Source of the DNA: Nitrosopumilus zosterae
GTDB lineage: Archaea > Thermoproteota > Nitrososphaeria > Nitrososphaerales > Nitrosopumilaceae
Reading direction: 5' to 3'
DNA length: 64,000 nucleotides
NCBI RefSeq assembly: GCF_025998175.1
Contig: NZ_AP026695.1
Location: 496,001 to 560,000 of the forward strand
Each line of letters opens with the position of its first letter. Within the stretch, counting starts at the first letter, position 1. Both the position numbers and the translations under genes were made by a program. Under the pieces are notes generated by a model. That model was not told where the DNA came from, made no database searches, and saw nothing but the letters and a program-made list of their open reading frames with translations. Shown here piece after piece: positions 1 to 64,000 of the stretch.

Positions 1-1334
1 CAGCATTAATTGGTGCACCAAACTTTTTCCTTTATCCAATTTTGATTGGTTCTTCAGGAATGATTGCATCTATCATTGGTGTTGTAATTGTTGGCTCCAA
101 GAATATTACTGATGTAATGAAACCGCTTAGCCGTTCATTTTATGTATCTGCAGCTATTGCTATTGCATTAAACTTTGTATTCATTACACAATTCATTGAT
201 GATTCCTCAACAGCCTATGCCCTGTTCGGCTCTACTGTAATTGGCGTAATTCTAGTTCCAATCATACAAAAAATCACTGATTTCTATACAAGTTACAAAC
301 AAAGTCCTGTAAAAGAAATTGCAGATTCTGCAAAATGGGGATATGCGTCATTAACATTGATGGGCATTATCAAAGGAATGCAATCTACAGGACCATTTAT
401 GATTGCACTAGTTGTAGCGATTATTCTATCTTATAGCATTGCTTCTGCAGCGGCTCCTGAAGGCGCAGACCCAGTATTGTATGGAATTTTTGGAACCTCT
501 TTGACTGCAATGGCAATGCTGAGTCTTGCTGGAATTGTTCTAAGTATTGATGCATTTGGACCAATTGCAGATAATGCTGGTGGAATTGTAGAGATGACTG
601 GAATGGGCGAGGAAAATCGTAAAGTCACTGATGAAATTGATGCAGTTGGAAATACCACAAAGGCAGTTACAAAGGGATTTGCCATTGCCAGTGCTGCATT
701 AGCTGCATTAGCTATGATCCAAGCATTCCAATTTGAAGCATCTCACATCTTTGCCGGTATTTTGGTATTGGATTATAGTTTAACAAATCCGGCAATCATA
801 GTTGGATTGTTAATTGGTGGTTTGATTCCATTTATAATTACAGGCCAACTCATTAACGGAGTATCAAGGGCTGCAGGAAAAATGGTTGATGAAGTAAGAA
901 GACAATTCAAAGCTGATTCTGGAATTCTTGCTGGAACATCAAAACCTGATTATGCTAAATGTGTAGACATAGCAACTGTTGCATCAATTAAAGAACTCTG
1001 GAAACCCGCAATTGTCGCAATTCTTGCACCAATAATTTTGGGAATCTTGTTAGGTCCAACTGCCGTAGCAGGATTGTTGATGGGTGCTGTTGTAACTGGA
1101 ATCCTCTTAGCATATCACTTGGCAAATACTGGTGGTGCATGGGATAATGCAAAGAAACTGGTAGAAATGAGAGGGGAAAAAGGTTCTGAAATCCATAAAG
1201 TTGCAGTAGTTGGAGACATCATTGGTGATCCTTACAAAGACACTGCGGGACCTGCACTAAACACTGTAATCAAATTACTTAACACAATTGCTATAGTCTT
1301 TGTGTCTGCATTTGTTGCAATTCTTGCAATCTAA
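1..1334 (+). CDS. hppA: K+-independent proton-translocating membrane pyrophosphatase, 5' end missing
   Basis: Hydrolyses cytoplasmic pyrophosphate and pumps H+ across the membrane. The reading frame is open from the window edge, so the N-terminal part lies outside. Visible signatures are DNAGGIVEM in the substrate-binding helix, GNTTKAVTKGFAI, and the C-terminal GDPYKDTAGPALN loop, among about ten hydrophobic segments. In this family Lys after GNTT (here GNTTKA, near base 650) marks the K+-independent type, while Ala marks the K+-dependent type. Only about 444 residues of a protein usually near 700 are present. A soluble pyrophosphatase is encoded at 57734-58273. Confidence 0.95.
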   Translation, partial: ALIGAPNFFLYPILIGSSGMIASIIGVVIVGSKNITDVMKPLSRSFYVSAAIAIALNFVFITQFIDDSSTAYALFGSTVIGVILVPIIQKITDFYTSYKQSPVKEIADSAKWGYASLTLMGIIKGMQSTGPFMIALVVAIILSYSIASAAAPEGADPVLYGIFGTSLTAMAMLSLAGIVLSIDAFGPIADNAGGIVEMTGMGEENRKVTDEIDAVGNTTKAVTKGFAIASAALAALAMIQAFQFEASHIFAGILVLDYSLTNPAIIVGLLIGGLIPFIITGQLINGVSRAAGKMVDEVRRQFKADSGILAGTSKPDYAKCVDIATVASIKELWKPAIVAILAPIILGILLGPTAVAGLLMGAVVTGILLAYHLANTGGAWDNAKKLVEMRGEKGSEIHKVAVVGDIIGDPYKDTAGPALNTVIKLLNTIAIVFVSAFVAILAI

Positions 1335-1513
1335 TCTTCCACAATCAATGTCATATCTAATTCGTCAATTTGAGCTTGAATTGCCTTTTGCAAAGTTATA
1401 CTGTGCGTATCACAGAATTTGAAATAATTATCTGATGTTTGAAAACATCCACAAATCCATTTGGTTTTCTTGTCTCCTTCAACAGTCCACTTTGAATACT
1501 TGTGTTCAGACAT
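1331..1513 (-). CDS. small Cys/His protein, function unknown
   Basis: A 60-residue hydrophilic protein with a Cys/His cluster in the middle (ICGCF, then KFCDTH) that could bind a metal. It is convergent with the pyrophosphatase gene and shares 4 bases with its end. No family recognised. It resembles the many other zinc-ribbon microproteins in this window in size and Cys spacing, but not in sequence. Confidence 0.6.
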   Translation of the reverse strand: MSEHKYSKWTVEGDKKTKWICGCFQTSDNYFKFCDTHSITLQKAIQAQIDELDMTLIVED

Positions 1514-1567
1514 GTTATTTCTAAAACGATTAATCTAAAAAAGTCTTGTAGAAAAAGGAAAAAATGT

Positions 1568-1825
1568 TTAAGGACAGCCTTCCATCTTTTGGATAAAGTA
1601 GCCTTTCTCCTTAATTGCCTGCTCTACAGGCTCTGGTGCACCTTGTGAATGGCAGAATTGACATTCGTTTGTAGTCATCTCTGCTTGTCCTTCACCTATT
1701 GATTCTAACCACTCTTTACCATATGTTATGGCTTTATCATGATCTTTTTCACCAGTGATTACATCAAAGTGCATGGTATGACCATCTGCTGCTTTGACAT
1801 AAGTGTCGTATACGTGAATTTCCAT
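1568..1825 (-). CDS. DUF2024 family protein
   Basis: The 85-residue protein matches my memory of the DUF2024 family over its whole length: an N-terminal EIHVYDTYV strand, the HTMHFDV segment, a KEWLESIGE helix, and a CQFCHSQ motif followed by a C-terminal GYFIQKMEGCP. Function is unknown; the CxxC-H pattern suggests a metal or redox site. A TATA-like TTGAATTAAATA on the minus strand (bases 1848-1859) lies 22-34 nt upstream of the ATG, which fits a leaderless archaeal transcript. Confidence 0.8.
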   Translation of the reverse strand: MEIHVYDTYVKAADGHTMHFDVITGEKDHDKAITYGKEWLESIGEGQAEMTTNECQFCHSQGAPEPVEQAIKEKGYFIQKMEGCP

Positions 1826-1846
1826 ATAATCAATTAAAAAAAGGGA

Positions 1847-1920
1847 TATTTAATTCAAAATACCCCTACAGGCGAGATATATTTATCACTAATTCTATAC
1901 TTGTATAACATGCAGAGAAT
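1847..1920. repeat. dispersed intergenic element, copy A
   Basis: Begins with TATTTAATTCAAAATACC and continues into TATCACTAATTCTATA and TATAACATG. Copy B at 12348-12413 has the same blocks in the same order (TATTTATTTCAAAACACC, TATCGCTCATTCTATA, TATAACATG) with a gap between them. The first block alone occurs at several other intergenic sites (see findings). It may double as the promoter of the DUF2024 gene. Confidence 0.4.
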
Positions 1921-2053
1921 GCACTAAAACTTGTATCACTATGAACACCTATAATTACGGTGTCAGATTGTTTTGCAAATAAAATTGCCTTATCTAATCC
2001 TCTACGAGGATTTTTTGATCATCCAAACAAACCATAATTTTCTTGTTTCCCAT
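1866..2053 (-). pseudogene. universal stress protein relic
   Basis: Reading the minus strand from the ATG at 2053 gives MGNKKIMVCLD, the typical first strand of a UspA domain. A one-base shift with an in-frame TGA follows, then SKNPRRGLDKAILFAKQSD and TVIIGVHSD, matching the first helix and second strand of UspA. The frame stops after about 60 residues, where the family normally has about 145. The remaining C-terminal half, including the nucleotide-binding glycines, is absent and the sequence runs into repeat copy A. A decayed gene rather than a functional protein. Confidence 0.55.
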
Positions 2054-2079
2054 CAGAATAAAACACAAGTTTTCTATTT

Positions 2080-2110
2080 ATTCTCAAAGTCGATTGTTAA
2101 TTTTGAGAAT
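2080..2110. other. intergenic hairpin
   Basis: ATTCTCAAA at 2080-2088 is the exact reverse complement of TTTGAGAAT at 2102-2110, giving a 9-bp stem with a 13-nt loop. It lies between the UspA relic and the zinc-ribbon gene at 2294. Role unknown; a terminator or operator are both possible. Confidence 0.35.
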
Positions 2111-2293
2111 AGACTGTTTATCAAAATTTAAAATTAAAAATCTCTCTCAATGAGATCCTCTGGCAGATGAAGATTTGATAAAAAATTGTAGAGTAAATAG
2201 AACCAAGACGGATAATTCTCACTCAGCTGCGATTATGAAGATACAGCTATTATTGATACCTCAACTAATGAACCACCACAACAAATCATACGT

Positions 2294-2431
2294 ATGGAAA
2301 CATGTCCAAAATGCTCAAACCAAATAATGGTTAGTGATACAAATATTTCAGTACATGCTGAACAACCCTGGAAAAAAGTACAGGCAAAAATCTGTTCTGA
2401 TTGTAACTTTGTGGAGTTAATCCACAATTAA
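2294..2431 (+). CDS. zinc-ribbon microprotein (45 residues)
   Basis: From the ATG at 2294 the protein starts METCPKC and ends with CSDCNFVELIHN, so two CxxC knuckles are separated by about 30 residues, as in a zinc ribbon. The frame is open upstream to a stop at 2213, but that stretch offers no better start. No catalytic domain. Probably nucleic-acid or protein binding by analogy with other archaeal zinc-ribbon microproteins; partner unknown. Confidence 0.5.
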   Translation: METCPKCSNQIMVSDTNISVHAEQPWKKVQAKICSDCNFVELIHN

Positions 2432-2491
2432 TTTTTTGGTGATACAAATGTTGAAAAATAAAGTAAAAACAATATTGGATCAAAAGATACT

Positions 2492-2929
2492 GTGGAATAT
2501 AGCCGACAAAAAGACGGAGTGTGTGTAAAAATGACTTGTGACATCACCAATGTAGATTTTCAAAATATTTGCAAATCTATTTCTGCTTTGGAACATGATA
2601 TCTACTTTGTGGGATTGATTAATGATAATGGAAGATTAGTAGAGTATGTGAAAAAACAAAACATATTGATAGATGACTTGGAAAAAGATGGGTTAATCAT
2701 GCTATGTATGCAAACCAGACTGTATGCCTCTATGCAAAGCGATCATAACAAGCACTTTGGAAGATTTGGTTATTCTATAATTGAACGAGAAAAAACCACT
2801 CTACTGACAATTCCAACTGTATATGGAACCGTACTTGTTATAACATCAAACCAGGTCGATTCAAAAACACTAGCCAAGCAAATATCGCAAGTTGCCTATC
2901 GTGACTGCTTTGCAAAGATTCTAAATTAG
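2492..2929 (+). CDS. DUF6659-like thaumarchaeal protein
   Basis: A 145-residue soluble protein, taken from a GTG start; an ATG at 2531 (MTCDITNVDF) is an alternative that would drop 13 residues. The pattern of a helix, FVGLINDNGRLVEY, a second helix with MQTRLYASMQ, then EREKTTLLTIPT and a final strand-helix resembles the thaumarchaeal DUF6659-type proteins. The 115-residue protein at 42172-42519 looks like a distant relative. The fold resembles roadblock-like ligand modules, but no function is assigned. Confidence 0.6.
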   Translation: MEYSRQKDGVCVKMTCDITNVDFQNICKSISALEHDIYFVGLINDNGRLVEYVKKQNILIDDLEKDGLIMLCMQTRLYASMQSDHNKHFGRFGYSIIEREKTTLLTIPTVYGTVLVITSNQVDSKTLAKQISQVAYRDCFAKILN

Positions 2930-2972
2930 AATATCAAGAAGATTTAGATTCAACGCGTGTGCAAAAACCAAT

Positions 2973-3779
2973 ATGCGAAAGAGCTACACCAATGCTAGTA
3001 GTGATTTTTTGGACCTTGCAAGTGAGCAGAGGTTAGACATCCTCTTTCACTTGATGCAAGAAAAATCAAAGGTTTCTCCAATGGCCAAGAAACTTGATTC
3101 CACGGTTCAAGAGGTTCATAGGAATTTTGAGCGTCTTGCAAAATCAGGTTTTATCGAAAAAGATGTGGAAGGATATTACCATCTTACAGTGTATGGGAGT
3201 ACAGTTTGCACACAGATTCCTACAATGATCTTTTTTTCAAATAACCGAAAATATTTTCAAGAGCATGATTTTGGAAACCTTCCTGCAAAATTCATAGAGC
3301 GAATCGGTGCATTATCTACTGGAGTATATGTTAAAGGATTTACCAAAGTAATGGAAAAATGGAAGTCGATATATAAAAATGCCAATGAATACATCTATGA
3401 ATTACACTCAGAAGTATCAAATGATCTAATAGAACCATTGATAAAAAAAGCAAGAGATGACAAAGTAAAGATAAATTATATTCTTTCAGAATCTTGCATA
3501 GTTCCAAAAGGCAGAAAAAGAACATTGGAAAAATTTGGGTTTAATCAATTATTAGAAAATGGAATCATTGAAAGAAAAATGTCAAAGGATGTATTGGTGG
3601 TTGTAGCACTTAATGAAAAAGAAGCATGCATATCATTTCCTAACAGAAATGGCGATGCAAATATAGGATTTGCATTTTATGGAAACGATGTTAGATTTCA
3701 TGAATGGTGTCTTGATTATTTCCGATATTGCTGGTACAACTCTGGATCATTTCGAGAAAGTAAATTAAAAGAAGAATAG
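2973..3779 (+). CDS. winged-helix transcription regulator with FilR1-type domain
   Basis: Residues 10-75 form a helix-turn-helix (LDILFHLMQE ... VSPMAKKL ... VHRNFERLAKSGFIEKD), a typical archaeal winged helix. The rest matches the FilR1/DUF1724 middle domain: a conserved FIERIGAL, the SEVSNDLIEPLIKKA stretch and a C-terminal FAFYGND ... WCLDYF block. Such proteins are one of the most expanded regulator families in ammonia-oxidising archaea and presumably bind DNA in response to a small ligand. Target genes cannot be read from this sequence. Confidence 0.85.
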   Translation: MRKSYTNASSDFLDLASEQRLDILFHLMQEKSKVSPMAKKLDSTVQEVHRNFERLAKSGFIEKDVEGYYHLTVYGSTVCTQIPTMIFFSNNRKYFQEHDFGNLPAKFIERIGALSTGVYVKGFTKVMEKWKSIYKNANEYIYELHSEVSNDLIEPLIKKARDDKVKINYILSESCIVPKGRKRTLEKFGFNQLLENGIIERKMSKDVLVVVALNEKEACISFPNRNGDANIGFAFYGNDVRFHEWCLDYFRYCWYNSGSFRESKLKEE

Positions 3780-3787
3780 TCTTAAAT

Positions 3788-3904
3788 TCATTCCAGGGGA
3801 AACTCTGATCCGCAGTCTGGACATTTCCCTCTGATACCTTTGTATCCTTTATGATAATATTGGATAATTTTTCCATTACATACAAAACAGATTATTTGAG
3901 ACAA
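3788..3904 (-). CDS. zinc-ribbon microprotein (38 residues, TTG start)
   Basis: Read from a TTG at 3904 it contains CFVC and, after KGIRGK, CPDCGSEF, a compact CxxC...CxxC zinc ribbon. No ATG occurs in frame. It begins 11 nt after the stop of the membrane microprotein gene at 3916-4050, so the two may be cotranscribed. It converges with the FilR1-type regulator. The start is uncertain; the zinc ribbon itself is clear. Confidence 0.5.
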   Translation of the reverse strand: MSQIICFVCNGKIIQYYHKGYKGIRGKCPDCGSEFPLE

Positions 3905-3915
3905 AACAGAAAACC

Positions 3916-4050
3916 CTACAATAATGCAACCATCAAAATTATTGCAGTAATTGCAATTACATGAAACATGTAAAATGCTTTTTTATGTCTAGGTATTTTG
4001 TAAAAGCCTTGTTTTTTCTTTTGTTTAATTTCCTGAATCAAGTTATTCAT
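3916..4050 (-). CDS. single-span membrane microprotein (44 residues)
   Basis: Starts with a basic, Lys-rich N-terminus (IQEIKQKKKQGF), followed by PRHKKAFYMFHV and one hydrophobic helix (IAITAIILMVALL) that ends at the stop codon. The topology is a short cytoplasmic head with one C-terminal membrane anchor. Sits directly before the 38-residue zinc ribbon. No family recognised. Confidence 0.5.
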   Translation of the reverse strand: MNNLIQEIKQKKKQGFYKIPRHKKAFYMFHVIAITAIILMVALL

Positions 4051-4160
4051 ACTGTATAATGTGTGAATCGCGATGATATGTTCAATTCAACAAATATTGT
4101 GATAATTAAGCTAGACTTGATACTTTTGTTAATAATTGATTGTTGCTTACTGTATGTATT

Positions 4161-4256
4161 ATGAGCAGTTTCAAAAAATGCCTTCACTGCGGAAGAGAAT
4201 TTATTAGTAGATTTGAAAATATATGTTCGACAAAATGTGCAAAAGAGATCTCGTAG
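4161..4256 (+). CDS. zinc-ribbon microprotein (31 residues)
   Basis: A 31-residue frame with the pattern K-CLHCGREF-x8-CSTKC, i.e. CxxCGxEF followed by CSxxC. The same pattern occurs in the minus-strand microprotein at 17705-17794 (CIVCGKEF ... CSTEC), which supports a real family of treble-clef-like mini zinc fingers. Function unknown. Confidence 0.5.
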   Translation: MSSFKKCLHCGREFISRFENICSTKCAKEIS

Positions 4257-4364
4257 ACTGAACAATAATACGAATATCAATGAATTGAGCCGAAAATTCC
4301 TCATTTTATAATCTCAAAACGAACTAACTTTTAAGACTCAGAAATGAATTGAAAGTCTTGTAAT

Positions 4365-6110
4365 ATGTCACAAAAAACTTTTAGTATAAATCGTAAACTA
4401 GTGTTTTTTGTAATAATAGTTTCTGTGGTTGCAATTTTTGCTACCTCTTATCTGAGCTTTAATTCTGCTGAAAAAATCCTTAAAGAAAATACACAAAATT
4501 TACTTATTGGAGAAGCATCGTTGAGAGGTGAATCTGTGGAAAATATATTGGAAGAAAGAAAAAAAGACATACAGGTTTTAGCACAGAATCCTGAATTACA
4601 TCAACTTCTTCAAACGTACGATGAAAATAATTCATCTCTTCTAAATGTTCAAAGACAATCATTTTTAAAAATAATCAATGAATATCAAATCACTATAGGT
4701 TATTCCATTAATTTAGAGGATATAAAAATTACAAACAAAGAAGGAACTCTACTTTTTTCATTAATAGATTTGAAATCATCAAATGTTTCTGATATTTTTG
4801 AATCAAGAAATTCTGATGCTGTAACAACCCCTAGTGTTGAATTTAAGATTCTAGACAATAATACGAGAAAATTAATTGTAATCCACCCAATTTTTGAACA
4901 AAACTCGAAAAATATTTTGGGTTTGTTAATTGCAACAATACGTACCACTGACATAGATGAAATATTACTAAACAGAAGTGGACTTGGAAATACAGGGGAA
5001 GTATATCTGGTAAACAAAAACCATACTCTTATTTCAGAATCACGATTTATGGAGAATATTGCATTTAATCAAATGGTAAATACTCTTCCTGTAACGCAAT
5101 GTTTTGAAAATAATGCCGATGTACATGGTGATACCTATTTTGACTATAGAGGAGAATCTATTTTTGGTGCTTCATACTGTTCTCCAAATTCAGGCTTTGT
5201 TTTAATTGCAGAAATTGATGAATCTGAAACATTTGGGCCTGTTACCGCACTTCAAAAAGAAATTTTGATTGTAGGAATAATTGTCACATCAATAATAGGA
5301 ATAATTGCATTTGTTCTGGGAAATTTGATCTCAAGACCACTAGTAAAATTGATCAATGCAGTTAACCAGGTGTCTGATGGTAACTTTGAAGTCCGTACAA
5401 ATATTCGAACTAAAGATGAAATTGGGCTCTTATCTCTGGCATTTGACTCTATGACAAAAAAGATGCAAGAGGCGCTAATTTCAATAAAGCAAAGAGATGA
5501 TGTCATAAAACAACAGGAAGAAGAGTTGTTGAAATTTTCAGATTCTGATAATAGTTATTGTGTGGGTTTTGTAGATATTGTAAATTCTACCAAAATAACA
5601 TCATCATTATCAGACTCTGATACGGATACATTTTACAGCATATTTCTTAATTCAATTGCGTCTGTCATCACAAAATATGATGGATTGGTCGTAAAAAACA
5701 TTGGAGATGCGTTATTGTTTTATTTTCCAAGAACAAACCAAACTGAAGATTTGAATGCCTTCAAAAAAGTTCTTGATTGCTGTATTGCGATTGTAGATGA
5801 GCATATACAAATTAATCAAAAAATGCTCAAAAACAAATTACCGAAAACAGACTATAGGATTAGCATCACATATGGATCAGTTAGAATTGCTAAAGTGTTT
5901 ACATCATCAGTAGAAGATATTTTTGGAAGTACAGTAAACAAATGCTCTAAAATCAACAGATTGGCTACAACAAATGGTGTTGTCATAGGTAAAAGTTTGT
6001 ATGATTTGGTTGCATCTTTTAGTAATGATTTTGATTTTAAAAAAATTGAATCAAAAGAAATGAAAGACAAATATGGATATGAAGCAGTATATTCTGTATC
6101 AAAACATTGA
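4365..6110 (+). CDS. membrane sensor class III nucleotidyl cyclase (Cache-HAMP-cyclase)
   Basis: 581 residues. TM helix at about 10-30, an extracellular double-Cache-like sensor (about 35-290), second TM at about 297-320, HAMP at about 320-375, a short coiled coil (KQRDDVIKQQEEELLKF) and a class III cyclase homology domain (about 395-581). Metal-binding aspartates are in GFVDIVNST and NIGDALLFY. Lys before NIGD and Asp in EDIFG match the ATP-selecting pair. In VNKCSKI the transition-state Asn is kept but the usual Arg is Lys. It probably converts an external signal into cyclic nucleotide, or acts as a nucleotide-binding receptor if inactive. Confidence 0.85.
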   Translation: MSQKTFSINRKLVFFVIIVSVVAIFATSYLSFNSAEKILKENTQNLLIGEASLRGESVENILEERKKDIQVLAQNPELHQLLQTYDENNSSLLNVQRQSFLKIINEYQITIGYSINLEDIKITNKEGTLLFSLIDLKSSNVSDIFESRNSDAVTTPSVEFKILDNNTRKLIVIHPIFEQNSKNILGLLIATIRTTDIDEILLNRSGLGNTGEVYLVNKNHTLISESRFMENIAFNQMVNTLPVTQCFENNADVHGDTYFDYRGESIFGASYCSPNSGFVLIAEIDESETFGPVTALQKEILIVGIIVTSIIGIIAFVLGNLISRPLVKLINAVNQVSDGNFEVRTNIRTKDEIGLLSLAFDSMTKKMQEALISIKQRDDVIKQQEEELLKFSDSDNSYCVGFVDIVNSTKITSSLSDSDTDTFYSIFLNSIASVITKYDGLVVKNIGDALLFYFPRTNQTEDLNAFKKVLDCCIAIVDEHIQINQKMLKNKLPKTDYRISITYGSVRIAKVFTSSVEDIFGSTVNKCSKINRLATTNGVVIGKSLYDLVASFSNDFDFKKIESKEMKDKYGYEAVYSVSKH

Positions 6111-6319
6111 TTGTGTGTATTTAACAGATTATAATTATTAATGACGTATGATGGAATTTCAAGGATACATCGTCCTACATTTTATTCGGAAATAAAAAAA
6201 TTATTGCTATTCTAATATCCGTTCGCAACAAGATGTATGACTTCAAATGTTTTTCTAACTACATTTGTTTGCAACGTAAACTCCATATTTTTAAAATATT
6301 AAAAACAAATGCAACCATT

Positions 6320-6853
6320 ATGCCAATTGATGAGAGTTTCCCAGAAGGTATGGAACCTATTGGAAAAATAATGCATTCAGATGGTGAAAATTTTCATTGG
6401 TTTTGGGGGCCTGGTAAGTTAAAAGAAGCCTCAACACATTCTAAGACTGTCAAGGATTTTGCAAAACGGGGCGAAAAAATTGAACCTTTAGGAGTCAGCT
6501 GCACTATGGTTGCAGTTTACTGGGATTCATGCTATGCTGATGGAGCATGCATCGAGGCGTGCCCTGTACAGGTATTCCAATGGTACAGAACAGAAAAAGA
6601 TATTCCAGCTAAAAGTGTAATCGGTGAGACATTTGATGGGACAGGCGAGAATTCAGACAAAGAGGGAAGAAAAGACTACACAGACAAGTCTGATCCAATT
6701 AGAGAACATGACTGCATTTGGTGTATGATATGTGTGTCTGTTTGTCCCCCTCAGGCAATCAAGGTAGACCAATCAAACCATGAATTTCATGAAAAAGCTG
6801 CTGGTAGTTATCAGAAATTGGGTTCTGGTCAACCAAATCCACATGTCCATTAA
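6320..6853 (+). CDS. dicluster 7Fe-type ferredoxin resembling Sulfolobus ferredoxin
   Basis: Cytoplasmic one-electron carrier, probably serving 2-oxoacid oxidoreductases and similar enzymes. Cluster motif 1 is CYADGACIEACP, where Asp replaces the second Cys, the pattern of a 3Fe-4S or labile site. Motif 2 is CIWCMICVSVCP, a full 4Fe-4S site. The VFQWYRT stretch after motif 1 and the spacing match archaeal zinc/7Fe ferredoxins, with a long N-terminal extension containing His residues. The ATG at 6320 (MPIDESFPEG) is preferred; the frame extends 29 codons upstream, but that stretch is unlike the family. Confidence 0.88.
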   Translation: MPIDESFPEGMEPIGKIMHSDGENFHWFWGPGKLKEASTHSKTVKDFAKRGEKIEPLGVSCTMVAVYWDSCYADGACIEACPVQVFQWYRTEKDIPAKSVIGETFDGTGENSDKEGRKDYTDKSDPIREHDCIWCMICVSVCPPQAIKVDQSNHEFHEKAAGSYQKLGSGQPNPHVH

Positions 6854-6971
6854 TAAGAAAAAAATCTGTCCACTACACAAGGATGTAATTCTCATACATA
6901 CTGAAACACGCGAAGGACTAAAAGCAGATTATTGTTGGAAGTGTCAGAGAGTATTTGGAGAAAAGATATGA
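6843..6971 (+). CDS. zinc-binding microprotein downstream of ferredoxin (42 residues)
   Basis: Starts at ATG 6843, overlapping the ferredoxin end by 11 nt in another frame, so translation is probably coupled. The sequence has CPLH near the start and CWKC near the end, a possible CxxH/CxxC zinc site. Position suggests a role linked to the ferredoxin, but this is inference only. Confidence 0.5.
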   Translation: MSINKKKICPLHKDVILIHTETREGLKADYCWKCQRVFGEKI

Positions 6972-7269
6972 TTACTCTTTTATTTTTCATTTTATTTACT
7001 ATCGCAACAGGTTAAATTTTTGGTAATACTGGAATTTTTTGACATGCATTCAATATTTAATTAAAAAGAAAATTAAGATATGACATTTATTTGTAAATTA
7101 TTACTATTGTTCGCCAATTGTACTGTGATTTTATAAAATAATTTAATGTATCAATTGTAGGTGGAGTTGTGTGAATTAAAACATTGAAATTATTAAAAAT
7201 AAGAATATTTTTTACCTTTTTCATATTTTAACCCATATTAAAAGAAATTATTTTTTTATTTTACATGTA
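6972..7269. other. AT-rich gene-free stretch
   Basis: About 300 nt of very AT-rich sequence between the ferredoxin operon and the broken uspA gene. No frame with codon structure, no tRNA and no clear hairpin was seen. The only ordered signal is the near-palindrome at its end (7270-7282). Confidence 0.5.
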
Positions 7270-7282
7270 TTAACAATGTTAC
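7270..7282. promoter_or_regulatory. near copy of the TTAACAATGTTAA palindrome
   Basis: TTAACAATGTTAC matches 12 of 13 positions of the palindrome found exactly at 17635, 17844 and 18278. It ends 38 nt before the uspA start at 7321, the same placement as the exact copies, so it may be an operator of the same regulon. Confidence 0.45.
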
Positions 7283-7320
7283 ACAACCTATAATATCTAA
7301 AAATGTTCTTAATATAATAT

Positions 7321-7751
7321 ATGATTTTTACAAATATTCTAATTGCATACGACATGTCATCGTTTTCTAATCGAGCATTTAAAATAGCGTTAGAAATTGC
7401 AAAAACAAATGGTTCCAAAATAACTTTATTGACAATCATTCCAGGAGAATATTCTGCAATAATGGGTTATTCTAAAATCAATCCACAGACGATTCAAAAA
7501 CAAAAAAAATAGTGAGGCAACACACACATAAACTTGAAACCGTGGCTAAAAAATCAAATGTGCCAATATCTGTTAAAATTAAACAAGGCACCTCGATAGT
7601 AACGGAGATAATCAACATAGCAAAATCTTCGAGAACAGACCTTGTTGTATTGGGTTCTCATGGAAGAACAGGCGTAAAAAGAATGATTCTTGGGAGTGTT
7701 GCAAATGGCGTTGTACAAAAATCAAAATGCCCAGTGTTAATAGTGAAATAA
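7321..7751 (+). pseudogene. universal stress protein (UspA) interrupted by a frameshift
   Basis: The first frame (7321-7512) gives an N-terminal UspA half: FTNILIAYDMSSFSNRAF, then KITLLTIIPG. The second frame (7512-7751) gives the C-terminal half with [18 protein letters not shown] and [19 protein letters not shown]. The nucleotide-binding pattern G-x2-G-x9-G-S is intact. The break is at a run of eight A (7502-7509); adding one A would restore a single chain of about 143 residues. Either a pseudogene, transcriptional slippage or a sequencing error in the homopolymer. Confidence 0.75.
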
Positions 7752-7764
7752 ATTGGCAAAAGTA

Positions 7765-8115
7765 ATGATTAAAATTAAAAGAATTTATGAAGATTATTCA
7801 AAAACTGATGGGTATAGAATATTGGTGGATAGGCTGTGGCCTCGAGGAATTACAAAAGAGCGTGCCAAAATTGATTTATGGATAAAAGAAATCACTCCAA
7901 GCAACGATTTACGGAAATGGTATCACGATAACATAGAAAAAAGAGAGCAATTCCAGAAAAAATACCTTGTCGAAATTGAGAAAAATTCCGACTCGTTTAA
8001 TGAAATTAAAAAAATAATTAATGATAAAAAAACCGTTACTCTTCTTTCTGCATCAAAAGATCCTAAACCTATTCATGCTATCGTTTTACAAAAAACATTA
8101 ACATACAAATCGTAA
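7765..8115 (+). CDS. DUF488 family protein
   Basis: 116 residues from ATG 7765 (MIKIKRIYEDYS); a TTG at 7753 is a weaker alternative. Contains the hallmark RILVDRLWPRGITKE followed by DLWIKEITPSNDLRKWY and a terminal strand-helix with LLSASKDP. DUF488 proteins are small soluble alpha/beta proteins of unknown function, often near stress genes. It follows the broken uspA by 13 nt, suggesting a former or present operon. Confidence 0.88.
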   Translation: MIKIKRIYEDYSKTDGYRILVDRLWPRGITKERAKIDLWIKEITPSNDLRKWYHDNIEKREQFQKKYLVEIEKNSDSFNEIKKIINDKKTVTLLSASKDPKPIHAIVLQKTLTYKS

Positions 8116-8203
8116 TTTCATCTTTACTGTGATTTTTATCCCTTATTTAGCATCTGAATCACAGTAATATGGAATTAAAAAAAACTATTAATTAAAAACC
8201 AGT

Positions 8204-8653
8204 TCAGTTCTTTTTTGAATTTATGATTTTTTGATCGATAAAATCTACAAACTCATCTCTGAATTTTTGAGAATTATCATAAAACCAAGACTTGTGAAGA
8301 TCTCCTTCTATCTTGATTATGTTGTACCACGTACGTGGAATCTTTTTGTAACGATCATATACTGTTGCAACCATGTTAATTGACATAAATGCATACGATT
8401 CATATCCGTATAGTCTTGAACCATCAAAAGATTTTTTGTAGTTGTTTGTTTTATGCGGATCTCTGAAATCTGGATGGTCTACACCTACCTTCATTAATTG
8501 TGTGTATGTGTTGTCCAATGAACTGTAAAGGCGAACATCTTCTGATTTTTTTGCTGTATATATGGAAATAACAATAGCAGTTATAGAAATTATTAACGGA
8601 ACAAGTATTACAACAATATCTGGCGTGTTTTCAAGAAGCATATTTTCCATCAA
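8204..8653 (-). CDS. membrane-anchored protein of unknown function
   Basis: 149 residues: one N-terminal TM helix (about 12-32, VVILVPLIISITAIVISIY) and a mostly helical soluble part rich in Tyr and charged residues (DHPDFRDPHKTNNY, YDRYKKIPRTWYN, SQKFRDEFVDFI). The arrangement resembles DUF4760-type membrane-anchored helical proteins, but I cannot place it firmly. It lies 16 nt downstream of the flavodoxin gene on the same strand, so cotranscription is likely. Confidence 0.6.
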   Translation of the reverse strand: MMENMLLENTPDIVVILVPLIISITAIVISIYTAKKSEDVRLYSSLDNTYTQLMKVGVDHPDFRDPHKTNNYKKSFDGSRLYGYESYAFMSINMVATVYDRYKKIPRTWYNIIKIEGDLHKSWFYDNSQKFRDEFVDFIDQKIINSKKN

Positions 8654-8669
8654 TCAAAAATATCTATAA

Positions 8670-9194
8670 TTATAATCCCATTTCAGATTTTAGTTGAGTA
8701 CACCATAGTTTGACTCTTTCTTCAGTCTGATCTGATTCGCCGTCTTCATCAACAGGCAGCCCACAAAACTTTCCATCAATGATACTTTTTGAACCCGTGA
8801 AGGTGTATCCGTCTGTACTTACATATCCAACCATTTTTGCACCAGCTTTTTCAAAATACCTGTGCAACTCCTCCATTGCATCAACAAAATTATCTGCATA
8901 ACCTGCAGCGTCACCCGTGCCACATATTGCGACGGGTTTACCCCTAAGGTCTAAATTCCCAATTTTTTCTAACAGTTCATCCCAAGCAGTACCTGATCTA
9001 TTTTCCTCCTCACCAGTATTCCATGTAGGAATGGCACAGATGAGACCATCCATTTCTAGGAATTGACTTATGTCTCCTCTAACTTCAGAAACATCTTTGG
9101 GATCTGCAGATAAATCACCTAATTCATTTTTTATCTTGGCACATACCATTTCAGTCTTGCCAGTTTGTGAGCCAAAGTAAATTCCAATAGTCAT
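8670..9194 (-). CDS. fldA: long-chain flavodoxin
   Basis: Low-potential FMN electron carrier. The phosphate-binding loop FGSQTGKTE is at the N-terminus. PTWNTGEEENRSG is the 60s FMN loop, and GTGDAAGYADNFVDAM the 90s loop followed by the long-chain insertion (about 174 residues). Start taken at MTIGIYFG (9194) rather than MSYMTIG (9203), because a minus-strand TATA-like TGAATTAAATATC at 9214-9226 then sits at the usual distance for a leaderless transcript. Flavodoxin often replaces ferredoxin under iron limitation; a ferredoxin is also encoded at 6320. Confidence 0.88.
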   Translation of the reverse strand: MTIGIYFGSQTGKTEMVCAKIKNELGDLSADPKDVSEVRGDISQFLEMDGLICAIPTWNTGEEENRSGTAWDELLEKIGNLDLRGKPVAICGTGDAAGYADNFVDAMEELHRYFEKAGAKMVGYVSTDGYTFTGSKSIIDGKFCGLPVDEDGESDQTEERVKLWCTQLKSEMGL

Positions 9195-9351
9195 GTAACT
9201 CATCCTCTTTCATGATATTTAATTCAGATGTTTTTCAAAGAGAGTAAACTAAAAGACTGATTTTACCACTCTCATTCAATGTCTATTTTTTCATTTTCAG
9301 TGCTGATAAGCATGATGCTCCTTTAATTCATATAAAAAATATTGTAAATCA

Positions 9352-9570
9352 ATGAATAAAGATGAATTGGAATCAAAATGTAAGGGAAGTTCTCTAACTT
9401 CAGAAGACATACAACAAATATTTCAAAATCAAGAAGATGCTACAAAATATAGACAATTAAAAGAAAAAATGAAGCAAGTTGAAGATGAATCATATCTATT
9501 AGACCGATTAGATGCATGTGATACATCAGGAGCTGTTGAAGTTCTCAAAGAATTTTTATCTGACAAATAG
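9352..9570 (+). CDS. small helical protein, function unknown
   Basis: 72 hydrophilic residues, mostly predicted helix, with a charged middle (YRQLKEKMKQVEDES) and only two Cys. It precedes the hemerythrin-domain gene by 14 nt on the same strand, so the two probably form an operon. No family recognised. Confidence 0.55.
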   Translation: MNKDELESKCKGSSLTSEDIQQIFQNQEDATKYRQLKEKMKQVEDESYLLDRLDACDTSGAVEVLKEFLSDK

Positions 9571-9584
9571 TTTGGTGATACAAA

Positions 9585-10130
9585 ATGAGTGCAACTAATC
9601 AACTACGTACAGATCATGATCAGGTGAAACGTTTGGAAAAAATAGTCTTCAAATGCTCTGAGGAATTAAAAAAAGGTACAGATATTCCATTTTTGGATTT
9701 ATCTAAAATTATGATTGTAATTTCTGAGTTTATTGACACCATTCATCATTCTCGAGAAGAAGATTCCTATTTCCCATGTGTGTCAAATCATGACTCTCTA
9801 AAAGATGAGATTCATCGATTTCTAGTTGAGCATGAATTTGGAAGAAATGTCGCACGTTTAATATCCCGTCATCTAAAATTGTGGAAAGAAGGATCTGATG
9901 AAAGAGAACCTGTTTCAAGATATCTTAATGCATACGGTGTGTTTCTAAAAGATCATTTGCACAAAGAAAACAAATTTTTTGATACTGCTGAGGCTACTGT
10001 TCTGACAAAGGAAGAAGAGACTAACATGTACGAGGAATACAAATCAGTGTTTGCAATAGTAAAAAAAGTCGAAGATATGATTAAAGAAATTGACTATTTG
10101 GAATCTAGACCTTGGAATCTGTCAAAATAG
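9585..10130 (+). CDS. hemerythrin-like (HHE) cation-binding protein
   Basis: 181 residues forming a four-helix bundle with the usual metal ligands in order: LRTDHDQV in helix 1, IHHSREEDSYF in helix 2, FLVEHEFGR in helix 3 and LKDHLHKENKFF in helix 4. Such proteins bind a di-iron centre and sense or handle oxygen, nitric oxide or iron. Cytoplasmic, no signal peptide. In an ammonia oxidiser a role in NO or iron homeostasis is plausible but not shown. Confidence 0.85.
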   Translation: MSATNQLRTDHDQVKRLEKIVFKCSEELKKGTDIPFLDLSKIMIVISEFIDTIHHSREEDSYFPCVSNHDSLKDEIHRFLVEHEFGRNVARLISRHLKLWKEGSDEREPVSRYLNAYGVFLKDHLHKENKFFDTAEATVLTKEEETNMYEEYKSVFAIVKKVEDMIKEIDYLESRPWNLSK

Positions 10131-10388
10131 TTCAAACAATCTGAAATCCTGATGTTCTAATGTACAAATCCATCTAAAATTATGTTGAATGTGCCTATTT
10201 GACTGTCCTATTTAATTCAAAATACTTTTTCAATCAGGATGAAGTAAAAGATGATCCAAGTCATACTGCTAAAATGATGACGAATAGGATCTATTTTTCT
10301 AATTCGAGACTATTTTTATTCCTGAAATGATCTGCAAATCTAATTTGTTATATCTGAACTTTCATTAGTTAAAACATATTTTGAGTGA
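10131..10388. other. intergenic region with repeat block, no gene
   Basis: No coding frame seen. It holds one TATTTAATTCAAAATAC block (about 10209-10225) of the dispersed intergenic family, followed by CTTTTTCAAT. Confidence 0.35.
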
Positions 10389-10763
10389 TTATTTCAAACG
10401 CTTGTAAATTTCTTTAAACTCTGCTGATAGATTGTATGAAATATTCAATATGTGAGTTAACTGATTCATCGATGTCATATTATTTCCAACCTGCCTTAGA
10501 ATGGTCAGAGCTTTCTGTGGTGAAGTTGTAGATGGTTGCACTTTACCATTCCATGTTTTAAAAGAATTCTCTACATCTAAACAGAAATTCAAAATAAATT
10601 CCTTCCAGTTTGGCATTTCGCTTAATTTCTTTTTTCCAAGAAATACTTGTGACAATTCACGAAATTCATTTTTTCTATCCATGTATAGTAATTCTAACGA
10701 TTCATGAATTTTTTCTTCAGTGTATTGAGATGTATTGAGCATATACATTCCTTGGATACTCAT
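10389..10763 (-). CDS. helical protein of unknown function
   Basis: 124 residues, predicted almost entirely helical (TEEKIHESLELLYMDRKNEF; KALTILRQVGNNM; NLSAEFKEIYKRL). Its ATG overlaps the stop of the zinc-ribbon gene upstream (10760-11002) by 4 nt, so the pair is translated together. No recognised family; possibly an interaction partner of the zinc-ribbon protein. Confidence 0.55.
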   Translation of the reverse strand: MSIQGMYMLNTSQYTEEKIHESLELLYMDRKNEFRELSQVFLGKKKLSEMPNWKEFILNFCLDVENSFKTWNGKVQPSTTSPQKALTILRQVGNNMTSMNQLTHILNISYNLSAEFKEIYKRLK

Positions 10764-11002
10764 AACTCTACAACCTTTAAATCTTTGAGTAACTTGTTCT
10801 CTAAACTATACCTTTTCTTGTGATAAATTCTGTTTTTTGCCCTCACTCGTAATTTTGTGTTGCAACAAGAGCATCGAATTAGCTTTGTTTGAATAAATCT
10901 GGAACATGTAGTACACCATTTTAACCCATTTTGGTATTTCAAACCTCCTTCGAATCTTTTTGTTATAAAATTAATACAATATTCTTTACATCTTGGTGCC
11001 AA
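10760..11002 (-). CDS. zinc-ribbon protein, probably nucleic-acid binding
   Basis: 80 residues, strongly basic. It has an N-terminal RCKEYC pair, then WCTTC and CSCC, giving two Cys pairs for a zinc ribbon, and a Lys/Arg-rich tail (LRVRAKNRIYHKKR). The pattern is one I associate with thaumarchaeal small zinc-ribbon proteins. First gene of a two-gene operon with the 124-residue helical protein. Confidence 0.65.
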   Translation of the reverse strand: MAPRCKEYCINFITKRFEGGLKYQNGLKWCTTCSRFIQTKLIRCSCCNTKLRVRAKNRIYHKKRYSLENKLLKDLKVVEL

Positions 11003-11108
11003 TAGAAGAATAGATTATTTCTATTAGATAAGATCAGCGTATACTGTCGTTTGCAAATGACTGCAGAATAAACTTCTTAGTTAATATCATCATAGTAACA
11101 TTTCTTTT

Positions 11109-12308
11109 GTGGACAGAACTATTGTAATGCTTGTAGGAGTTATCTCTCTTGGAGTAACTCTTGGAATTTTTTTCCTAGATGCAGAATTACCTTTACAGTC
11201 CTTTGCAGATAAAAACTCTGTCCACAATTCCCCCATAACACGTACCTATACTGTGATTGCTGAGGATACGACACTTGAGATTGCACCTGGAACTAGAGTT
11301 GAAGCTTGGACTTACAATGGAACCATTCCTGGTCCAACATTGAGGGCAACTGAGGGTGATCGAGTAATTATTAATTTCATCAATAATGGAAAACTTCCAC
11401 ATACGATGCATTTTCACGGAGATCATAATGAAAAAAACGATGGAGTTTTCCAAGAAGTTCTTCCAGGTGAATCCTATACATATGATTTCACTGCAGAACC
11501 TGCAGGATTATTCATGTATCATTGTCATGTAATGCCTGTATCTGAACATATTAGAAATGGATTGTATGGTGCTTTCATTGTAGATCCAAAAGAAGGATTA
11601 GAGCCTGCTAGAGAATACGTTCTTGTAAAGGGTGAATATGATTTGGAAGACCAAGAGACTTGGACTCCTGATTATGTTTTCTTTAACGGATATGCTGATC
11701 AATACTGGAATAACCCATTACCTGTAAAGACTGGAGAAAAAGTAAGATTGTATTATGTTGACATGGGTGCAATTGCTGCATTTGGATTTCACATTCATGG
11801 AACAATATTTGATACTATAATATCTGGAATTTGGGAAAATGAACCTATCAAAACACAAACTTGGGAAGTAAGTCCCGGAAATGCAGCTATCTTCGAGGCA
11901 ACATGGAAAGAACCGGGAAGGTATCTTTTCCATTTGCATGGAGTTCCAGAAGAAAAGGGAACTATGGCTTACTTTGATGTAAGGGATGCTTCCTCTGATG
12001 CAGTCGACGGAGTAGATGTGGCAAGAACAAAATCTGTTGACATGTGGGAATGGCAAAAGCAGATTGCGATTAATTTACAACAACCAGATACGAATGGCAA
12101 AATTACAAAAACATCTGATTCATCACTTGATGATATTTTCGGAGAACCTGTGAATATCTGCTTTAAGATTAACCAGTATGCATTACCAAATACTGTAGTT
12201 ATGGATGATTCTGTATATCGAAAAGCCAAAGATTTACAATTCAAATTTACAAAATTGGATCAAAGTTTGATCAAAGACTTGGAATATACTGTGTTTATTC
12301 TATCATGA
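11109..12308 (+). CDS. two-domain multicopper oxidase fused to a C-terminal class III cyclase fragment
   Basis: Signal anchor at about 5-23, then cupredoxin domain 1 (about 45-160) with HTMHFHG (98-104) and MYHCHVMPVSEH, and domain 2 (about 190-292) with FHIHG and FHLHG. HxH/HCH/HxH pairs indicate a type 1 copper in domain 1 and a trinuclear site between domains, so a secreted two-domain laccase or nitrite-reductase-like oxidase. After about residue 336 the sequence changes to SLDDIFGEPVN ... KINQYALPNTVVMDDSVY ... YTVFIL, which aligns with the last 65 residues of the cyclase at 4365-6110 (VEDIFGSTVN ... KINRLATTNGVVIGKSLY). That piece lacks both metal aspartates and cannot be catalytic. A chimera left by recombination is likely. 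Confidence 0.85.
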   Translation: MDRTIVMLVGVISLGVTLGIFFLDAELPLQSFADKNSVHNSPITRTYTVIAEDTTLEIAPGTRVEAWTYNGTIPGPTLRATEGDRVIINFINNGKLPHTMHFHGDHNEKNDGVFQEVLPGESYTYDFTAEPAGLFMYHCHVMPVSEHIRNGLYGAFIVDPKEGLEPAREYVLVKGEYDLEDQETWTPDYVFFNGYADQYWNNPLPVKTGEKVRLYYVDMGAIAAFGFHIHGTIFDTIISGIWENEPIKTQTWEVSPGNAAIFEATWKEPGRYLFHLHGVPEEKGTMAYFDVRDASSDAVDGVDVARTKSVDMWEWQKQIAINLQQPDTNGKITKTSDSSLDDIFGEPVNICFKINQYALPNTVVMDDSVYRKAKDLQFKFTKLDQSLIKDLEYTVFILS

Positions 12309-12347
12309 TCTCCTATTTTTCTCAAATAACCCTCGTTTCAACGGTCT

Positions 12348-12413
12348 TATTTATTTCAAAACACCTTTCATGCTAGTCTATCGCTCATTCTATAATCATA
12401 TAACATGTAAAGA
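12348..12413. repeat. dispersed intergenic element, copy B
   Basis: Shares three blocks with copy A at 1847-1920: TATTTATTTCAAAACACC, TATCGCTCATTCTATA and TATAACATG followed by AAAGAA. Lies between the oxidase-cyclase chimera and the complete cyclase gene. Confidence 0.4.
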
Positions 12414-12503
12414 AGATTTCTTGTCTTTGAAATTCAATTAAAAGTGAAGAAACTGAAAAGATGCAAGTCTTATCTTGATATCTTCATCTAACAACTTAAA
12501 CTA

Positions 12504-13340
12504 GTGTGCATCACAAGTATCTTGTTGGAAAACAATGCAAAAGATATTGCAAAAATAGGAATTAAGAATTTACTGTCGCCAAAAACGCCCAGTATAGTTG
12601 ACATGTTACTGGGGCGCGGTACAGAAAAAGTTGTGGATTCTGAGACCTTGGTTGAAGAAATACAAGACAGGGTACACAAATCACTAAACCAGGAGTTTCT
12701 TTATTCTGCGGTAACCGAAGAATCAGAAATGTTTCTTAGAGAAAGAGTGTTGCAGAGTATGAATATGGCAGTTTTGTTTGTAGATTTGGTAGGGTCCACC
12801 TCCATGATCTTAAATTTACCGAAAGAAAAACTTGCTACTATTTTTACTACCTTTGCTCAAGAGATGGCCTATGTGATAAAACGCCATGATGGATTTGTAT
12901 TGAAATTTGTTGGTGATGCTGTGATTGGATATTTTGTTGCAGAAGAACTGTCTACATCTGTTGCAAGCAGAGCGGTTTCTTGTGCAGAATCAATGTTGAA
13001 AATTATCAAAGTTGGAATAAATCCAATTTTAAAAAGTAACAATCTTCCGGAATTAAAGATAAAGATCGGCATAGATTATGGCGAAAACACAATTGTACGA
13101 TATGGGGATGATTTGCAAGAGGCACACGTGGATATTTTGGGACCGTCTGTTAGCATGGCAGCTAAAATTCAAAATTTAGCCCAGTCTGATCAAATAATGG
13201 TTGGCGGTGACGTATATGCAAAACTTCATGGCTCTATTCAAGAATATTTTGTTAATTTAGATTTGGAAAAATCCAATTGGGATTACAAGTCTGCAAAAAC
13301 CAAAAAAGTTTATCCAGTATATGCCTATGTTGGAAAATAA
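12504..13340 (+). CDS. soluble class III adenylate/guanylate cyclase-like protein
   Basis: 278 residues, GTG start, no TM. The N-terminal ~90 residues are helical (KSLNQEFLYSAV ...), followed by the cyclase homology domain (about 92-278). Metal aspartates are in FVDLVGSTS and KFVGDAVIGYF; Lys before FVGD and Asp in VDILGPS fit ATP selection. In GPSVSMAAKI the transition-state Asn is Ser and the Arg is Lys, so activity may be low or altered. The stop codon is directly followed by the ATG of a membrane protein gene. Probably cytoplasmic cAMP synthesis or sensing. Confidence 0.8.
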   Translation: MCITSILLENNAKDIAKIGIKNLLSPKTPSIVDMLLGRGTEKVVDSETLVEEIQDRVHKSLNQEFLYSAVTEESEMFLRERVLQSMNMAVLFVDLVGSTSMILNLPKEKLATIFTTFAQEMAYVIKRHDGFVLKFVGDAVIGYFVAEELSTSVASRAVSCAESMLKIIKVGINPILKSNNLPELKIKIGIDYGENTIVRYGDDLQEAHVDILGPSVSMAAKIQNLAQSDQIMVGGDVYAKLHGSIQEYFVNLDLEKSNWDYKSAKTKKVYPVYAYVGK

Positions 13341-13727
13341 ATGATATTCCCGCTATTGTTTAAGAAAGGACTAAGTTTTGTCACGTTTACATTAATTCTG
13401 ATTTTTTTCTTTGGTTTAGTGAACATTGAGCATTCTGCTTTGGGAATTTCTAAACCCATGTTTGCAATTACTGAGCAAACAATAATGATATTTGATATTA
13501 TTTTCTGGGCGATAGTGTGCCTACTTACTGTCGAATTAGTAGTGGCATATCTTGAGATACGAAATGCTAAACATTTCGTAAAAAAATACTGGCTTGAAAT
13601 AATCATGCTTGTTCTGATGCCAATATTTGTAGGATTTAAAATACTAAAAATAACAATAAAAATCATAAAGCAAATCAAAATTATGAAGACAGGATTTAAA
13701 CTCTTTAAAAAAATAAAAAAATCCTAG
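13341..13727 (+). CDS. three-helix membrane protein coupled to the cyclase gene
   Basis: Starts on the base after the cyclase stop codon, so the two are almost certainly cotranslated. 128 residues with hydrophobic helices at about 11-28, 46-70 and 84-102, and a highly basic C-terminus (KITIKIIKQIKIMKTGFKLFKKIKK). Helices 2-3 with the charged loop YLEIRNAKHFVKKYW recall the start of a voltage-sensor-like module, but no pore sequence is present. Could anchor or regulate the cyclase. Confidence 0.6.
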   Translation: MIFPLLFKKGLSFVTFTLILIFFFGLVNIEHSALGISKPMFAITEQTIMIFDIIFWAIVCLLTVELVVAYLEIRNAKHFVKKYWLEIIMLVLMPIFVGFKILKITIKIIKQIKIMKTGFKLFKKIKKS

Positions 13728-13970
13728 AAATAACAAAGTGATTAGTACAATAATCGAACCTAAGCACACGAAAAAGAAACAGTATCTAGAAAATACCTAC
13801 GGGTTCATTTGGTAATTCTTTTAATTCAAAAACTTTTACCGCTGAAATTACAACATATGGCATACTCTATGAGAAATAATTTAAGTGATTTTTTCATTTA
13901 CAATGTTTGTCCAACAAAAATTCTATCAACATCTTAATAGTTTATTTACCAAGTTGTTTAAAAACAGATA

Positions 13971-14438
13971 ATGTACAAAACTATTCTCTTGCCTCATGCA
14001 GGAACTCCGGCAGGAGATGAGGCATTGAAGCATGCCATTTATGTGTCTGGAAAATCATCCCGGATTATTATTTTACATATTGTAGAAGCCGTACAGTATC
14101 CGCCCTCATTTGCGTTATCTTCATCCGAACGAAACAGTCTGCTAAAATCCATTGACGAGGTAAATGAAGAAATGAGACAAGACATGGAAAAAAAGATGGA
14201 AAAATACATTCAGCAATGCAAAGAGAATAACATCAAATCCAAAGTTCAAGTAGTTATTGGGGATGCATCTGAAATAATTTTGGATACTATTGAAAAAGAA
14301 AAAGTGGATCTAATTGTCATGTCAAAACGAAGAAAGCTCAAAGGGGTCAAAAAACTACTCTCATTAGGCAGTGTTTCAAGAAAGATTGTGGAAAATACAT
14401 CTTGTCCTATTTTATTAATCGATGTTGAGAATAAATGA
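13971..14438 (+). CDS. universal stress protein domain protein (UspA)
   Basis: 155 residues with the UspA fold: MYKTILLPHAGTPAGDEAL at the start, IIILHIVEAV strand, a coiled helix, GDASEIILDTIEKEKVDLIVMS and a final VENTSCPILLID. The nucleotide-binding G-x2-G is lost (KRRKLKG), so it probably does not bind ATP in the classical way. Its stop overlaps the start of the next uspA gene by 4 nt. Cytoplasmic, stress related by family. Confidence 0.9.
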   Translation: MYKTILLPHAGTPAGDEALKHAIYVSGKSSRIIILHIVEAVQYPPSFALSSSERNSLLKSIDEVNEEMRQDMEKKMEKYIQQCKENNIKSKVQVVIGDASEIILDTIEKEKVDLIVMSKRRKLKGVKKLLSLGSVSRKIVENTSCPILLIDVENK

Positions 14439-14869
14439 ATGCTCTTTTTGAACATATTTTAGTTCCGTATAATGGAAACTTAGATAGCGAAAAAGCATTT
14501 AGAAAAGCAATGTCTCTGGCAATATCTATTGGTGCAAAGATTACAATCCTTACTTGTTTGGAAGAACGACATACATTTGGATTTAAGACAAAAACAAGCA
14601 AACAAGAGTTTGAAAAAGAAAGTAAACTGGTTGAATTACAACATCAAAAATTAAAAAAATTGGCCAAAGAACACGATGTTTCTTGTGATTCTAAAATTGT
14701 CAAAAATGGATTAGCGTCCATTAAAATCCTTGAATTTGCCGATAAGCACAATGTAGGTTTGATAGTGATGACAAAAACAAAACTTGCTTCTCATTATGAA
14801 AAACAACATTATCATAGTACAGTTGAAAATGTTTTTAGAAATACATCTTGTCCAATTTTGATTCTCTAG
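14435..14869 (+). CDS. universal stress protein domain protein (UspA), second of a pair
   Basis: 144 residues. FEHILVPYNGNLDSEKAFRK begins the domain, ITILTCLEER is strand 2, NVGLIVMTKTK strand 4 and RNTSCPILIL the C-terminal strand. The loop that normally carries G-x2-G-x9-G-S is replaced by a His/Tyr-rich sequence (HYEKQHYHST), so nucleotide binding is doubtful. ATGA overlap with the preceding uspA suggests a heterodimer made from one transcript. Confidence 0.88.
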   Translation: MNALFEHILVPYNGNLDSEKAFRKAMSLAISIGAKITILTCLEERHTFGFKTKTSKQEFEKESKLVELQHQKLKKLAKEHDVSCDSKIVKNGLASIKILEFADKHNVGLIVMTKTKLASHYEKQHYHSTVENVFRNTSCPILIL

Positions 14870-14929
14870 TTCTGTCAAAACACCCAAGGTGAATATGTGG
14901 AAAATTATTGATGATTAAAGAATATGTCT

Positions 14930-15916
14930 TCAAACAAACAACTGAATCAAATAAGTGACCCCCATTCCCATCAATGCACTACCTGGGATTGTAATTATCC
15001 ATGAAAATACAATCTGCCTGCTGACTTTCCATCGTACCGCCCGTTTTCTACGTGCTGCTCCTGAACCCATAATTGTTCCAGTGATTGCATGTGTTGTACT
15101 GGCTGGAATTCCTAATACTGCAAAGATTGCCAGCATTAATCCTCCACTGGTCTCTGCTGCAAATCCTTGATATGGTTTGAGTTTTGTGATCTTCACACCT
15201 AAAGTTTTGATTACTTTGTATCCTCCAAAGAAAGTTCCAAGACCCATCGCTGTTGCAGCAGCCAAGATTACCCATAATGGCATCTCAAGTTCAGGAATCA
15301 TTCCTGCAGAAAATAGGATTAGCACAATGATTCCCATTGTTTTTTGTCCGTCATTGGCCCCGTGAGTTAAAGCAAACCATGCTGAAGAAACAATTTGTAA
15401 TTTGCCAAATGTTTTGTTTACTGGTCCGGGTTTGTAGCCTGCAAATACTGTGATAATCAATGTGGTAACTAAAAGACCGAAAATCATTCCACCAACAGGT
15501 GAAATGACAATTCCTGCAAAAATTTTAGTCAAACCGCCATAAACCAATTTTTCAAATCCTAATCCTGCAATACCTGCACCCATTATGCCTCCTACCAAAG
15601 AGTGGCTATTTGAAATTGGCAATCCGAAATAAGTGCAAAGAGTACTCCAACCAATTGCTCCTGCCAACCCTCCTATGATCATGTAAACTGTAATGTCATC
15701 AGGACTGACAATTCCTTTTGCAATGGTTGTTGCAACAGCCACTCCAAAAATAAAAGGTCCAATAAAATTCATTGCTGCCGACAATCCTACTGCATGAATT
15801 GGTTTTAGCACACGTGTTCCAATTACCGTGGCAACGGAATTTGCAGAATCGTTGAATCCATTAACAAAATCAAAGATTAATGCAACTATGATTGCACCAA
15901 TTGCTATTTCTATCAT
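14930..15916 (-). CDS. pitA: low-affinity inorganic phosphate transporter (PiT family)
   Basis: 328 residues, about ten TM helices. The duplicated PiT signatures are both visible: GFNDSANSVATVIGTR near the N-terminus and THGANDGQKTMG in the second half. Imports phosphate (or metal-phosphate) using an ion gradient. The gene follows the DUF47 gene by 9 nt, the usual Pit operon arrangement. Confidence 0.93.
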   Translation of the reverse strand: MIEIAIGAIIVALIFDFVNGFNDSANSVATVIGTRVLKPIHAVGLSAAMNFIGPFIFGVAVATTIAKGIVSPDDITVYMIIGGLAGAIGWSTLCTYFGLPISNSHSLVGGIMGAGIAGLGFEKLVYGGLTKIFAGIVISPVGGMIFGLLVTTLIITVFAGYKPGPVNKTFGKLQIVSSAWFALTHGANDGQKTMGIIVLILFSAGMIPELEMPLWVILAAATAMGLGTFFGGYKVIKTLGVKITKLKPYQGFAAETSGGLMLAIFAVLGIPASTTHAITGTIMGSGAARRKRAVRWKVSRQIVFSWIITIPGSALMGMGVTYLIQLFV

Positions 15917-15925
15917 TTGATCATC

Positions 15926-16555
15926 TCATGTGTATTTTAGGACAATATCTTCTATGACATCTGCAACATCTACACATCTGTCTGATGCAGTTTCCATTGT
16001 TTCGTAGATGTCCTTTAGTTTGATGATTTTGATTGCATCATTTGTTTCAAATAGCTCTTTGATGGCCTCTCTATACAAATCATCTACAGTATGCTCAATA
16101 TCACTGGTGTTTCTACAATGTTCAATCATGTCTTTTGGATTTTTTATGCGCTGTAGCTTTGAAATCATATACTCTACTTCTTTTGTGGCCTTTACAAGCT
16201 CATGAGCCATCTCTGCGGTATATGGTGGAGGGGTAGTTATTTGATAACTGTAAACTCTAGCTGCAATTCCATCCATGAAATCAATCACATCATCTATTTT
16301 AGATGCAATTCTTTGCATGTCTTCACGATCCAATGGTGTGATGAATGTCTTGTTTAGTTCCGAAAAAATGTCTCTTGTCAAAACATCTGCCTCTGTTTCT
16401 AATTGATGAATTTTTTTTGCTTGCTCTTTGTTACTTAGATCGTTGAATAAAACAACCACTGCTTCAGAGGTTTCAACAGCTTTTTTTGCTAAATCATCCA
16501 GTATCTTTAGGAGTTCTTTTTCATTGGATTTTATCCATGATAACCATTGGCCCAT
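15926..16555 (-). CDS. DUF47/PhoU-like Pit accessory protein
   Basis: 209 residues, all helical, with the DUF47 features: an N-terminal LAKKAVETSE helix, DREDMQRIASKIDDVIDFMDG (a PhoU-type D/E-x-D metal-binding motif) and a final ASDRCVDVADVIEDIVLKY. PhoU-like proteins regulate or assist phosphate uptake. First gene of the operon with the PiT permease. Cytoplasmic. Confidence 0.92.
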   Translation of the reverse strand: MGQWLSWIKSNEKELLKILDDLAKKAVETSEAVVVLFNDLSNKEQAKKIHQLETEADVLTRDIFSELNKTFITPLDREDMQRIASKIDDVIDFMDGIAARVYSYQITTPPPYTAEMAHELVKATKEVEYMISKLQRIKNPKDMIEHCRNTSDIEHTVDDLYREAIKELFETNDAIKIIKLKDIYETMETASDRCVDVADVIEDIVLKYT

Positions 16556-16722
16556 AAATTATCCCCGGAATTACGTAATTAAAAACTAGCCTATGATATC
16601 TATATAGAATATTGATCATATTGGGAATGCTCGTTTCACAGATCTCATTTAATTCAAATCATCTTTTCATACTAAATCTAAATTCAATTTGACAATCGGT
16701 AATTGAGATTTTCACAAAAATA

Positions 16723-16800
16723 TTACAATAGAATAATGCCAAACATTTGTACAAGAATTGCTATGATCGCAAATATGATGATTTTTACTCCTAATCCCAT
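16723..16800 (-). CDS. putative 25-residue membrane peptide
   Basis: The ATG at 16800 is preceded by the purine-rich GGGGGGATATTTC, a possible ribosome site. The peptide is one hydrophobic helix (MGLGVKIIIFAIIAILVQM ...) ending in the membrane. Too short to assign; the clean helix and the G-rich stretch ahead of the start are the only support. Could be chance. Confidence 0.35.
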   Translation of the reverse strand: MGLGVKIIIFAIIAILVQMFGIILL

Positions 16801-16862
16801 GAAATATCCCCCCTGATTTTATTATGTGAATTATTTTTAGTCAAATTCAAAATACCTCCACG

Positions 16863-17426
16863 TTAGTTTACCATCATGTGTCTATCGAGTATTTCGGTAC
16901 GTTGTTCCTGTTCATTGATTATGTTTAATGTCATACTGGATTCAATGTCATGTAATGCACGTATGGCTTTAGTAATGACATTTTCAAGTGTTTTGTTATC
17001 TGATGCTTGAATCTTACAAATTACATCATATAATCCAAAAACCACATCAGCTTCTTTTACCTCTGGAATGTGGCAGATGTTTTTCAGGATGGTGTACTCT
17101 TCTCCGTTCTTACAGTGAATTACAACATATGCTTGAGCTATATTTTGTCCCAATATTGCTCCCAGTAATTTTTCAGAAGTTTGAAACAATCCTTCAGATT
17201 CGGAACGTGTTAAAGTCAAAGTGGAATGAATTTTGGGCATTTTCCGAATAATACCTGTAACGACCTCTCGAATTTTCTTTTCTGATCCTAGTTCAATTTT
17301 TGCAACAATATCATAAAGGCCAAGTGTGCCATGAGCTTCTTTTATGCCCTCGATATTTTTCAGTGAGGAAATGACATCTATTTCTGAGCCCAAATCACAA
17401 TTCATTAAGATATATGCTTTAGCCAT
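16863..17426 (-). CDS. tandem Lrp/AsnC ligand-binding (RAM) domain protein
   Basis: 187 residues made of two RAM domains without any DNA-binding domain. Repeat 1 (about 1-80) has AYILMNCDLGSE and GLYDIVAKIELG; repeat 2 (about 98-180) has AYVVIHCKNGEE and GLYDVICKIQAS. RAM domains form dimers/octamers and bind amino acids or similar effectors. The gene starts 2 nt after the stop of the C2H2 finger gene (17429-17599), so both belong to one transcript. Confidence 0.85.
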   Translation of the reverse strand: MAKAYILMNCDLGSEIDVISSLKNIEGIKEAHGTLGLYDIVAKIELGSEKKIREVVTGIIRKMPKIHSTLTLTRSESEGLFQTSEKLLGAILGQNIAQAYVVIHCKNGEEYTILKNICHIPEVKEADVVFGLYDVICKIQASDNKTLENVITKAIRALHDIESSMTLNIINEQEQRTEILDRHMMVN

Positions 17427-17428
17427 AT

Positions 17429-17599
17429 TCAGTGATCTTTTGCACGTTTGGGTTTTGAATGAGCCTTTATCATGTGTTTTTTAGTCCTTTCTGGATCAGT
17501 GAACTCCATATCACAGATCTTACATTTGTTGGAAAATGTGGTTTCTCTTTTTAGTATGCTTTTTACCAAATTTTTGTTAAAGGATAATTTTGGTTTCAT
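17429..17599 (-). CDS. C2H2 zinc-finger microprotein (56 residues)
   Basis: Contains CKICDMEFTDPERTKKHMIKAH, split as C-x2-C-x12-H-x4-H, a classical C2H2 finger, flanked by Lys-rich segments (NLVKSILKRE; SKPKRAKDH). The high positive charge suggests DNA or RNA binding. A TTAACATTGTTAA palindrome lies 35 nt upstream of the ATG. Downstream is the tandem RAM protein in the same operon. The same finger spacing occurs in the protein at 18096-18245. Confidence 0.7.
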   Translation of the reverse strand: MKPKLSFNKNLVKSILKRETTFSNKCKICDMEFTDPERTKKHMIKAHSKPKRAKDH

Positions 17600-17634
17600 G
17601 CAAAAACTTGAAATTTGAGATTATAACGTGTTAC

Positions 17635-17647
17635 TTAACATTGTTAA
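17635..17647. promoter_or_regulatory. palindromic operator TTAACATTGTTAA, site 1
   Basis: A perfect odd palindrome (6-bp arms around one base) 35 nt upstream of the C2H2 gene on the minus strand. It is identical, allowing for strand, to sites 2 and 3. The position just upstream of a presumed TATA box fits activator or repressor binding. Confidence 0.6.
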
Positions 17648-17704
17648 TTCAATTCCTATGATGGATGTATTGATATTTCCCTGCTGAACTACCATCAATC
17701 CTTC

Positions 17705-17794
17705 TTAATGTTCTAATTGATCAGAACACTCTGTGGAGCAAACATCATCACACCAATGTTCAAATTCTTTTCCACACACAATACATGTTTTCAA
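17705..17794 (-). CDS. zinc-ribbon microprotein (29 residues, TTG start)
   Basis: Read from TTG 17794: LKTCIVCGKEF, then eight residues, then CSTECSDQ. The CxxCGxEF ... CSxxC pattern matches the plus-strand microprotein at 4161-4256. A TTAACAATGTTAA palindrome lies 49 nt upstream. No ATG is available because the frame is closed shortly upstream by TGA. Function unknown. Confidence 0.45.
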   Translation of the reverse strand: MKTCIVCGKEFEHWCDDVCSTECSDQLEH

Positions 17795-17843
17795 TAGGAC
17801 AATCTCACATCATTGTTTCCCGATTCAAGTATTTACAGAATAA

Positions 17844-17856
17844 TTAACAATGTTAA
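17844..17856. promoter_or_regulatory. palindromic operator TTAACAATGTTAA, site 2
   Basis: Exact copy of the 13-bp palindrome, 49 nt upstream of the TTG start of the zinc-ribbon microprotein at 17794 (minus strand), and 37 nt from the large inverted-repeat element at 17894. Confidence 0.6.
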
Positions 17857-17893
17857 GTGAATGATAAATACGCAAATACTGTTAATCTATTTG

Positions 17894-18000
17894 TGTAGAA
17901 GTCCCTATCGTAAAATGATGTGATTCCAAGTTAAAACCCGTGCTGTACTGCTACTCAATTTCTGCTTGAGACATACTAAAACATCATTTTGACTTCTACA
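17894..18000. repeat. 107-nt inverted-repeat element, possible structured RNA
   Basis: Left arm TGTAGAAGTC (17894-17903), 8 nt, AAAATGATGT (17912-17921); right arm ACATCATTTT (17981-17990) directly followed by GACTTCTACA (17991-18000). Both 10-bp pairs are perfect, so a 20-bp stem with an 8-nt one-sided bulge and a 59-nt terminal loop can form. It lies in a gene-free 301-nt stretch (17795-18095) within the zinc-finger cluster. A small RNA or a MITE-like relic are the main options; no target duplication is obvious. Confidence 0.55.
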
Positions 18001-18095
18001 TTTTAACCATTCATGTGAAATACATATTCAGTAATTTCTCTGATGTTTTATGTTGAAAACCATGAATTCTATGAAATGGAATTTTTAAATAATAA

Positions 18096-18245
18096 CTAGT
18101 TTCTAAATGTCCATTTTGATTCGTCATGCTTTTTTGCGAATTCGTCGGATGATACCTTATTGTGACTATTTTTGATGTGAAACATGTATACTTCCACTGG
18201 CCCAAATCTGTGTTTGCATAGAAGGCAAATTTTTCTAAACGACAT
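18096..18245 (-). CDS. C2H2 zinc-finger microprotein (49 residues)
   Basis: Starts MSFRKICLLCKHRFG and has HIKNSH, giving C-x2-C-x12-H-x4-H, exactly the spacing of the finger at 17429-17599. The C-terminus is charged (DEFAKKHDESKWTFR). Diverges from the cupredoxin gene at 18326, with a single TTAACAATGTTAA palindrome between them, 32 nt from this start. Likely nucleic-acid or protein binding. Confidence 0.65.
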   Translation of the reverse strand: MSFRKICLLCKHRFGPVEVYMFHIKNSHNKVSSDEFAKKHDESKWTFRN

Positions 18246-18277
18246 AAACTAATTCATTATTTCCTTTTAGTGGTTCC

Positions 18278-18290
18278 TTAACAATGTTAA
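18278..18290. promoter_or_regulatory. palindromic operator TTAACAATGTTAA, site 3, shared by divergent genes
   Basis: Exact copy of the 13-bp palindrome between the C2H2 gene (32 nt, minus strand) and the cupredoxin gene (35 nt, plus strand). On the plus side it is followed directly by ATTATTGTATTTATG, a possible TATA region, so a bound protein could control both genes. Confidence 0.65.
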
Positions 18291-18325
18291 TTATTGTATT
18301 TATGCAAGAAAATTATTTCTAAACA

Positions 18326-18814
18326 TTGAACAAGACAAAGAAAAAATTCTCCAAACTATCTAAAACAAACATAATTTCAGTTAGTGTCGTTGCGGGTGTT
18401 GTTATTTTGATAGGGGGAATTGCATTGAATTCGCTTAGTCCGGTCAATTACGATGGTTTTGTTTTTGCTCCTTCTACAAACGTATTCCTAAAGGCAGTAA
18501 AATCTCCTCAAGGCATCTACCATTACCAACTCACCAAAGGCGGTAAAGCACTCCAATCCTCCTCTGAGACGTCGCCTTCAATTATTATGTCCAAAGGAAA
18601 TCTTGTTCAGATTCACTTGATTAATGAGGAAAAGAACCAGCTTGACAATCCTTCCAAACACAATCTCAATATCGATGAGTTTAATGTACATATCAAAGAT
18701 CTTAGTTATTTTCAAAGTGAATCAGTCACATTTTTGGCAGATAAAACAGGTACTTTTGATTACTATTGCTCAATTCATCCTGGTATGAAAGGCACTATCA
18801 CAATTACTGAATAA
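18326..18814 (+). CDS. membrane-anchored cupredoxin (plastocyanin-like)
   Basis: 162 residues from TTG 18326: basic N-terminus, one TM/signal anchor (about 17-36), then a single cupredoxin domain on the outside. Type 1 copper ligands are a His in KHNLNIDEF (or the nearby VHIKD) and the C-terminal YYCSIHPGMKG loop (Cys, His, Met). Likely an electron carrier to or from multicopper oxidases or terminal oxidase. The palindrome upstream links it to the zinc-finger genes. Confidence 0.85.
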   Translation: MNKTKKKFSKLSKTNIISVSVVAGVVILIGGIALNSLSPVNYDGFVFAPSTNVFLKAVKSPQGIYHYQLTKGGKALQSSSETSPSIIMSKGNLVQIHLINEEKNQLDNPSKHNLNIDEFNVHIKDLSYFQSESVTFLADKTGTFDYYCSIHPGMKGTITITE

Positions 18815-18825
18815 ATTATTGAAAA

Positions 18826-18936
18826 ATGAAGAATTCTAGAAAATATCTTCTGTTTGTCTTATTTGCAGTATTGTGCTCAGGATCAATTTCACAGTTCTTA
18901 TTTAATTCAAATATTATCCAAGTTCATGAAATATGA
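18826..18936 (+). CDS. possible secreted microprotein (36 residues)
   Basis: A short frame starting MKNSRKYLLFVLFAVLCSG, i.e. basic start plus hydrophobic helix and a lipobox-like LCSG. It begins 11 nt after the cupredoxin stop and overlaps the start of the cyclophilin-like gene by 11 nt. A TATTTAATTCAAAT block runs through its 3' half, so it may instead be leader sequence of the next gene. Confidence 0.3.
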   Translation: MKNSRKYLLFVLFAVLCSGSISQFLFNSNIIQVHEI

Positions 18937-19315
18937 AGTTGAAATCAAAATACCACCATCATCGAGTATACTTTTAGAACTGGATGATGTTAATTCCCCA
19001 AAAACAGTCAAAGATCTTATTGAAAAGTTGCCCTTCACAGTGGACCTGAATGTGTGGGGTGATGAAATCTATACCTCAAAATCTCCAATATCTCAACCTG
19101 AAGAAAATGCAAAGTCGCCTGTTGATCTTAATGATGTTGCATATTGGCCAACTGGAAAAGCAATATGTCTATTTTACGGCCCTACCCCAATTGGCAGTCC
19201 TGGGGAAATCACCCCGGCTTCACCCGTGAATATTCTTGGAAAAATTATCTCACCGGATAAATCTGTTCTAAATTCTGCAGATGGTGAACGCGTAACATTT
19301 CAATTGAAATGTTAG
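18926..19315 (+). CDS. cyclophilin-like fold protein (TM1367/DUF3830 type)
   Basis: 129 residues from ATG 18926 (MKYEVEIKIPPSSSILLEL). The conserved features of the cyclophilin-like family are visible: KTVKDLIEKLPF, NVWGDEIYTS, DVAYWPTGKAICLFYGPTP and the terminal PVNILGKI strand. The family has the cyclophilin barrel but usually lacks prolyl isomerase residues; function unknown. Cytoplasmic from this start. Confidence 0.8.
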   Translation: MKYEVEIKIPPSSSILLELDDVNSPKTVKDLIEKLPFTVDLNVWGDEIYTSKSPISQPEENAKSPVDLNDVAYWPTGKAICLFYGPTPIGSPGEITPASPVNILGKIISPDKSVLNSADGERVTFQLKC

Positions 19316-19322
19316 ATTAATT

Positions 19323-19742
19323 CTATTCAATTGGAATTTCTATGATGTCTGATTCAAGAATAAATGCTCTGAAATTCTTGTTGATTCCAGAATAAATTAT
19401 CCACACCACTGGATTGCTTTGCATAAATTTTTTGTCAGTGTTTGACGGAAAAGCATCCGAATCTGGGTGTGAATGAAATATTCCTACTACATCGAGATTT
19501 TTCTCTTCGGCCATTTTGTATCCTTCGATTAATTGTTCATTTGAGATTGTAAAATTTACAGGTGATTCTTCAATATTTTCTGTCAAAAACAAATCTGATA
19601 CCGTATCATTTTTTCCAAATAATATGGCACAAGACTCGTTAGGTTTTTGATTTTCTGAATACTCTGATAGAATTTTTTTATCTGATTCTGATATGATGAT
19701 TTTCTGCAAATCTATTCTACGTTGACTGTTCCTATCATCCAT
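19323..19742 (-). CDS. JAMM/MPN metalloprotease domain protein
   Basis: The zinc protease signature is complete: Glu in NESCAILFG, then HSHPDSDAFPSNTD, i.e. H-x-H-x7-S-x2-D. Archaeal JAMM proteins remove ubiquitin-like modifiers (SAMP/Urm1 type) from targets or process sulfur carriers. The start is uncertain: MDDRN (19742) is used here; MHIAS (19757) or a TTG at 19709 are possible, the last avoiding overlap with the blue-copper gene that ends at 19712. Confidence 0.85.
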   Translation of the reverse strand: MDDRNSQRRIDLQKIIISESDKKILSEYSENQKPNESCAILFGKNDTVSDLFLTENIEESPVNFTISNEQLIEGYKMAEEKNLDVVGIFHSHPDSDAFPSNTDKKFMQSNPVVWIIYSGINKNFRAFILESDIIEIPIE

Positions 19743-20803
19743 GGATGCAATATGCAATAATAATCGTAATTTCCTGCATCTGTGAATGTAAATTCAAAGG
19801 TGTCTCCTGCAGATAGAATGTCTGAATCAAATACTCCGTCTGCACCTGTATCTGGACTGCCTGAAGTTGCCGTATGCATTGTGTTGTCTGCATTGTCCCA
19901 AACTACTGTAGTTCCTACTGTGACATCAATTACTTTTGGATCATAGTAGTTTTTACCATCTTCTGGAATTGCTGCTCCCTCTGGAATTGTAACTTTTGTT
20001 GGTTCTTTTGCTGCTTCAATTACTAATGATGCAACCATCCACGGATGAACAATACACATGTATTCATATTCCCCAACTTCCAAATTATTAGTATCTAACG
20101 TAAAGACATCACCTGCATCCATCAAACTAGAGTCAAATGTTTCTCCAAAGTCTACTGCACTAGTAACAGTATGTGCTACCGAATCCGCATTTGTCCATTC
20201 TATAATATATCCTTGCGTAACTGTCGCAACATCTGGATCATAATCTGGACTGCCTTGTTGGGATGAACCTTCTAGAATTGAAATCGAAAAGATTGGTCCA
20301 GTTGGTAGAATTTCTTCAGATGGTTCTTCGACTCCTACCTCTTGTGGTATCATGTATGTGTCGGGGCTTACAAATCCAAAAGCTACCCACGCGATAATCC
20401 CTGTTGCAGCCGCCATTCCGACAATTGCACCAACAGGCTTTACAAAAGACGGATGCTTCATTGCAAGGTATGCTATTATGATTGCCGGGAAGGCAATTGC
20501 CATTAAGATGCCTGCGATTGTAACTGTGTAGTTTGATGTATTCATGGTAAATGCAAACATTCCAAATCCTAATGCTATTGACAAAATTACCAAAGTCGTT
20601 GCCTTGGCTCTGTTACTGGTGGAAATTCCTCCATCTAGGATGCCTGCTGATAAGAAAATCAAACCGACAAACATGGTAAGACCTGTTAACGCATGCATTC
20701 CATCTATGAATGTGTGCGCAATACCTGCATAGGACAATGTAAGACCAGCCAAGCCTATAGCTGTAAGTCCCATTCCAGGCATCATGAGGTCCCAATTACT
20801 CAT
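19712..20803 (-). CDS. membrane protein with two C-terminal cupredoxin domains
   Basis: 363 residues: five or six TM helices (about 10-155), then two plastocyanin-like domains outside the cell. Domain 1 (about 170-265) has VAHTVTS and YEYMCIVHPWM; domain 2 (about 275-363) has TMHTATS and YDYYCILHPWM. Each holds His, Cys, His, Met for a type 1 copper. The layout suggests a membrane-bound electron entry or exit point. It diverges from the haem O synthase gene, pointing to the terminal oxidase branch. Confidence 0.88.
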   Translation of the reverse strand: MSNWDLMMPGMGLTAIGLAGLTLSYAGIAHTFIDGMHALTGLTMFVGLIFLSAGILDGGISTSNRAKATTLVILSIALGFGMFAFTMNTSNYTVTIAGILMAIAFPAIIIAYLAMKHPSFVKPVGAIVGMAAATGIIAWVAFGFVSPDTYMIPQEVGVEEPSEEILPTGPIFSISILEGSSQQGSPDYDPDVATVTQGYIIEWTNADSVAHTVTSAVDFGETFDSSLMDAGDVFTLDTNNLEVGEYEYMCIVHPWMVASLVIEAAKEPTKVTIPEGAAIPEDGKNYYDPKVIDVTVGTTVVWDNADNTMHTATSGSPDTGADGVFDSDILSAGDTFEFTFTDAGNYDYYCILHPWMIGTVNVE

Positions 20804-20901
20804 TTAAGATAGCTGGTAGGGCTGAGATACTTATTCCTTTTGAAATACAATGGATCACGTAGACGAAGAAATTAAATGGCTTTGAGAGCGGATAGAGTCA
20901 A

Positions 20902-21789
20902 TTGGGATTTAACGAAATACTGGAGATATCAAAACCCAGAATTGTTGTACTTTTAGTAATTACTGCAGTTACATCCATGTATGCTGCAAGTAAACTAGTT
21001 CCAGGAGCACCTGAACTTGATTATTGGTCCTATTTGCACATAATTATAGCAGGAGCATTGGCATCTGCAGGTTCTAGCGCTCTAAACCACTATTATGACA
21101 AAGACATTGATCCAAAGATGACAAGAACTAGCACTAGACCGATTCCTTCAGGACGAATGACTGCATCAAAAGTCTTGCTGTATGGTATTGCTGTCAGCTG
21201 TGTGTCTGTAATTTATGGATATTTTGCATTAAATGCAGTATCTGCGTTCTTTATTGCAGTTGGAATATTCTCATATGTGATCATCTATACAGTTTGGCTA
21301 AAACGAAGAAATACATCAAATATTGTAATTGGAGGAATTGCCGGTAGCGCGGCATCTTGGGCTGGATGGGCCGCAGCAACCGGTAGCATGGATTTGTTGG
21401 GGTTCCTGGTAGGATTTTTGGTATTTGTCTGGACTCCTTCCCACTTTTGGTGTCTTGCAATGAAAATTAAAGATGAGTATGCTCAAGCTGGGGTTCCTAT
21501 GCTGCCTGTCGTGATTGGCATGCAAAAAACATCAAAATTCATTTTAGGAAATACTCTAATTTTAGTTCCTTATTCATTGATACTCTCACTAATTCCTGAC
21601 GGTATGGGGATTGTTTACACAATCATCGCCATAGTTTCTGGCGGACTAATGCTTGTGTATCATTACAAATTAACAAAGAATCCTACTTCAGACTTTGCTT
21701 GGAAAGCATACAAAGTTACAGCACCGTATCTTACAATTATTTTTGTAGCAGTTGCATTGGATGCAGCATTTCACATTCCGTTGTTTTAG
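20902..21789 (+). CDS. ctaB: protoheme IX farnesyltransferase (haem O synthase)
   Basis: UbiA-family membrane prenyltransferase that adds farnesyl to haem B to make haem O for the terminal oxidase. Visible signatures are NHYYDKDIDPKMTRT (the Asp-rich N-x3-D-x3-D site) and RPIPSGRM, then FVWTPSHFWCLAM with KDEYAQAGVPMLP as the second Asp region. About nine TM helices, 295 residues, TTG start. Divergent from the twin cupredoxin gene. Confidence 0.95.
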   Translation: MGFNEILEISKPRIVVLLVITAVTSMYAASKLVPGAPELDYWSYLHIIIAGALASAGSSALNHYYDKDIDPKMTRTSTRPIPSGRMTASKVLLYGIAVSCVSVIYGYFALNAVSAFFIAVGIFSYVIIYTVWLKRRNTSNIVIGGIAGSAASWAGWAAATGSMDLLGFLVGFLVFVWTPSHFWCLAMKIKDEYAQAGVPMLPVVIGMQKTSKFILGNTLILVPYSLILSLIPDGMGIVYTIIAIVSGGLMLVYHYKLTKNPTSDFAWKAYKVTAPYLTIIFVAVALDAAFHIPLF

Positions 21790-21792
21790 GAA

Positions 21793-22089
21793 TTATTTTT
21801 CAAAACCTGGAAAACTTGCTTCGTAGTCTTTTTCCATCATTTCTTTATTTTGTTCTTCTATGCTATCTACTTCTTCCTCGACAACTTTTGCCTCTATTCT
21901 TCTCTCTTCTTTAGTGATCCATGCAACTGTGATAAGACCAAGAATCTCTAAATCTAAAAGTAGTTTGTTGAATTTGTCTTCTGGTATGATATGTCCGTCT
22001 TTAGTCAAGCTTTTGTAAAGCTCAATATCTGTTAAGGAATTTGCTTCCTTTATCTTGTCATATATCGTGTTTCGTAGTGGTATTGCCAT
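21793..22089 (-). CDS. small winged-helix-like protein at the end of the Cdc48 operon
   Basis: 98 residues. The first 60 look like a winged helix (TIYDKIKEANSLTDIELYKSL, FNKLLLDLEILGLI); the rest is an acidic tail (EEEVDSIEEQNKEMMEKD). It starts 2 nt after the Cdc48 stop codon, so cotranscription is near certain. Could be a Cdc48 cofactor or a transcription-linked protein; no family named. Confidence 0.7.
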   Translation of the reverse strand: MAIPLRNTIYDKIKEANSLTDIELYKSLTKDGHIIPEDKFNKLLLDLEILGLITVAWITKEERRIEAKVVEEEVDSIEEQNKEMMEKDYEASFPGFEK

Positions 22090-22091
22090 TT

Positions 22092-24260
22092 TTATCCGTA
22101 GAATGATTTATCTCCTGTCTTTGGTACTACGTTAGATATACTTTCCTTAACTGTGTTGTACCATTGATCAACTTCTTTTGTAATTGACGGCCTGATTTGC
22201 TTCAAACTATTTGCAAAGTGCTGACTGGAAATTTTTGCTGAATCCTCTCGCATTGCTAGAACTGCTGCTTCTCTACAAAGTGCTGCCAAATCTGCACCTG
22301 TATAGTTTTGAGTGGCAACTGCAATCTCTTGCAATTTTACATCATTTGCCAAAGGCATTTTTTTTGTTAAAATCTTGATTATCTCTAACCTGCCTTTTTC
22401 ATCTGGAGGTGCAACATAAAGAACTAGATCTAGCCTTCCAGTTCTCAATAATGAATTATCTATGACATCTGGTCTATTTGTAATTCCAATAACTACAACT
22501 CGTGATGAAATGCCCTCTTCAATCTCTGTTAGTAATTGACTTAGAATAGTTTCACCAGCTCCGCTTTCGCCGGATTTGGAGCGGGCCAAGGAATCTAATT
22601 CGTCAAATATTACGACACAAGGAGATGATGCTTTTGCCTTTCTAAAAATTTCTCTAACTGCTTTTTCGGATTCCCCCATCCATTTTGAAAGAATCTCCGG
22701 ACCTCTGACTAGAATCATGTTTGCACCAGTTTCTGTTGCAAGTGCTCTTCCTAGCAATGTTTTTCCACATCCCGGAGGTCCATAAATTAAAGCACCCTTT
22801 GGCGGTCTGATTCCCATCTTGGTAAACTTGTTTGGTTCTTTCATTGCGACTATTAGGTTGTCAGTCAATGTTTTCTTGATCTCTTCCAATCCTCCTACAT
22901 CTTGCCACCAAACTTTTGGTCTTTCAACATAAAATTCTCTCATGGCTGTAGGAACTACTTCGTGCATTGCATCGTAAAAATCAATTAATTTAATCTGCAT
23001 TGATTGCAATACTTCCGAAGGGATCTTTTCAGTTTCAAGATCTATCTCTGGTAGATATCTTCTAATTGATTTTAGTGCAGCTTCTCTACAGAGCGATTTG
23101 ATATCTGCACCTGTATAACCATGTAATTCTGATGATAGGTCTTTCAAATCAATGTCATCGCTAATTGGCATACCTCGTGTGTGGATCTCTAGAATCTCCA
23201 ATCTTCCATCTTCGTTGGGAACTGATATTTCGAATTCTCTGTCGAATCTACCTGGTCTTCTTAATGCTGGGTCTACACTGTCTGGTCTATTTGTAGCACC
23301 AAGTACAATGACGTTTCCTCTATCAGTCAGTCCGTCCATCAATGCTAGCAATTGAGCTACAACTCTTTTTTCAACGTCCCCGTATGCTTCTTCTCTTTTT
23401 GGGGCAATTGCATCTATTTCATCAATGAAAATTATGCTTGGGGAATTATCTTTGGCCTCTTTGAAAATCTCTCTTAGTTTAGCTTCTGTCTCCCCATAAT
23501 ACTTGTTCATTATTTCAGGTCCATTAATTGAAAACATGTTTGCTTCTGATTCACTTGCCATGACTTTAGCTAACAATGTTTTTCCACATCCTGGAGGTCC
23601 GTAAAGTAAAATCCCACTGTGTGGCTCTATTCCAAGCCTTGTAAATAATTCTGGATGTTTTAGTGGTAGTTCCACAATCTCTCTCATAGCTTTGACTTCA
23701 TGTCTTAATCCGCCTACTTCCTCGTATGTCACTCTGACTTTTCTGTCCACCGTAGATTCAGTTGAGATGTTAAGATTTGTAGAACGATCGATCTTTACTA
23801 CTCCCTTTGGAGTGGTCTTTGTAATTTTAAAGTCCATCGAGTTTCCTAAAATCATTACAGATATTTCGTCTCCATGTGTGATTGGCAATCCTTTCAATCT
23901 GTTTTTGACAAAATCTGTAAACTCTTTGTCTACAGTTACTGAATCATTTACTGGGGTAAGTGAAACTGTTTTTGCAAATTTTGATGTAACTTTTCTAATC
24001 TTGACAAAATCATTCAGTGACCCTCCTACATTTTTTCTTGTTTGCCCGTCAATTCTTATGATGTCTGGAAATTTTTCATCCTCATCAACTGGCCAAACAA
24101 CTGCACAGCTAGTTCTTGAACCCATCACTTCAATTATGTCTCCTGGTGTGACTTTAAGAAAGTCCATAGCTTCTGGACCAATTCTGGCACGTTTTTTACC
24201 TACGTCCCTTTGTTTTGCTTCCCCGATTCTCATTTGCAAAGGTTCTTCTTTGCGTGCCAA
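22092..24260 (-). CDS. cdc48: Cdc48/VCP-type AAA ATPase
   Basis: 722 residues. The N-terminal double-psi barrel and Cdc48 domain 2 span about 1-170. D1 has Walker [13 protein letters not shown] (about 221) and Walker [13 protein letters not shown]2 has [12 protein letters not shown] and [11 protein letters not shown]. It unfolds tagged or misfolded proteins. The last three residues are Phe-Tyr-Gly, an HbYX-type (hydrophobic-Tyr-any) tail that in other ATPases docks into the 20S proteasome. In one operon with a zinc finger protein, aEF1-beta and a small wHTH-like protein. Confidence 0.95.
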
Positions 24261-24268
24261 AATATCTC

Positions 24269-24550
24269 CTATTTCATGTCAACTGACATTCGACTCATGT
24301 TGAGCACTTCAAATTCACTTACGCCTTTTACGGATCTGATGGCATCTTCCAATGAATCCATTTGTCCTTCTTCGTCTTCTAGAATGAATTCTGCCTTGAG
24401 AAATTCTAAACCAAAAGCCAATGGCTCTTTTGCGTGCCTTTTCATTGAAATTCCTTCTTTTAATGCTCCTTTGATAGATTCTGCTAATTCGTCTAAATCT
24501 ATCTCTGTTCCGTCAGGAAGAATTTTTGTGATTAGTAATAACTGAGTCAT
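24269..24550 (-). CDS. translation elongation factor aEF1-beta
   Basis: 93 residues, the archaeal EF-1 beta guanine nucleotide exchange factor that recycles EF-1 alpha. Conserved ends are clear: [20 protein letters not shown] at the start, [20 protein letters not shown] in the middle and [15 protein letters not shown] at the end. Sits between the HVO_2753-type zinc finger (3 nt upstream) and Cdc48 (8 nt downstream). Confidence 0.95.
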
Positions 24551-24553
24551 TTT

Positions 24554-24733
24554 CTAAGGTCCTGTTACATTACATGAAGTGCAAGTATAGTTTCTTGCTG
24601 CTTCCCTGCAACTCTGACATCTCCAAATTAAATCTCCGCCACAATCAGGACAATTGAATTTTACACATTTATCATTAGGCATTATGGGTCTGTGACAACA
24701 ACTACATGTTGGCAAGGAAATTGTAGATGACAT
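24554..24733 (-). CDS. HVO_2753-type double zinc-finger microprotein
   Basis: 59 residues with four Cys pairs: CSCC, CPDCGG, CQSC and CTSC, forming two zinc fingers as in the archaeal HVO_2753 family, which has the same KFNCPDCGGDLIWRC core and a C-terminal Tyr-Thr-Cys ... GP ending. The haloarchaeal homolog is linked to biofilm and swarming. Upstream of aEF1-beta by 3 nt, a common archaeal arrangement. Confidence 0.8.
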   Translation of the reverse strand: MSSTISLPTCSCCHRPIMPNDKCVKFNCPDCGGDLIWRCQSCREAARNYTCTSCNVTGP

Positions 24734-24787
24734 ACACCAAATTTTCTGAAAACATCATTTATACCTTGCTTAGAATTTGAGCACGTT

Positions 24788-25924
24788 TTAACTCAATAAT
24801 TTTTTGATTTCTCCGCCAACTAGAGCTTGGGCAGTTTTCAACGAGCCTTTGATTCCTAATAGTTTGATAATTGAACTGGTATGAAAATCAAAATCATCTT
24901 TTTCTGAAATCTCTCTTGTGATCTCTGGTGTGATTGATCCAAATAATTTGTTGATTGTATTGTTATCGATTCTCTCCAAAATTTTTCTAGCAAGTAACTG
25001 TTTTTCAAATTCTTTGCCAAATCTATCCATCCATTTTTTTTGATACTCCTCGAGATCTGACTTGTCATTAGTTTCTAAAAATTTTGAGATTGCTTGTCCG
25101 GCATAAACTCCACCCATTCCACTTGTAAAAATACCTCCTGCCGTTGTTGGTTTTGCTTGTCCTGCAGCATCCCCTATGATTATTGTTTTTCCCTCAACAA
25201 AATTTTTGATTGGACCTTTAATCCAAATGGGCGCAAATATTTTTCTAATAATTGAATAGTTTTTCTTCTCTTCCAGAATCTTATCTAATGTTTCAGCAAC
25301 ATTGATTCCTCTTCCTGCTACTCCGACCTTTCCTTTGGATTCTCCAGACGGAATAATCCATGCGAAAAATCCTGGATATTTTTCCTGATCAAAAATCACT
25401 TCGACTTTTCCTTTCTGTATCCAATCTGCATAGATTTCATACTGAGCTGATGATAGAATCCCAGTCCTGTCTTTATGAATAAGTGATGATACCCCTCTTG
25501 CATCAACAAATATTTTACAATCTATCTTTTCTTCATTTGTTCTAATTCCTGTATCTGTAATCTCTTGAAAACTGGTCCTGACTTTGATAACTGCACCGTT
25601 CTTCTGAGCTTGAAAAGCTATCTGTTTGTCTAGTTCTCTTCTGCTAATCTCTACAACTTTTTGTTTCTTTGAATTAATCGTAAAACTATTTCCGTTTGGC
25701 GATGTAATTTCTGCCAACTCTATCATATGATCAAAAGTTTTTCTAAATGGTATGATTCCAAGTTCTTCTAATCCTCCAATGCTGACCAGACCTCCGCAAT
25801 GCTCTGGTGTGCCTATCTCGTAATCCTCTTCAATGACAAGTACTGAAAACCCCTTTGATGCAATTTCCCGTGCACACAACAGTCCTGCAACGCTTCCGCC
25901 TGCAATTACTACATCAAAGTACAT
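24788..25924 (-). CDS. geranylgeranyl reductase family flavoprotein
   Basis: 378 residues, FAD-dependent. The N-terminal Rossmann motif is VVIAGGSVAGLLCAREIASKG; PEHCGGLVS is the family's substrate/FAD loop; GDAAGQAKPTTAGGIFTSG is the second FAD-binding motif. The family saturates geranylgeranyl chains of archaeal ether lipids. Membrane-associated by family. A minus-strand TATA-like TTTAAATTAAATA at 25946-25958 lies about 22 nt upstream and is part of a 77-bp repeat. Confidence 0.9.
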   Translation of the reverse strand: MYFDVVIAGGSVAGLLCAREIASKGFSVLVIEEDYEIGTPEHCGGLVSIGGLEELGIIPFRKTFDHMIELAEITSPNGNSFTINSKKQKVVEISRRELDKQIAFQAQKNGAVIKVRTSFQEITDTGIRTNEEKIDCKIFVDARGVSSLIHKDRTGILSSAQYEIYADWIQKGKVEVIFDQEKYPGFFAWIIPSGESKGKVGVAGRGINVAETLDKILEEKKNYSIIRKIFAPIWIKGPIKNFVEGKTIIIGDAAGQAKPTTAGGIFTSGMGGVYAGQAISKFLETNDKSDLEEYQKKWMDRFGKEFEKQLLARKILERIDNNTINKLFGSITPEITREISEKDDFDFHTSSIIKLLGIKGSLKTAQALVGGEIKKLLS

Positions 25925-25945
25925 GGATTTCGTTTTTTTGCCAAT

Positions 25946-26022
25946 TATTTAATTTAAAGGTAGTATGAAAACTGGAGATATTTTATAAAAAATATTCTTG
26001 AATTAGATACAAAACATCAGAA
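25946..26022. repeat. 77-bp direct repeat, left copy
   Basis: Matches 29264-29340 at about 73 of 77 positions without gaps; both contain AAAGGTAGTATGAAAACTGG and end in ATCAGAA. The left copy includes the presumed promoter of the geranylgeranyl reductase gene. Together the copies bracket the two secreted-protein genes at 26058-29204. Confidence 0.85.
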
Positions 26023-26057
26023 GCACTTTTCAATGATGGATTAGAATTTCATACGGT

Positions 26058-28499
26058 ATGAGGTATTTTTTGATTTTCTTTGTTTTTGTTGGGTTTATGG
26101 GATATGCATATGCTGATGACTTTAACCCTGACATTCTACCAATACATCTTGAGGCAGAAGATATTGTGTTAAGAACTGTGTTTGATTGGACATCAAGCAA
26201 CATGATATTGTTTGGGGCCAAACTTGAAGATGGTGCAGAAACACTAGTTCTAATATCTTCTGATGGAAAAAAAATAAAACAATTAGACCTTGCATCTCTT
26301 GACAATTATTTTCCCATAATTCATGCACAAATTGATCCATCAGATGATAATATTGTTCATTTTCTGAAAAACAACAAGCTGTACAGATATCTTTTAGACA
26401 AAGATAACATCACGGAATTAAACACTGATGAAAACAAAGTAGAGTTTTTTGATTACTATACCTATTCCGAAGATAATCCTTCAAAACACATGATTGCATA
26501 TTCTGTCAAAGACATAAACAATCCCAAACAACTACAATTATTTTCAATGCATGATTCTCATGATGAGGAATCTAAACCAATGGTTTCAGAACTAATGAGT
26601 AATCTTGAGTCAGATGAATTCCAATTAAGTCCTGACGGTACAAAAATACTGTTCCAAAAAACATTGGATGCAAGTTATGGATATGCCGACAGGCGTATAG
26701 CCTATCTAGAAGCACAGGACTATGGACCACACTTGGTATCTGATTTGAACATCAGATGTGGCAACTATCCCAAATGGTATCCTTCTGGAGAGTTGATTGT
26801 ATACCATGTTAGCTATTGCGGAAGGGGTGCACCTGGAGGTGTTTTGGGAACAATCAGCTTGGATGGAAATAACTCCCAGATTTTACTTCCTGACAACAAC
26901 GATAATCCCCAAAGTTTTGCAATAAATCAGAATGGTTCAACCATTGTAATACTCCCTTCTACCAATGGAAAGTCATATGGTGATATTGCTGACTTTTATC
27001 TGCTAAACCTGTTGGGTGTTTCTGAAAGAAAAACAATTTTTCCACGTCATGGAAACCCTCCAGATAGTTTTACTCCCCTACAGCATGAAAGAAATGGAAC
27101 TCCGTTTGATCAGATGCAATGCAGGAATGATGACTTTGTGTTGGTTCAAAAATATGATGGTTCTCCTGCATGTGTAAAACCAAAATCAATTAACTCTTTA
27201 ATTTTCAGGGGATGGGCTGATGAAAAATTCCGAACTCTGCCAATAATCGACTTTCAAAACCCAGACAGGATTTTTCGTGAGGTTGGGTATTTGGGATTGA
27301 TGATGTTTCTTCCACACATTGAAGAAAACCAGACCATCGCAATATCACTTGAAGGCAAATCAAACATGGTCTTGCCAATCATTCAACGTTATGATGTAGA
27401 AATTTTATCTGAAAAAACCAATACCGACAAATCTTTTTCAAGCATTTTTGGAAAAATTACCAAACCAAATCTTCAAAAATTCTTTGAGGAAAACCCAATG
27501 AATATTTTTGTCAAACGTGGAGTGCTATTGACATCATTGGGTGGATATCAGGACAATACAGGAACCTATGGGCCATTCAACCAATTTCTTACCGATAACG
27601 AGTCTCAGATAGCTGGAGATATTTTGACTTATTATGAAAACAAGAGAACAAATGGAGAGGATGTACACTTTAGTGATTTTGTCAAATGGCCAACCGGCAA
27701 AATCAACGAGTCATTTCTTCAAAAATCAAAACTGCTGGATATTGCAGAAATAGAAGAAAATCGCATCGCGTTGAATCCGACAGACACCTGTGCACATATA
27801 TCACTTAGACTACTTTCTGCAGATAAGCTAGCGCAATACCATACTAGAGATAAAGAAATTCAATTTTTTGAAATTACGGATACTGATTTGAAAGAGTTGC
27901 CTGTTTTGGATGAATTAATTCGTGCAACTCATCATCTAGAATTTACTACAAATGAAGACGCACATGCAGAAATTAGTTTAAGAGAACTTGTAGACTATGA
28001 GTTTTTCATTATGGAAAAAGCAATTGGCAAATACGATGATTCTCAAGATGACTATTTTGTCAAACTTGATGGTAATCTAGATGAGAAACTTGCAGATCCG
28101 AAACCACAAGGATTTTCAAATGAATTTTTGTCTCCTCAGCTAGTCTATGATGATAATGTGTATGTCCTAAGTCATACTGTTTTTTGGGTTGCAAATGAGC
28201 ATGAAACACAATCAATATCAGTTCATTTACGAAATAGTATAGACAACGATAAAAAATTCATTACGCTTACTGAAAAAGACATGGAATCAATTCCAAAAAT
28301 AAAACAAGCTATAGAAAAAATTGGCACAGAATTTGAAAGCATTGTTGCTTACAAGGGGTTGCCTGAAAACCCTGACTGGAATGAATATCGGGAATGGTTT
28401 GGGCAAAAAAAGACTGAACAATTTAATCTAGATGAAACCTATGTTCCTGGATTTGTATACAATGATGAGTATTATGATTTGGGATTTCCTATTTGTTAG
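26058..28499 (+). CDS. secreted TolB-like beta-propeller protein
   Basis: 813 residues, signal peptide (about 1-19, ending YAYA-DD). Residues about 30-330 show repeated strands with SPDGTKIL, YPKWYPSGE and ISLDGNN, typical of TolB/PD40 propeller blades. About 355-395 is a Cys-containing module (C ... YDGSPACV ... LIFRGW) also present in the protein at 43856. The rest is acidic and unassigned. Probably cell-surface; function unknown. It precedes another secreted protein gene by 9 nt. Confidence 0.7.
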   Translation: MRYFLIFFVFVGFMGYAYADDFNPDILPIHLEAEDIVLRTVFDWTSSNMILFGAKLEDGAETLVLISSDGKKIKQLDLASLDNYFPIIHAQIDPSDDNIVHFLKNNKLYRYLLDKDNITELNTDENKVEFFDYYTYSEDNPSKHMIAYSVKDINNPKQLQLFSMHDSHDEESKPMVSELMSNLESDEFQLSPDGTKILFQKTLDASYGYADRRIAYLEAQDYGPHLVSDLNIRCGNYPKWYPSGELIVYHVSYCGRGAPGGVLGTISLDGNNSQILLPDNNDNPQSFAINQNGSTIVILPSTNGKSYGDIADFYLLNLLGVSERKTIFPRHGNPPDSFTPLQHERNGTPFDQMQCRNDDFVLVQKYDGSPACVKPKSINSLIFRGWADEKFRTLPIIDFQNPDRIFREVGYLGLMMFLPHIEENQTIAISLEGKSNMVLPIIQRYDVEILSEKTNTDKSFSSIFGKITKPNLQKFFEENPMNIFVKRGVLLTSLGGYQDNTGTYGPFNQFLTDNESQIAGDILTYYENKRTNGEDVHFSDFVKWPTGKINESFLQKSKLLDIAEIEENRIALNPTDTCAHISLRLLSADKLAQYHTRDKEIQFFEITDTDLKELPVLDELIRATHHLEFTTNEDAHAEISLRELVDYEFFIMEKAIGKYDDSQDDYFVKLDGNLDEKLADPKPQGFSNEFLSPQLVYDDNVYVLSHTVFWVANEHETQSISVHLRNSIDNDKKFITLTEKDMESIPKIKQAIEKIGTEFESIVAYKGLPENPDWNEYREWFGQKKTEQFNLDETYVPGFVYNDEYYDLGFPIC

Positions 28500-28508
28500 G
28501 GATAGAAA

Positions 28509-29204
28509 ATGAAAACTAGATACAAAATCATACTTGTTGCAGTTTGTGCATATTTTGGAGTCTTTTTTGGTCCTGTAATTACAAGCAATGTCTACTGTGA
28601 TTTTGTTTCACAAGAGATGTGCACATCAAGAATTACTGGAGTTGTCTTGCCCCCACTTAATCTGATAATGCCAAGCTTGCCAAAAGATAACTGTGTTGTA
28701 GACAATGACGGAGTAATGGAGCCTTGCTATAATGATGCGGGACTTTTGGAGTGGCCGTTTCCTCCCCGTATGGAAGTTCATACTGAAAGAGAATGTAATA
28801 AGATATGCGCTGATGTTGAAAAACTTCCTCCTTGCACCAGTGACCGAACAGCATGTTTTAATCAAGATGCCCATCTATGTGATCCTTCTGGCTGGGAGTG
28901 TGGCGACAATGAAGGAATCTTTGAGGAAATTATAGAATATAACTCAGATGCAACTTCATATGATCTTCAAATGATGTTTGATGAAAAAGAGTCTGCAGTG
29001 GAATATTTTGTAGTAAATGGAAACACTGATCATGTAGAAATTGATATTCCTACTGATTTGATTGATGGCGTATTTATGATTCACGTTAATGGCGAAAATA
29101 TAGATGATAAACGAGTATCTATTGATGGAAACAAAGTGATTGTAAATTATGGTCAAAACATTGAATCTGTAAAATTGTTTGGCTCTTATGATCTAGGTGG
29201 ATAG
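28509..29204 (+). CDS. secreted Cys-rich protein of unknown function
   Basis: 231 residues with an N-terminal signal/anchor (about 6-25). Residues 30-135 carry a dozen Cys (MCTSR, DNDGVMEPCYNDAG, CNKICAD, PPCTSDRTACF), suggesting disulfides; the last 90 residues look like a beta-sandwich. The start context GGATAGAAAATGAAAACTAGAT is duplicated just after the gene (about 29201), where it leads only to an 11-codon stub. Operon with the propeller protein upstream. Confidence 0.65.
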   Translation: MKTRYKIILVAVCAYFGVFFGPVITSNVYCDFVSQEMCTSRITGVVLPPLNLIMPSLPKDNCVVDNDGVMEPCYNDAGLLEWPFPPRMEVHTERECNKICADVEKLPPCTSDRTACFNQDAHLCDPSGWECGDNEGIFEEIIEYNSDATSYDLQMMFDEKESAVEYFVVNGNTDHVEIDIPTDLIDGVFMIHVNGENIDDKRVSIDGNKVIVNYGQNIESVKLFGSYDLGG

Positions 29205-29263
29205 AAAATGAAAACTAGATTTTTGTTCGGATCGCTGAAATAAATAATCTCACAATCCCTAAC

Positions 29264-29340
29264 TATTTAATTCAAAGGTAGTATGAAAACTGGAGATATT
29301 TTATAAAAAATATTCTTGAATTGAATACAAAAAATCAGAA
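29264..29340. repeat. 77-bp direct repeat, right copy
   Basis: About 73 of 77 positions match the left copy at 25946-26022. It follows a truncated repeat of the 28509 gene start (ATGAAAACTAGATTT at 29208, stop after 11 codons), so the segment looks like the scar of a tandem duplication that later lost most of one unit. Confidence 0.85.
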
Positions 29341-29350
29341 CAGTTGAAAA

Positions 29351-29574
29351 TCAATTGTTCTTCAATACTATCGTGGTTCTCAATCCAGTCTGTGCTGATT
29401 TTAACTGCTTCTCAACAAGATCTGCCTTTTGAGTCAAAGTGGCAACTCTTTCGTCGTCATTTAGTTTCTTGTATTGGTTAATCTTCTGATTAATTTCTGC
29501 CAGACCGTATATGTCAAATCTTGCTTATTAGACATTAAGAGATTGATTTCACTTTGAATCAAATCAACTCTCAT
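29351..29574 (-). pseudogene. frameshifted small coiled-coil protein
   Basis: From ATG 29574 the frame reads MRVDLIQSEINLLMSNKQDL and then leaves register; one added base after that point would continue as IYGLAEINQKINQYKKL, then DERVATLTQKADLVEKQL and a stop at 29351, a plausible 74-residue charged coiled coil. The second part has no start of its own. Either a one-base deletion or a sequence error. Confidence 0.4.
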
Positions 29575-29612
29575 TCTGTTTTTATCTTTCTTTTTTACTA
29601 GATACAAGTCAG

Positions 29613-29831
29613 ATGATAAAAATGAACATTTATGATACAAAATCGATAATATGCAATAAATGCAATTCTTCCATCGGTGGGATTGAATTTGATGCAACAG
29701 TTACAATGCCCCTTTGTGGAAAATGTGTTAATCCGTTACCTGAAGTAAAAATGGTGATTCCTTCTGTTAACTGCCTTCACAATAATCCCTCACAGCAACT
29801 GTTGTTGAAAATAGCAAACGAGGTGAAATAG
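29613..29831 (+). CDS. small zinc-ribbon protein
   Basis: 72 residues with CNKC at about 15-18 and CGKC at about 35-38, a CxxC...CxxC zinc site; the C-terminal half (SVNCLHNNPSQQLLLKIANEV) is unassigned. Followed after 3 nt by another zinc-ribbon gene (29835-30005), so the two are likely coexpressed. Start could also be the ATG at 29622. Confidence 0.55.
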   Translation: MIKMNIYDTKSIICNKCNSSIGGIEFDATVTMPLCGKCVNPLPEVKMVIPSVNCLHNNPSQQLLLKIANEVK

Positions 29832-29834
29832 ATA

Positions 29835-30005
29835 ATGCGTTGTTCTAACTGTGGAAACCAAGCAAGCTGGAGAGATCCTGACTGTAACAAATGCGACAAG
29901 CCATTGCATCAAAAAAACTGCAAAGGAAAATCTACTGACTGCAAATGCCATCAAATTAATGAGCAATTATGGCAACAAAGAAAACTCGTAACAAATTCAC
30001 AATAA
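29835..30005 (+). CDS. zinc-ribbon protein with many Cys (56 residues)
   Basis: Begins MRCSNCGNQASW, then DCNKCDKPLH and DCKCHQ: two clear CxxC knuckles plus extra Cys/His. A basic, Gln-rich tail follows. Three bases separate it from the zinc-ribbon gene before it. Function unknown; general zinc-ribbon roles apply. Confidence 0.55.
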   Translation: MRCSNCGNQASWRDPDCNKCDKPLHQKNCKGKSTDCKCHQINEQLWQQRKLVTNSQ

Positions 30006-30021
30006 TCAACCGAGTACTAAC

Positions 30022-30177
30022 ATGCTTGTAGAAACAATTCAAACTGAAGACTTATCACAACTTGATAAACTGATCAACGAGATCATTGAACAAAGAACCG
30101 TGATGGACATTAAACTATCTGTCACTCCTTTTCGAGAAAAACTCGTGTATACTGCACTGATTATGCTAGATGAATAA
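30022..30177 (+). CDS. small helical protein, function unknown (51 residues)
   Basis: MLVETIQTEDLSQLDKLINE followed by IEQRTVMDIKLSVTPFREKL and a short end. Acidic, no Cys, no TM. Its position 16 nt after two zinc-ribbon genes on the same strand suggests one operon of three small proteins. Confidence 0.45.
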   Translation: MLVETIQTEDLSQLDKLINEIIEQRTVMDIKLSVTPFREKLVYTALIMLDE

Positions 30178-30254
30178 TTCTTTTTTTATTTTTAATCAAA
30201 AAGGCATACTATTTAATTCAAAAGTTTTTCATTAAGCCTGTATTTGATTAAAAC

Positions 30255-30608
30255 ATGGGAGACATAAAACAAGTAATTGTAGTTAGAACTGATCTAAAAA
30301 TGGGGAAAGGAAAGATAGCTGCACAAGTAGGACATGCTTGTGTTCTTGGCGCAGAACATGTAAGAAAATCTCACCCTGAATGGTATGAAGAATGGTGGGG
30401 TGGACAAGAAAAAGTTGTACTCAAAGTGTCTGGAATTAAAGAATTGCAAGAAGTGAAAAGACATGCTATAGATTTGAATCTCCCCTGGTCTGAAGTTACT
30501 GATGCTGGCCATACGCAAATTGCACCCGGAACCACAACTTGCATCTCCATTGGACCTGCTCCTGAAAATTTGATTGACAAAATAACTTCCGATCTAAAAC
30601 TCCTCTAG
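30255..30608 (+). CDS. pth2: peptidyl-tRNA hydrolase, archaeal type
   Basis: 117 residues. Frees tRNA from peptidyl-tRNA that drops off ribosomes. The Pth2 core is intact: VIVVRTDLKMGKGKIAAQVGHA at the start, DLNLPWSEVTDAGHTQIAPGT in the second half and SIGPAPENLIDKIT at the end. Cytoplasmic. A TATTTAATTCAAAAG block lies 33-46 nt upstream, a possible promoter with a short leader. Confidence 0.96.
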   Translation: MGDIKQVIVVRTDLKMGKGKIAAQVGHACVLGAEHVRKSHPEWYEEWWGGQEKVVLKVSGIKELQEVKRHAIDLNLPWSEVTDAGHTQIAPGTTTCISIGPAPENLIDKITSDLKLL

Positions 30609-30647
30609 TTGGAATAAGATATAACAAGGCTAGATATTTTTTAAGAC

Positions 30648-32249
30648 ATGAAGAAAAAAGCCATCATCATAACAATATTTTTTGGTTTCATCTTGCTATC
30701 TTCAACTATTATGATTACACTTCCAAGTATAGTTCCAGAAGGGGACACACCCGAAATGACAATCACTGGCACACCTGCAGATAATTTCCCAGATGATCAA
30801 CGTGCTCAATTTTGTGGTTCTGGTGATGCAAAGTCCACTGATTATGTTCAGGAATTCTCCATTCCAACTACATGCACAAATCCTTTAGCAATTGTGTCTG
30901 ATTATGATGGAAATGTTTGGTTTGCTCAAACAAATACTGGTAATCTGGCAAAGTTTGATCCTGACACTGAAACATTCACTGAATATGATAACCCTTCTTG
31001 GCCCCAAGGAGGTCGTTCTATGATGTGGGGGATTGATTATGCTCCAGATGGGACTGTATGGTACACTGATGAGACATATGACTCTGTATGGAAGTTTTCA
31101 ACCATTGATGAAAAATATGAGCGATTGTCCTATCCATCAGAAGGTAACTCATTGCCACAAAAACTCCAAGTTCACGGTTCACAAATTATTGTTAACGACT
31201 TTACTGGAAACAAAATCACATTCTTAGACCCAACCCAGTCTGATGACAATGTAAATTATCTTAGCATTCCTTCGCCGATTGATGACTCTGTAACTGCTGA
31301 TTTTGCAGTTGACGAAAATAACAATGTCTGGTTTACAAATTGGTTATTCCAACAAGGGGGGGTTTTAGTTAAATTTGATCAAAATGGCTATTTTGATTCT
31401 GTTGCGAATTCTGATGAAGAACATCTCCCATTACTTGACTTTATTGAAATCTACCAATTGCCTCCTGAGTTACTTACTCCCAACGGTTCTGTAGTTGCTG
31501 ATGACGGGACAATTTGGCTGGCGGATACGACAACATCGTACTTTTTTAATTTTGATCCTTTGACTAAAGTATTCACGCAATACGTTACATCTGATCCTTT
31601 GCCTAGCACATATGGAAACCAAACCGGAGTTGTAAAAACCCCTATTTCCAGACCATACTGGATAGAATCAGACGACCAGGGTAGGCTTGTTTTTAATGCG
31701 CAAACTGCAAACAACATCTCTGTCATGGATCCTAAATCTCAAAGCCTTGTAGAATATCACATTCCCTCAAAGAATCCCTATTGGGGAGACTGTGATCCTG
31801 GAACTGGATTGATGCTGGCTGATTGTGGCTTGGCACAAATCTTTGATTTTGCAATAGACGGTGAAAAAATTTGGTTTACCGAATGGGTTGAAAATAATAT
31901 CGGTGTTGTTGACACTTCTGTCCCATTGCCTCTTGAAATTCAATTTGAATCTAATTCAATAACGCTTGCACCTGGAGAAACTAAGCACTTCAACTTTATT
32001 GTGTCGCCAAAATCACAAAAAGATCTGTTAGGCGTTTCATTAATTTTATCTCCAACTCATGATTTTCTAAATGTAGATCTTGTAAAAAATTCTCCAAAAT
32101 CCTTCCAATTGGATTTTGATGCTCCACGTCCAATCCACACTTCTATACATGCTTCAGAAGATGCAATTTCTGGAACCTACAAAATTCTGCTTGGAGCACA
32201 ATCCTCTGATGTTGCAATCAGTAAATTTGTTACAGTGACAATAGAGTGA
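30648..32249 (+). CDS. secreted Vgb-like (streptogramin lyase fold) beta-propeller protein
   Basis: 533 residues. One N-terminal signal/TM (about 5-25), then a propeller with the blade pattern NVWFAQTNTGNLAKFDPDT, TVWYTDETYDSVWKF, NVWFTN and IWLADTTTSYFFNFDP, finishing with IWFTEWVENNIGVV. Residues about 435-533 form a beta-sandwich (FNFIVSPKSQKD). The fold is that of virginiamycin B lyase, but with an extracellular location and no antibiotic context; the substrate is unknown. Overlaps the truD start by 4 nt. Confidence 0.75.
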   Translation: MKKKAIIITIFFGFILLSSTIMITLPSIVPEGDTPEMTITGTPADNFPDDQRAQFCGSGDAKSTDYVQEFSIPTTCTNPLAIVSDYDGNVWFAQTNTGNLAKFDPDTETFTEYDNPSWPQGGRSMMWGIDYAPDGTVWYTDETYDSVWKFSTIDEKYERLSYPSEGNSLPQKLQVHGSQIIVNDFTGNKITFLDPTQSDDNVNYLSIPSPIDDSVTADFAVDENNNVWFTNWLFQQGGVLVKFDQNGYFDSVANSDEEHLPLLDFIEIYQLPPELLTPNGSVVADDGTIWLADTTTSYFFNFDPLTKVFTQYVTSDPLPSTYGNQTGVVKTPISRPYWIESDDQGRLVFNAQTANNISVMDPKSQSLVEYHIPSKNPYWGDCDPGTGLMLADCGLAQIFDFAIDGEKIWFTEWVENNIGVVDTSVPLPLEIQFESNSITLAPGETKHFNFIVSPKSQKDLLGVSLILSPTHDFLNVDLVKNSPKSFQLDFDAPRPIHTSIHASEDAISGTYKILLGAQSSDVAISKFVTVTIE

Positions 32250-33442
32250 TACCTAATCTGGATTCCCAAATTGGAATCACCGTTTACAGCACTAATTTTT
32301 CTGGAATAGGAGGAAAAATTCGAGCCAAACCCGAAGATTTCCATGTGTCTGAAATTATTTCTGACAAAGTAAACAAATCCATAACTGATCAAGAAGGCTA
32401 TGCCGTATACAAATTAAAAAAGAAAAAAATTGATACCAATCATGCCTTATCTGGTATTTTTAGAAAAAAAGGAATTCGCTTAAAGTCACTTGGACTAAAG
32501 GATGCATCAGCTATAACCGAACAATTTGTCTGCTCTGGAAATAAGGGCAAGGCCATTGAGGATTTCTCTACTGACAAATATTCTTTGGAAAAAATTGGCT
32601 ATGTGAAAAAACCCCTGTCTAAAAAAGACATGATAGCAAATCATTTTAAAATTAAAATCTCTGACTGCTCAAACGATTTGTCTTCTTTCACTGAATATGA
32701 CAAAGTCTTGAATTTTTACGGTTACCAGAGATTTGGTTCCAAAAGACCCGTAACTCATCTGATTGGCAAGGCCATTTTACAGCGAGATTTCAAAAAAGCT
32801 GTTGATTTGATTTTGTCTTTTACCTCTTCATATGATTCGAAGGAAAATACTGAGATTCGTGAAAAACTATCAGACAAGGCGAACTTTGAAAAATATTTTG
32901 ATCAAGTTCCAAGTCAAATGGATGTTGAAAAAATTGTTCTAAAAGAAATGATTGAACATGACGATTATTTTGCCGCAATTAGAGCAATCCCATTATCTTT
33001 AAGACGATTCTACATCCAAGCGTATCAATCTTTTATTTTTAATCAGTCTCTAAGTATGGCATTTTTAGATGGTGAAAATCTTTTTGAGGCTCAACCAGGT
33101 GACGTGTGTTTTGATTTTAATGGAATAATTGGCAAGTATGTGAAAGGCCTGGATCAACGATTGGCATTGCCTTTTGTAGGTTATTCATATTACAAAAAAA
33201 CAAGATTTGATCATCAAATATCTAAAATATTGAGTAACGAGGAAATTACACCAAAGGATTTTTTCCTCAAAGAGATGCAAGAAGTAAGCAATGAGGGTGG
33301 CTTTAGACAGGCTGCCTTGCATTGCTTTGATTATTCGTCTCAAGGAAATACTGTGGAATTCTCTCTCTCACGCGGTATGTTTGCAACAATCTTGTTAAGG
33401 GAAATTATGAAACCTGAGGATCCAATGACTGCCGGTTTTTGA
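32246..33442 (+). CDS. truD: tRNA pseudouridine(13) synthase TruD
   Basis: 398 residues, GTG start overlapping the previous stop by 4 nt. The catalytic region is LKDASAITEQF (Asp is the nucleophile), and the family's FYGYQRFGSKRPVTHLIG and C-terminal LSRGMFATILLREIMKP motifs are present. Modifies U13 in tRNAs. Length is typical for archaeal TruD. Confidence 0.93.
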   Translation: MIPNLDSQIGITVYSTNFSGIGGKIRAKPEDFHVSEIISDKVNKSITDQEGYAVYKLKKKKIDTNHALSGIFRKKGIRLKSLGLKDASAITEQFVCSGNKGKAIEDFSTDKYSLEKIGYVKKPLSKKDMIANHFKIKISDCSNDLSSFTEYDKVLNFYGYQRFGSKRPVTHLIGKAILQRDFKKAVDLILSFTSSYDSKENTEIREKLSDKANFEKYFDQVPSQMDVEKIVLKEMIEHDDYFAAIRAIPLSLRRFYIQAYQSFIFNQSLSMAFLDGENLFEAQPGDVCFDFNGIIGKYVKGLDQRLALPFVGYSYYKKTRFDHQISKILSNEEITPKDFFLKEMQEVSNEGGFRQAALHCFDYSSQGNTVEFSLSRGMFATILLREIMKPEDPMTAGF

Positions 33443-33505
33443 GATCATCTTCATATTTTCTTAGATGTCTTTAAGTTGGTGTTTTTTTAAGACAATTTGA
33501 TTTAC

Positions 33506-33736
33506 ATGGAAAAGGCGTACATGCTAATCAGTTGTGAAATTGGTGAGGAACAATTACTCTATTCTCAATTAAAAGAAATCCCTGAGGTAAAAAGTTGCTT
33601 GATTACTTATGGCAGCTACGATATTGTTGCAGAATTTACCACAGATACTCCTGCACAAATGAACGAAGTCATCACAACCAAAATAAGAAAACTACAAAAA
33701 ATTCGAAGCACCATAACACTGCGTGTAATAAACTAG
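33506..33736 (+). CDS. Lrp/AsnC ligand-binding (RAM) domain protein
   Basis: 76 residues, a stand-alone RAM domain without DNA-binding part: KAYMLISCEIGEE, PEVKSCLITYGSYDIVAEF and IRSTITLRVIN. ATG 33506 is preferred over TTG 33497. Two relatives occur here: a single domain at 45753-45986 and a tandem at 16863-17426. Ends convergently with a small membrane protein gene, sharing a 4-nt stop overlap. Confidence 0.85.
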   Translation: MEKAYMLISCEIGEEQLLYSQLKEIPEVKSCLITYGSYDIVAEFTTDTPAQMNEVITTKIRKLQKIRSTITLRVIN

Positions 33737-33942
33737 GCTTTTTTTAAAACTGTGATTGCAATCCCTATTCCAATCATGATCAATCCTGTGATTACAATCT
33801 GAATTCCATAAGTAATCCAATCGGGATTGGAATACATGAATGAAGATTCTGGTCCAACCACTGATTGCCCTTGAAGGTGAAAAATAATCCCAAACACACT
33901 GATAATTCCACCTATTATTACAATGAAGATACCCTTTCTCAC
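33733..33942 (-). CDS. two-helix membrane microprotein (69 residues)
   Basis: TM helix at about 5-23 (IFIVIIGGIISVFGIIF), a short loop with PESSFMYSNPDWITY, and a second TM at about 47-65 (IVITGLIMIGIGIAITV). Basic end. No family. Both termini are probably on the same side. Confidence 0.6.
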   Translation of the reverse strand: MRKGIFIVIIGGIISVFGIIFHLQGQSVVGPESSFMYSNPDWITYGIQIVITGLIMIGIGIAITVLKKA

Positions 33943-34045
33943 AAAATCTCTACATTCATGAGACTAAAAAGGGTAAACAGAATTGATAATTTGACCAAAT
34001 GATTTTTCGATTCTCTCTTTAATCATATTCCTTCGAGTCCATAAA

Positions 34046-34732
34046 ATGTACGATTGGGATGCCACCTATCAGTCAAGCCGCCACAAATATCTGGGATTTA
34101 TATTATTTTCATCTTCTGCATTACTTGCAATAATCCTCTTTCTAATCTTTCATCCGCAGATAGAATCCATCAATAAAGAATCCCCAATTTTGATCAATCT
34201 CATGTTCCTGCCTGCAATGGCAATCGGATTTCTTTATGGCGTCAGAATTACTGAAAGGGCAGTCAATCCCGGAGAAATCCGCAGCCCAATTAAAAGATCT
34301 ATTGTAAAAATATTCTTGTTCTTTTTTGTAATGGGTGGAATGTTCAGCTCTGTGAACTTTGCAATTAATGGAGGTAGTGTGATGCCTGAAGTTTCAATTT
34401 TAGATGATGGACTTTTGCCTTGGCTAAATGAATTTGTCAGTGCAAACGGTGGTGCTACTTTCTTGATCATTACTAGTATCACGTTGATGGCATCTGCTAC
34501 TAAACGAATTGTTGGAATGAACTCTGGATTTTTAAACAGGATGGTGACATTTGTTGGAACCTTTGTATTTATGACCATTCTTGTTTTGAGTTTCACAAAA
34601 TCTGATCCTACATCGTCAGGAGTTTTCTTGTACACTTTTTATCATGCAGGAATTGTTGGCGGGGCATTTTACGCAATGAACAAGCTTACAAAGAATCAAA
34701 ACATGATTGAAGATTTTACTAACGGTTACTGA
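34046..34732 (+). CDS. polytopic membrane protein of unknown function
   Basis: 228 residues, five or six TM helices separated by short polar loops (RITERAVNPGEIRSPIKRS; SATKRIVGMNSGFLNR). No transporter signature recognised. Its end is 1 nt from the convergent single-span protein gene at 34734-34982. Confidence 0.65.
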   Translation: MYDWDATYQSSRHKYLGFILFSSSALLAIILFLIFHPQIESINKESPILINLMFLPAMAIGFLYGVRITERAVNPGEIRSPIKRSIVKIFLFFFVMGGMFSSVNFAINGGSVMPEVSILDDGLLPWLNEFVSANGGATFLIITSITLMASATKRIVGMNSGFLNRMVTFVGTFVFMTILVLSFTKSDPTSSGVFLYTFYHAGIVGGAFYAMNKLTKNQNMIEDFTNGY

Positions 34733-34733
34733 A

Positions 34734-34982
34734 CTATTTACCCAAGTCTACATAAATCCCAGAAATTTCATTGTTGATTCTATCCCAATATTTTTCACAT
34801 CCTTCTGTTTTGAAATCATTTAATTTGCATTCATTGAAATGATGTGTATTTTCTCTTTGTATGTTATCTGCAAAAAGTACGTCTGAGCCAATCGCTAATG
34901 CTAGTAGGCCTACTGCAGCAAGACTAGCTGATACTACAATCATGCTATATCCAACTTTAGCATAATTATGAGGCTCTTTCAT
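34734..34982 (-). CDS. single-span membrane protein, function unknown
   Basis: 82 residues: TM at about 12-36 (SMIVVSASLAAVGLLALAIGS), then an outside domain with two Cys (FNECKLNDFKTEGCEKYWD) that could form a disulfide. No family recognised. Confidence 0.55.
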   Translation of the reverse strand: MKEPHNYAKVGYSMIVVSASLAAVGLLALAIGSDVLFADNIQRENTHHFNECKLNDFKTEGCEKYWDRINNEISGIYVDLGK

Positions 34983-35087
34983 TTACAGAAAATCAAAAAC
35001 CCTTGAATTTAATCTTTTCAAGTTTGGATTTTGCGATCAATTTGTAGATACTAGTATGCTTTTTGGGAAAAAAAGAAAAGACAGTAG

Positions 35088-35600
35088 TTGAAAAGTTCTG
35101 CATTGAGCATTCAAATTCTTCAGTATGAATTTCTTGGTCCTATCCCTCTTGATGAGTGGGGCCCTCCAATGGAAAAACTGGTGTATATTATCTTGTCAAA
35201 AGACCAAGATAAATTTAATATTCTTTATGTTGGTGATTGTGAAAAAACCGATGACAAGTCGTTTTTTGTCCAAAACCCTGATTTCAAATGCTGGGTTCAA
35301 AAATCAGGCTCAGAAAAATCATTATATCTTGCAATCCTACCGCTGTTTGAATCCAGTAAAGAACGCAGACAAAGTGTGCTAAATAAGATATTTTCACGCT
35401 ATAAACCTCCTTGCAATTCCACTGAACCTCCAAAGGCAGAGCCTGATTATGTTGTAAGAAAATCTGAAATAAATTCAGAAGACCAAAAAATTTCTTGTCC
35501 GTGCTGTGGCTCTGAAATGAAAGCAGAACAAATACTTGAAAAATCTACTGTTTATCGTTGTACTAGCTGTGGATTAAGCGATACGAGACTCAACTCTTAA
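35088..35600 (+). CDS. protein with C-terminal zinc ribbon
   Basis: 170 residues, TTG start. Residues 1-110 form an alpha/beta domain with FLGPIPLDEWGPPMEKLVY, NILYVGDCEKT and an FKCWVQKSGSEKSLYLAIL segment; after a Pro-rich linker residues 137-165 give CPCCGSEM ... YRCTSCGLSD, a clear zinc ribbon. I associate the N-terminal domain with conserved thaumarchaeal hypothetical proteins. Possibly nucleic-acid linked. Ends 11 nt inside a convergent coiled-coil gene. Confidence 0.6.
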   Translation: MKSSALSIQILQYEFLGPIPLDEWGPPMEKLVYIILSKDQDKFNILYVGDCEKTDDKSFFVQNPDFKCWVQKSGSEKSLYLAILPLFESSKERRQSVLNKIFSRYKPPCNSTEPPKAEPDYVVRKSEINSEDQKISCPCCGSEMKAEQILEKSTVYRCTSCGLSDTRLNS

Positions 35601-35823
35601 CTTTGTTTTGAACATCAAACAACTGTAATGTCAACAAGTCTATTGCTTTTTTCAAATGCTGAAACTCATTAATTGAATGCATTTGACCCTCCACTAACGC
35701 TCTCATAATTTTGATTGAATTTTTTTGATAATCATCAGATGCTACAATCTCCATTGCGTTTATTTTTGATAGCAAGTTGTCCAATTCTTTAATCATTTCA
35801 TCTGATGGCTTGTGTTTGTCCAT
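35590..35823 (-). CDS. small coiled-coil protein
   Basis: 77 residues, helical: EMIKELDNLLSKINAME, then KIMRALVEGQMHSINEFQHL and KAIDLLTLQLFDVQNK. No Cys, no TM. It overlaps the zinc-ribbon protein gene tail to tail by 11 nt. Function unknown. Confidence 0.55.
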   Translation of the reverse strand: MDKHKPSDEMIKELDNLLSKINAMEIVASDDYQKNSIKIMRALVEGQMHSINEFQHLKKAIDLLTLQLFDVQNKVKS

Positions 35824-35855
35824 GAATATCGTAGACTGATTTTGTATATGAATTG

Positions 35856-36008
35856 TTACAATAAATCTTCGTCAATCTCTTGAATTGGATCCAAGTATTG
35901 CTGACATGTACAAGTGGGGATTTGGCATTTTCCTACTTTGATGATTGAGTTGCTATTCTCATTTGGCGAATGCGCTTCATTTGTATGGTGGCATCGGTTA
36001 CAGTTCAT
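35856..36008 (-). CDS. Cys/His-rich microprotein (50 residues)
   Basis: From ATG 36008: MNCNRCHHTNEAH, then CQIPTCTCQQY and an acidic end. The CNRCHHTNEAH pattern with the later CxxxxCxC could bind zinc. The frame extends to 36044 but the longer start lacks support. Follows the alcohol dehydrogenase gene by 37 nt on the same strand. Confidence 0.5.
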   Translation of the reverse strand: MNCNRCHHTNEAHSPNENSNSIIKVGKCQIPTCTCQQYLDPIQEIDEDLL

Positions 36009-36045
36009 GATGGAACACCATCTTCCTTGATATTGAATTTGCAAG

Positions 36046-37080
36046 TCAAGGTATCAAGACTGCCCTGGCTTCAATTTCGGAATCTTTTAGCTTTTTGAGT
36101 ACTTTGTTCGCATTTTCAAGTGGAAAGACTTGAGATATTACCTCGATGTTGTTTTCATCACATATCTTAATCACTTGTTCCATGTCTTTTGTAGACCCTA
36201 TCAAAGTTCCCCTGATTGTTTTTTCTTCAAATGCCATAAAGGACGGATTTTTTCCTACTGTTGCAATCACAATGAGGCCTCCTTTCTTTACTGATTTAAT
36301 TGCAGTATCTGTGGCAATATCCGATGGTGCAAAAACTATGGCCGCATCTAGCATTCCGTGTTTGTTTTTTAGTTTGTTCAAAAACTCTTCTTGATTCTCA
36401 GAAAATGTCATTGCATCAATTGCACCTAGCCTCTTTGCCACATCAAGATGCTTTTGAGTTCTTGAAAATGCAATTACGTCGCAATTTTCGACTTTGGCAA
36501 ATTGCACTGCCATATGACCAACTCCTCCAATCCCAAAAATTCCAATTTTTTTGTGCGATTTTGGTTCTGCAGCTTTTACTGCTTTGTATGCCGTGATGCC
36601 GGCACAAAACAACGGTGCTGCATACTCTGGTTTCATATGTTGGGGAACTTTGATTGCAAAATCTTCTGTAACTGTAATGTATTCTGTATAGCCTCCTTTG
36701 AAAGATTCGCCTGTAATTATTGATGACTCGCAAAGATACTCTTTTCCTTCTTTGCAATATTGACATTCTTTACATGCCTCTAACAGTGGAGTGATCCCTG
36801 CCCTGTCTCCGACTTTGAATTTGGTTACGGCATCTCCGATTTGAATTACTTTTCCCACAAGTTCATGACCTGGGACTGTGGGAAGCATTGGCGGAATTCC
36901 GATATCTTTCCAGTCCCCCTCTATGCCATGAAGCTGTGAATGGCAAACTCCGCAAGCTTCTATTTTTAGTAATATCTCATTTGATCTTTGAATTTCATGT
37001 CTATCAATTTCTGTTAATTTCAACGGATTTGTCTCAATTTTGGCACATTCAAAAAGCACCATCGCACGCATTTTTTCCAT
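36046..37080 (-). CDS. zinc-dependent alcohol dehydrogenase (medium-chain)
   Basis: 344 residues, MDR family. Catalytic zinc ligands are Cys in ACGVCHSQLHG, GHELVG and a later Cys (FCAG); structural zinc is bound by the Cys set around ACKECQYCKEGKEYLC. The NAD(P) site is GIFGIGGVGHMAVQFAK. Oxidises alcohols or reduces aldehydes; the substrate cannot be read. Length and motifs are complete. Confidence 0.93.
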   Translation of the reverse strand: MEKMRAMVLFECAKIETNPLKLTEIDRHEIQRSNEILLKIEACGVCHSQLHGIEGDWKDIGIPPMLPTVPGHELVGKVIQIGDAVTKFKVGDRAGITPLLEACKECQYCKEGKEYLCESSIITGESFKGGYTEYITVTEDFAIKVPQHMKPEYAAPLFCAGITAYKAVKAAEPKSHKKIGIFGIGGVGHMAVQFAKVENCDVIAFSRTQKHLDVAKRLGAIDAMTFSENQEEFLNKLKNKHGMLDAAIVFAPSDIATDTAIKSVKKGGLIVIATVGKNPSFMAFEEKTIRGTLIGSTKDMEQVIKICDENNIEVISQVFPLENANKVLKKLKDSEIEARAVLIP

Positions 37081-37153
37081 GTTCTACTCATTCAAGCACG
37101 AAATTTTAACATTCGCTCATTAGAAAAATAAAGGACTAGTACCAAATTTTCTC

Positions 37154-37387
37154 ATGAATGAAATTACCGATGAAGATCGTGAAAGGGTAAAATTATTGCA
37201 ACAAATCACTTCCTCTAAAAATGAGTTCAAGAAATTATCTCTGGAACAATTACAGCGATTGCAAGAACTAATTGAAAAAAAAGATTACAGTCATGACAAA
37301 AAGGCACATAAATCAAAAGTGAAATTGCTGGGAAAAATCAATGTTAGAATTTATGAATTAACTGAAGGTCGTGGAATTTGGGGTTGA
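37154..37387 (+). CDS. small charged helical protein
   Basis: 77 residues, Lys/Glu rich: RERVKLLQQITSSKNEFKKL, then LEQLQRLQELIEKKD and a basic stretch with KKAHKSKVKLLGKIN. Probably a short coiled coil with a nucleic-acid-like charge pattern. Lies 42 nt upstream of the DUF255 gene. Confidence 0.5.
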   Translation: MNEITDEDRERVKLLQQITSSKNEFKKLSLEQLQRLQELIEKKDYSHDKKAHKSKVKLLGKINVRIYELTEGRGIWG

Positions 37388-37429
37388 TCGACCAATTAAG
37401 TACTAATATTCTAGCAACTATGATTATTT

Positions 37430-39457
37430 GTGGCAGAAAACAATCTAATTCATGAAACCAGTCCATATCTTCTTCAACATGCGCATAATCCTGTGGAATG
37501 GTATGGGTGGAATGAAACTGCATTAAAAAAAGCAAAAGATGAAAACAAGCCAATCTTTCTCAGTATAGGGTATAGCTCGTGTCATTGGTGTCATGTAATG
37601 GCTCATGAATCATTTGAAAACGAGGATGTTGCAAAATTCATGAATGAAAATTTTATTAACATAAAGGTCGATCGGGAAGAACGACCTGACATTGATGATA
37701 TCTATCAAAAAGTATGTCAGATAGCAACAGGACAAGGCGGTTGGCCATTGAGTATTTTTCTTACACCTGATCAAAAACCATTCTATGTGGGCACTTATTT
37801 CCCTGTTTTGGATTCTTATGGACGTCCAGGTTTTGGAAGCATCTGCAGACAACTCTCACAAGCATGGAAAGAAAAACCAAAAGACATTGAAAAATCTGCT
37901 GAGAAATTTCTTGATGCTTTGCAAAAAACAGAGACTGTTGCGGTTTCGACAAAATTAGAACGTGTAATTCTTGATGAGGCTGCCATGAATTTATTTCAAA
38001 TTGGCGATCCAACTTTTGGCGGGTTTGGTTCCGCACCTAAATTTCCCAATGCTGCTAACATTTCCTTTATGTTTCGTTATGCAAAACTGTCTGGCCTCTC
38101 AAAATTCAACGAATTTGCGCTCAAGACTCTCAGGAAAATGGCAAAGGGCGGGATTTTTGATCAGATAGGTGGCGGATTTTCCAGATATTCTACTGATGCA
38201 AAATGGCTGGTCCCTCATTTTGAAAAGATGCTGTATGATAATGCATTGATTCCTGTCAATTATGCTGAGGCATATCAAATTACAAAAGATCCCTTTTACC
38301 TTGATGTGCTGCAAAAGACGCTAGATTTTGTTTTACGTGATATGACTTCACCTGAAGGCGGATTTTATTCTGCATATGATGCCGATTCTGAAGGCATAGA
38401 AGGAAAATTTTATGTCTGGAAAAAAAGTGAGATTAAAGAAATTCTAGGTAATGATGCTGATCTGTTTTGTCTTTACTTTGATGTTACTGATGGGGGGAAT
38501 TGGGAAGGAAACAATATTTTGTGTAACAATCTTAATCTCTCAACTGTGGCATTTAATTTCGGAGTTACGGAACAAAAGGCTCAAGAAATTATTAATTCTT
38601 GTTCTGAAAAATTACTCAAAGTTCGTTCTGCAAGGGTTCCTCCTGGTTTGGATGATAAAATCCTGGTCTCATGGAATTCTTTGATGATCACTGCATTTGC
38701 AAAAGGCTACCGTGTTACAAATGATGCGAGGTATTTGGATGCTGCAAAAAACTGTATTTCTTTTATTGAAAACAATCTTTTTGATGGTGATAAATTACTA
38801 CGAACTTACAAAAACGGTTCTGCCAAAATTGACGGATATCTTGAAGACTATTCTTATTTTATCAATGCGTTACTAGATGTATTTGAGATTGAACCTGACA
38901 AGAAATATCTCGAACTGGCACTAAAATTAGGCAACCATTTGGTGGATCATTTTTGGGATTCAAGTACCAACAGCTTCTTTATGACCTCTGATAATCATGA
39001 AAAACTAATCATTCGACCAAAGAGTAATTATGATTTATCTTTGCCCTCGGGAAACTCTGTTTCTGCCTTTGCGATGCTAAGATTGTATCATTTCTCCCAA
39101 ACGCAAAACTTCCTTGATGTTTCTACAAGAATTATGGAATCTCAGGCCCAGATGGCTGCAGAAAACCCTTTTGGATTTGGATATTTGCTCAATACCATTT
39201 TTTGTTATTTGCAAAAACCACTTGAAATTACTATTATCAATATGGAAAATTCGAATATATGCAACACCCTTTTTACCACTTTTTTGCCTAATTCCTTTAT
39301 CGTGACAATTCACAATTCTTCTCAATTAGATGGTCTTTCCAAGTATCCTTTCTTTGCTGGAAAAACTTTCAAAGATAAAACTCTGGTCTTTGTATGCAAG
39401 GATTTTACTTGTTCTTTGCCATTACAGTCCATTGATGAAATAAATTCACATCTTTAG
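37430..39457 (+). CDS. DUF255/YyaL thioredoxin-domain protein
   Basis: 675 residues, GTG start, the spermatogenesis-associated protein 20 family. The N-terminal thioredoxin-like domain (about 1-165) has [15 protein letters not shown] (CxxC), [14 protein letters not shown] and [14 protein letters not shown]; the rest is an (alpha/alpha)6 barrel like N-acylglucosamine epimerases ([34 protein letters not shown]). Proposed to act on sugars or as a redox-linked enzyme; the substrate is unknown. Stop overlaps the convergent gene by 4 nt. Confidence 0.92.
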
Positions 39458-39898
39458 ATTTTTTTCAAGTTCACATCAATCGTATTTCCAACTTGAGGTC
39501 TTCCCATATTGTCATATCTTGACTTTGGCATTGCTATTGTGATTTGTGTCTGCTGATATGATTTGATATTTACGGTTGGCTGTGCTTGTAAAATAGCTTC
39601 AAGTAATGGCATTACTTGTTCTTTTGTTTCCTCATCTAGTCTTTTTGAAACATTTTCTATGATCATCTGTTTTTGTGAGATTGGTTCAGTTGACACATCT
39701 TCAATCAATGTTAACTGCACCATTTGGCCATTATCTACTATTTGTGTAATTTTGAATTCGTTTGTTGCCGACAATATTCTATTTGATTTTTTTGATGATT
39801 TATCTTTAACGAATTGAAAAATACAATGCAATTACTGCAGTAGCTACAGCTGCACTTACTCCCAATCCAAATATGATCTTACTGCCATCAATTTTCAT
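39454..39898 (-). pseudogene. membrane-anchored protein with a one-base frameshift after the anchor
   Basis: ATG 39898 starts MKIDGSKIIFGLGVSAA, one TM helix that runs to a stop at 39806. Deleting one T from the run of five near 39824-39828 joins it to the frame 39454-39831, giving IALYFQFVKDKSSKKSNR and a soluble beta-rich domain (FKITQIVDNGQMVQLTLIED, VNIKSYQQTQITIAMP). The 125-residue downstream frame could also be translated alone from ATG 39831. Function unknown. Confidence 0.5.
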
Positions 39899-40087
39899 AA
39901 CTCTGCTTCATTTTGTCAGGATTAAACTGTAATGGTCTCTTGTTTTTCTAAATCCGTCCACTGATGATTTCTACGTAAGTGTTTTAATAGAAAAATCCCA
40001 TTTTTTGTTATCACAAGTTAAAAAAACTGTGTCCATACCATACGCGGAACAACCCTTTCTAAAAAGAGTGCCTATTGGGCACTCCCA

Positions 40088-40435
40088 TTACAATCCTGAA
40101 TTATCAGTTGTAATGTCTTGATTATCGTCTGTTTCTTTTTTACTATCTTCAAATTTACGTGGCTCCAAAATGGCTTTTTTGATCAGCGGGGCACGTTCTT
40201 TTATTATTTTATTAAACTCCTTCATGTCTTCTAAACTTGGAGTCTGTTGTTGATTTTGATATGCTTGCAAAAACCCTGAATACACACATCCTGTAATTAT
40301 TCCAAATGCTGTGTCTGGAACTGATTCTATCTCTGGCACAAAATTATCTGCAATTTGTCTGTATGATTCTGATTCATTAATGTAATAATCAATCAAGCTA
40401 TCTAGAAAATCTTTGGTTTCTTTAGAGATTGCCAT
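40088..40435 (-). CDS. small helical protein of unknown function
   Basis: 115 residues: ETKDFLDSLIDYYINESESY helix, a short hydrophobic patch (AFGIITGCVYSGFLQAY) and an acidic, low-complexity tail (KKETDDNQDITTDNSG). No TM long enough to span. I know no family. Confidence 0.55.
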   Translation of the reverse strand: MAISKETKDFLDSLIDYYINESESYRQIADNFVPEIESVPDTAFGIITGCVYSGFLQAYQNQQQTPSLEDMKEFNKIIKERAPLIKKAILEPRKFEDSKKETDDNQDITTDNSGL

Positions 40436-40513
40436 GACTTTTTCTCTATTTTCCTAGTTTATTTAATTGTCTTTGATTAATCGTTTATTTATTCATAAAT
40501 TATTTTTTAGATA

Positions 40514-40969
40514 TTGTGGAAATTAGAAACTGACGATGGTTTTTTTCGAATATATGATTCAAAAAAAATGGTTGCAGGATATTTTGATCCGGACTATGGA
40601 GATATTTTTCCAAAAGAAAATTCTGAAGAAATTGTTGCATCCATGCTAAAAAACCATGATAAAATTTTAGGCGGTGTGGTGATGGTGCCCCTTGTCAAAT
40701 TTGGTTTATTTGACACTGATTTGGATACTGATATCAATACAATAGAACAAAATATAACTAGAGTAAATGAACATTTACAGAAATGGAAAAATTTCTTGTC
40801 TGATACTGATCGTCAAACACATTCCATAAGGATATCCCATACAGATCAAGACATGTTGACAATCACATTTGAAGTGAAATTTTCAAAACCAACGCCTCTT
40901 GAAACAAAACACTTGCAGGAAGAACTTTTCACTACTTTGGATTTGTTACAGAAATCAGGTTTGTTATAA
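40514..40969 (+). CDS. alpha/beta protein of unknown function
   Basis: 151 residues from TTG 40514: MWKLETDDGFFRIYDSKK, GYFDPDYGDIFP, then a helix-rich middle (NTIEQNITRVNEHLQKWKNF) and a strand TITFEVKF. No recognised domain. Its 3' end overlaps the convergent PEFG-type gene by 38 nt. Confidence 0.55.
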   Translation: MWKLETDDGFFRIYDSKKMVAGYFDPDYGDIFPKENSEEIVASMLKNHDKILGGVVMVPLVKFGLFDTDLDTDINTIEQNITRVNEHLQKWKNFLSDTDRQTHSIRISHTDQDMLTITFEVKFSKPTPLETKHLQEELFTTLDLLQKSGLL

Positions 40970-41690
40970 TTCTGCCCGAATACCTTGTAATTCCAACATA
41001 TACAGATAATGTTAACACAAGTACGACTAGTGTCCCAATAGGGAATTCTGGAACTGCTGCATATTCTTCTGATTCTGCAACCAACGTGTATTCTTTGATC
41101 TGATTGTTTTGTATTTTATCTGGGATTGTAACTAAAAAAAAGGCATTGTCATTTACTCCTAGATAATCTGGCTCTGGATGAACTTTTGACACTGCTGCAA
41201 CTTTTCCTTCAATATCATATAATGTCGCAATAATCGCTACTGTGTTTGCTGTAATGTCTCCTTTGTTCATAACCGTTCCTGTTATCATCAAATTATTGTA
41301 ATTATCCGTTGACAATTTTGATTCCGTAATGTCTATCACTTGGTTTTTTGGTGGGCTTAGCTCATAATCCAATTCTATTGAATACGATTCTGTGTTTTTT
41401 GCGTCATTCCTTGTTAATATCAATTCAAACGGACCTTTCATTCCTGGCATGATTGTATTGACCAATGAATCTGCCTCCCTGATGGCGATTGGATTTTTGT
41501 CTTCATCAAGAAGTGTGATTAGAACGCTGATTTGGCTTAATGGTACTTTTAGATTATTTGTAATTTCGCCTACCACATGTAGTGATTTGTCATCTCCGAT
41601 GAACTGTTGATCGTTTTCAATAAACGCCTCGCCAAATGCAGCTGGAATTAATCCTACAAAAAGAAACACAACTATGAAAAATTTCTCCAC
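40932..41690 (-). CDS. secreted protein with PEFG-type C-terminal sorting tail
   Basis: 252 residues. Signal peptide (about 1-20, FVGLIPAAFGEA). Two beta-sandwich repeats: LHVVGEITNNLKVPLSQISV with NPIAIREADS, and NLMITGTVMNKGDITANTVA with GKVAAVSKVHPEP, each like an FxLYD-type domain. The end AVPEFPIGTLVVLVLTLSVY plus a basic tail fits the thaumarchaeal PEFG-CTERM sorting signal. Surface protein, role unknown. Confidence 0.8.
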   Translation of the reverse strand: MEKFFIVVFLFVGLIPAAFGEAFIENDQQFIGDDKSLHVVGEITNNLKVPLSQISVLITLLDEDKNPIAIREADSLVNTIMPGMKGPFELILTRNDAKNTESYSIELDYELSPPKNQVIDITESKLSTDNYNNLMITGTVMNKGDITANTVAIIATLYDIEGKVAAVSKVHPEPDYLGVNDNAFFLVTIPDKIQNNQIKEYTLVAESEEYAAVPEFPIGTLVVLVLTLSVYVGITRYSGRIITNLISVTNPK

Positions 41691-41826
41691 ATCTAACTTT
41701 GTTTGAATTCTTTAAAGAAGTTTATGTCTAGGCATATGTTTTTACAATGACAAAATTTGAAATTTTTCCAAAAATATGTATTTTAAAAATCTTATTAATG
41801 AGAATCCACTATACTAAACAGCAATT

Positions 41827-42078
41827 ATGGCTAAAATAAAAGTTAGATCTGGGAGAGGTACAAGAATTGTTGAAGTTGATGACAGTGCCAACAAATGGAC
41901 AGGTTCAGATTTCAAAAAATCCCAAGAAGCAAGAAAAGAAGCATCTAAAGACAAGTATGTTTCTGTAGGTCGTGGAACTGGTACAATCAAATTTGGAGAT
42001 ATTCCAACTACTACGACACAATCAACAAAGGGTATGTGGGTAAGTTCGGGACGAGGAACGGGTAAGAGGAAACTCTGA
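41827..42078 (+). CDS. small basic protein with GRGT repeats
   Basis: 83 residues, strongly basic. The motif GRGT occurs three times: RSGRGTRIVEVDD at the start, VSVGRGTGTIKFGD in the middle and SSGRGTGKRKL at the end, separated by a charged helix (FKKSQEARKEASKDK). The pattern recalls short RG repeats that contact RNA or DNA. No family known to me. Confidence 0.65.
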   Translation: MAKIKVRSGRGTRIVEVDDSANKWTGSDFKKSQEARKEASKDKYVSVGRGTGTIKFGDIPTTTTQSTKGMWVSSGRGTGKRKL

Positions 42079-42171
42079 TTATCCAAAAAGATCACACATA
42101 CAATTCATTATTTTCAAACATGTCTCTGAAAAGAACCAACTAAAAAATAGAAAAAATTAAAGTTGTTATGA

Positions 42172-42519
42172 TCATTTGAAAGAGCGAACCTTTCTAACAA
42201 CTTTGTTGTGATCAAAAGCAGCAGTCGTAGTCACATACAAAATGTGATTCTTTCCAGCAGGAATTACTATTCTTTTGACTTTGTCATACTCTGCAACCAC
42301 ATATTTGCATGCACCTAAAGTTCTCAATAGTTTTTTTCTTTGATTCCAGTCATATGCTGCCGCTTTTAATGATGCCAAACTTTGTTTTTTTGACACCAAA
42401 ATGCTTACTTTCTTTGAACGTGCTGAATAAACTAGTTTACCTTTTAGATCGCATATTGTTACGACTCTAACAGATGGACTTAGCTTCAATAGTTTTTCAA
42501 CAGCTGCTTCAATTTCCAT
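42172..42519 (-). CDS. DUF6659-like protein
   Basis: 115 residues: VEKLLKLSPSVRVVTICDLKGKLVYSARSK, a helix with KAAAYDWNQRKKLLRTLG, then a strand VVAEYDKVKRIVIPAGKNHILYV and a terminal helix. The order matches the protein at 2492-2929. Basic overall. Role unknown, presumably a small ligand- or protein-binding module. Confidence 0.6.
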   Translation of the reverse strand: MEIEAAVEKLLKLSPSVRVVTICDLKGKLVYSARSKKVSILVSKKQSLASLKAAAYDWNQRKKLLRTLGACKYVVAEYDKVKRIVIPAGKNHILYVTTTAAFDHNKVVRKVRSFK

Positions 42520-42629
42520 AATTGTACCAATACTTTCTAGATGATAAAATTTACTAAAATACTCGGAACAAATTTTTTTGATGTGATTTGAATCTTGGAA
42601 TGTAAAATTTCGAGTAAACTCTTTTCTCC

Positions 42630-43319
42630 TTATGGGAGGTGGTCAACTTTCCATTTTTTAGCCTCGTTAATACAATTGAACCATTCTATCTCGATATCGT
42701 CTGAATCAAATTCACCAAGTTCGTTCTTGTATTCATCATCACAATTCTTCTTCATATTTTCCGAAACCTGGATAACCTTTTGTGTCAATCCTGTCTTAGG
42801 AGCTTCAAATTTTTCTGGCTCGTCATAATTTTTTACCCCTGTTTTTGCTGAATAAAATTCAACCAATCCTAGCATCTCGTATTCTAAGGATTCTTGAATT
42901 TGTGCATCTGAACGAATTTTTGCTGATTCGTCTCCAGTTTTTATCCACTCGATGAATTGTGAATCGCTTTCAAGCTGGGATTCCGACGATAATTTTAACA
43001 GCTCCACTGAACTTTTGAATATCTCTGGTGGTGATAATTTATCGTATTTGGAAATTATTTCATCAAAATCTCTCAAATGTTTTTCATAGAATTTCAATAA
43101 CTCTTCTTTGGAAATGTCTCCCTCTTCCCATTTTATTTTTTCAGAATAGAATTTAATTTGTAATTCTTTAACCTCTTCTTGAATTTTTTCCAATTCTATT
43201 CCGAACTGCAGACCTTTCTGTTTGGTTTGTTCCACTGAAAAATTGTATGCGCCTATTGCGCCAATAATGATGACTGCTATTACTGCAATTATGATATTTT
43301 GAATTTTCTTTTTCTTCAA
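42630..43319 (-). CDS. membrane-anchored extracellular coiled-coil protein
   Basis: 229 residues. N-terminal TM (about 7-27, NIIIAVIAVIIIGAIGAYNF), then long helices (GLQFGIELEKIQEEVKELQ; EELLKFYEKHLRDFDEII) and a C-terminal part with two Cys (KNCDDEYKNE; WFNCINEAKKW). Its start overlaps the upstream 96-residue gene by 4 nt. No family. Confidence 0.6.
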   Translation of the reverse strand: MKKKKIQNIIIAVIAVIIIGAIGAYNFSVEQTKQKGLQFGIELEKIQEEVKELQIKFYSEKIKWEEGDISKEELLKFYEKHLRDFDEIISKYDKLSPPEIFKSSVELLKLSSESQLESDSQFIEWIKTGDESAKIRSDAQIQESLEYEMLGLVEFYSAKTGVKNYDEPEKFEAPKTGLTQKVIQVSENMKKNCDDEYKNELGEFDSDDIEIEWFNCINEAKKWKVDHLP

Positions 43320-43606
43320 AGATAATCTATATAATTTCCATCTTCGTCTAACTTTAATTCTATCGTAAACTCTGTTCCGCTGATAAATGAATCATTTCGT
43401 GTAGTTCTAACTCTGCCTATGACTAGTTCATACGGCCAAATTTCCACAACAATGGCTCCGACTTTTGCAGTAGGGGTCTCTGTAATTATCATGTCTTCCC
43501 GTTTAACCCCGTGTCTTTCTAACATGTGAATAGCGTGATCTAAGAGCGGTTGCGGATTATTGTAATTTAGTACCCAGACTGTTCCTTCGTAATCAATTTT
43601 TTGCAA
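43316..43606 (-). CDS. small alpha/beta protein of unknown function
   Basis: 96 residues: an N-terminal strand VWVLNYNNPQPLLDHAIHML, then ERHGVKREDMIITETPT and strands VGAIVVEIWPYELVIGRVR and FTIELKLDEDGNYI. Probably a small beta-sheet protein. Overlaps the next gene by 4 nt (ATGA), so the two are translated together. Confidence 0.55.
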   Translation of the reverse strand: MQKIDYEGTVWVLNYNNPQPLLDHAIHMLERHGVKREDMIITETPTAKVGAIVVEIWPYELVIGRVRTTRNDSFISGTEFTIELKLDEDGNYIDYL

Positions 43607-43855
43607 TTTGAAACATCCTGATTTAACTCATATAACAATTATGCGCCCATGAATTTTGAATGAACACACGACTACATTCTTTTGTCATGATGTGGGCCTG
43701 ACATGGAATATTTATTTTTGTGGCATATTTTTTCTTTGATCCACTTTTCAGAATTTGTTTTTTACAAGCGGAAAATTTTGTTGTTACTCCTAACCATTTG
43801 TCGGTAAAAATCTATTTTCATCAAACTCTTTAAGGTATGTTTTATTAGAATAACC

Positions 43856-45739
43856 ATGAAACTTGTTTGGTTAGTGATTCCTTTGGTATTGTTTGGAATT
43901 ATGGGAGTGCAGAGTTCCATGGCCGAAGAGGTTAGTGTGGAGTCAAATTCTACCATGTCTCAACAGAAGCTAAAAACAATGGTTGAGAATTGGATGAACA
44001 ATCCAGATGAGGATGACACAAACCAACGTCTAGAAATCATGAAGGCATATTATACATTTGAGGAAGAAGGGAAGAAGTTATCCAATGATCAAGATGGACT
44101 GGTCTTGATGAACCAGATTAGAAAAATGGTTAGTCTAGACATGCCAAAAGCAGATCTTGATCAATTAAGGGAGCAAGTACGAATAGAACTGGGATTGGCA
44201 GCACCATATGAAACTAAAATTTTCTACATTGGTCCAAATCTGGTTGATTGTGTTGGAGTTGGTCCTCAAAAATGCATCCAAGTTCGTGAAGATGAAAATT
44301 CTAGTTGGGAGTATTTTTATGATTCCATCAAAGGATTTGATTTTGTTGAAGGAAAATCTTACAAAATTTCAGTTAAAGTAATTGATGTTGAAAATCCTCC
44401 TGCTGATGCACCCAATAAAAAATATGAACTAGTAGAGATTCTTGAAACAAAATCGTATTCCAGACATATTCCGTATAATGACATTTGTGCACCTGGATTC
44501 GTTTCTCTTGGAGAAATCTGCGTTCTAAATGATAGATGCGGTCCTGGAGCTTATCCAGGAAAAATATGTGTCATGGATGGAGTCAAGCAACCCTATCTTA
44601 GACCTACTCAGCAAGGAAATGCTGGAATTGCAGCTTATGATGTAATATGTGCAGAAGGACTGAACCTAGTTTTCAAATCTCATGATGGTTCACCTGCATG
44701 TGTGAGTATAGATTCTGCCAAGAGTCTTAAAGACCGTGGATGGCAAACAAAATATCCAAATTTTGCGTGCACTTTGGAATATGCTCCAGTATGTGGAGTT
44801 GATGGGCAAACTTATGGCAACAAATGTATGATTAGCTCAAACCATGTTGCTACAAAACATGTGGGTGAATGTACTGATATGATTGAAGAAACAAAAGGAA
44901 TATTTGAAAATGCATTAGATTACACCACCAGTCCTCCTGTCATTGATGAGCAAAAAGGATATTTTGTCACAGAAATTGCAGATGGTGTCTATTGGTTGGT
45001 TGGAAGTGGTTACCAGACAATGTTTGTAATTACTGATGAAGGTGTTGTTGCAATTGATGCACCGCAACCTATTGGAGAAAAATACCTTGATGCAGTAAAA
45101 GACGTAACATCCAAACCAATTACCCATATGATTTACTCACACCATCATCAGGATCATACAGGTGCTGCAGGAACGATATTTCCTACTGACATCACTTACA
45201 TTGCACATAAAGACGCCGCAGATGCCTTGATATCTGACAATGATCCTAACAGACCAATTCCAACCAAAATCCTTGAAGGAAAAACCAACACTTTGAAAAT
45301 AGGCGGTAAGACTTTTGAGTTTCACAATATTGGCGATTTTCATTCTAAAGGTAACTTGCTGATAATTCTTCCAGAATACAAGATTGCAATGCTAGTTGAT
45401 TTGCTTCGCCCTGCCGAATCACCATATCGTGCATTTGGAATGACGCCTGACATTGAATTATACTTGAATGCTCATGATGTTTTGCAAACCTTTGATTTTG
45501 ATGTACTCATTTCAGGCCACACAAATCTTCTTGCCACAAAAGATCATGTCACAACAAACAAGCAGTTCACACAAAGTGTCATGGATAATGCACAAGCTGC
45601 ATTAGATTCTGGAGACCCAGAACCATCTAAGATTTGTACAACTACTACTATACAACAGTGGGAAGGAACTCTGGGAAATCTTGATGCATTCATGACTGAT
45701 CACTGTAATGCTATGATCGAGTATCTTGGATCTCAATGA
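43856..45739 (+). CDS. secreted metallo-beta-lactamase-fold protein with DUF4377 and Kazal domains
   Basis: 627 residues. Signal peptide 1-23; DUF4377-like domain at about 118-205 ([27 protein letters not shown]); a Cys-rich part (210-296) with HDGSPACV ... LKDRGW as in the protein at 26058; a Kazal protease-inhibitor domain at 303-339 ([14 protein letters not shown]); and a metallo-beta-lactamase fold from about 365 with SHHHQDHTG (429-434, H-x-H-x-D-H), a possible later ligand in NIGDFHSKG, and SGHTN. Probably a surface hydrolase guarded by a protease inhibitor module. The substrate is unknown. Confidence 0.85.
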
Positions 45740-45752
45740 GTGTTTAGAACAA

Positions 45753-45986
45753 CTATTCGGGCTTTATTACATTTAGAGTCATGGTGCTGACAACTCTGGA
45801 TAACTTTCTAATTGCTGCAATGACTCTTTCAAATTCATCTTGATTCTCTGTTTGCACTTCTGCAACCACGTCATATGCACCAAAAGTAAGGTATGCATTA
45901 TTGACGTCTTGCATTTGTTTTAGTTCGTCCACTATGTATTCTTCGGCGCCAAGATCACAATTTAGTAAAATGAATCCTTTGTGCAT
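45753..45986 (-). CDS. Lrp/AsnC ligand-binding (RAM) domain protein
   Basis: 77 residues, single RAM domain: KGFILLNCDLGAEEYIVDEL, NAYLTFGAYDVVAEVQTEN, VVSTMTLNVI. No DNA-binding part. Third RAM-only gene of the window and close to the first half of 16863-17426 (both have the CDLG and GxYD motifs). May form mixed oligomers with full Lrp regulators elsewhere. Confidence 0.85.
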   Translation of the reverse strand: MHKGFILLNCDLGAEEYIVDELKQMQDVNNAYLTFGAYDVVAEVQTENQDEFERVIAAIRKLSRVVSTMTLNVIKPE

Positions 45987-46038
45987 TATTGTATCTAGTA
46001 ATAATTCATGAAGTTCAAGTCTTTAAGTTTTGCAGTAT

Positions 46039-47355
46039 TTACCATCTACTACGTCCGCCGTAGCTGTTTCTGTTATCTCTGTCGCCATATCGTTTTTTCC
46101 CGCCTCTGTCATCCCTGGGATTTCTACTTCTGTCCGATCTTCCATATCCTCCAGAACGTCCTCCTCTAGAATAATTAGATCTTGATTGACCACCATATCT
46201 TCTTGAAGGCGTTTGCCTTTTCAGAGGATCTGGAATGGATATCTGGATTCCCATTTCTTGGTTCAAGTCTCTAATGGGGACTTTGATTTGACGTTTGATT
46301 AGATTCCAATCTCCTACTGATGAATATGAAACAAATGTGATTGCTTTACCTAATGCACCTGCTCTTGCAGTTCTTCCAATTCTGTGAAAATAAGCCATCT
46401 CTTGATTTGGTACATCATAATTTACAACCAATTCTACTCTTGGAACGTCAATTCCTCTTGATGCTACGTCTGTTGCAACCAGAATGTCTGCTTTTCCACT
46501 TCTGAATTTGCCCATGGATTGCTCTCTTCTGTGTTGTGACATGTCTCCTTCAATTGCTACTGCATTGTATTTTTCTTGATGTAGAAACTTTGCCACATCC
46601 CTTGTTCTATATTTTGTTGAACAAAATACAATAGATTGGCCTTTTGTTTGTTTGATAAAGTCAATTAGATACTTGAATTTATCTCGGTCTTTAATCACCA
46701 AAAATGATTGATCAATTCCTTCTCCACTAAGGTCATCTGCATCCAACAAGAATTGTTTTGGGTTCTTTAGATATTCTTCAGACAGTCTTAAAATCTCAGT
46801 AGGCATTGTTGCTGAAAACAATGACATCACTCTATCTTCCGGGGCTAAATCCAAAATAAATGAAATATCGTCAACGAAACCCATATCGAGCATTGTGTCA
46901 GCCTCATCTAGGACAATATGGGTGACGTCTCGTAGTTCGATTGATCCTCTCTTGAGATGATCAATTAGCCTACCTGGAGTGGCTACGACAATTTCTACTC
47001 CTCTATGAAGAGCATCTAGCTGTATTCCCATTCCTTGACCTCCGTAGACTGTTGCTACTTTAATTCCAGTGAATTTTCCAAATTTTTTAATTTCATCACT
47101 AATTTGTATCGCAAGTTCTCTTGTAGGCGCCATAATCAATCCCTGAATGCCATTTTTTGGCTGAATCTCTTGTAGCATTGATAATGCAAACGCTGCAGTT
47201 TTTCCTGATCCTGTATGTGCTTGTCCTACAACATCTCTTCCTGAAAGAAGTACTGGAATAACTGCTTCTTGAATTGGAAATGCTTCCTCAAACCCAAGCT
47301 CTTTAATTCCTTTCAGTATCTCATCTTTTAATCCTAATTCTGTAAATTTTGTCAT
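46039..47355 (-). CDS. DEAD-box RNA helicase with RG-rich tail
   Basis: 438 residues. Motifs in order: QAHTGSGKT (I), PTRELAIQ (Ia), TPGRLIDH (Ib), VLDEADTML (II), SATMP (III), VATDVASRGIDVP and HRIGRTARAG (V, VI). The C-terminal ~55 residues are Arg/Gly/Ser-rich (SNYSRGGRSGGYGRS), an RNA-binding tail. Unwinds RNA duplexes, often important at low temperature. Its 5' leader contains two mutually exclusive hairpins (47372-47407). Confidence 0.93.
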   Translation of the reverse strand: MTKFTELGLKDEILKGIKELGFEEAFPIQEAVIPVLLSGRDVVGQAHTGSGKTAAFALSMLQEIQPKNGIQGLIMAPTRELAIQISDEIKKFGKFTGIKVATVYGGQGMGIQLDALHRGVEIVVATPGRLIDHLKRGSIELRDVTHIVLDEADTMLDMGFVDDISFILDLAPEDRVMSLFSATMPTEILRLSEEYLKNPKQFLLDADDLSGEGIDQSFLVIKDRDKFKYLIDFIKQTKGQSIVFCSTKYRTRDVAKFLHQEKYNAVAIEGDMSQHRREQSMGKFRSGKADILVATDVASRGIDVPRVELVVNYDVPNQEMAYFHRIGRTARAGALGKAITFVSYSSVGDWNLIKRQIKVPIRDLNQEMGIQISIPDPLKRQTPSRRYGGQSRSNYSRGGRSGGYGRSDRSRNPRDDRGGKKRYGDRDNRNSYGGRSRW

Positions 47356-47371
47356 TTTATTTTCTTCTCTT

Positions 47372-47407
47372 AAGCAATGACGAAAAGCTCATTGCTTCGA
47401 CGTCATT
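47372..47407 (-). promoter_or_regulatory. leader with alternative hairpins before the DEAD-box helicase gene
   Basis: AAGCAATGA (47372-47380) is the perfect complement of TCATTGCTT (47389-47397); the overlapping AATGACG (47376-47382) is the perfect complement of CGTCATT (47401-47407). Both stems cannot form at once. The region starts 16 nt before the ATG, so it could switch helicase translation. Conservation is untested. Confidence 0.4.
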
Positions 47408-47458
47408 ATTCCGATAGCTAACGTGGTCGCTCAAGGTCTAATAAACGCTTGTTATTTT

Positions 47459-48253
47459 CTATGCATCTAATTGGGCATCAATAATTTTTTTGAAACTATC
47501 AAATGGTTGTGCTCCTTTTAGTTCCACAAATCCAATTTTTTCATTTCCAACAAAAAATCCGGGCGTGCCTGACACTCCATAATCTCTTCCATCGTCAAGA
47601 TCTTTTCTAATCTCTTCAATGTACTTTCCACTAGTAAGACATGAATCAAATATTTCTTGATTTAATTGAATCTCCATTGCATAATCACTGAACAAATCAA
47701 GCGCATCTACAGTTTCTTGTTTGTTCCATTGATTTTGATTATCGAATAATATGTCGTGCATTTCTCTGAATTTTCCTTGCTCATTTGCACATTCTGCAGC
47801 AACAGATGCAGGTAGTGCATTTGGATGAATGCTCTGTATGGGAAAATCTCTGAAAACCAGTTTGACTTTTCCTTGTTCAATATATTGCTCAAGAATTAAT
47901 GGGAGTGTTTGGGTGTGGAATCTTGCACAAAATGGACATTGAAAATCTGAAAATTCAATTATAGTAATCGGCGCATCTGGATTTCCAATAATTGGATCAT
48001 TATCTGCTGAAATTTTTACCTGTTGGGAAGGTTGTTTTGTTGGTAATTGATTTTGCAATACTTTTAATTCTAATTTTGCAATTGCCTCTTCAAGTTCTTC
48101 ATCTGTAATCTGATTAGAGTTGGAAACATAAGATCCCGCAAAAAATGCTGCTATCCCTACTATGACAATTAACCCAATAATTAACAGATTAAATGTTGAT
48201 TTTTTTACTGTAATGTTTTTGCTATTTTCGTTAAATTCTGAATTAGAACTCAT
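47459..48253 (-). CDS. membrane-anchored DsbA-like thiol oxidoreductase
   Basis: 264 residues from ATG 48253 (MSSNSEF), with a 5-codon longer start possible. TM anchor at about 20-43 (FNLLIIGLIVIVGIAAFFAG), then a thioredoxin-like DsbA/DsbG domain: EFSDFQCPFCARFHTQ with the CPFC active site, HPNALPASVAAECANEQGKF, and the cis-Pro loop VSGTPGFFVG. Makes or repairs disulfides in exported proteins, fitting the many Cys-rich secreted proteins nearby. Confidence 0.9.
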   Translation of the reverse strand: MSSNSEFNENSKNITVKKSTFNLLIIGLIVIVGIAAFFAGSYVSNSNQITDEELEEAIAKLELKVLQNQLPTKQPSQQVKISADNDPIIGNPDAPITIIEFSDFQCPFCARFHTQTLPLILEQYIEQGKVKLVFRDFPIQSIHPNALPASVAAECANEQGKFREMHDILFDNQNQWNKQETVDALDLFSDYAMEIQLNQEIFDSCLTSGKYIEEIRKDLDDGRDYGVSGTPGFFVGNEKIGFVELKGAQPFDSFKKIIDAQLDA

Positions 48254-48326
48254 TTTGATTAATTCCAAAATTCATCATACTTATTCGTATTGCCTCTGCA
48301 AATTATCTAATTCAAGGAAGTTTAAG

Positions 48327-48401
48327 AGCCAATGACGGGATCCGAACCCACGACCTGCTGATTACAAATCAGCTGCTCTAACCAGGCTGAGCTACATTGG
48401 C
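48327..48401 (-). tRNA. tRNA-Thr (anticodon UGU)
   Basis: Acceptor arms GCCAATG (48401-48395) and CATTGGC pair fully. The D arm is TAGCTC ... GAGC; the anticodon stem GCTGA/TCAGC encloses the loop TTTGTAA, so the anticodon is TGT (Thr, reads ACA). The T loop is TTCGGAT with a stem containing two G-T pairs. CCA is not encoded. No intron seen. Confidence 0.93.
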
Positions 48402-48524
48402 ATAATGGAAAATGAAATTTTTCAGGTTTAAAATGTTACCGAGATTGACCGCTGGACTATCCCAAGTCGTAATCTGGTTGCTTTGACCGTCAGTTTATAA
48501 TAATGTCGTATTTTGATACACGTT

Positions 48525-48752
48525 ATGAGATACATCGAACCAACAAGAGTTAAGGTTCTGATGATGATGTTTTATGCAACAGGAATTGTAGGAATTGTTG
48601 TTGGATTAGCTGTTGCACCTCCTTCTATGACTGTGATGATTACTTTTATGGCTCTCATCAATGTAGGATTGGGGGCTTTCTTTACGTTCATCTTTTTGAC
48701 TCAAGTCCAAAAAGCTCCTGATAAAAGAAAAAAGAAAAGAAAAAGCGATTAG
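48525..48752 (+). CDS. two-helix membrane microprotein (75 residues)
   Basis: From ATG 48525 (MRYIEPTRVKVLM); TTG 48513 is upstream but less likely. TM helices at about 12-31 and 35-57, then a basic end (KAPDKRKKKRKS). Resembles small conserved thaumarchaeal membrane proteins. Function unknown. Upstream of arginine decarboxylase by 87 nt. Confidence 0.6.
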   Translation: MRYIEPTRVKVLMMMFYATGIVGIVVGLAVAPPSMTVMITFMALINVGLGAFFTFIFLTQVQKAPDKRKKKRKSD

Positions 48753-48839
48753 GTACTGGGTTTACCGTCTCCGATATAATTTTAAAAATTCACTATTCCA
48801 ATTAAAGTATAAATAATAACTATCTTCATGAATTCATAA

Positions 48840-49391
48840 ATGCTTGATTTAGTTGCAAAGAAATTATTTCTCACAAAAGGAAAAGGAGTTCATGAAGACC
48901 GACTAACAAGTTTTGAATATGCACTCAGAGATGCAGGTATTGCAGGAACTAATCTGGTATTGATTTCTAGTATTTTTCCACCCAAAGCAAAATTAATCTC
49001 AAGAAAAGAGGGTCTTAAACAAATTAGTCCTGGACAGATATTGTTTACAATTTATTCCAAGAATCAGACTCGTGAGCCATATAGAATGTGCGCCGCTTCT
49101 GTAGGTATTGCATTGCCTAAGGATAACAGCAGATATGGTTATCTGTCTGAATACGAATCATTTGGTCAAAATGAGGCACAGGCAGGTGATTATGCAGAAG
49201 ATATTGCAGCGCAAATGTTGGCCTCGTCTTTAGGTATTCCTTTTGATGTTGACAAAAACTGGGATGAAAAAAGGCAACAGTGGTCAATTTCAGGTAAAAT
49301 CTATAACACAAAAAATATCACACAATCCACAAAAGGCGATAAAGATGGAAAATGGACTACTGTTTTTGCCGCAGCTGTTCTCTTGCTGTAA
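48840..49391 (+). CDS. pdaD: pyruvoyl-dependent arginine decarboxylase
   Basis: 183 residues. Makes agmatine from arginine for polyamine synthesis. The family start KLFLTKGKGVHEDRLTSFEYALRDAGI is followed by LVLISSIFPP, where cleavage between the two Ser yields the pyruvoyl group. YGYLSEYESFGQ is a conserved stretch and FDVDKNWDE a later one. Ends one base before the convergent secreted-protein gene. Confidence 0.92.
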   Translation: MLDLVAKKLFLTKGKGVHEDRLTSFEYALRDAGIAGTNLVLISSIFPPKAKLISRKEGLKQISPGQILFTIYSKNQTREPYRMCAASVGIALPKDNSRYGYLSEYESFGQNEAQAGDYAEDIAAQMLASSLGIPFDVDKNWDEKRQQWSISGKIYNTKNITQSTKGDKDGKWTTVFAAAVLLL

Positions 49392-50549
49392 CTACTTTCT
49401 ATATCCTTTAAGATAAAATACTGAAGCTGCAATTGCAACTATCGTAATTATGATAACCACGATTACTGATTCGTCAACTTCTAGTTTTTCTGGTTTTTTA
49501 GATTTGAATTCTTCCCCACCCAGAGAAAATTCTAATTCTTTTTTAGTGATGGCTGTGTCCTTGCCAAAAATGTATTTTCCTTGGATTCTTTCCCCTTCTT
49601 GCGGATCAAAAACCCATCCTTTCTTTGTAATGTCTGTTGGGATTCTTTCATCTCCAATAACCTGCGTTGGTGTAATGTCTCCTTTGACATCCGAAACTTT
49701 GGTTTCTTCATCGGATAATATGACTACTTGAAATATTGAATTAAGAGGATAAAATCCTAATGAGAAATAATCTGATCTTTTCAATTCATCTGTCTTTAAA
49801 AATTCCAATGGGCTAATTTCATTAATTTCCGGTGCAGCATTTGGGTAATTCACTGATAATCTTAACTGAAGCAATGACTTGTTATCGGATGATATGATTG
49901 AGAACGTCATCTTTGAATTTTCTTGAGTTGAAAGATTTCTTGCAACATCGTAAAACCCTCCCGAGTCTCTAATTACTTTGGGAATCAAAATTGCAGATAT
50001 TTTTTCATACATCGAATCTGTGTCTTCCATTGGCATCGTATACACTGCAGAAATAGTTCCTCTGCCTGAAATCACTCCTGACGTTTCAAGTGCCACGCTT
50101 GCATCATCACTACTGTGGATAAATGTGGAATGAAGTTTTGCCTTTGTATCAAACACCTCGTTAATTTCATCTATAAACTGTCCTGCAATTTGAAGAGTTG
50201 AATTTTGAATTTGTGCAAAATTTTTGTCATCTGGATTTCTCTTTACGTTAATCAAAATACATGATTCATTATTTACTCCTAACACACACTGGTTCTGGTT
50301 AGTCACTGTAACTACTGAAATCCTTCCATTTTCCCGTATTCTCTGTTCTAATTCAGCTGGTATCTTTATTTCTTGAATGCTTGTACTTTGCAATGTTATT
50401 GATGCAGTTACATTTTGAGATATGCTTTTGTCTATGATGACTTGTGCCGTTTCTTGAAATGTTGCAAGACTCATTTCTTGAGAATATGCATAGTTTGTTG
50501 CAACTCCAACAGAGGCGAATATGACAAATAAACAAAACCATTTTTGCAT
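49392..50549 (-). CDS. secreted C-terminally anchored protein of unknown function
   Basis: 385 residues from ATG 50549 (MQKWFCLFVIFASVGVATNY, a signal peptide); the frame continues to 50663 but that region does not look coding. The body is beta-rich with two Cys (NQCVLG, ESCILI) and a C-terminal TM (about 362-380, SVIVVIIITIVAIAASVFYL) ending in basic KGYRK. Surface protein. Confidence 0.65.
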   Translation of the reverse strand: MQKWFCLFVIFASVGVATNYAYSQEMSLATFQETAQVIIDKSISQNVTASITLQSTSIQEIKIPAELEQRIRENGRISVVTVTNQNQCVLGVNNESCILINVKRNPDDKNFAQIQNSTLQIAGQFIDEINEVFDTKAKLHSTFIHSSDDASVALETSGVISGRGTISAVYTMPMEDTDSMYEKISAILIPKVIRDSGGFYDVARNLSTQENSKMTFSIISSDNKSLLQLRLSVNYPNAAPEINEISPLEFLKTDELKRSDYFSLGFYPLNSIFQVVILSDEETKVSDVKGDITPTQVIGDERIPTDITKKGWVFDPQEGERIQGKYIFGKDTAITKKELEFSLGGEEFKSKKPEKLEVDESVIVVIIITIVAIAASVFYLKGYRK

Positions 50550-50684
50550 GGTGTTCCCAATAATAGGGAAATTATAAAATTTACTCATTAGTGGATTTTC
50601 TAATCCTAAAATTGGAATATTCTTTATTGAAAACGCTGTATATCTATTAGATAATATTCTCATTATTACGATATCTGACTGATA

Positions 50685-51251
50685 ATGGCACTAATCCCTT
50701 TTCTTGTTGATATTTTCAAAGATCCTATAATCCAATTAATTGCCGTTTTGGGAGTTTTTGTAGTTGGTATAATTCAGGGAATTATTATTGGACGCTCTAT
50801 TCTTGTGCGATTTCCGCGTCTTCAAAACCATGTCAAGACAGTATCTATTACGCTGTTTATCTTGTTTTTAGTCAATGCCGTTTTGAGTGTCCCGCGTTTT
50901 GCATCTCCTGAAAAGATTGATCTGTTCAATCTGCCTACCGCACATGCTGGAGATATTGCATCCTCTCTCTTTTTGATTTTTGGAATGAATACTGGGTTTC
51001 TTACCATCCTGGCAATTTCTGTAACTGTGATGACTTTTGTTCTTTTAAAATTTACAAATCTTAATGGGATGTTCAAAATATTTGTTTTATTTTCCAGTAT
51101 TCTTTTACTGATACTCACTGGCTTGAGCAGACTCACGGATCTTACTCCTAGTACATTTGAAGTTCTCTTGTATTTTCTCTATCAATTAGGATTTACGATT
51201 GGCATTCTTGCTGGTACAATCAGAAAGATCAAACCAAAAAAATGGGTTTAA
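50685..51251 (+). CDS. polytopic membrane protein of unknown function
   Basis: 188 residues, five TM helices: about 15-36, 52-70, 88-120, 128-146 and 155-175, ending in basic RKIKPKKWV. No signature. Begins 21 nt from the extended frame of the divergent secreted-protein gene; the two may share a promoter region. Confidence 0.6.
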   Translation: MALIPFLVDIFKDPIIQLIAVLGVFVVGIIQGIIIGRSILVRFPRLQNHVKTVSITLFILFLVNAVLSVPRFASPEKIDLFNLPTAHAGDIASSLFLIFGMNTGFLTILAISVTVMTFVLLKFTNLNGMFKIFVLFSSILLLILTGLSRLTDLTPSTFEVLLYFLYQLGFTIGILAGTIRKIKPKKWV

Positions 51252-51316
51252 AATAACTTCAAACGTTTAAATCAGATTATTTGTTTTTGGATGATGACAT
51301 CGAATTCAAACCGTTC

Positions 51317-51358
51317 GGGGAACAAAGCTGGCAGTCCATGCGTTGGACTGTCAGCCCC
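51317..51358. other. strong hairpin between convergent genes
   Basis: GCTGGCAGTCCA (51327-51338) pairs with TGGACTGTCAGC (51344-51355) in a 12-bp stem with one G-T pair and a 5-nt loop; GGG (51317-51320) and CCC (51356-51358) can extend it. A smaller GTTC/GAAC hairpin precedes. A bidirectional terminator or a small structured RNA would fit. Confidence 0.4.
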
Positions 51359-51372
51359 ATTTATTCTTAAAT

Positions 51373-53151
51373 TCAGTTTAATGATGAGAGTGTTTTAACC
51401 TGGTCTCTGACATAATCAAATCCCTCTTGCCAAAACTTTGGTGAACTGATATCAAAGCCATGCTCCAAGAGAAGTTTTTCTGGCTTTTTAGAACCGCCGG
51501 CAGCAAGAATTTCAATGTATGATGGAACAAAATCCATTCCTTCCTTTTTGTATCTTTGAAATAGAGACAATGCCAACAAATTACCAAAAGAGTATGCATA
51601 GCAGTAAAACGGTGTGTGGTAAAAGTGGGGAATGCAACTCCATTCTATTGCAAAGTCTTCTGAAAGATTTACCGAATTCCCAAATTGCTCTTTAAGGTTT
51701 TTCAGGTATGTATTTGAAATCTCATCGACTGTCGTGCCTTTACCAATTTGCTCATGAGCATCCACTTCAAAAATTGTAAAAAATGACTGTCTGAGGATTG
51801 TTGCGTACAGATCATCTATTTTTTCTGATAGCATGATCTTTTTCTCATCATTAGAAATTTTGTCTGATAAATTATCATATAACAGCAATTCAGAAAATGT
51901 GGATGCTGTCTCAGCTAAGGGCAACGGCGCGTCTTGAACAAGAATGGACCTGTCTTGTGCTGCTTGACTGTGAACTGCATGACCTAATTCATGAGCTAAA
52001 GTAAACACGTCTCTTGATTTTCCTGTAAAGTTCACTAGAACATACGGTGTAATTTTTGGAGTAAGAGTACTGCAAAATGCCCCATCTCTTTTTCCTTGTC
52101 TAACTGAGGAATCGATGTGATTCTCATTGAACACTTTTCTTGCAAACTCTTCTAGTGTCTCACTAAATCTTCCTAGAGATTCAAAAACAAGTTTTACAGA
52201 ATTACTGTATGAATAATTTTTTTCTTTAATGTTGGAAGCTGCGGGCGCATACAAATCATATCTTCTCAATTTTTTCATCTTCAGCATCTTTGCTTTTTGA
52301 AGAAAGAATTTCTGAAATACTGGGGAGTTTTTTCTGCATACTGCAAGAAGCGATTCTATAGTTTTATCATCTACATCATTTCCAATATTTCGCATTGAGA
52401 TTGGGGATTTGTATCCTCTAATCTCTATCCCTTCATCTCTCCAATTCAGAACAATATTTTGATATATTTCGCCGATTACTCCCTTGTTTTCTGTATATTT
52501 TGTCAGAATTGTTTTGTAAGCTGTTTCACGAATTTTTGAATTTGTACTTCGAACATAATTGGTAAGTTCTTCCCTTGTCATTTTTCTTGTTTTATTTCCT
52601 ATCTTCATTTTGTATTCATAGGCATTTGTGATCTTGTCGTAGAGTTTTACCAGTGCTGATATTCCGGTGACGTCTAACGTGTTGATTATTCGCTCTTCAG
52701 GCTCACTCAATGCATATTTTGCAAATAGTCTTTTGTGTGATAGATACTCTGTTAACTCACCTGCATTTTTCATAAGTCGTTTTGCATTTTTTTCATCAAC
52801 TTGAGTTTTCCACCATAAATCAAAAAATAAAATCTTGTTTGAAATCTCAGAACCTAACTTTGACATTCTTGTCATAAGTGATGTTGCCTCATCTGACTGC
52901 GTATCTGATGAATAGGACAAGGATGCATATCCTCCGATTTTACTCATTTTTTCAGAAATTTCTTCAACTTGATGTAAAATATTCATAAATTTTTCCGATG
53001 ACATTTTGGGATCTAGTCTTGTTTTAATTTTTTCAAATTTTTCTGATTGTTTTTCCAATTCTTGAATCTGTTTTTGAAATTCCTGGCTTTTTGGATTTTT
53101 TGCCAATTCTGACAGATCCCATTTTTCAAGCTTATACTCTGCCATCACCAA
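51373..53151 (-). CDS. pepF: M3 family oligoendopeptidase (PepF-type)
   Basis: 592 residues, cytoplasmic zinc peptidase degrading short peptides. Zinc site: FTLAHELGHAVHSQAAQ (HExxH), with the third ligand Glu in APLPLAETASTFSELLL. Conserved GYKSPISMRNIGNDVDD and the C-terminal FYHTPFYCYAYSFGNLLAL blocks mark the PepF group. The N-terminal third is helical. Length normal. GTG/ATG choice at the start (MVMAEYKLE) is unsure by two codons. Confidence 0.93.
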   Translation of the reverse strand: MVMAEYKLEKWDLSELAKNPKSQEFQKQIQELEKQSEKFEKIKTRLDPKMSSEKFMNILHQVEEISEKMSKIGGYASLSYSSDTQSDEATSLMTRMSKLGSEISNKILFFDLWWKTQVDEKNAKRLMKNAGELTEYLSHKRLFAKYALSEPEERIINTLDVTGISALVKLYDKITNAYEYKMKIGNKTRKMTREELTNYVRSTNSKIRETAYKTILTKYTENKGVIGEIYQNIVLNWRDEGIEIRGYKSPISMRNIGNDVDDKTIESLLAVCRKNSPVFQKFFLQKAKMLKMKKLRRYDLYAPAASNIKEKNYSYSNSVKLVFESLGRFSETLEEFARKVFNENHIDSSVRQGKRDGAFCSTLTPKITPYVLVNFTGKSRDVFTLAHELGHAVHSQAAQDRSILVQDAPLPLAETASTFSELLLYDNLSDKISNDEKKIMLSEKIDDLYATILRQSFFTIFEVDAHEQIGKGTTVDEISNTYLKNLKEQFGNSVNLSEDFAIEWSCIPHFYHTPFYCYAYSFGNLLALSLFQRYKKEGMDFVPSYIEILAAGGSKKPEKLLLEHGFDISSPKFWQEGFDYVRDQVKTLSSLN

Positions 53152-53212
53152 TGTACGTTTGTAACTATTAAAAAATCAATACATATGAAATTCTTAAATC
53201 TCAAATTTACGT

Positions 53213-53419
53213 ATGTTATGTGTGGCAACAAGAGAAGATCTCAGAAATGACATTCTAAAGGCAACAGAAGAACAACAACGCTTAATGGAACTAAGAAAAC
53301 CTCTCTTAGGCTCAAAAATAAACGAGGATCAAATGAATGCTTTTCGTATGACTACACAGATAATGAAATATGAGGACTTTATACGGGATACTGAGAGGCA
53401 GCTCAGAACAATGAACTGA
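53213..53419 (+). CDS. small helical protein of unknown function
   Basis: 68 residues, one long helical hairpin: REDLRNDILKATEEQQRLME, ... EDQMNAFRMTTQIMKYEDFI, RDTERQLRTM. No Cys cluster or TM. Divergent from the peptidase gene. No family known to me. Confidence 0.5.
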   Translation: MLCVATREDLRNDILKATEEQQRLMELRKPLLGSKINEDQMNAFRMTTQIMKYEDFIRDTERQLRTMN

Positions 53420-53516
53420 CAGTTCTAATCCTATCTTAGCAAATATTGGCCAATCACAATTGAATCAACCAATCTCTGTAGTATTGTTCTGTAGAATGTA
53501 ATAAAAAATAGATGAA

Positions 53517-53541
53517 ATAATCTAGATTGAATCTAGATTAT
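53517..53541. terminator. 25-bp perfect palindrome at the 3' end of the secreted-protein gene
   Basis: Arms ATAATCTAGATT (53517-53528) and AATCTAGATTAT (53530-53541) around one G. It covers the last codons and stop of the gene ending at 53522 and lies between convergent genes. With no spacer the RNA hairpin would be tight, so a DNA-level site is equally possible. Confidence 0.4.
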
Positions 53542-53995
53542 CTCTTGGGGTATTTATCACCTTGAAGATTTTGACATTATAGTCGCCTTCAAAAAAACGG
53601 GTGATGTTGCCTTCGTCTATTGACAGCAGTCGGAACTTGTATTCAAAGGAATGGTCTCCTTTCAAATTTATCTGTGCAACATGAATAGGGACGTCTTCAT
53701 CGGGTTTGAAGATTTGAATTATTACCGGATATCCTTGCGAAGGATCATTCACTTTGCCTTTGATTGTTCCCCACGGAAGTGTATTTGTTTCAGGAATATT
53801 CATGGAGAGTGTGGTCATTTCAAGACTCGTCTCATCATCAAGCTCTGTCACCGTAGTCTTAGTTGATTCTGCAAACACTGCATCATCAAACAAAGGTACA
53901 GACATGCTCAGCATCATTACAAAAATACATGCTGTTGACAAACTCTTTCTTGTTTTACCGTTTCTCTGAATGCTATATTTTGAAACTACATTCAT
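53522..53995 (-). CDS. secreted beta-sandwich protein (paralog of 58426-58854)
   Basis: 157 residues from ATG 53995, which overlaps the upstream stop by 4 nt. Signal peptide (about 15-42, ends AVFAES). The mature part has LSMNIPETNTLPWGTIKGKV, YPVIIQIFKPDEDVPIHVAQI, HSFEYKFRLLSIDEG and FFEGDYNVKIFKVI. The protein at 58426-58854 shares each of these blocks. Probably a surface beta-sandwich; function unknown. Confidence 0.7.
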   Translation of the reverse strand: MNVVSKYSIQRNGKTRKSLSTACIFVMMLSMSVPLFDDAVFAESTKTTVTELDDETSLEMTTLSMNIPETNTLPWGTIKGKVNDPSQGYPVIIQIFKPDEDVPIHVAQINLKGDHSFEYKFRLLSIDEGNITRFFEGDYNVKIFKVINTPRDNLDSI

Positions 53996-54180
53996 ACTGC
54001 TGCACCACATCTATTTTGTTGACCTCTTCTTGATTTTTGATTCACAAACAAATCCAAATCATTTAGCATTATCTCATTTTCATAATGAGTATCAATGCCA
54101 TCTGATTTTTGGATTTGTTCGATGTGATTCCACAGCGAAGATGAAAATCTACCTTTGGGGAATTTCTTGACAGGTTTCAT
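53992..54180 (-). CDS. small basic protein upstream of secreted protein (62 residues)
   Basis: MKPVKKFPKGRFSSSLWNHI, then a mixed-charge helix and a basic end (QKSRRGQQNRCGAAV). Its TGA overlaps the ATG of the secreted-protein gene (ATGA), the main evidence that it is real. No family. A perfect hairpin (54218-54243) lies 37 nt upstream. Confidence 0.5.
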   Translation of the reverse strand: MKPVKKFPKGRFSSSLWNHIEQIQKSDGIDTHYENEIMLNDLDLFVNQKSRRGQQNRCGAAV

Positions 54181-54217
54181 TTAATCATCTCCTCAACACA
54201 ATCTTGGCGATGCAACA

Positions 54218-54243
54218 TAACAAAATGGGTCGGCATTTTGTTA
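54218..54243. promoter_or_regulatory. perfect hairpin or operator upstream of the 54180 operon
   Basis: TAACAAAATG (54218-54227) and CATTTTGTTA (54234-54243) are perfect complements with a 6-nt spacer GGTCGG. The distance of 37 nt to the next start on the minus strand fits an operator; it could also be the terminator of the gene at 54285. Confidence 0.4.
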
Positions 54244-54284
54244 CACACAATCCATACATTTGGAAAAAAACATTGTGTCTGCAT

Positions 54285-54452
54285 TTAGTATCTCTCCTCA
54301 AACAGAGTCCATGTTAGCCCCATCAAATCCTCAGTGGAGAAAGTAGGTGTCTTGGCATGATGCAAGGATTTTGACACTGCTTTTACAGGACTGCTTGCTA
54401 CCTGAATTTCAGTAGGCGAGTGTTGCCAATTATGTGTGATTTGCTGTTTCAT
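54285..54452 (-). CDS. small protein of unknown function (55 residues)
   Basis: MKQQITHNWQHSPTEIQVAS, then VKAVSKSLHHAKTPTFSTED and GLTWTLFEERY. No TM or Cys. On the same strand as the 54180 operon with a 104-nt gap. The frame has fair codon structure, but no family is known. Confidence 0.4.
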   Translation of the reverse strand: MKQQITHNWQHSPTEIQVASSPVKAVSKSLHHAKTPTFSTEDLMGLTWTLFEERY

Positions 54453-54501
54453 GAAGTGATTGAGGCTGAGTTATATATAACAAGAGATACCGTATATCGG
54501 C

Positions 54502-55350
54502 ATGCCTTTAGATGATCCTACGTTTGGAAATTTACAAAACTACAAACTGTATCTTCGTCCAAATGCTCATGCTCATTACGGCCATCCTGATCAAAAGAAG
54601 TCATCTCTAAGTAAGCACCAACAAAATGTTCAGAGGTTGTTAAAAGTAATGAGCGTAAATGAATCTTCGACCACTTGGGATTTAGCTAAAATCTCTATTC
54701 CTGATGACATTACAAAATTACGTGAAAGAGAAAAAATTTACAGACGATTGCTTGTAGGCAGAAAAGACAAAGGAAAACATTCCGATGGAATCTTAAATTT
54801 AGGTCTTGCAATAAAAGATGGGAAAAGTCTCAAAACCGGAATCGCTGACAAGTACAGATTGTCATTGTATGGAATTTTGTATTGCATTGATGTTTTAGAT
54901 CTTAGTAACAACGAGATAGACAAAATTGCTAAAAAATATTCTAAAGTGTTGCCCAAAGTTTTTGGAAAGTGGGATTACCTAAAAACAAAAGTCGGCGAAC
55001 GAGTATATGGAATTAAGTTGCTGGCGAATGGATTGCTTGCAGACAATCCTCAAATTCAAGTAAAAAGTGAAATTCCATTTTATGAACTGATGTCTTATGT
55101 GCACTTGAAGTATCAAAGAAATTTTGAAAATATTTCTGAAGAAAATCTGGCAGAACAAATTTCATACTGGTTTTATGTAAATTTGTTATATCGTCCAATG
55201 GGAAATAACAATGATACAGGAATAGAAAGTTTGAATCCTATTTTTCAGGATGATCCTGAATTGAAAAAATGGTTTCTGATTTTTTTCAGAGATTCCATTA
55301 AATATTACCATGAGAGATATGCTGTTTTAAAAAAATCCAAAATAAACTAG
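54502..55350 (+). CDS. putative winged-helix protein of unknown function
   Basis: 282 residues, cytoplasmic. Residues about 45-95 look like a winged helix (TTWDLAKISIPDDITKLRERE then KIYRRLLVGR), with another helix-turn pattern near KYRLSLYGILYCIDVLDLS. The C-terminal half is helical with aromatic residues (SYWFYVNLLYRPMGN). Faces the response regulator/kinase genes tail to tail. Family not recognised. Confidence 0.55.
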   Translation: MPLDDPTFGNLQNYKLYLRPNAHAHYGHPDQKKSSLSKHQQNVQRLLKVMSVNESSTTWDLAKISIPDDITKLREREKIYRRLLVGRKDKGKHSDGILNLGLAIKDGKSLKTGIADKYRLSLYGILYCIDVLDLSNNEIDKIAKKYSKVLPKVFGKWDYLKTKVGERVYGIKLLANGLLADNPQIQVKSEIPFYELMSYVHLKYQRNFENISEENLAEQISYWFYVNLLYRPMGNNNDTGIESLNPIFQDDPELKKWFLIFFRDSIKYYHERYAVLKKSKIN

Positions 55351-55713
55351 TTAGTTTTTGGATGAAATCAAATTTTTTAATTCACTCAAATCAAATGGTT
55401 TTGTTAGTAGACCGAACAATCCTGATTTCTGTGCATTTTCAAATTCTTCATTGTTTATTGCATATGCAGATGTAAATACAATCTTTGCATCTGGATGCTC
55501 TTTTTTTATTTTAAAAAACGCGTCATATCCATTCATTATTGGCATTTTGAGATCCATCAGCACTATGTATGGATGAGATTCATTGTATTTTCTGATGGCC
55601 TCTTCGCCGTTTTTTGCAGTTACCACATCATAATTTTCATACTTTAGCATATATTCAGTAGCCTCCAAAAACTGTGTATCGTCATCAACGAGAAGAATTT
55701 GTGTATTTGTCAT
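55351..55713 (-). CDS. single-domain response regulator
   Basis: 120 residues, a CheY-like receiver alone. Phosphorylation site Asp in IVLMDLKMPIMNG; acidic pair in LLVDDDTQFL; Thr/Ser in FTSAYA and Lys in LLTKPFDLSEL. No output domain, so it acts by protein contact. Separated by 43 nt from its probable histidine kinase partner. Confidence 0.93.
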   Translation of the reverse strand: MTNTQILLVDDDTQFLEATEYMLKYENYDVVTAKNGEEAIRKYNESHPYIVLMDLKMPIMNGYDAFFKIKKEHPDAKIVFTSAYAINNEEFENAQKSGLFGLLTKPFDLSELKNLISSKN

Positions 55714-55756
55714 TGTTTTATCCTCAATTGCTTGTTACAAGTCATTTTTCGATGAG

Positions 55757-57400
55757 TCATTTGGGCAACCTGATTGAAAATACCACTGGATTGTTGGCAG
55801 CCTTTATGTCTCCTTTGTGCTGTTCTACTATGTTTTTACAACTAGATAATCCCAACCCTGTACCCTCTAGTTTTGTTGTAAATAAGGTGTCAAAAATATG
55901 TTTTAGATCCTTTAATGGTATGTTGGGACCAGAATTCTCAAATTTGATTATGATGTCCGATTCGGTTTCCTGCGTGCTGATATTGATATGTCCTTTTTCA
56001 TCTCCAATTGACTGAATTGCATTAAGAATGATATTTACAAACACTATGAGTATTTTTTCATGATCAAATTTTATGGTCATGTCGTTTTTTGGAGTATTGA
56101 TCTCGATGTTTTTTGGAATAGTTAGTGTGTCGATTGCTTCGTAAAGCGTTTGATTGATTGAATGTGGTTTTAGAATTAACGGTGTCGTTCTTACATAGTT
56201 TAACACTTCTTCAATCTGGTGTGAAATGCGTCGTACTGATAGATTTATTCTGTTTATCTCCCTTGAAATAATTTCATTTTTGTCGTTATTTTCTTTGCTT
56301 ATGATCACCCCTGCATTTTTTATTGTTCCTAATGGGTTTCGTATGTCATGAGCAATGTTTGATGAGAGCTGCCCTATTACTGTCAGCTTTTCTTTTTTAA
56401 AACTCTGTGATCTTTTTAGCAAAAATGCTAATAGTACAACCGTTATTGCTAACAACAAAAAAACAGTTTGAATTTTTGTGTAAAAAATAATCTCGTCAAT
56501 CTCTTTGTTAATTGATTGGGTGGGAGTTACCACTGCAAACATGAATTCAATTTTATCGTTGATCACGACTGGAATTCCCGTAATTATTCTCTCCCCAATA
56601 TCGTCATTTAAAGTAAAAATTGCCGTAGCTAGATTTCCCTGAAGCACATTTTTAATATGATTGTTGGAAAAAGAATTGTTGCCTATTTGTTGCTGAATTT
56701 CTTCATCGAAGAAATTTTTTCCAATGTTTTCAGTACTGGGGTCAATTAATAAAATATGATTTTCATCCATGACCATCAAAAACTGTGATTCAACATCGTA
56801 GATGTTTCCATGTCTCTTGAAAAATTCACTTGACGCAAATGTTACTAAAAGGAGTCCTTTGGGAATTTTTGTCTTCTCGTCTATTATTGGATATGTGATT
56901 GCTATTTCCGGCTCGTCAAAAAGAAGGGTGTCGATTGAAAGTATTGCGGGCTCTGACTGTGAGCTATTTTTCTCAGAATTTATTAATTCTGATAATCCTT
57001 TGACTGTTGCACCCACAAACGAGTTGTGCGTTTTACTCACTTGGGACTGAACTGTAAACTTCTCATCTAATGCTAGAATTTGTGCAGTAGGCGAAATAGA
57101 GTTTAGTCTACTAAATGTATGTGCAATTAGCTGACTTGATTCCACTGTTCCGATATCTTTTTGTAATTCCTCTGATTCTGCCAATTCCCCTAGTTCAAAT
57201 ACGATTAACTCAATCTCCGATGAAATGTTTTTGGATATTGATTTTGCAATGATTTCTTGAATTTTTACTTGATTTTCTGTTATTGACGTTTTGATGTTTT
57301 CTTCTTCTATACTGTATATCTCAATTGTGATAATTAGTATTGAAAGAATTATTGAAAAAATGAGTGCATACCATGCCCATTTTTTTTTATTCACGATCAA
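55757..57400 (-). CDS. membrane sensor histidine kinase
   Basis: 547 residues. TM 1 at about 11-30, an extracellular Cache-like sensor (about 40-310), TM 2 at about 312-332, then HisKA with IAHDIRNPLGTIK (phospho-His) and an HATPase domain with FVNIILNAIQSIG (N box), FENSGPNIP (G1) and GTGLGLSSCKNIV (G2). Signals to the receiver protein downstream. The extracellular ligand is unknown. Confidence 0.93.
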   Translation of the reverse strand: MIVNKKKWAWYALIFSIILSILIITIEIYSIEEENIKTSITENQVKIQEIIAKSISKNISSEIELIVFELGELAESEELQKDIGTVESSQLIAHTFSRLNSISPTAQILALDEKFTVQSQVSKTHNSFVGATVKGLSELINSEKNSSQSEPAILSIDTLLFDEPEIAITYPIIDEKTKIPKGLLLVTFASSEFFKRHGNIYDVESQFLMVMDENHILLIDPSTENIGKNFFDEEIQQQIGNNSFSNNHIKNVLQGNLATAIFTLNDDIGERIITGIPVVINDKIEFMFAVVTPTQSINKEIDEIIFYTKIQTVFLLLAITVVLLAFLLKRSQSFKKEKLTVIGQLSSNIAHDIRNPLGTIKNAGVIISKENNDKNEIISREINRINLSVRRISHQIEEVLNYVRTTPLILKPHSINQTLYEAIDTLTIPKNIEINTPKNDMTIKFDHEKILIVFVNIILNAIQSIGDEKGHINISTQETESDIIIKFENSGPNIPLKDLKHIFDTLFTTKLEGTGLGLSSCKNIVEQHKGDIKAANNPVVFSIRLPK

Positions 57401-57477
57401 TTGAAAATCATCATCTCTTAATTAACCCCCATGATTTTTGGTTATAATACATTTTGAGCAAATATTGATTTGGTGAA

Positions 57478-57732
57478 TTAGTAGTATTCTTTATGAATAT
57501 AACACCACTTCCAAATATCATTTGGGATTGCCTTCATAACTGGATGTCCTGTTTCCTCAAAGTGTTTAGTTGCGTGCTTTCCCATTGACGAATCACAGCA
57601 TCCAACATGCCCGCATGTTAAACACATCCTAATCGCAACTACTGGCAAATGCTCTTTTTCGCATTCTTCACAACTAATAGTATTTGGAGAAACATCTTTT
57701 TCCTGCAAGAAATGTTCGCATTTTTTTGGCAT
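57478..57732 (-). CDS. UBP-type zinc finger protein
   Basis: 84 residues with the ZnF-UBP pattern: CEECEKEHLPVVAIRMCLTC, GHVGCCDSS, HATKHFEETGHPVMKA, WKWCYIHKEY. In eukaryotes this finger binds the free C-terminus of ubiquitin; archaeal and bacterial copies are stand-alone with unknown partner. It follows the pyrophosphatase gene by 1 nt on the same strand. Cytoplasmic. Confidence 0.88.
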   Translation of the reverse strand: MPKKCEHFLQEKDVSPNTISCEECEKEHLPVVAIRMCLTCGHVGCCDSSMGKHATKHFEETGHPVMKAIPNDIWKWCYIHKEYY

Positions 57733-57733
57733 G

Positions 57734-58273
57734 TTAGTATTTTTTCAAAGTATCCTTGTATCTTTTAATTGATTCAACAATGACAATCTTTGCTTCTTTG
57801 GCAGACTTCCAACCTAGTATCTCTACTTTTTTTCCCTCCAAATCTTTGTACACCTGGAAAAAATGGGCAATTTCTGAACGGTAGTGATCTTCAATATCTG
57901 AAATGTCTGTGGTGTGTAAATATCTAGGATCATTTGTGGCAACACAAATTATTTTGTCATCTAGTTTTCCGTCGTCTTTCATCTGCAGTAACCCAATAGG
58001 CCTTGCCTCAATTAGGATTCCTGGATATGTGGAGTTTGTTACCAGTACTAACGCATCAAGCGGATCTCCGTCATCAGATAAGCTTTGAGGTATTAGCCCG
58101 TAATCTCCTGGATAATGAAAAGGCGAGAAAAGAACTCTGTCTAATTTTATCATGTTGTGTTTTTTGTCATATTCGTATTTGTTCATAGAGCCTTTTGGAA
58201 TCTCAACTATCACGTTAATTATTTCTGGAATATCATTTCCTGATTCAATATCGTGCCAAAAATTCTTGCTCAT
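57734..58273 (-). CDS. ppa: soluble inorganic pyrophosphatase (family I)
   Basis: 179 residues, hydrolyses pyrophosphate made in biosynthesis. Active-site blocks: VEIPKGSMNKYEYDK, DRVLFSPFHYPGDYGLIP, DDGDPLDALVL (three Asp for Mg2+) and the later KDLEGKKVEILGW. Complete. The same organism has a membrane pyrophosphatase at the start of this window. Confidence 0.96.
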   Translation of the reverse strand: MSKNFWHDIESGNDIPEIINVIVEIPKGSMNKYEYDKKHNMIKLDRVLFSPFHYPGDYGLIPQSLSDDGDPLDALVLVTNSTYPGILIEARPIGLLQMKDDGKLDDKIICVATNDPRYLHTTDISDIEDHYRSEIAHFFQVYKDLEGKKVEILGWKSAKEAKIVIVESIKRYKDTLKKY

Positions 58274-58425
58274 TTTCTAGCTCTTCCACTATTGATTCGA
58301 TATATGAATTCTGTTAATTCCAGAATTGAACTTTGGCAAAAAATCCAATTCTTGTATACACACGACATATTTTTTGGATTCTGACAAAATCAAAATAATT
58401 TTTGATACGAGAATATCTTTTGATT

Positions 58426-58854
58426 TTATATCAAATCATTGGAGTTTGGAATCACTCTGAAGATTTTTACTGTATATTCCCCTTCAAAGATGTTTACAAA
58501 TTCACCCGTACTTGAATCCATATTTCTGACTCGAAATTTGTATTCAAATGAACCATCTCCTTTTACATCTACTTGCGCAAAGTGAACTGGATCTTCGCCA
58601 CTGTAAAACTGAATGATTACTGGATATCTTTCAACATATTCTGATGGTGCGCCTTTCACAAAACCCCATGGAAGCTTGTTATCCTCTGGTATGTTCATCG
58701 TAGCCACAGTTTTTTGCAAACTAATCTCCTCGTTAATCGGAGTAACTGTCACCCTGTTTTGGTTGGTTTCGGCAGAAATGTCTACTGGAATTGTCCCGAT
58801 AGATAAAACTGCTATGATGGATGCCATCAAAAATACTTTGAATCTCAAATTCAT
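58426..58854 (-). CDS. secreted beta-sandwich protein (paralog of 53522-53995)
   Basis: 142 residues: signal peptide (about 1-28, ends DISAET), then ATMNIPEDNKLPWGFVKGAP, YPVIIQFYSGEDPVHFAQV, GSFEYKFRVRNMD and FEGEYTVKIFRVI, the same blocks as its paralog. Probably cell-surface. Function unknown. Confidence 0.7.
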   Translation of the reverse strand: MNLRFKVFLMASIIAVLSIGTIPVDISAETNQNRVTVTPINEEISLQKTVATMNIPEDNKLPWGFVKGAPSEYVERYPVIIQFYSGEDPVHFAQVDVKGDGSFEYKFRVRNMDSSTGEFVNIFEGEYTVKIFRVIPNSNDLI

Positions 58855-58906
58855 TTAATTGTGATTTTTCAAAGTTATTTAAAAAATTTGTTACTGATTT
58901 GTTTAC

Positions 58907-59062
58907 TTATGGCAGTTCTTCTTCTAAATCTGAGCATGCCTTGTGCACCCATTTGTCTTGGGAGTTTTTTGATATCTCTTTGCCCACTTTGATCGATTCC
59001 CCACATTCTACACATTTGCCGTTAAACTTGGCTTTCATGGAATTTGTGTGATCTTGGCTCAT
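58907..59062 (-). CDS. zinc-ribbon microprotein (51 residues)
   Basis: MSQDHTNSMKAKFNGKCVECG, then a Lys-rich middle and WVHKACSDLEEELP. CVEC plus HKAC give a CxxC...HxxC zinc site reminiscent of PARP-like or LIM-like halves. Function unknown. Confidence 0.5.
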   Translation of the reverse strand: MSQDHTNSMKAKFNGKCVECGESIKVGKEISKNSQDKWVHKACSDLEEELP

Positions 59063-59166
59063 TTTAACTAGTCTTTTAATACAAATGGCGTTTTTGGGTA
59101 TCTTTTGAATTTTAGGTATTTTATCTTGAGATTTCTAACATCATTCATTTTTTGATATTGCCATTT

Positions 59167-59796
59167 TTATGATCCTAATGTCCACAAAGCCGTATTGATT
59201 GCAGATATTTCAGCTACAAATTTGTCATTAGATGATGTAATGATGATGATGTCATTGTTCCTTGGATGCAGTGCCTCGATCAAATTCTCTTTTATTTCTG
59301 ATTCGTCTGCAAAACATACCACCTCGTCTCCTACAAAAACAAATTCTCCGTTCTTGAATCTTAAAGTCAAAACGTCATCTGCCCCATACAAAATTGCATA
59401 GTCTCTTTGCTTCATTCCGTTTCCTATGTTTGAGACGTGCTCTTTTCTAAGAATTATTGCACAATTGTGATCTCCATTTGTAAGACAACATTTTTTCAAA
59501 AAACTCTGGTATGGAATTGCTTCTTGAAACTTTTTTGCAAAATTTTTACCCTTTATTGTAAGAAATGTTCCTGCTTTTATTGAATCTACAAATTCATATT
59601 CTCTGAGATATGAAATCAATGTTCTCACTGCTCCTTCTCCCATATGCAGTTCATCACACAAAGTTGCTCTGCTTGCATACTTTTGTCTTGACAATAGCAA
59701 AATCGACTTTAGAACGTGTGGTATACTAAATGTCAAAGCTTTACTTGTTCTTTTTCTGGATGTTATTTTCTGCAATGTTTTGATCTGTTGCTGCAT
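59167..59796 (-). CDS. DUF4443-type winged-helix regulator
   Basis: 209 residues. N-terminal winged helix (about 20-95): HVLKSILLLSRQKYASRATLCDEL, GEGAVRTLISYLREYEFV. The C-terminal domain contains KKCCLTNGDHNC (three Cys, one His: possible metal site) and DYAILYGADDVLTLRFKNGE, which I recognise as DUF4443. Diverges from cbtBA, so it is a candidate cobalt- or cobalamin-responsive regulator of that pair. An inverted repeat lies between them. Confidence 0.75.
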   Translation of the reverse strand: MQQQIKTLQKITSRKRTSKALTFSIPHVLKSILLLSRQKYASRATLCDELHMGEGAVRTLISYLREYEFVDSIKAGTFLTIKGKNFAKKFQEAIPYQSFLKKCCLTNGDHNCAIILRKEHVSNIGNGMKQRDYAILYGADDVLTLRFKNGEFVFVGDEVVCFADESEIKENLIEALHPRNNDIIIITSSNDKFVAEISAINTALWTLGS

Positions 59797-59828
59797 AGAT
59801 TCTGTTTTACACCTAGAATATATAAATT

Positions 59829-59841
59829 GGATGAACCATCC
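59829..59841. promoter_or_regulatory. inverted repeat between regulator and cbtB
   Basis: GGATG-AAC-CATCC, a perfect 5-bp inverted repeat with a 3-nt centre, 32 nt from the regulator start (minus) and 56 nt from the cbtB ATG. Directly beside the AT-rich AATATATAAAT, a probable TATA box. Possible operator for the divergent regulator. Confidence 0.4.
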
Positions 59842-59897
59842 TATAGTTTAAGTATGTCACATTCCATGTCATTTTGTTGTCACTTCCTACTGAGATT

Positions 59898-60092
59898 ATG
59901 GTTTCAAAATCCAAAGTTCCAGTATTTGCAATTATGCTTTTAGCCATGATCTTTGTAGTGGGATTGTTTGTTGTAGGTTATGATCAAGGTCATATCTTCA
60001 GTGTTGTGTTGGGGGAGCAGGCATATGAAGATCTTTACATTCATGAGCTGACACATGACATGCGTCATGCAGCAGGATTTCCTTGTCACTAG
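59898..60092 (+). CDS. cbtB: CbtB cobalt transporter small subunit
   Basis: 64 residues from ATG 59898 (MVSKSKVPVFAIMLLAMIFV; the frame starts earlier but that part is not typical). One TM helix and a His-rich end HELTHDMRHAAGFPCH, the expected metal-binding tail of CbtB. Works with CbtA to import cobalt for cobalamin, which ammonia-oxidising archaea make. Confidence 0.85.
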   Translation: MVSKSKVPVFAIMLLAMIFVVGLFVVGYDQGHIFSVVLGEQAYEDLYIHELTHDMRHAAGFPCH

Positions 60093-60099
60093 ATGAATC

Positions 60100-60834
60100 A
60101 TGAGAACTGTACTCTTTTTGGCAATTGTCTTGGTATCTGGTGCAATTGCAGGAACCTTTCATGGAATGGCAAACCTTGCAATAGTGGAACCATATCTTGA
60201 TCAAGCAATTGGAATTGAAAACCAGAATCTGTTTGCATCAGGCGAAGAAGAAGACACCCCGCAATTCTGGGTTGAATACAATAGTTACCGCGATTGGCAG
60301 AAAGGTGGACAAGTTTTAGCTGGTGCAATACTAGGAACATCAATTGGTGCTCTATTTGGAATTGTTTATGCTTTGTCTAGAAATTCTTTGCCAGGAAAGA
60401 CTGACTTGCAAAAATCATTTGTTCTTGCAGGAATCATGTGGATTTCAATATACTTGATTCCATTCTTGAAATACCCTGCAAATCCTCCAACTGTTGGGGA
60501 TGCTGAAACTGTAGTGTTGCGAGCAATACTCTATCTATCATTTATTGCAATTTCTGGATTTGGAGTCATTGGGTTTTATCAAGTGTACAAGCGTCTAAAG
60601 AAAAATACCCAGGTTTTTGCATTTGTTGGATATATTGCATTCATTGGAATTGTTTTTGCATTAATGCCTGCAAATCCTGATGAAGTAACTGCCCCGATGG
60701 ATTTGGTGAATGGATTCAGAGCAATGTCCGTTGTTGCAGTTAGCGTGTTTTGGGTATCTGTTGCAGCTATTATGGGCATGCTCTGGCACAAATTCCGACC
60801 TGATTCTGAGATTTCTGTGGAAAAAACTCCATAG
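60100..60834 (+). CDS. cbtA: CbtA cobalt transporter subunit
   Basis: 244 residues, about six TM helices. N-terminal block ATFHG-type (GAIAGTFHGMANLAIVEPYL) with its conserved His and Glu, a GGQVLAGAILGTSIGALFG helix and YLIPFLKYPANPP are family features. Starts 7 nt after cbtB. Imports Co2+. Confidence 0.88.
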   Translation: MRTVLFLAIVLVSGAIAGTFHGMANLAIVEPYLDQAIGIENQNLFASGEEEDTPQFWVEYNSYRDWQKGGQVLAGAILGTSIGALFGIVYALSRNSLPGKTDLQKSFVLAGIMWISIYLIPFLKYPANPPTVGDAETVVLRAILYLSFIAISGFGVIGFYQVYKRLKKNTQVFAFVGYIAFIGIVFALMPANPDEVTAPMDLVNGFRAMSVVAVSVFWVSVAAIMGMLWHKFRPDSEISVEKTP

Positions 60835-61018
60835 TTTGTTGATTCAAACTTTGAATTTTTTGATTGATCACAATGTATCCAAGCCCAAATCTTATATCTA
60901 AAACAGAGCTTTAGCCAATGAATTCGCTTTGAACAATTATTCCAAAAAGGAACTTGATTTTCTCAAATAATTCCTCCTTCTTTAATCCCTCACAATCCGT
61001 ATTCTCTCTAGACATCAA

Positions 61019-61666
61019 ATGAAGGATGAATTGATAGGACTTTCAATTATTACTGTTCTAGGATTATTTGGATCTGTGACTAGTTCATTTGCTGAAGACT
61101 CACTATCTTGGAAATCCGAATATTTTGTAGGGATTCTGGATTCTAAAACTGATGAGCATATTCCAGTAATGGTAACTACATTTTCAAAAGATTCCTTGAA
61201 ACTTGATTGGGCGAAACCAGAGATTACAACGAATCAAAAAATTATTAGTTATGATGTATTGCGAAAAGATCTAAATTCTGATTATTATAAAATTGCAGAG
61301 ATTACAAACCTAAAACAATCATCCTATATTGACATGAATCTAAATGAAGGATATTACGGATACAAAATTATTCCTGTCTTAATGAAAACTGATTCTGACA
61401 AAATTACAATGCATGGAATAAACAGAGAACACAGCTTTTTTCCAACTTATGTTCAAGGACAACAACTAGTTGCACAAAATCTGTTAAAACAAAATTGTCT
61501 AAAATGTTTTGATGACTCTTTTGAGGAAATAGACAACATTTTTCAATATGAATTCTCTGAATATACCAAACGAACCAATAATGAATATCAACAAAACTTA
61601 GATTCTGAATCCCTGAGAACAGAAAATCTTTTTGCTTTCTTATTTAAAATACGAAATAATCACTAA
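61019..61666 (+). CDS. secreted FN3-like protein with C-terminal 'EIDNIF' domain
   Basis: 215 residues. Signal peptide (about 1-25, SSFAED), then one fibronectin-III-like domain (about 45-125; LKLDWAKPEI ... IISYDVLRKD ... YYGYKIIPV). Residues about 135-185 (INREHSFFPTYVQGQQLVA, LKCFDDSFEEIDNIFQYEF) match the C-terminus of the convergent 487-residue protein (61663-63126). CxxC at NCLKC may be redox active or bind metal. Function unknown. Confidence 0.65.
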   Translation: MKDELIGLSIITVLGLFGSVTSSFAEDSLSWKSEYFVGILDSKTDEHIPVMVTTFSKDSLKLDWAKPEITTNQKIISYDVLRKDLNSDYYKIAEITNLKQSSYIDMNLNEGYYGYKIIPVLMKTDSDKITMHGINREHSFFPTYVQGQQLVAQNLLKQNCLKCFDDSFEEIDNIFQYEFSEYTKRTNNEYQQNLDSESLRTENLFAFLFKIRNNH

Positions 61667-63126
61667 TTCCTTAGATGTGAAATTGGATCAAGTATGTGAT
61701 TCATAGTTTTTTGTGCCATTTCAGATCCTAAGAGCAGTTTTTGTTTTACAACGGGCTTATCTAGTTTGTTCACTCTTTCCTGAAAATCATAAGCAAAAAT
61801 GTTGTCTATCTCTACGTATGAATCATCAAGACATTCAGGACAAATCTGATTTAATTCGTGTTCTGCCAATAGATATTGACCATATTTGTACATGTTAAAG
61901 TAGGCATGCTCTCTTGCAATGCCTGCCATTGAGATTTCATCTATAATTTTTTTATTTGGAACATAATCCATAGTCCATTGATCAATCACTAAGGACCATG
62001 AATTTCCAAACTCATCAACTGCTGTAGTCTTGCCGGTTTCAGTCAAGTGGTATATCTGACCTTTGTTGATTCCATCATATTCTTTTGCAGGATTCATTGA
62101 TGGACCTACAACTTCAATCCCGTGATTGTAATAGTTTTGCCATGCATTGCGTTTTGTATCCCAAACATTGGTTCCAAGTATGTTAAAATCAAGTGGTGCT
62201 CTAAATGTGTGAATTACTTTGACTAGTAGGCATTGTTGTGCTGATTCTTCAGAACAATTGCCTTCAGATGTTGAAACTTCAATATCTCCTAAGACATGCT
62301 CAGGATCATTAACTGAAAGCGTTTTTTCACCATCAAATGATTTGTCCCAGTTAATTACGGCTCTACTTTCGCTCATAATTTCTCCTTTTGCCAAGCCAAA
62401 TGCTATCTCAAAGTGAGAAATGTTGTCTGGGCCTCCATTATCATAAATTTTGAATTCGGCAATGTTCTTCTCTCCAGTATTTACAGTTACAAGCGGATAT
62501 GGCGTAAAGTATCTTTCAACATCTATTGGTTTTCCATTATATGTAAATCCATTATCAACTAATCTTTCACCCTTGCTATCAAGTCCAAGTGTTGGTTCTT
62601 CACAGTCCCCACTACATCCACTTCCATTACTTGCAGAAACTGCAACAAATAATCCAAAGTCACCTGAAAGAGTTGCAGTGACAGATGTGGCATCAAGTAA
62701 TTCTGCATTAGTACCTTCTGCAGCTGAGGATATGTTTGTAGTACTTCTGCCTTCAATGGTTGTAGCACCAAGAGTGAGAATAGCATTAGTTACGTCAGTC
62801 AATGTTACTGTAAGAACAGTTGAATCTCCATTCCAAACTCCTGAATACGCATCTCCCCAATCAACACCGCCAGTACCATCTGTAAAGTTAGCAATGATTT
62901 CCGCTCTAGTCATGGCACCATTGTTTGTAGCATTGGTTGCTTCACTGAATGTAATGGTTAGAGTATCCCCATTTGACAAAATTGCATCTAAGTCATCTGG
63001 ATCATCCGCAACAAAAGATGAGAATTCAGGTTCTGCTGCAAAAGCATAAGATGTTAGATATGGGACAAATCCTAATGTGAAAAGAATAACTGTTAATGCG
63101 GATAATTGAGTTCTTAATGTTCTCAT
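61663..63126 (-). CDS. secreted Ig-like protein with C-terminal 'EIDNIF' domain
   Basis: 487 residues. Signal peptide (about 1-31). Residues 35-160 form an Ig-like surface domain (NGDTLTITFSEATNAT, ADDPDDLDAIL), followed by a Cys pair (CSGDCEEP), a beta domain (about 180-400), and the end IAREHAYFNMYKYGQYLLA with ICPECLDDSYVEIDNIFAYDF, shared with the convergent gene. Related N-terminal domains occur in thaumarchaeal surface proteins. Its stop overlaps that of the neighbour by 4 nt. Confidence 0.7.
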   Translation of the reverse strand: MRTLRTQLSALTVILFTLGFVPYLTSYAFAAEPEFSSFVADDPDDLDAILSNGDTLTITFSEATNATNNGAMTRAEIIANFTDGTGGVDWGDAYSGVWNGDSTVLTVTLTDVTNAILTLGATTIEGRSTTNISSAAEGTNAELLDATSVTATLSGDFGLFVAVSASNGSGCSGDCEEPTLGLDSKGERLVDNGFTYNGKPIDVERYFTPYPLVTVNTGEKNIAEFKIYDNGGPDNISHFEIAFGLAKGEIMSESRAVINWDKSFDGEKTLSVNDPEHVLGDIEVSTSEGNCSEESAQQCLLVKVIHTFRAPLDFNILGTNVWDTKRNAWQNYYNHGIEVVGPSMNPAKEYDGINKGQIYHLTETGKTTAVDEFGNSWSLVIDQWTMDYVPNKKIIDEISMAGIAREHAYFNMYKYGQYLLAEHELNQICPECLDDSYVEIDNIFAYDFQERVNKLDKPVVKQKLLLGSEMAQKTMNHILDPISHLRN

Positions 63127-63579
63127 TAATTACATCCTCATAAAATTCCACTTAACATCGTGTTTGTTATCATCAAACAGACAAAATCGATTCTAGATTG
63201 ACTAATTGGCTGAAATTATAATTTTGGATATTTGCAATGAATATCTGTCATCTCTCCAATTTTGTTTGAGAAATCTTATTTCAAATTCAGGAATTTTATG
63301 CCTATTTTACCTATATTTCGTATTTTCAAATCTCTTACCTTAGATACGCTAGATTATCTAAAATCTAGAATTGTATCACATCTTCACAGATTTGAACCGT
63401 CAGAGCATTGAGTCGATAATGCAAATTCCTATGAGGTAATTGCAAATATGTGCTGGAAAATAATTTCAAAAAGATTGAGGCTTAGCAAACAACACAATTC
63501 AACAGTTCCAAACTGAATCGAAACCGAGAATTTCTTAGATGAGTTAAAATATCTGAAAAATAGTCTAGAGGCATCTTAT
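63127..63579. other. gene-free stretch between secreted-protein genes
   Basis: 453 nt without a convincing frame. A hairpin CTAGATT/AATCTAG with a 6-nt loop is at 63349-63368. The divergent genes on both sides start here (63126 minus, 63580 plus), so it holds two promoters. Confidence 0.4.
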
Positions 63580-64000
63580 ATGGCAATATTTGTAATTGAT
63601 AAAAAAATAAAATTTTTGTTTGTTTTGTTGATCATTAGTCTTGGTGTGTCATTTTTGGCATGGTCCGAGTATGCAATTTTTGCAGATTCGGATAATGACG
63701 GAACATCTGATTCTTTTGATAACTGCCCATTAAATCCAAATATGGATCAATCGGATTTTGATCTTGACAAGTCTGGCGATGTGTGTGACACGGATGATGA
63801 TAATGACGGAGTTAAAGACAACCTTGACCAGTTTGATACGGATCCTTTAGAATGGGCAGACTTTGATTTTGACAATCTGGGCGCAAACCAAGATTCTGAC
63901 GATGACAATGATGGATTAACAGACATGGAAGACTCTTTCCCAATTTTAGTTTCCCAAAAACTTGTTGAGGAAAACTTGTCAGAAATTGAATCTTGTGCAA
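63580..64000 (+). CDS. secreted thrombospondin type 3 repeat protein, 3' end missing
   Basis: Reads to the window edge (140 residues so far). Signal peptide (about 10-35, AIFADS), then Ca2+-binding type 3 repeats: DSDNDGTSDSFDNCP, DVCDTDDDNDGVKDNLDQFD, DSDDDNDGLTDMEDSFP. Such repeats bind calcium and stiffen surface proteins. The rest lies outside the window. Confidence 0.85.
   Translation, partial: MAIFVIDKKIKFLFVLLIISLGVSFLAWSEYAIFADSDNDGTSDSFDNCPLNPNMDQSDFDLDKSGDVCDTDDDNDGVKDNLDQFDTDPLEWADFDFDNLGANQDSDDDNDGLTDMEDSFPILVSQKLVEENLSEIESCA

Follow-up and report, generated by a model that had tools for sequence, protein, structure and literature searches.

A multicopper oxidase gene of Nitrosopumilus zosterae with its cupredoxin domain replaced by the end of a class III cyclase

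The open reading frame at 11109–12308 (+) of the window (the whole 64,000-nt stretch analysed here, positions 496001–560000 of a single-contig Nitrosopumilus zosterae genome of 1,775,052 bp that is 99.95% complete) encodes a protein of 399 residues from a GTG start and represents a clear case of accidental gene fusion: in this marine ammonia oxidiser, the third copper domain of a secreted copper enzyme has given way to the 66 C-terminal residues of a signalling enzyme. The chimeric gene very probably arose through illegitimate recombination between the two copies of a 12-bp direct repeat, with a core that would remain functional and a tail that would be inert. The two parents, the join, its reading frame, the loss of the cupredoxin and the absence of the donor body are apparent from the sequence comparisons.

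The head of the chimera (residues 1–333; 11109..12107, +), delimited by Pfam matches, a check of the ligands and alignment with intact orthologues, consists of an N-terminal membrane segment followed by a two-domain multicopper oxidase core, in agreement with the first-pass annotation of this DNA. Both domains exceed the Pfam cut-offs, Cu-oxidase_3 (E 8e-26) at residues 54–162 of the 399-residue frame and Cu-oxidase_2 (E 3e-20) as the next domain. The candidate ligands were the 11 His and Cys positions that are invariant in alignment A2, which are expected, from the family, to bind copper, and all 11 are kept in the head (His98, His101, His103, His138, Cys139, His140, His147, His228, His230, His275 and His277). 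The product is expected, from its sequence, to be an exported, membrane-anchored oxidase. Its start is likely the GTG at 11109: the ATG start of the orthologues in G086 and G068, three codons upstream, reads ATT in the window (11100–11111), which leaves this GTG as the start of the chimera (G000 denotes the genome of the window, other G numbers related genomes and L numbers loci).

Intact orthologues comprise about 450 residues and are, over the head, 93% (G086) and 92% (G068) identical to the chimera. The similarity of these two proteins to the chimera stops at residues 339–342, with none beyond; past residue 342 the intact orthologues continue with a linker and then a type-1 copper cupredoxin domain (residues His401, Cys435, His438 and Met441 in the numbering of L039). 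An intact paralogue, 86–87% identical, is encoded in the same genome (1348286–1349302; G000:C1:1348286), and its residues 373–449 form a cupredoxin domain (PF13473, E 4e-10; PF00127, E 4e-9), which bears out the earlier remark that related oxidases carry further cupredoxin sequence at this place. No C-terminal type-1 copper domain was found in the chimera by Pfam or by alignment. The chimera thus shares with the intact three-domain oxidase of Nitrosopumilaceae the head, the membrane segment, the core copper ligands and a divergent 80-residue neighbour, whereas the end of the linker and the cupredoxin (His401/Cys435/His438/Met441) are missing and 66 cyclase residues are found instead. In another genome the orthologous oxidase is split by an internal TAG (L047, G175:C8), and the same oxidase is therefore also being lost elsewhere.

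The tail (residues 335–399 and the stop codon; 12111..12308, +) corresponds to the C-terminus of a dCache-HAMP-class III cyclase. Residues 342–395 gave a weak match to the end of the PF00211 Guanylate_cyc profile (positions 124–179 of 183, not the whole domain), and residues 301–399 searched alone reached E 0.0018 and 18.3 bits, below the cut-off of 21.9 bits. Because this match spans only the C-terminal third of the cyclase domain, both metal-binding aspartates are missing, as judged by position. The tail is 94%, 92% and 80% identical to the 66 C-terminal residues of the dCache-HAMP-cyclase of G068 (571 residues) and of its counterparts in G149 and G092, respectively, and on these values a chance resemblance to a cyclase was rejected. 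The cyclases of G000 itself are far more distant: identity is 43% (E 8.6e-7) to the cyclase at 4365–6110 and 38% to the 600-residue cyclase at G000 position 36955, and the downstream cyclase at 12504–13340 gave no match at E ≤ 1. The enzymes at 4365 and 12504 were accordingly discarded as donors and, judging from these identities, the tail descends from a third cyclase, the dCache-HAMP-class III enzyme of about 571 residues present in related Nitrosopumilus genomes (e.g. L040:7757–9472). What the chimera has in common with this cyclase are the 66 C-terminal residues and 53 bp of the 3' flank; the chimera lacks the sensor, the membrane part, the HAMP domain and the half of the cyclase domain that binds metal. 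The donor body was not found elsewhere in the genome of the window, where only the tail remains. The first-pass annotation had already noted a resemblance of the tail to the end of the cyclase at 4365–6110, the lack of both metal aspartates, a boundary at about residue 336 and a cyclase gene 195 nt downstream, all of which hold; its reservation that the tail might not hit cyclases at all is answered by the cyclase matches returned in the profile and sequence searches.

The two parents meet at the 12-bp sequence CAAAAACATCTG (12106..12117, +), which is identical in both and in frame (KTS), placing the join at residues 334–337, within the linker that precedes the cupredoxin. The exact 12 bp are present in the window, in the oxidases of G086 and G068 and in the cyclases of G068, G149 and G092. 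At the DNA level, homology to the G068 oxidase extends up to 12117 and homology to the G068 cyclase locus runs from 12106 to 12361 (89% identity), passing the stop codon (12306–12308) and continuing through the 3' flank of the donor cyclase (12309..12361, +), which includes an att-like sequence. The 12 bp are the longest exact run common to the 3' parts of the G068 oxidase and cyclase genes, and codon-order shuffles of those parts yielded runs of at least 12 in 20 out of 300 trials. Microhomology-mediated recombination would be expected to leave its breakpoint at just such a longest common run. As the breakpoint falls in the linker, the copper core stays intact and the cupredoxin is lost in its entirety.

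In the proposed route, an intact oxidase gene (two-domain core, linker and cupredoxin) would have lain near a dCache-HAMP-cyclase gene of the same orientation, and recombination, most simply a deletion, between the 12 bp in the oxidase linker and the same 12 bp in the cyclase, 66 codons before its stop, would have joined both in frame. The product would keep the complete two-domain copper core, lose the fused cupredoxin and end, on the outside of the cell, in 66 residues left over from the cyclase. Recombination had been suggested before as the origin of this gene, and that part stands; it had been placed between the cyclase copies of the window, and this does not hold, the join being one of an oxidase with a third cyclase at a common 12 bp. 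That the route was a deletion is what we infer. In both G149 and G092 the oxidase, a second-type oxidase (MCO2) and the cyclase follow in that order and all point the same way, with other genes between them, and a deletion from the oxidase linker to the end of the cyclase would produce the arrangement seen in the window and remove MCO2 together with the cyclase body. Neither MCO2 nor a second copy of the donor cyclase was found in the genome of the window, as expected if both were deleted. The gene order of G149 and G092 fits a deletion, but their oxidases do not have the exact 12 bp, and a stretch of 58 bp at 10325–10382, 81% identical to the DNA that immediately follows the stop codon of G149's donor-type cyclase (L043 1254–1311), is not accounted for by a single deletion. 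Gene order varies among the relatives: in G068, both of whose genes carry the exact 12 bp, the cyclase precedes the oxidase, and starting from there either a tandem duplication or the excision of a circle would be needed in place of a plain deletion. A tandem duplication, or a circle excised and re-inserted, at the 12-bp repeat with later loss of the parent copies is a possibility to be taken seriously, although we do not favour it. The ancestral order would then be cyclase, 80-residue gene and oxidase, as in G068, which holds both parents with the exact repeat, the cyclase immediately preceding the oxidase and being followed by the same 53-bp 3' flank as the chimera; an att-like core stands after the cyclase in G068 and after the chimera in the window, and the small-gene/haemerythrin block together with the oxidase resembles here a circular permutation of the order in the relatives. 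This route takes more steps than one deletion, and the duplicates of the parents are no longer present.

An assembly artefact linking two distant places would equally leave the fusion in a single genome, but it is extremely unlikely: the genome is one nearly complete contig, the donor body occurs nowhere else in it, and the sequence continues through the cyclase 3' flank into sequence that is collinear with G149 (93% identity). Assembler overlaps are, besides, far longer than 12 bp. The fusion was not found in any other of the genomes searched (95 of the genus and 200 drawn from the family, in collections with one genome per species), and a fusion common to a clade was rejected on these grounds. 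A scan of genome contigs, from which the genome of the window itself was possibly left out, gave seven homologues, with the fusion in none of them. A viral origin was also rejected, no relative being found in one viral scan.

The chimera lies in a 17-kb insertion (1860..18911) that is absent from G086, G068, G074 and G059. In these four relatives the flank ending at 1859 meets directly the flank starting at 18899, with an overlap of 13 bp, TATTTAATTCAAA, and the stretch is therefore regarded as inserted. This 13-bp att-like core is found at the left end (1847..1859, +) and its counterpart at the right end (18899..18911, +), with internal cores at 10209..10221 (+), to the left of the chimera segment and with the weakest extended match, at 12348..12360 (+; TATTTATTTCAAA), 40 bp past the chimera stop codon, and at 16646..16658 (+). 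The five copies split the insertion into four segments, the one at 10222–12347 holding the chimera and two small genes; segments of this kind are bounded by TTTCANNGNTCTTATTTAATTCAAA. The extended 25-base core matched only three of these core sites in the genome of the window and only the corresponding site in G149, while in G068 it occurs directly after the donor cyclase and in one weaker match elsewhere; the reversed pattern had no match in these three genomes. G149 carries the right-hand part, the collinear segment from 12348 (its identity is given above), and not 1920–12347. A similarity of about 70 bp between 1850–1919 and 12348–12417 was considered as a recent insertion duplication and dropped, the common part being the att-like core and related flanks. 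The insertion adjoins a DUF2024 gene, and the site is differently filled in G149, G046 and G092.

Oxidase, haemerythrin and universal stress protein genes are among those of the insertion. No integrase or casposase gene was found among the Pfam-examined genes of 1860–18911, small ORFs being only partly covered, and the whole looks like a tandem accretion of small elements without an integrase of their own. Cryptic integrated mobile elements of Thaumarchaeota have been described with multicopper oxidase, haemerythrin and UspA genes as cargo (PMC6563490); the insertion resembles them in the type of cargo, the short att repeats and the empty sites in relatives, but differs in that no integrase was detected among the genes examined and in being an array of several att-bounded segments. 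Within the segment of the chimera, a 124-residue gene of no confident Pfam family (10389..10763, −) is also present upstream of the oxidase in G149, G134 and G146. The 80-residue gene (10760..11002, −), divergent from the oxidase, is kept beside nearly all mapped loci of intact homologues, and the intergenic region is conserved with G086 and G068. At 7321–7751 a universal stress protein is split between two ORFs that are out of frame with each other (Usp profile positions 2–58 and 73–141), probably a frameshifted gene, and for a 187-residue protein at 16863–17426 Pfam reported two Lrp/AsnC ligand-binding domains and none that binds DNA. A recurring, reshuffled Nitrosopumilus neighbourhood is seen at L043, L045, L048 and L077, comprising two oxidases, the dCache-HAMP-cyclase, a 72-residue protein, a haemerythrin and a 268-residue HTH regulator.

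By analogy with a known structure, the core without a fused cupredoxin is plausible as a folded unit. Residues 41–328 of the chimera align across the whole two-domain core of the copper-containing nitrite reductase of PDB entry 9cck (E 9e-90), which contains chains of 409 and 309 residues, the shorter ones suggesting that such a core can stand without a third part; 9cck belongs to a different subfamily, closer to MCO2, and has no cyclase tail. The core would still work, exchanging electrons with separate cupredoxins, and those encoded near the chimera (18326–18814 and 19712–20803) could stand in for the lost domain. On the window's branch the head has accumulated 15 synonymous and 5 non-synonymous changes, which points to constraint, although this ratio may mostly reflect the time before the fusion. 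The tail is probably inert, since it comprises only the last third of the domain, has no metal aspartates, is expected outside the cell and has a structure prediction of low confidence (mean pLDDT of about 34–62 per ten-residue block, from a shallow alignment; 52 and 61, also low, for the intact and fused proteins as a whole).

A decaying pseudogene, in which the oxidase lost its function with the cupredoxin and is only not yet broken, is rather unlikely. The intact paralogue that remains, the internal stop of the G175 orthologue and the ATT that replaces the relatives' start codon would agree with decay, but the frame is open, all the ligands are kept, the upstream region is conserved and the changes in the head are mostly silent, with the reservation already made on their age. 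Co-option of the tail for a role outside the cell (contact, stability or signalling) is much less probable still: the frame does run uninterrupted to where the cyclase itself stops and, of the five changes in the tail on this branch, 3 are synonymous and 2 non-synonymous, but five changes are too few to demonstrate selection (so small a share of amino-acid changes has a probability of about 8% under neutrality, by hand calculation), ATP is not expected outside, the aspartates are absent, the predicted structure is of low confidence and the fusion occurs in one genome only. We likewise give little credence to the most far-reaching reading, a working new protein in which a cupredoxin-free oxidase uses separate cupredoxins and selection keeps the remnant, born in an att-bounded array that has no integrase of its own and in which small cargo genes are shuffled and fused.

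The accidental fusion described here is an unusually legible birth of an archaeal gene, as both parents survive in relatives and the join can be placed within 12 bp, an unrelated fragment having neatly taken the place of one domain. The case amounts to a natural experiment on whether the copper enzymes of these abundant ammonia oxidisers need their fused cupredoxin, and the array of att-bounded segments in which the gene lies may be the more general finding.

Follow-up and report, generated by a model that had tools for sequence, protein, structure and literature searches.

The window, by which we mean the whole 64-kb stretch of DNA analysed here (G000:C1:496001-560000, from a genome of one 1.775-Mb contig), contains an inverted-repeat element at 17894-18000, set among genes for small zinc proteins and copies of a palindrome. 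On the - strand lies ZF1 (17429-17599), a small C2H2 zinc-finger protein whose zf-C2H2 match (E 4.5e-4) falls below the cut-off, with the palindrome TTAACATTGTTAA (17635-17647) upstream of it. It is joined on that strand by ZF2 (17705-17794), a 29-aa treble-clef-like zinc protein with a TTG start, which is conserved in relatives; its orthologue at L071:3762-3851 matches DUF2116 with E 0.0013, again below the cut-off. ZF2 was too short for the list of open reading frames; in other genomes it ranks with the better conserved portions of the locus.

ZF2 diverges from the element across a second palindrome, TTAACAATGTTAA (17844-17856, no strand), which lies 37 nt before the foot of the element's stem and is the site 2 beside which the first-pass annotation had placed it. 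A TATA box, TAAATA (17865-17870, +), begins 29 nt before the stem foot, and TTTT (18001-18004, +), directly after the 3' arm, is a possible, weak transcript end. ZF3 (18096-18245, -), convergent with the element, is a small zinc-finger-like protein that has similar proteins in related loci and no Pfam match at E 0.1. Another copy of TTAACAATGTTAA (18278-18290) stands between ZF3 and the gene for a cupredoxin-like protein (18326-18814, +; Cupredoxin_1 E 8.8e-6, 26.1 bits against a cut-off of 27).

Geometry and relatives of the element

The arms of the element form two nested stems. Closing stem P1 pairs TGTAGAAGTC (17894-17903) with GACTTCTACA (17991-18000), and second stem P2 pairs AAAATGATGT (17912-17921) with ACATCATTTT (17981-17990), leaving an 8-nt bulge on the 5' side (17904-17911) and a 59-nt loop (17922-17980), at the positions first described. 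These are the only nested perfect 10-bp arm pairs in the 64 kb, against 0.025 expected per simulated sequence (arm scan with a span of at most 150; null of 40 first-order Markov sequences). Folded as RNA, 17894-18000 reached -25.9 kcal/mol (z -4.85), and none of 200 shuffles was as low. The earlier observation that no coding frame covers the element held for open reading frames of at least 40 aa.

Inverted-repeat ends are also what a miniature inverted-repeat transposon, dead or living, would show, and a MITE-like relic had been the alternative offered by the first-pass annotation. We give this reading almost no credence. A search for further genomic copies, using the DNA of 17800-18100, returned one place in the element's own genome, with no near-identical second copy; the element occupies the same, orthologous position in related genomes, with the same neighbours in other species; no duplicated target site was seen next to it; and its distance from the promoter is nearly constant.

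Searching 95 genomes of the genus with the 891-nt locus, we recovered it from G096 at 92% identity and, in a less similar form, from G065, whereas the 131-nt element alone, run against 61 genomes, gave only short, chance-like matches besides itself. Both orthologues sit at the same place, with their arms kept and their loops diverged. Three changes mark the G096 stem, each from A to G, and each turns a pair into G.U on the + strand and into a mismatch on the - strand; in G065, the inner stem has changed on both sides from G-C to A-U, and the loop is rewritten. Across this form of the element, termed type a, the letters of the closing stem are kept and the loop keeps little. The neighbour across the type a palindrome is an EMC3 gene in L071, L075 and L070, and ZF2 in the window, L078 and L062. 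Since the palindrome is kept while this neighbour changes, type a behaves as its own unit.

A distant relative in the same genome, missed by the DNA search, was found through the shared stem at G000:C1:414504-414618. This second form, type b, has the closing stem TGCAGAAGCA...TGCTTCTGCA and is preceded, at an unchanged distance, by the same palindrome, and the genome most likely carries two related RNA copies, one of each predicted type. Types a and b occur in one continuous locus in G065, G066 and G007 and in two loci in G000 and G096. Type b keeps CUACUCCAA in its 5' internal loop, with UUUUCAUUUACUGCC and AGACAC further on in most sequences. Kinship between the types is carried by stem and promoter, given that a model of type b sequences only scores the window element low (23.8 bits, E 0.052, against 28 bits for the antisense strand of type b). 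Similarity of the loops is uneven, being reached by 0 of 200 shuffles for the type a loop of G065, 10 of 200 for that of G000 and 57 of 200 for that of G096.

Our alignment comprises 35 sequences, 6 of type a and 29 of type b. Searches outside the genus contributed 11 new loci, 7 of which went into alignment A7; G249, G292 and two of the three G323 loci were left out. L124-L128, L130, L134, L135, L138 and L139, which repeat sequences already included, are likewise absent from A7.

Covariation, strand and promoter

Across the 35 sequences, 96.7% of the cells of the 12-bp P1 are paired. Cells changed on both sides number 16, compared with 3.4 in shuffles; none of 500 shuffles reached this value, and slid controls gave at most 1. 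Four pairs are changed on both sides, a count that is not unusual (47 of 500 shuffles) and that may represent few events, as three of the four differ between types a and b; nor is the number of pair types in the 35-sequence alignment unusual (188 of 500 shuffles). Within the six type a sequences alone, P2 has three pairs changed on both sides (32 of 500 shuffles for pair number), and the whole type a structure holds 7 both-side-changed cells, a value that 0 of 500 shuffles reached and slid controls, at no more than 1, did not approach. Pairing between the loop ends was attained by 0 of 200 shuffle sets in type b and 4 of 200 in type a, where it is carried by G000, G096 and G065; P2 is energetically weak in the form of type a found in G007, G066 and G094. 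Compensatory changes, a check that the first-pass annotation had proposed, are thus present both between types a and b and within type a, and they show that base pairs have been kept by such change, as would befit an independent structured RNA gene.

Strong conservation of the arm letters would also suit a site that acts as DNA and is never RNA, its arms being protein-binding sites or the halves of a cruciform. We consider this very unlikely: compensatory changes and an excess of G.U on one strand are expected of RNA, not of DNA.

That excess also bears on orientation. G.U cells outnumber A.C cells by 16 to 4 in P1 and by 6 to 0 in type-a P2, which points to an RNA on the window's + strand. 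Fold energy lends the + strand no support, the - strand being lower in 22 of 35 sequences and about equal for the window element (-28.6 against -27.8 kcal/mol). This balance, together with the ZF3 stop 95 nt before the hairpin on the - strand, would fit a reading in which the ZF3 mRNA ends in, or is terminated by, the hairpin and the hairpin is not a separate gene. Such an origin is improbable. Besides the 16-to-4 ratio, the - strand fold of G096 is weaker than that of G000 by 6 kcal/mol while the + strand fold is not weaker; the palindrome is kept with the RNA where ZF3 is not adjacent (L071, L070); and type b adjoins other genes.

The placement of the promoter is a further regularity. Every one of the 35 sequences has a palindrome, TTAACAWTGTTAA, whose end lies 34-38 nt ahead of the stem (exact in 29, with one mismatch in 6); 5 of the sequences came from a pattern that required the palindrome and 30 were selected without it. 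A TATA box begins 26-30 nt before the stem in all 35, mostly at 29, and reads TAAATA or, once, TATATA. With both signals at near-constant distances, as would be expected of an independent structured RNA gene, transcription should start at the stem foot. The usual spacing between TATA box and start in archaeal promoters underlies start-site prediction, and this geometry places the predicted start at or a few nt from 17894. RNA polymerase would begin at the stem foot, yielding a transcript that closes on itself, its very first nucleotides included, and the transcript would end close to the T-rich stretch that follows the 3' arm; among type b sequences 17 of 29, and among type a sequences 4 of 6, have four or more consecutive T in the 14 nt beyond the stem.

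A hairpin followed by T, as in many type-b copies, is likewise the mark of an intrinsic terminator, but the RNA differs by its 59-nt loop, the promoter at the hairpin foot and the covariation of both stems, and a terminator was set aside as unsupported. The initial preference for a folded RNA over a terminator is backed by the compensatory changes, the one-strand G.U excess and the promoter at a fixed distance. Taking arms, fold, covariation and strand together, 17894-18000 most likely encodes a structured RNA of ~107-115 nt on the + strand. We put the probability of the whole explanation, a + strand structured RNA gene within a palindrome-controlled regulon, at about 0.83.

Type b may also be translated, since it starts with AUG and its short frame is open longer than chance. 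Frame 0 from the 5' AUG has 801 open codons across the 29 type b sequences, a total that none of 200 shuffles attained (516 codons in shuffles), although these sequences are related and the shuffles ignore kinship; frames 1 and 2 are chance-like (63 of 200 and 112 of 200 shuffles). Taken further, these counts could mean that the family consists of very short leaderless mRNAs, with type b peptides beginning MQKQ or MQRQ and type a as a decayed form. We find this hard to accept, as most compared pairs have no third-codon-position preference among their changes, a conserved nucleotide motif occurs in all three frames, the stem covaries, and type a meets an immediate stop, reading GUG-UAG in the window and in G096 and AUG-UAG otherwise. 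The type-b frame read from the stem-foot AUG, for example at L068:5504-5599 (+), bears no sign of a conserved peptide.

Comparison with known RNA families returned no assignment. Rfam 15 gave 7 matches in window 17400-18400 and 2 in L068 5440-5660, all far below gathering; at gathering, L071, L131 and L062 yielded one tRNA only, elsewhere. Rfam families were rejected, as their gathering score was never reached over the RNA, and a tRNA or tmRNA was rejected by ARAGORN. Archaeal box C/D guide RNAs resemble the element in size and in having a closed terminal stem, but the Rfam C/D match over the window RNA is on the - strand and far below cut-off, and a box C/D sRNA was discarded for want of a CTGA D box in 17894-18000.

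Distribution of the RNA and a putative palindrome regulon

The exact palindrome occurs nine times in the genome: four times at the type-b locus, three times at the window locus, and once each at 1296034 and 618869, the last within an apparent coding gene. Across the loci compared, it precedes ZF1 with the winged-helix gene, a short W-rich protein, a zinc ribbon, DUF1059, the RNAs, ZF2, ZF3 and the cupredoxin. Its position in the window, between ZF2 and the RNA and again between ZF3 and the cupredoxin gene, indicates that it can serve divergent pairs. The copy at G000:C1:1296034-1296046 (L089) stands before a zinc-ribbon gene that by eye resembles the one at the type-b locus, and this gene is a possible regulon member. 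At the type-b locus itself, L068:5882-6538 (+) encodes an EMC3/TMCO1-like membrane protein after DUF1059, behind a palindrome.

We detected the RNA at E < 1e-5 in 16 of 95 genus genomes (23 loci, 21 of them being sequences used to build the model itself); six genomes with matches to model R1 at E 0.0018-0.1, and antisense matches, were excluded from these counts. Carriers include N. salaria BD31, with RNA sequences identical to those of G065, and several Nitrosarchaeum assemblies. In a 300-genome sample of the order, the RNA was found at E ≤ 1e-3 in 22 genomes from 3 of 64 genera, all in one family; searches of more than 40 genomes used strict filters, with weak matches lost. Viral contigs gave no match to the promoter-plus-arm pattern. 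One of 16 stretches with the pattern lies in AEVK01000320, from a gammaproteobacterium, and was dismissed as chance, having no 3' arm within 170 nt.

Every one of the 16 RNA-carrying genomes of the genus has two or more exact palindromes, as do only 3 of the 79 others. An orthologue of the winged-helix protein (E ≤ 9e-47) is present in 15 of the 16 carriers and in none of the 79, with more distant paralogues elsewhere; the remaining carrier is G094, where the locus is close to a contig end. This co-occurrence fits the winged-helix protein as regulator, and a locus inherited as a block would give the same pattern. The candidate regulator is probably the winged-helix protein of the sister locus (G000:C1:413287-413616), which would bind the palindromes and place under joint control type a, type b and the genes for small zinc-finger proteins, DUF1059 and cupredoxin, together forming a single regulon.

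Possible mode of action

None of the 13 gene starts examined in the two loci paired with either RNA within the best 5% of random stretches; the strongest pairing, that of the zinc-ribbon gene with type b, fell in the best 8%. Action through pairing with an mRNA is a possibility that we regard as somewhat doubtful. A protein partner is favoured, as the stem is the conserved part of type a and these gene starts show no unusual pairing, and we tentatively propose, from sequence comparison, that the RNA may act by binding a protein via its conserved stem, most likely a small zinc-finger protein of the same regulon. Their shared regulon would make the zinc-finger proteins the nearest candidate partners. 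A more elaborate scheme, rather unlikely in its entirety, has one palindromic operator driving tiny zinc-finger proteins and two or three kinds of hairpin RNA that close on themselves; RNAs and proteins would form a complex acting in feedback on the regulon, with its cupredoxin, DUF1059 and EMC3-like insertase, and type b would serve in addition as a leaderless mRNA that, through being translated, opens or closes its fold.

Archaea have small RNAs encoded within regulons, for example Methanosarcina sRNA154. The present RNA resembles that kind in being short and structured, in having a separate promoter and in sharing a control site with the genes of a regulon, and differs in having the closing stem as its conserved part, in belonging to another lineage, in being predicted from sequence and in lacking unusual pairing to the 13 gene starts of the two loci.

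Ammonia-oxidizing archaea are among the commonest marine cells, and little appears to be known of their regulatory RNA. The published literature searched, which included few subscription papers, gave no account of this RNA or of the palindrome. Start sites of Thaumarchaeota have been mapped in the Red Sea (PMC5069720), and the consulted portion of that article contains nothing on the present RNA. For the RNA family described here, we predict start, strand, fold and operator, and we name a candidate regulator and carrier genomes. Its predicted start and named carriers open it to confirmation by one set of primary transcripts, and the signal to which it responds could emerge from shifts in metal, redox or nitrogen.

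A third hairpin of ~60 nt (GGCGAGAAC...GTTYTCGCT) lies at ~4110-4170 of L071 and is read away from the palindrome at 4062-4074. It stands ~35 nt from that palindrome, on the side opposite the type a RNA and with a TATA-like box of its own, and is also found in G007 and G094 (alignment A8). In the window, the divergent partner across the palindrome is ZF2 instead.
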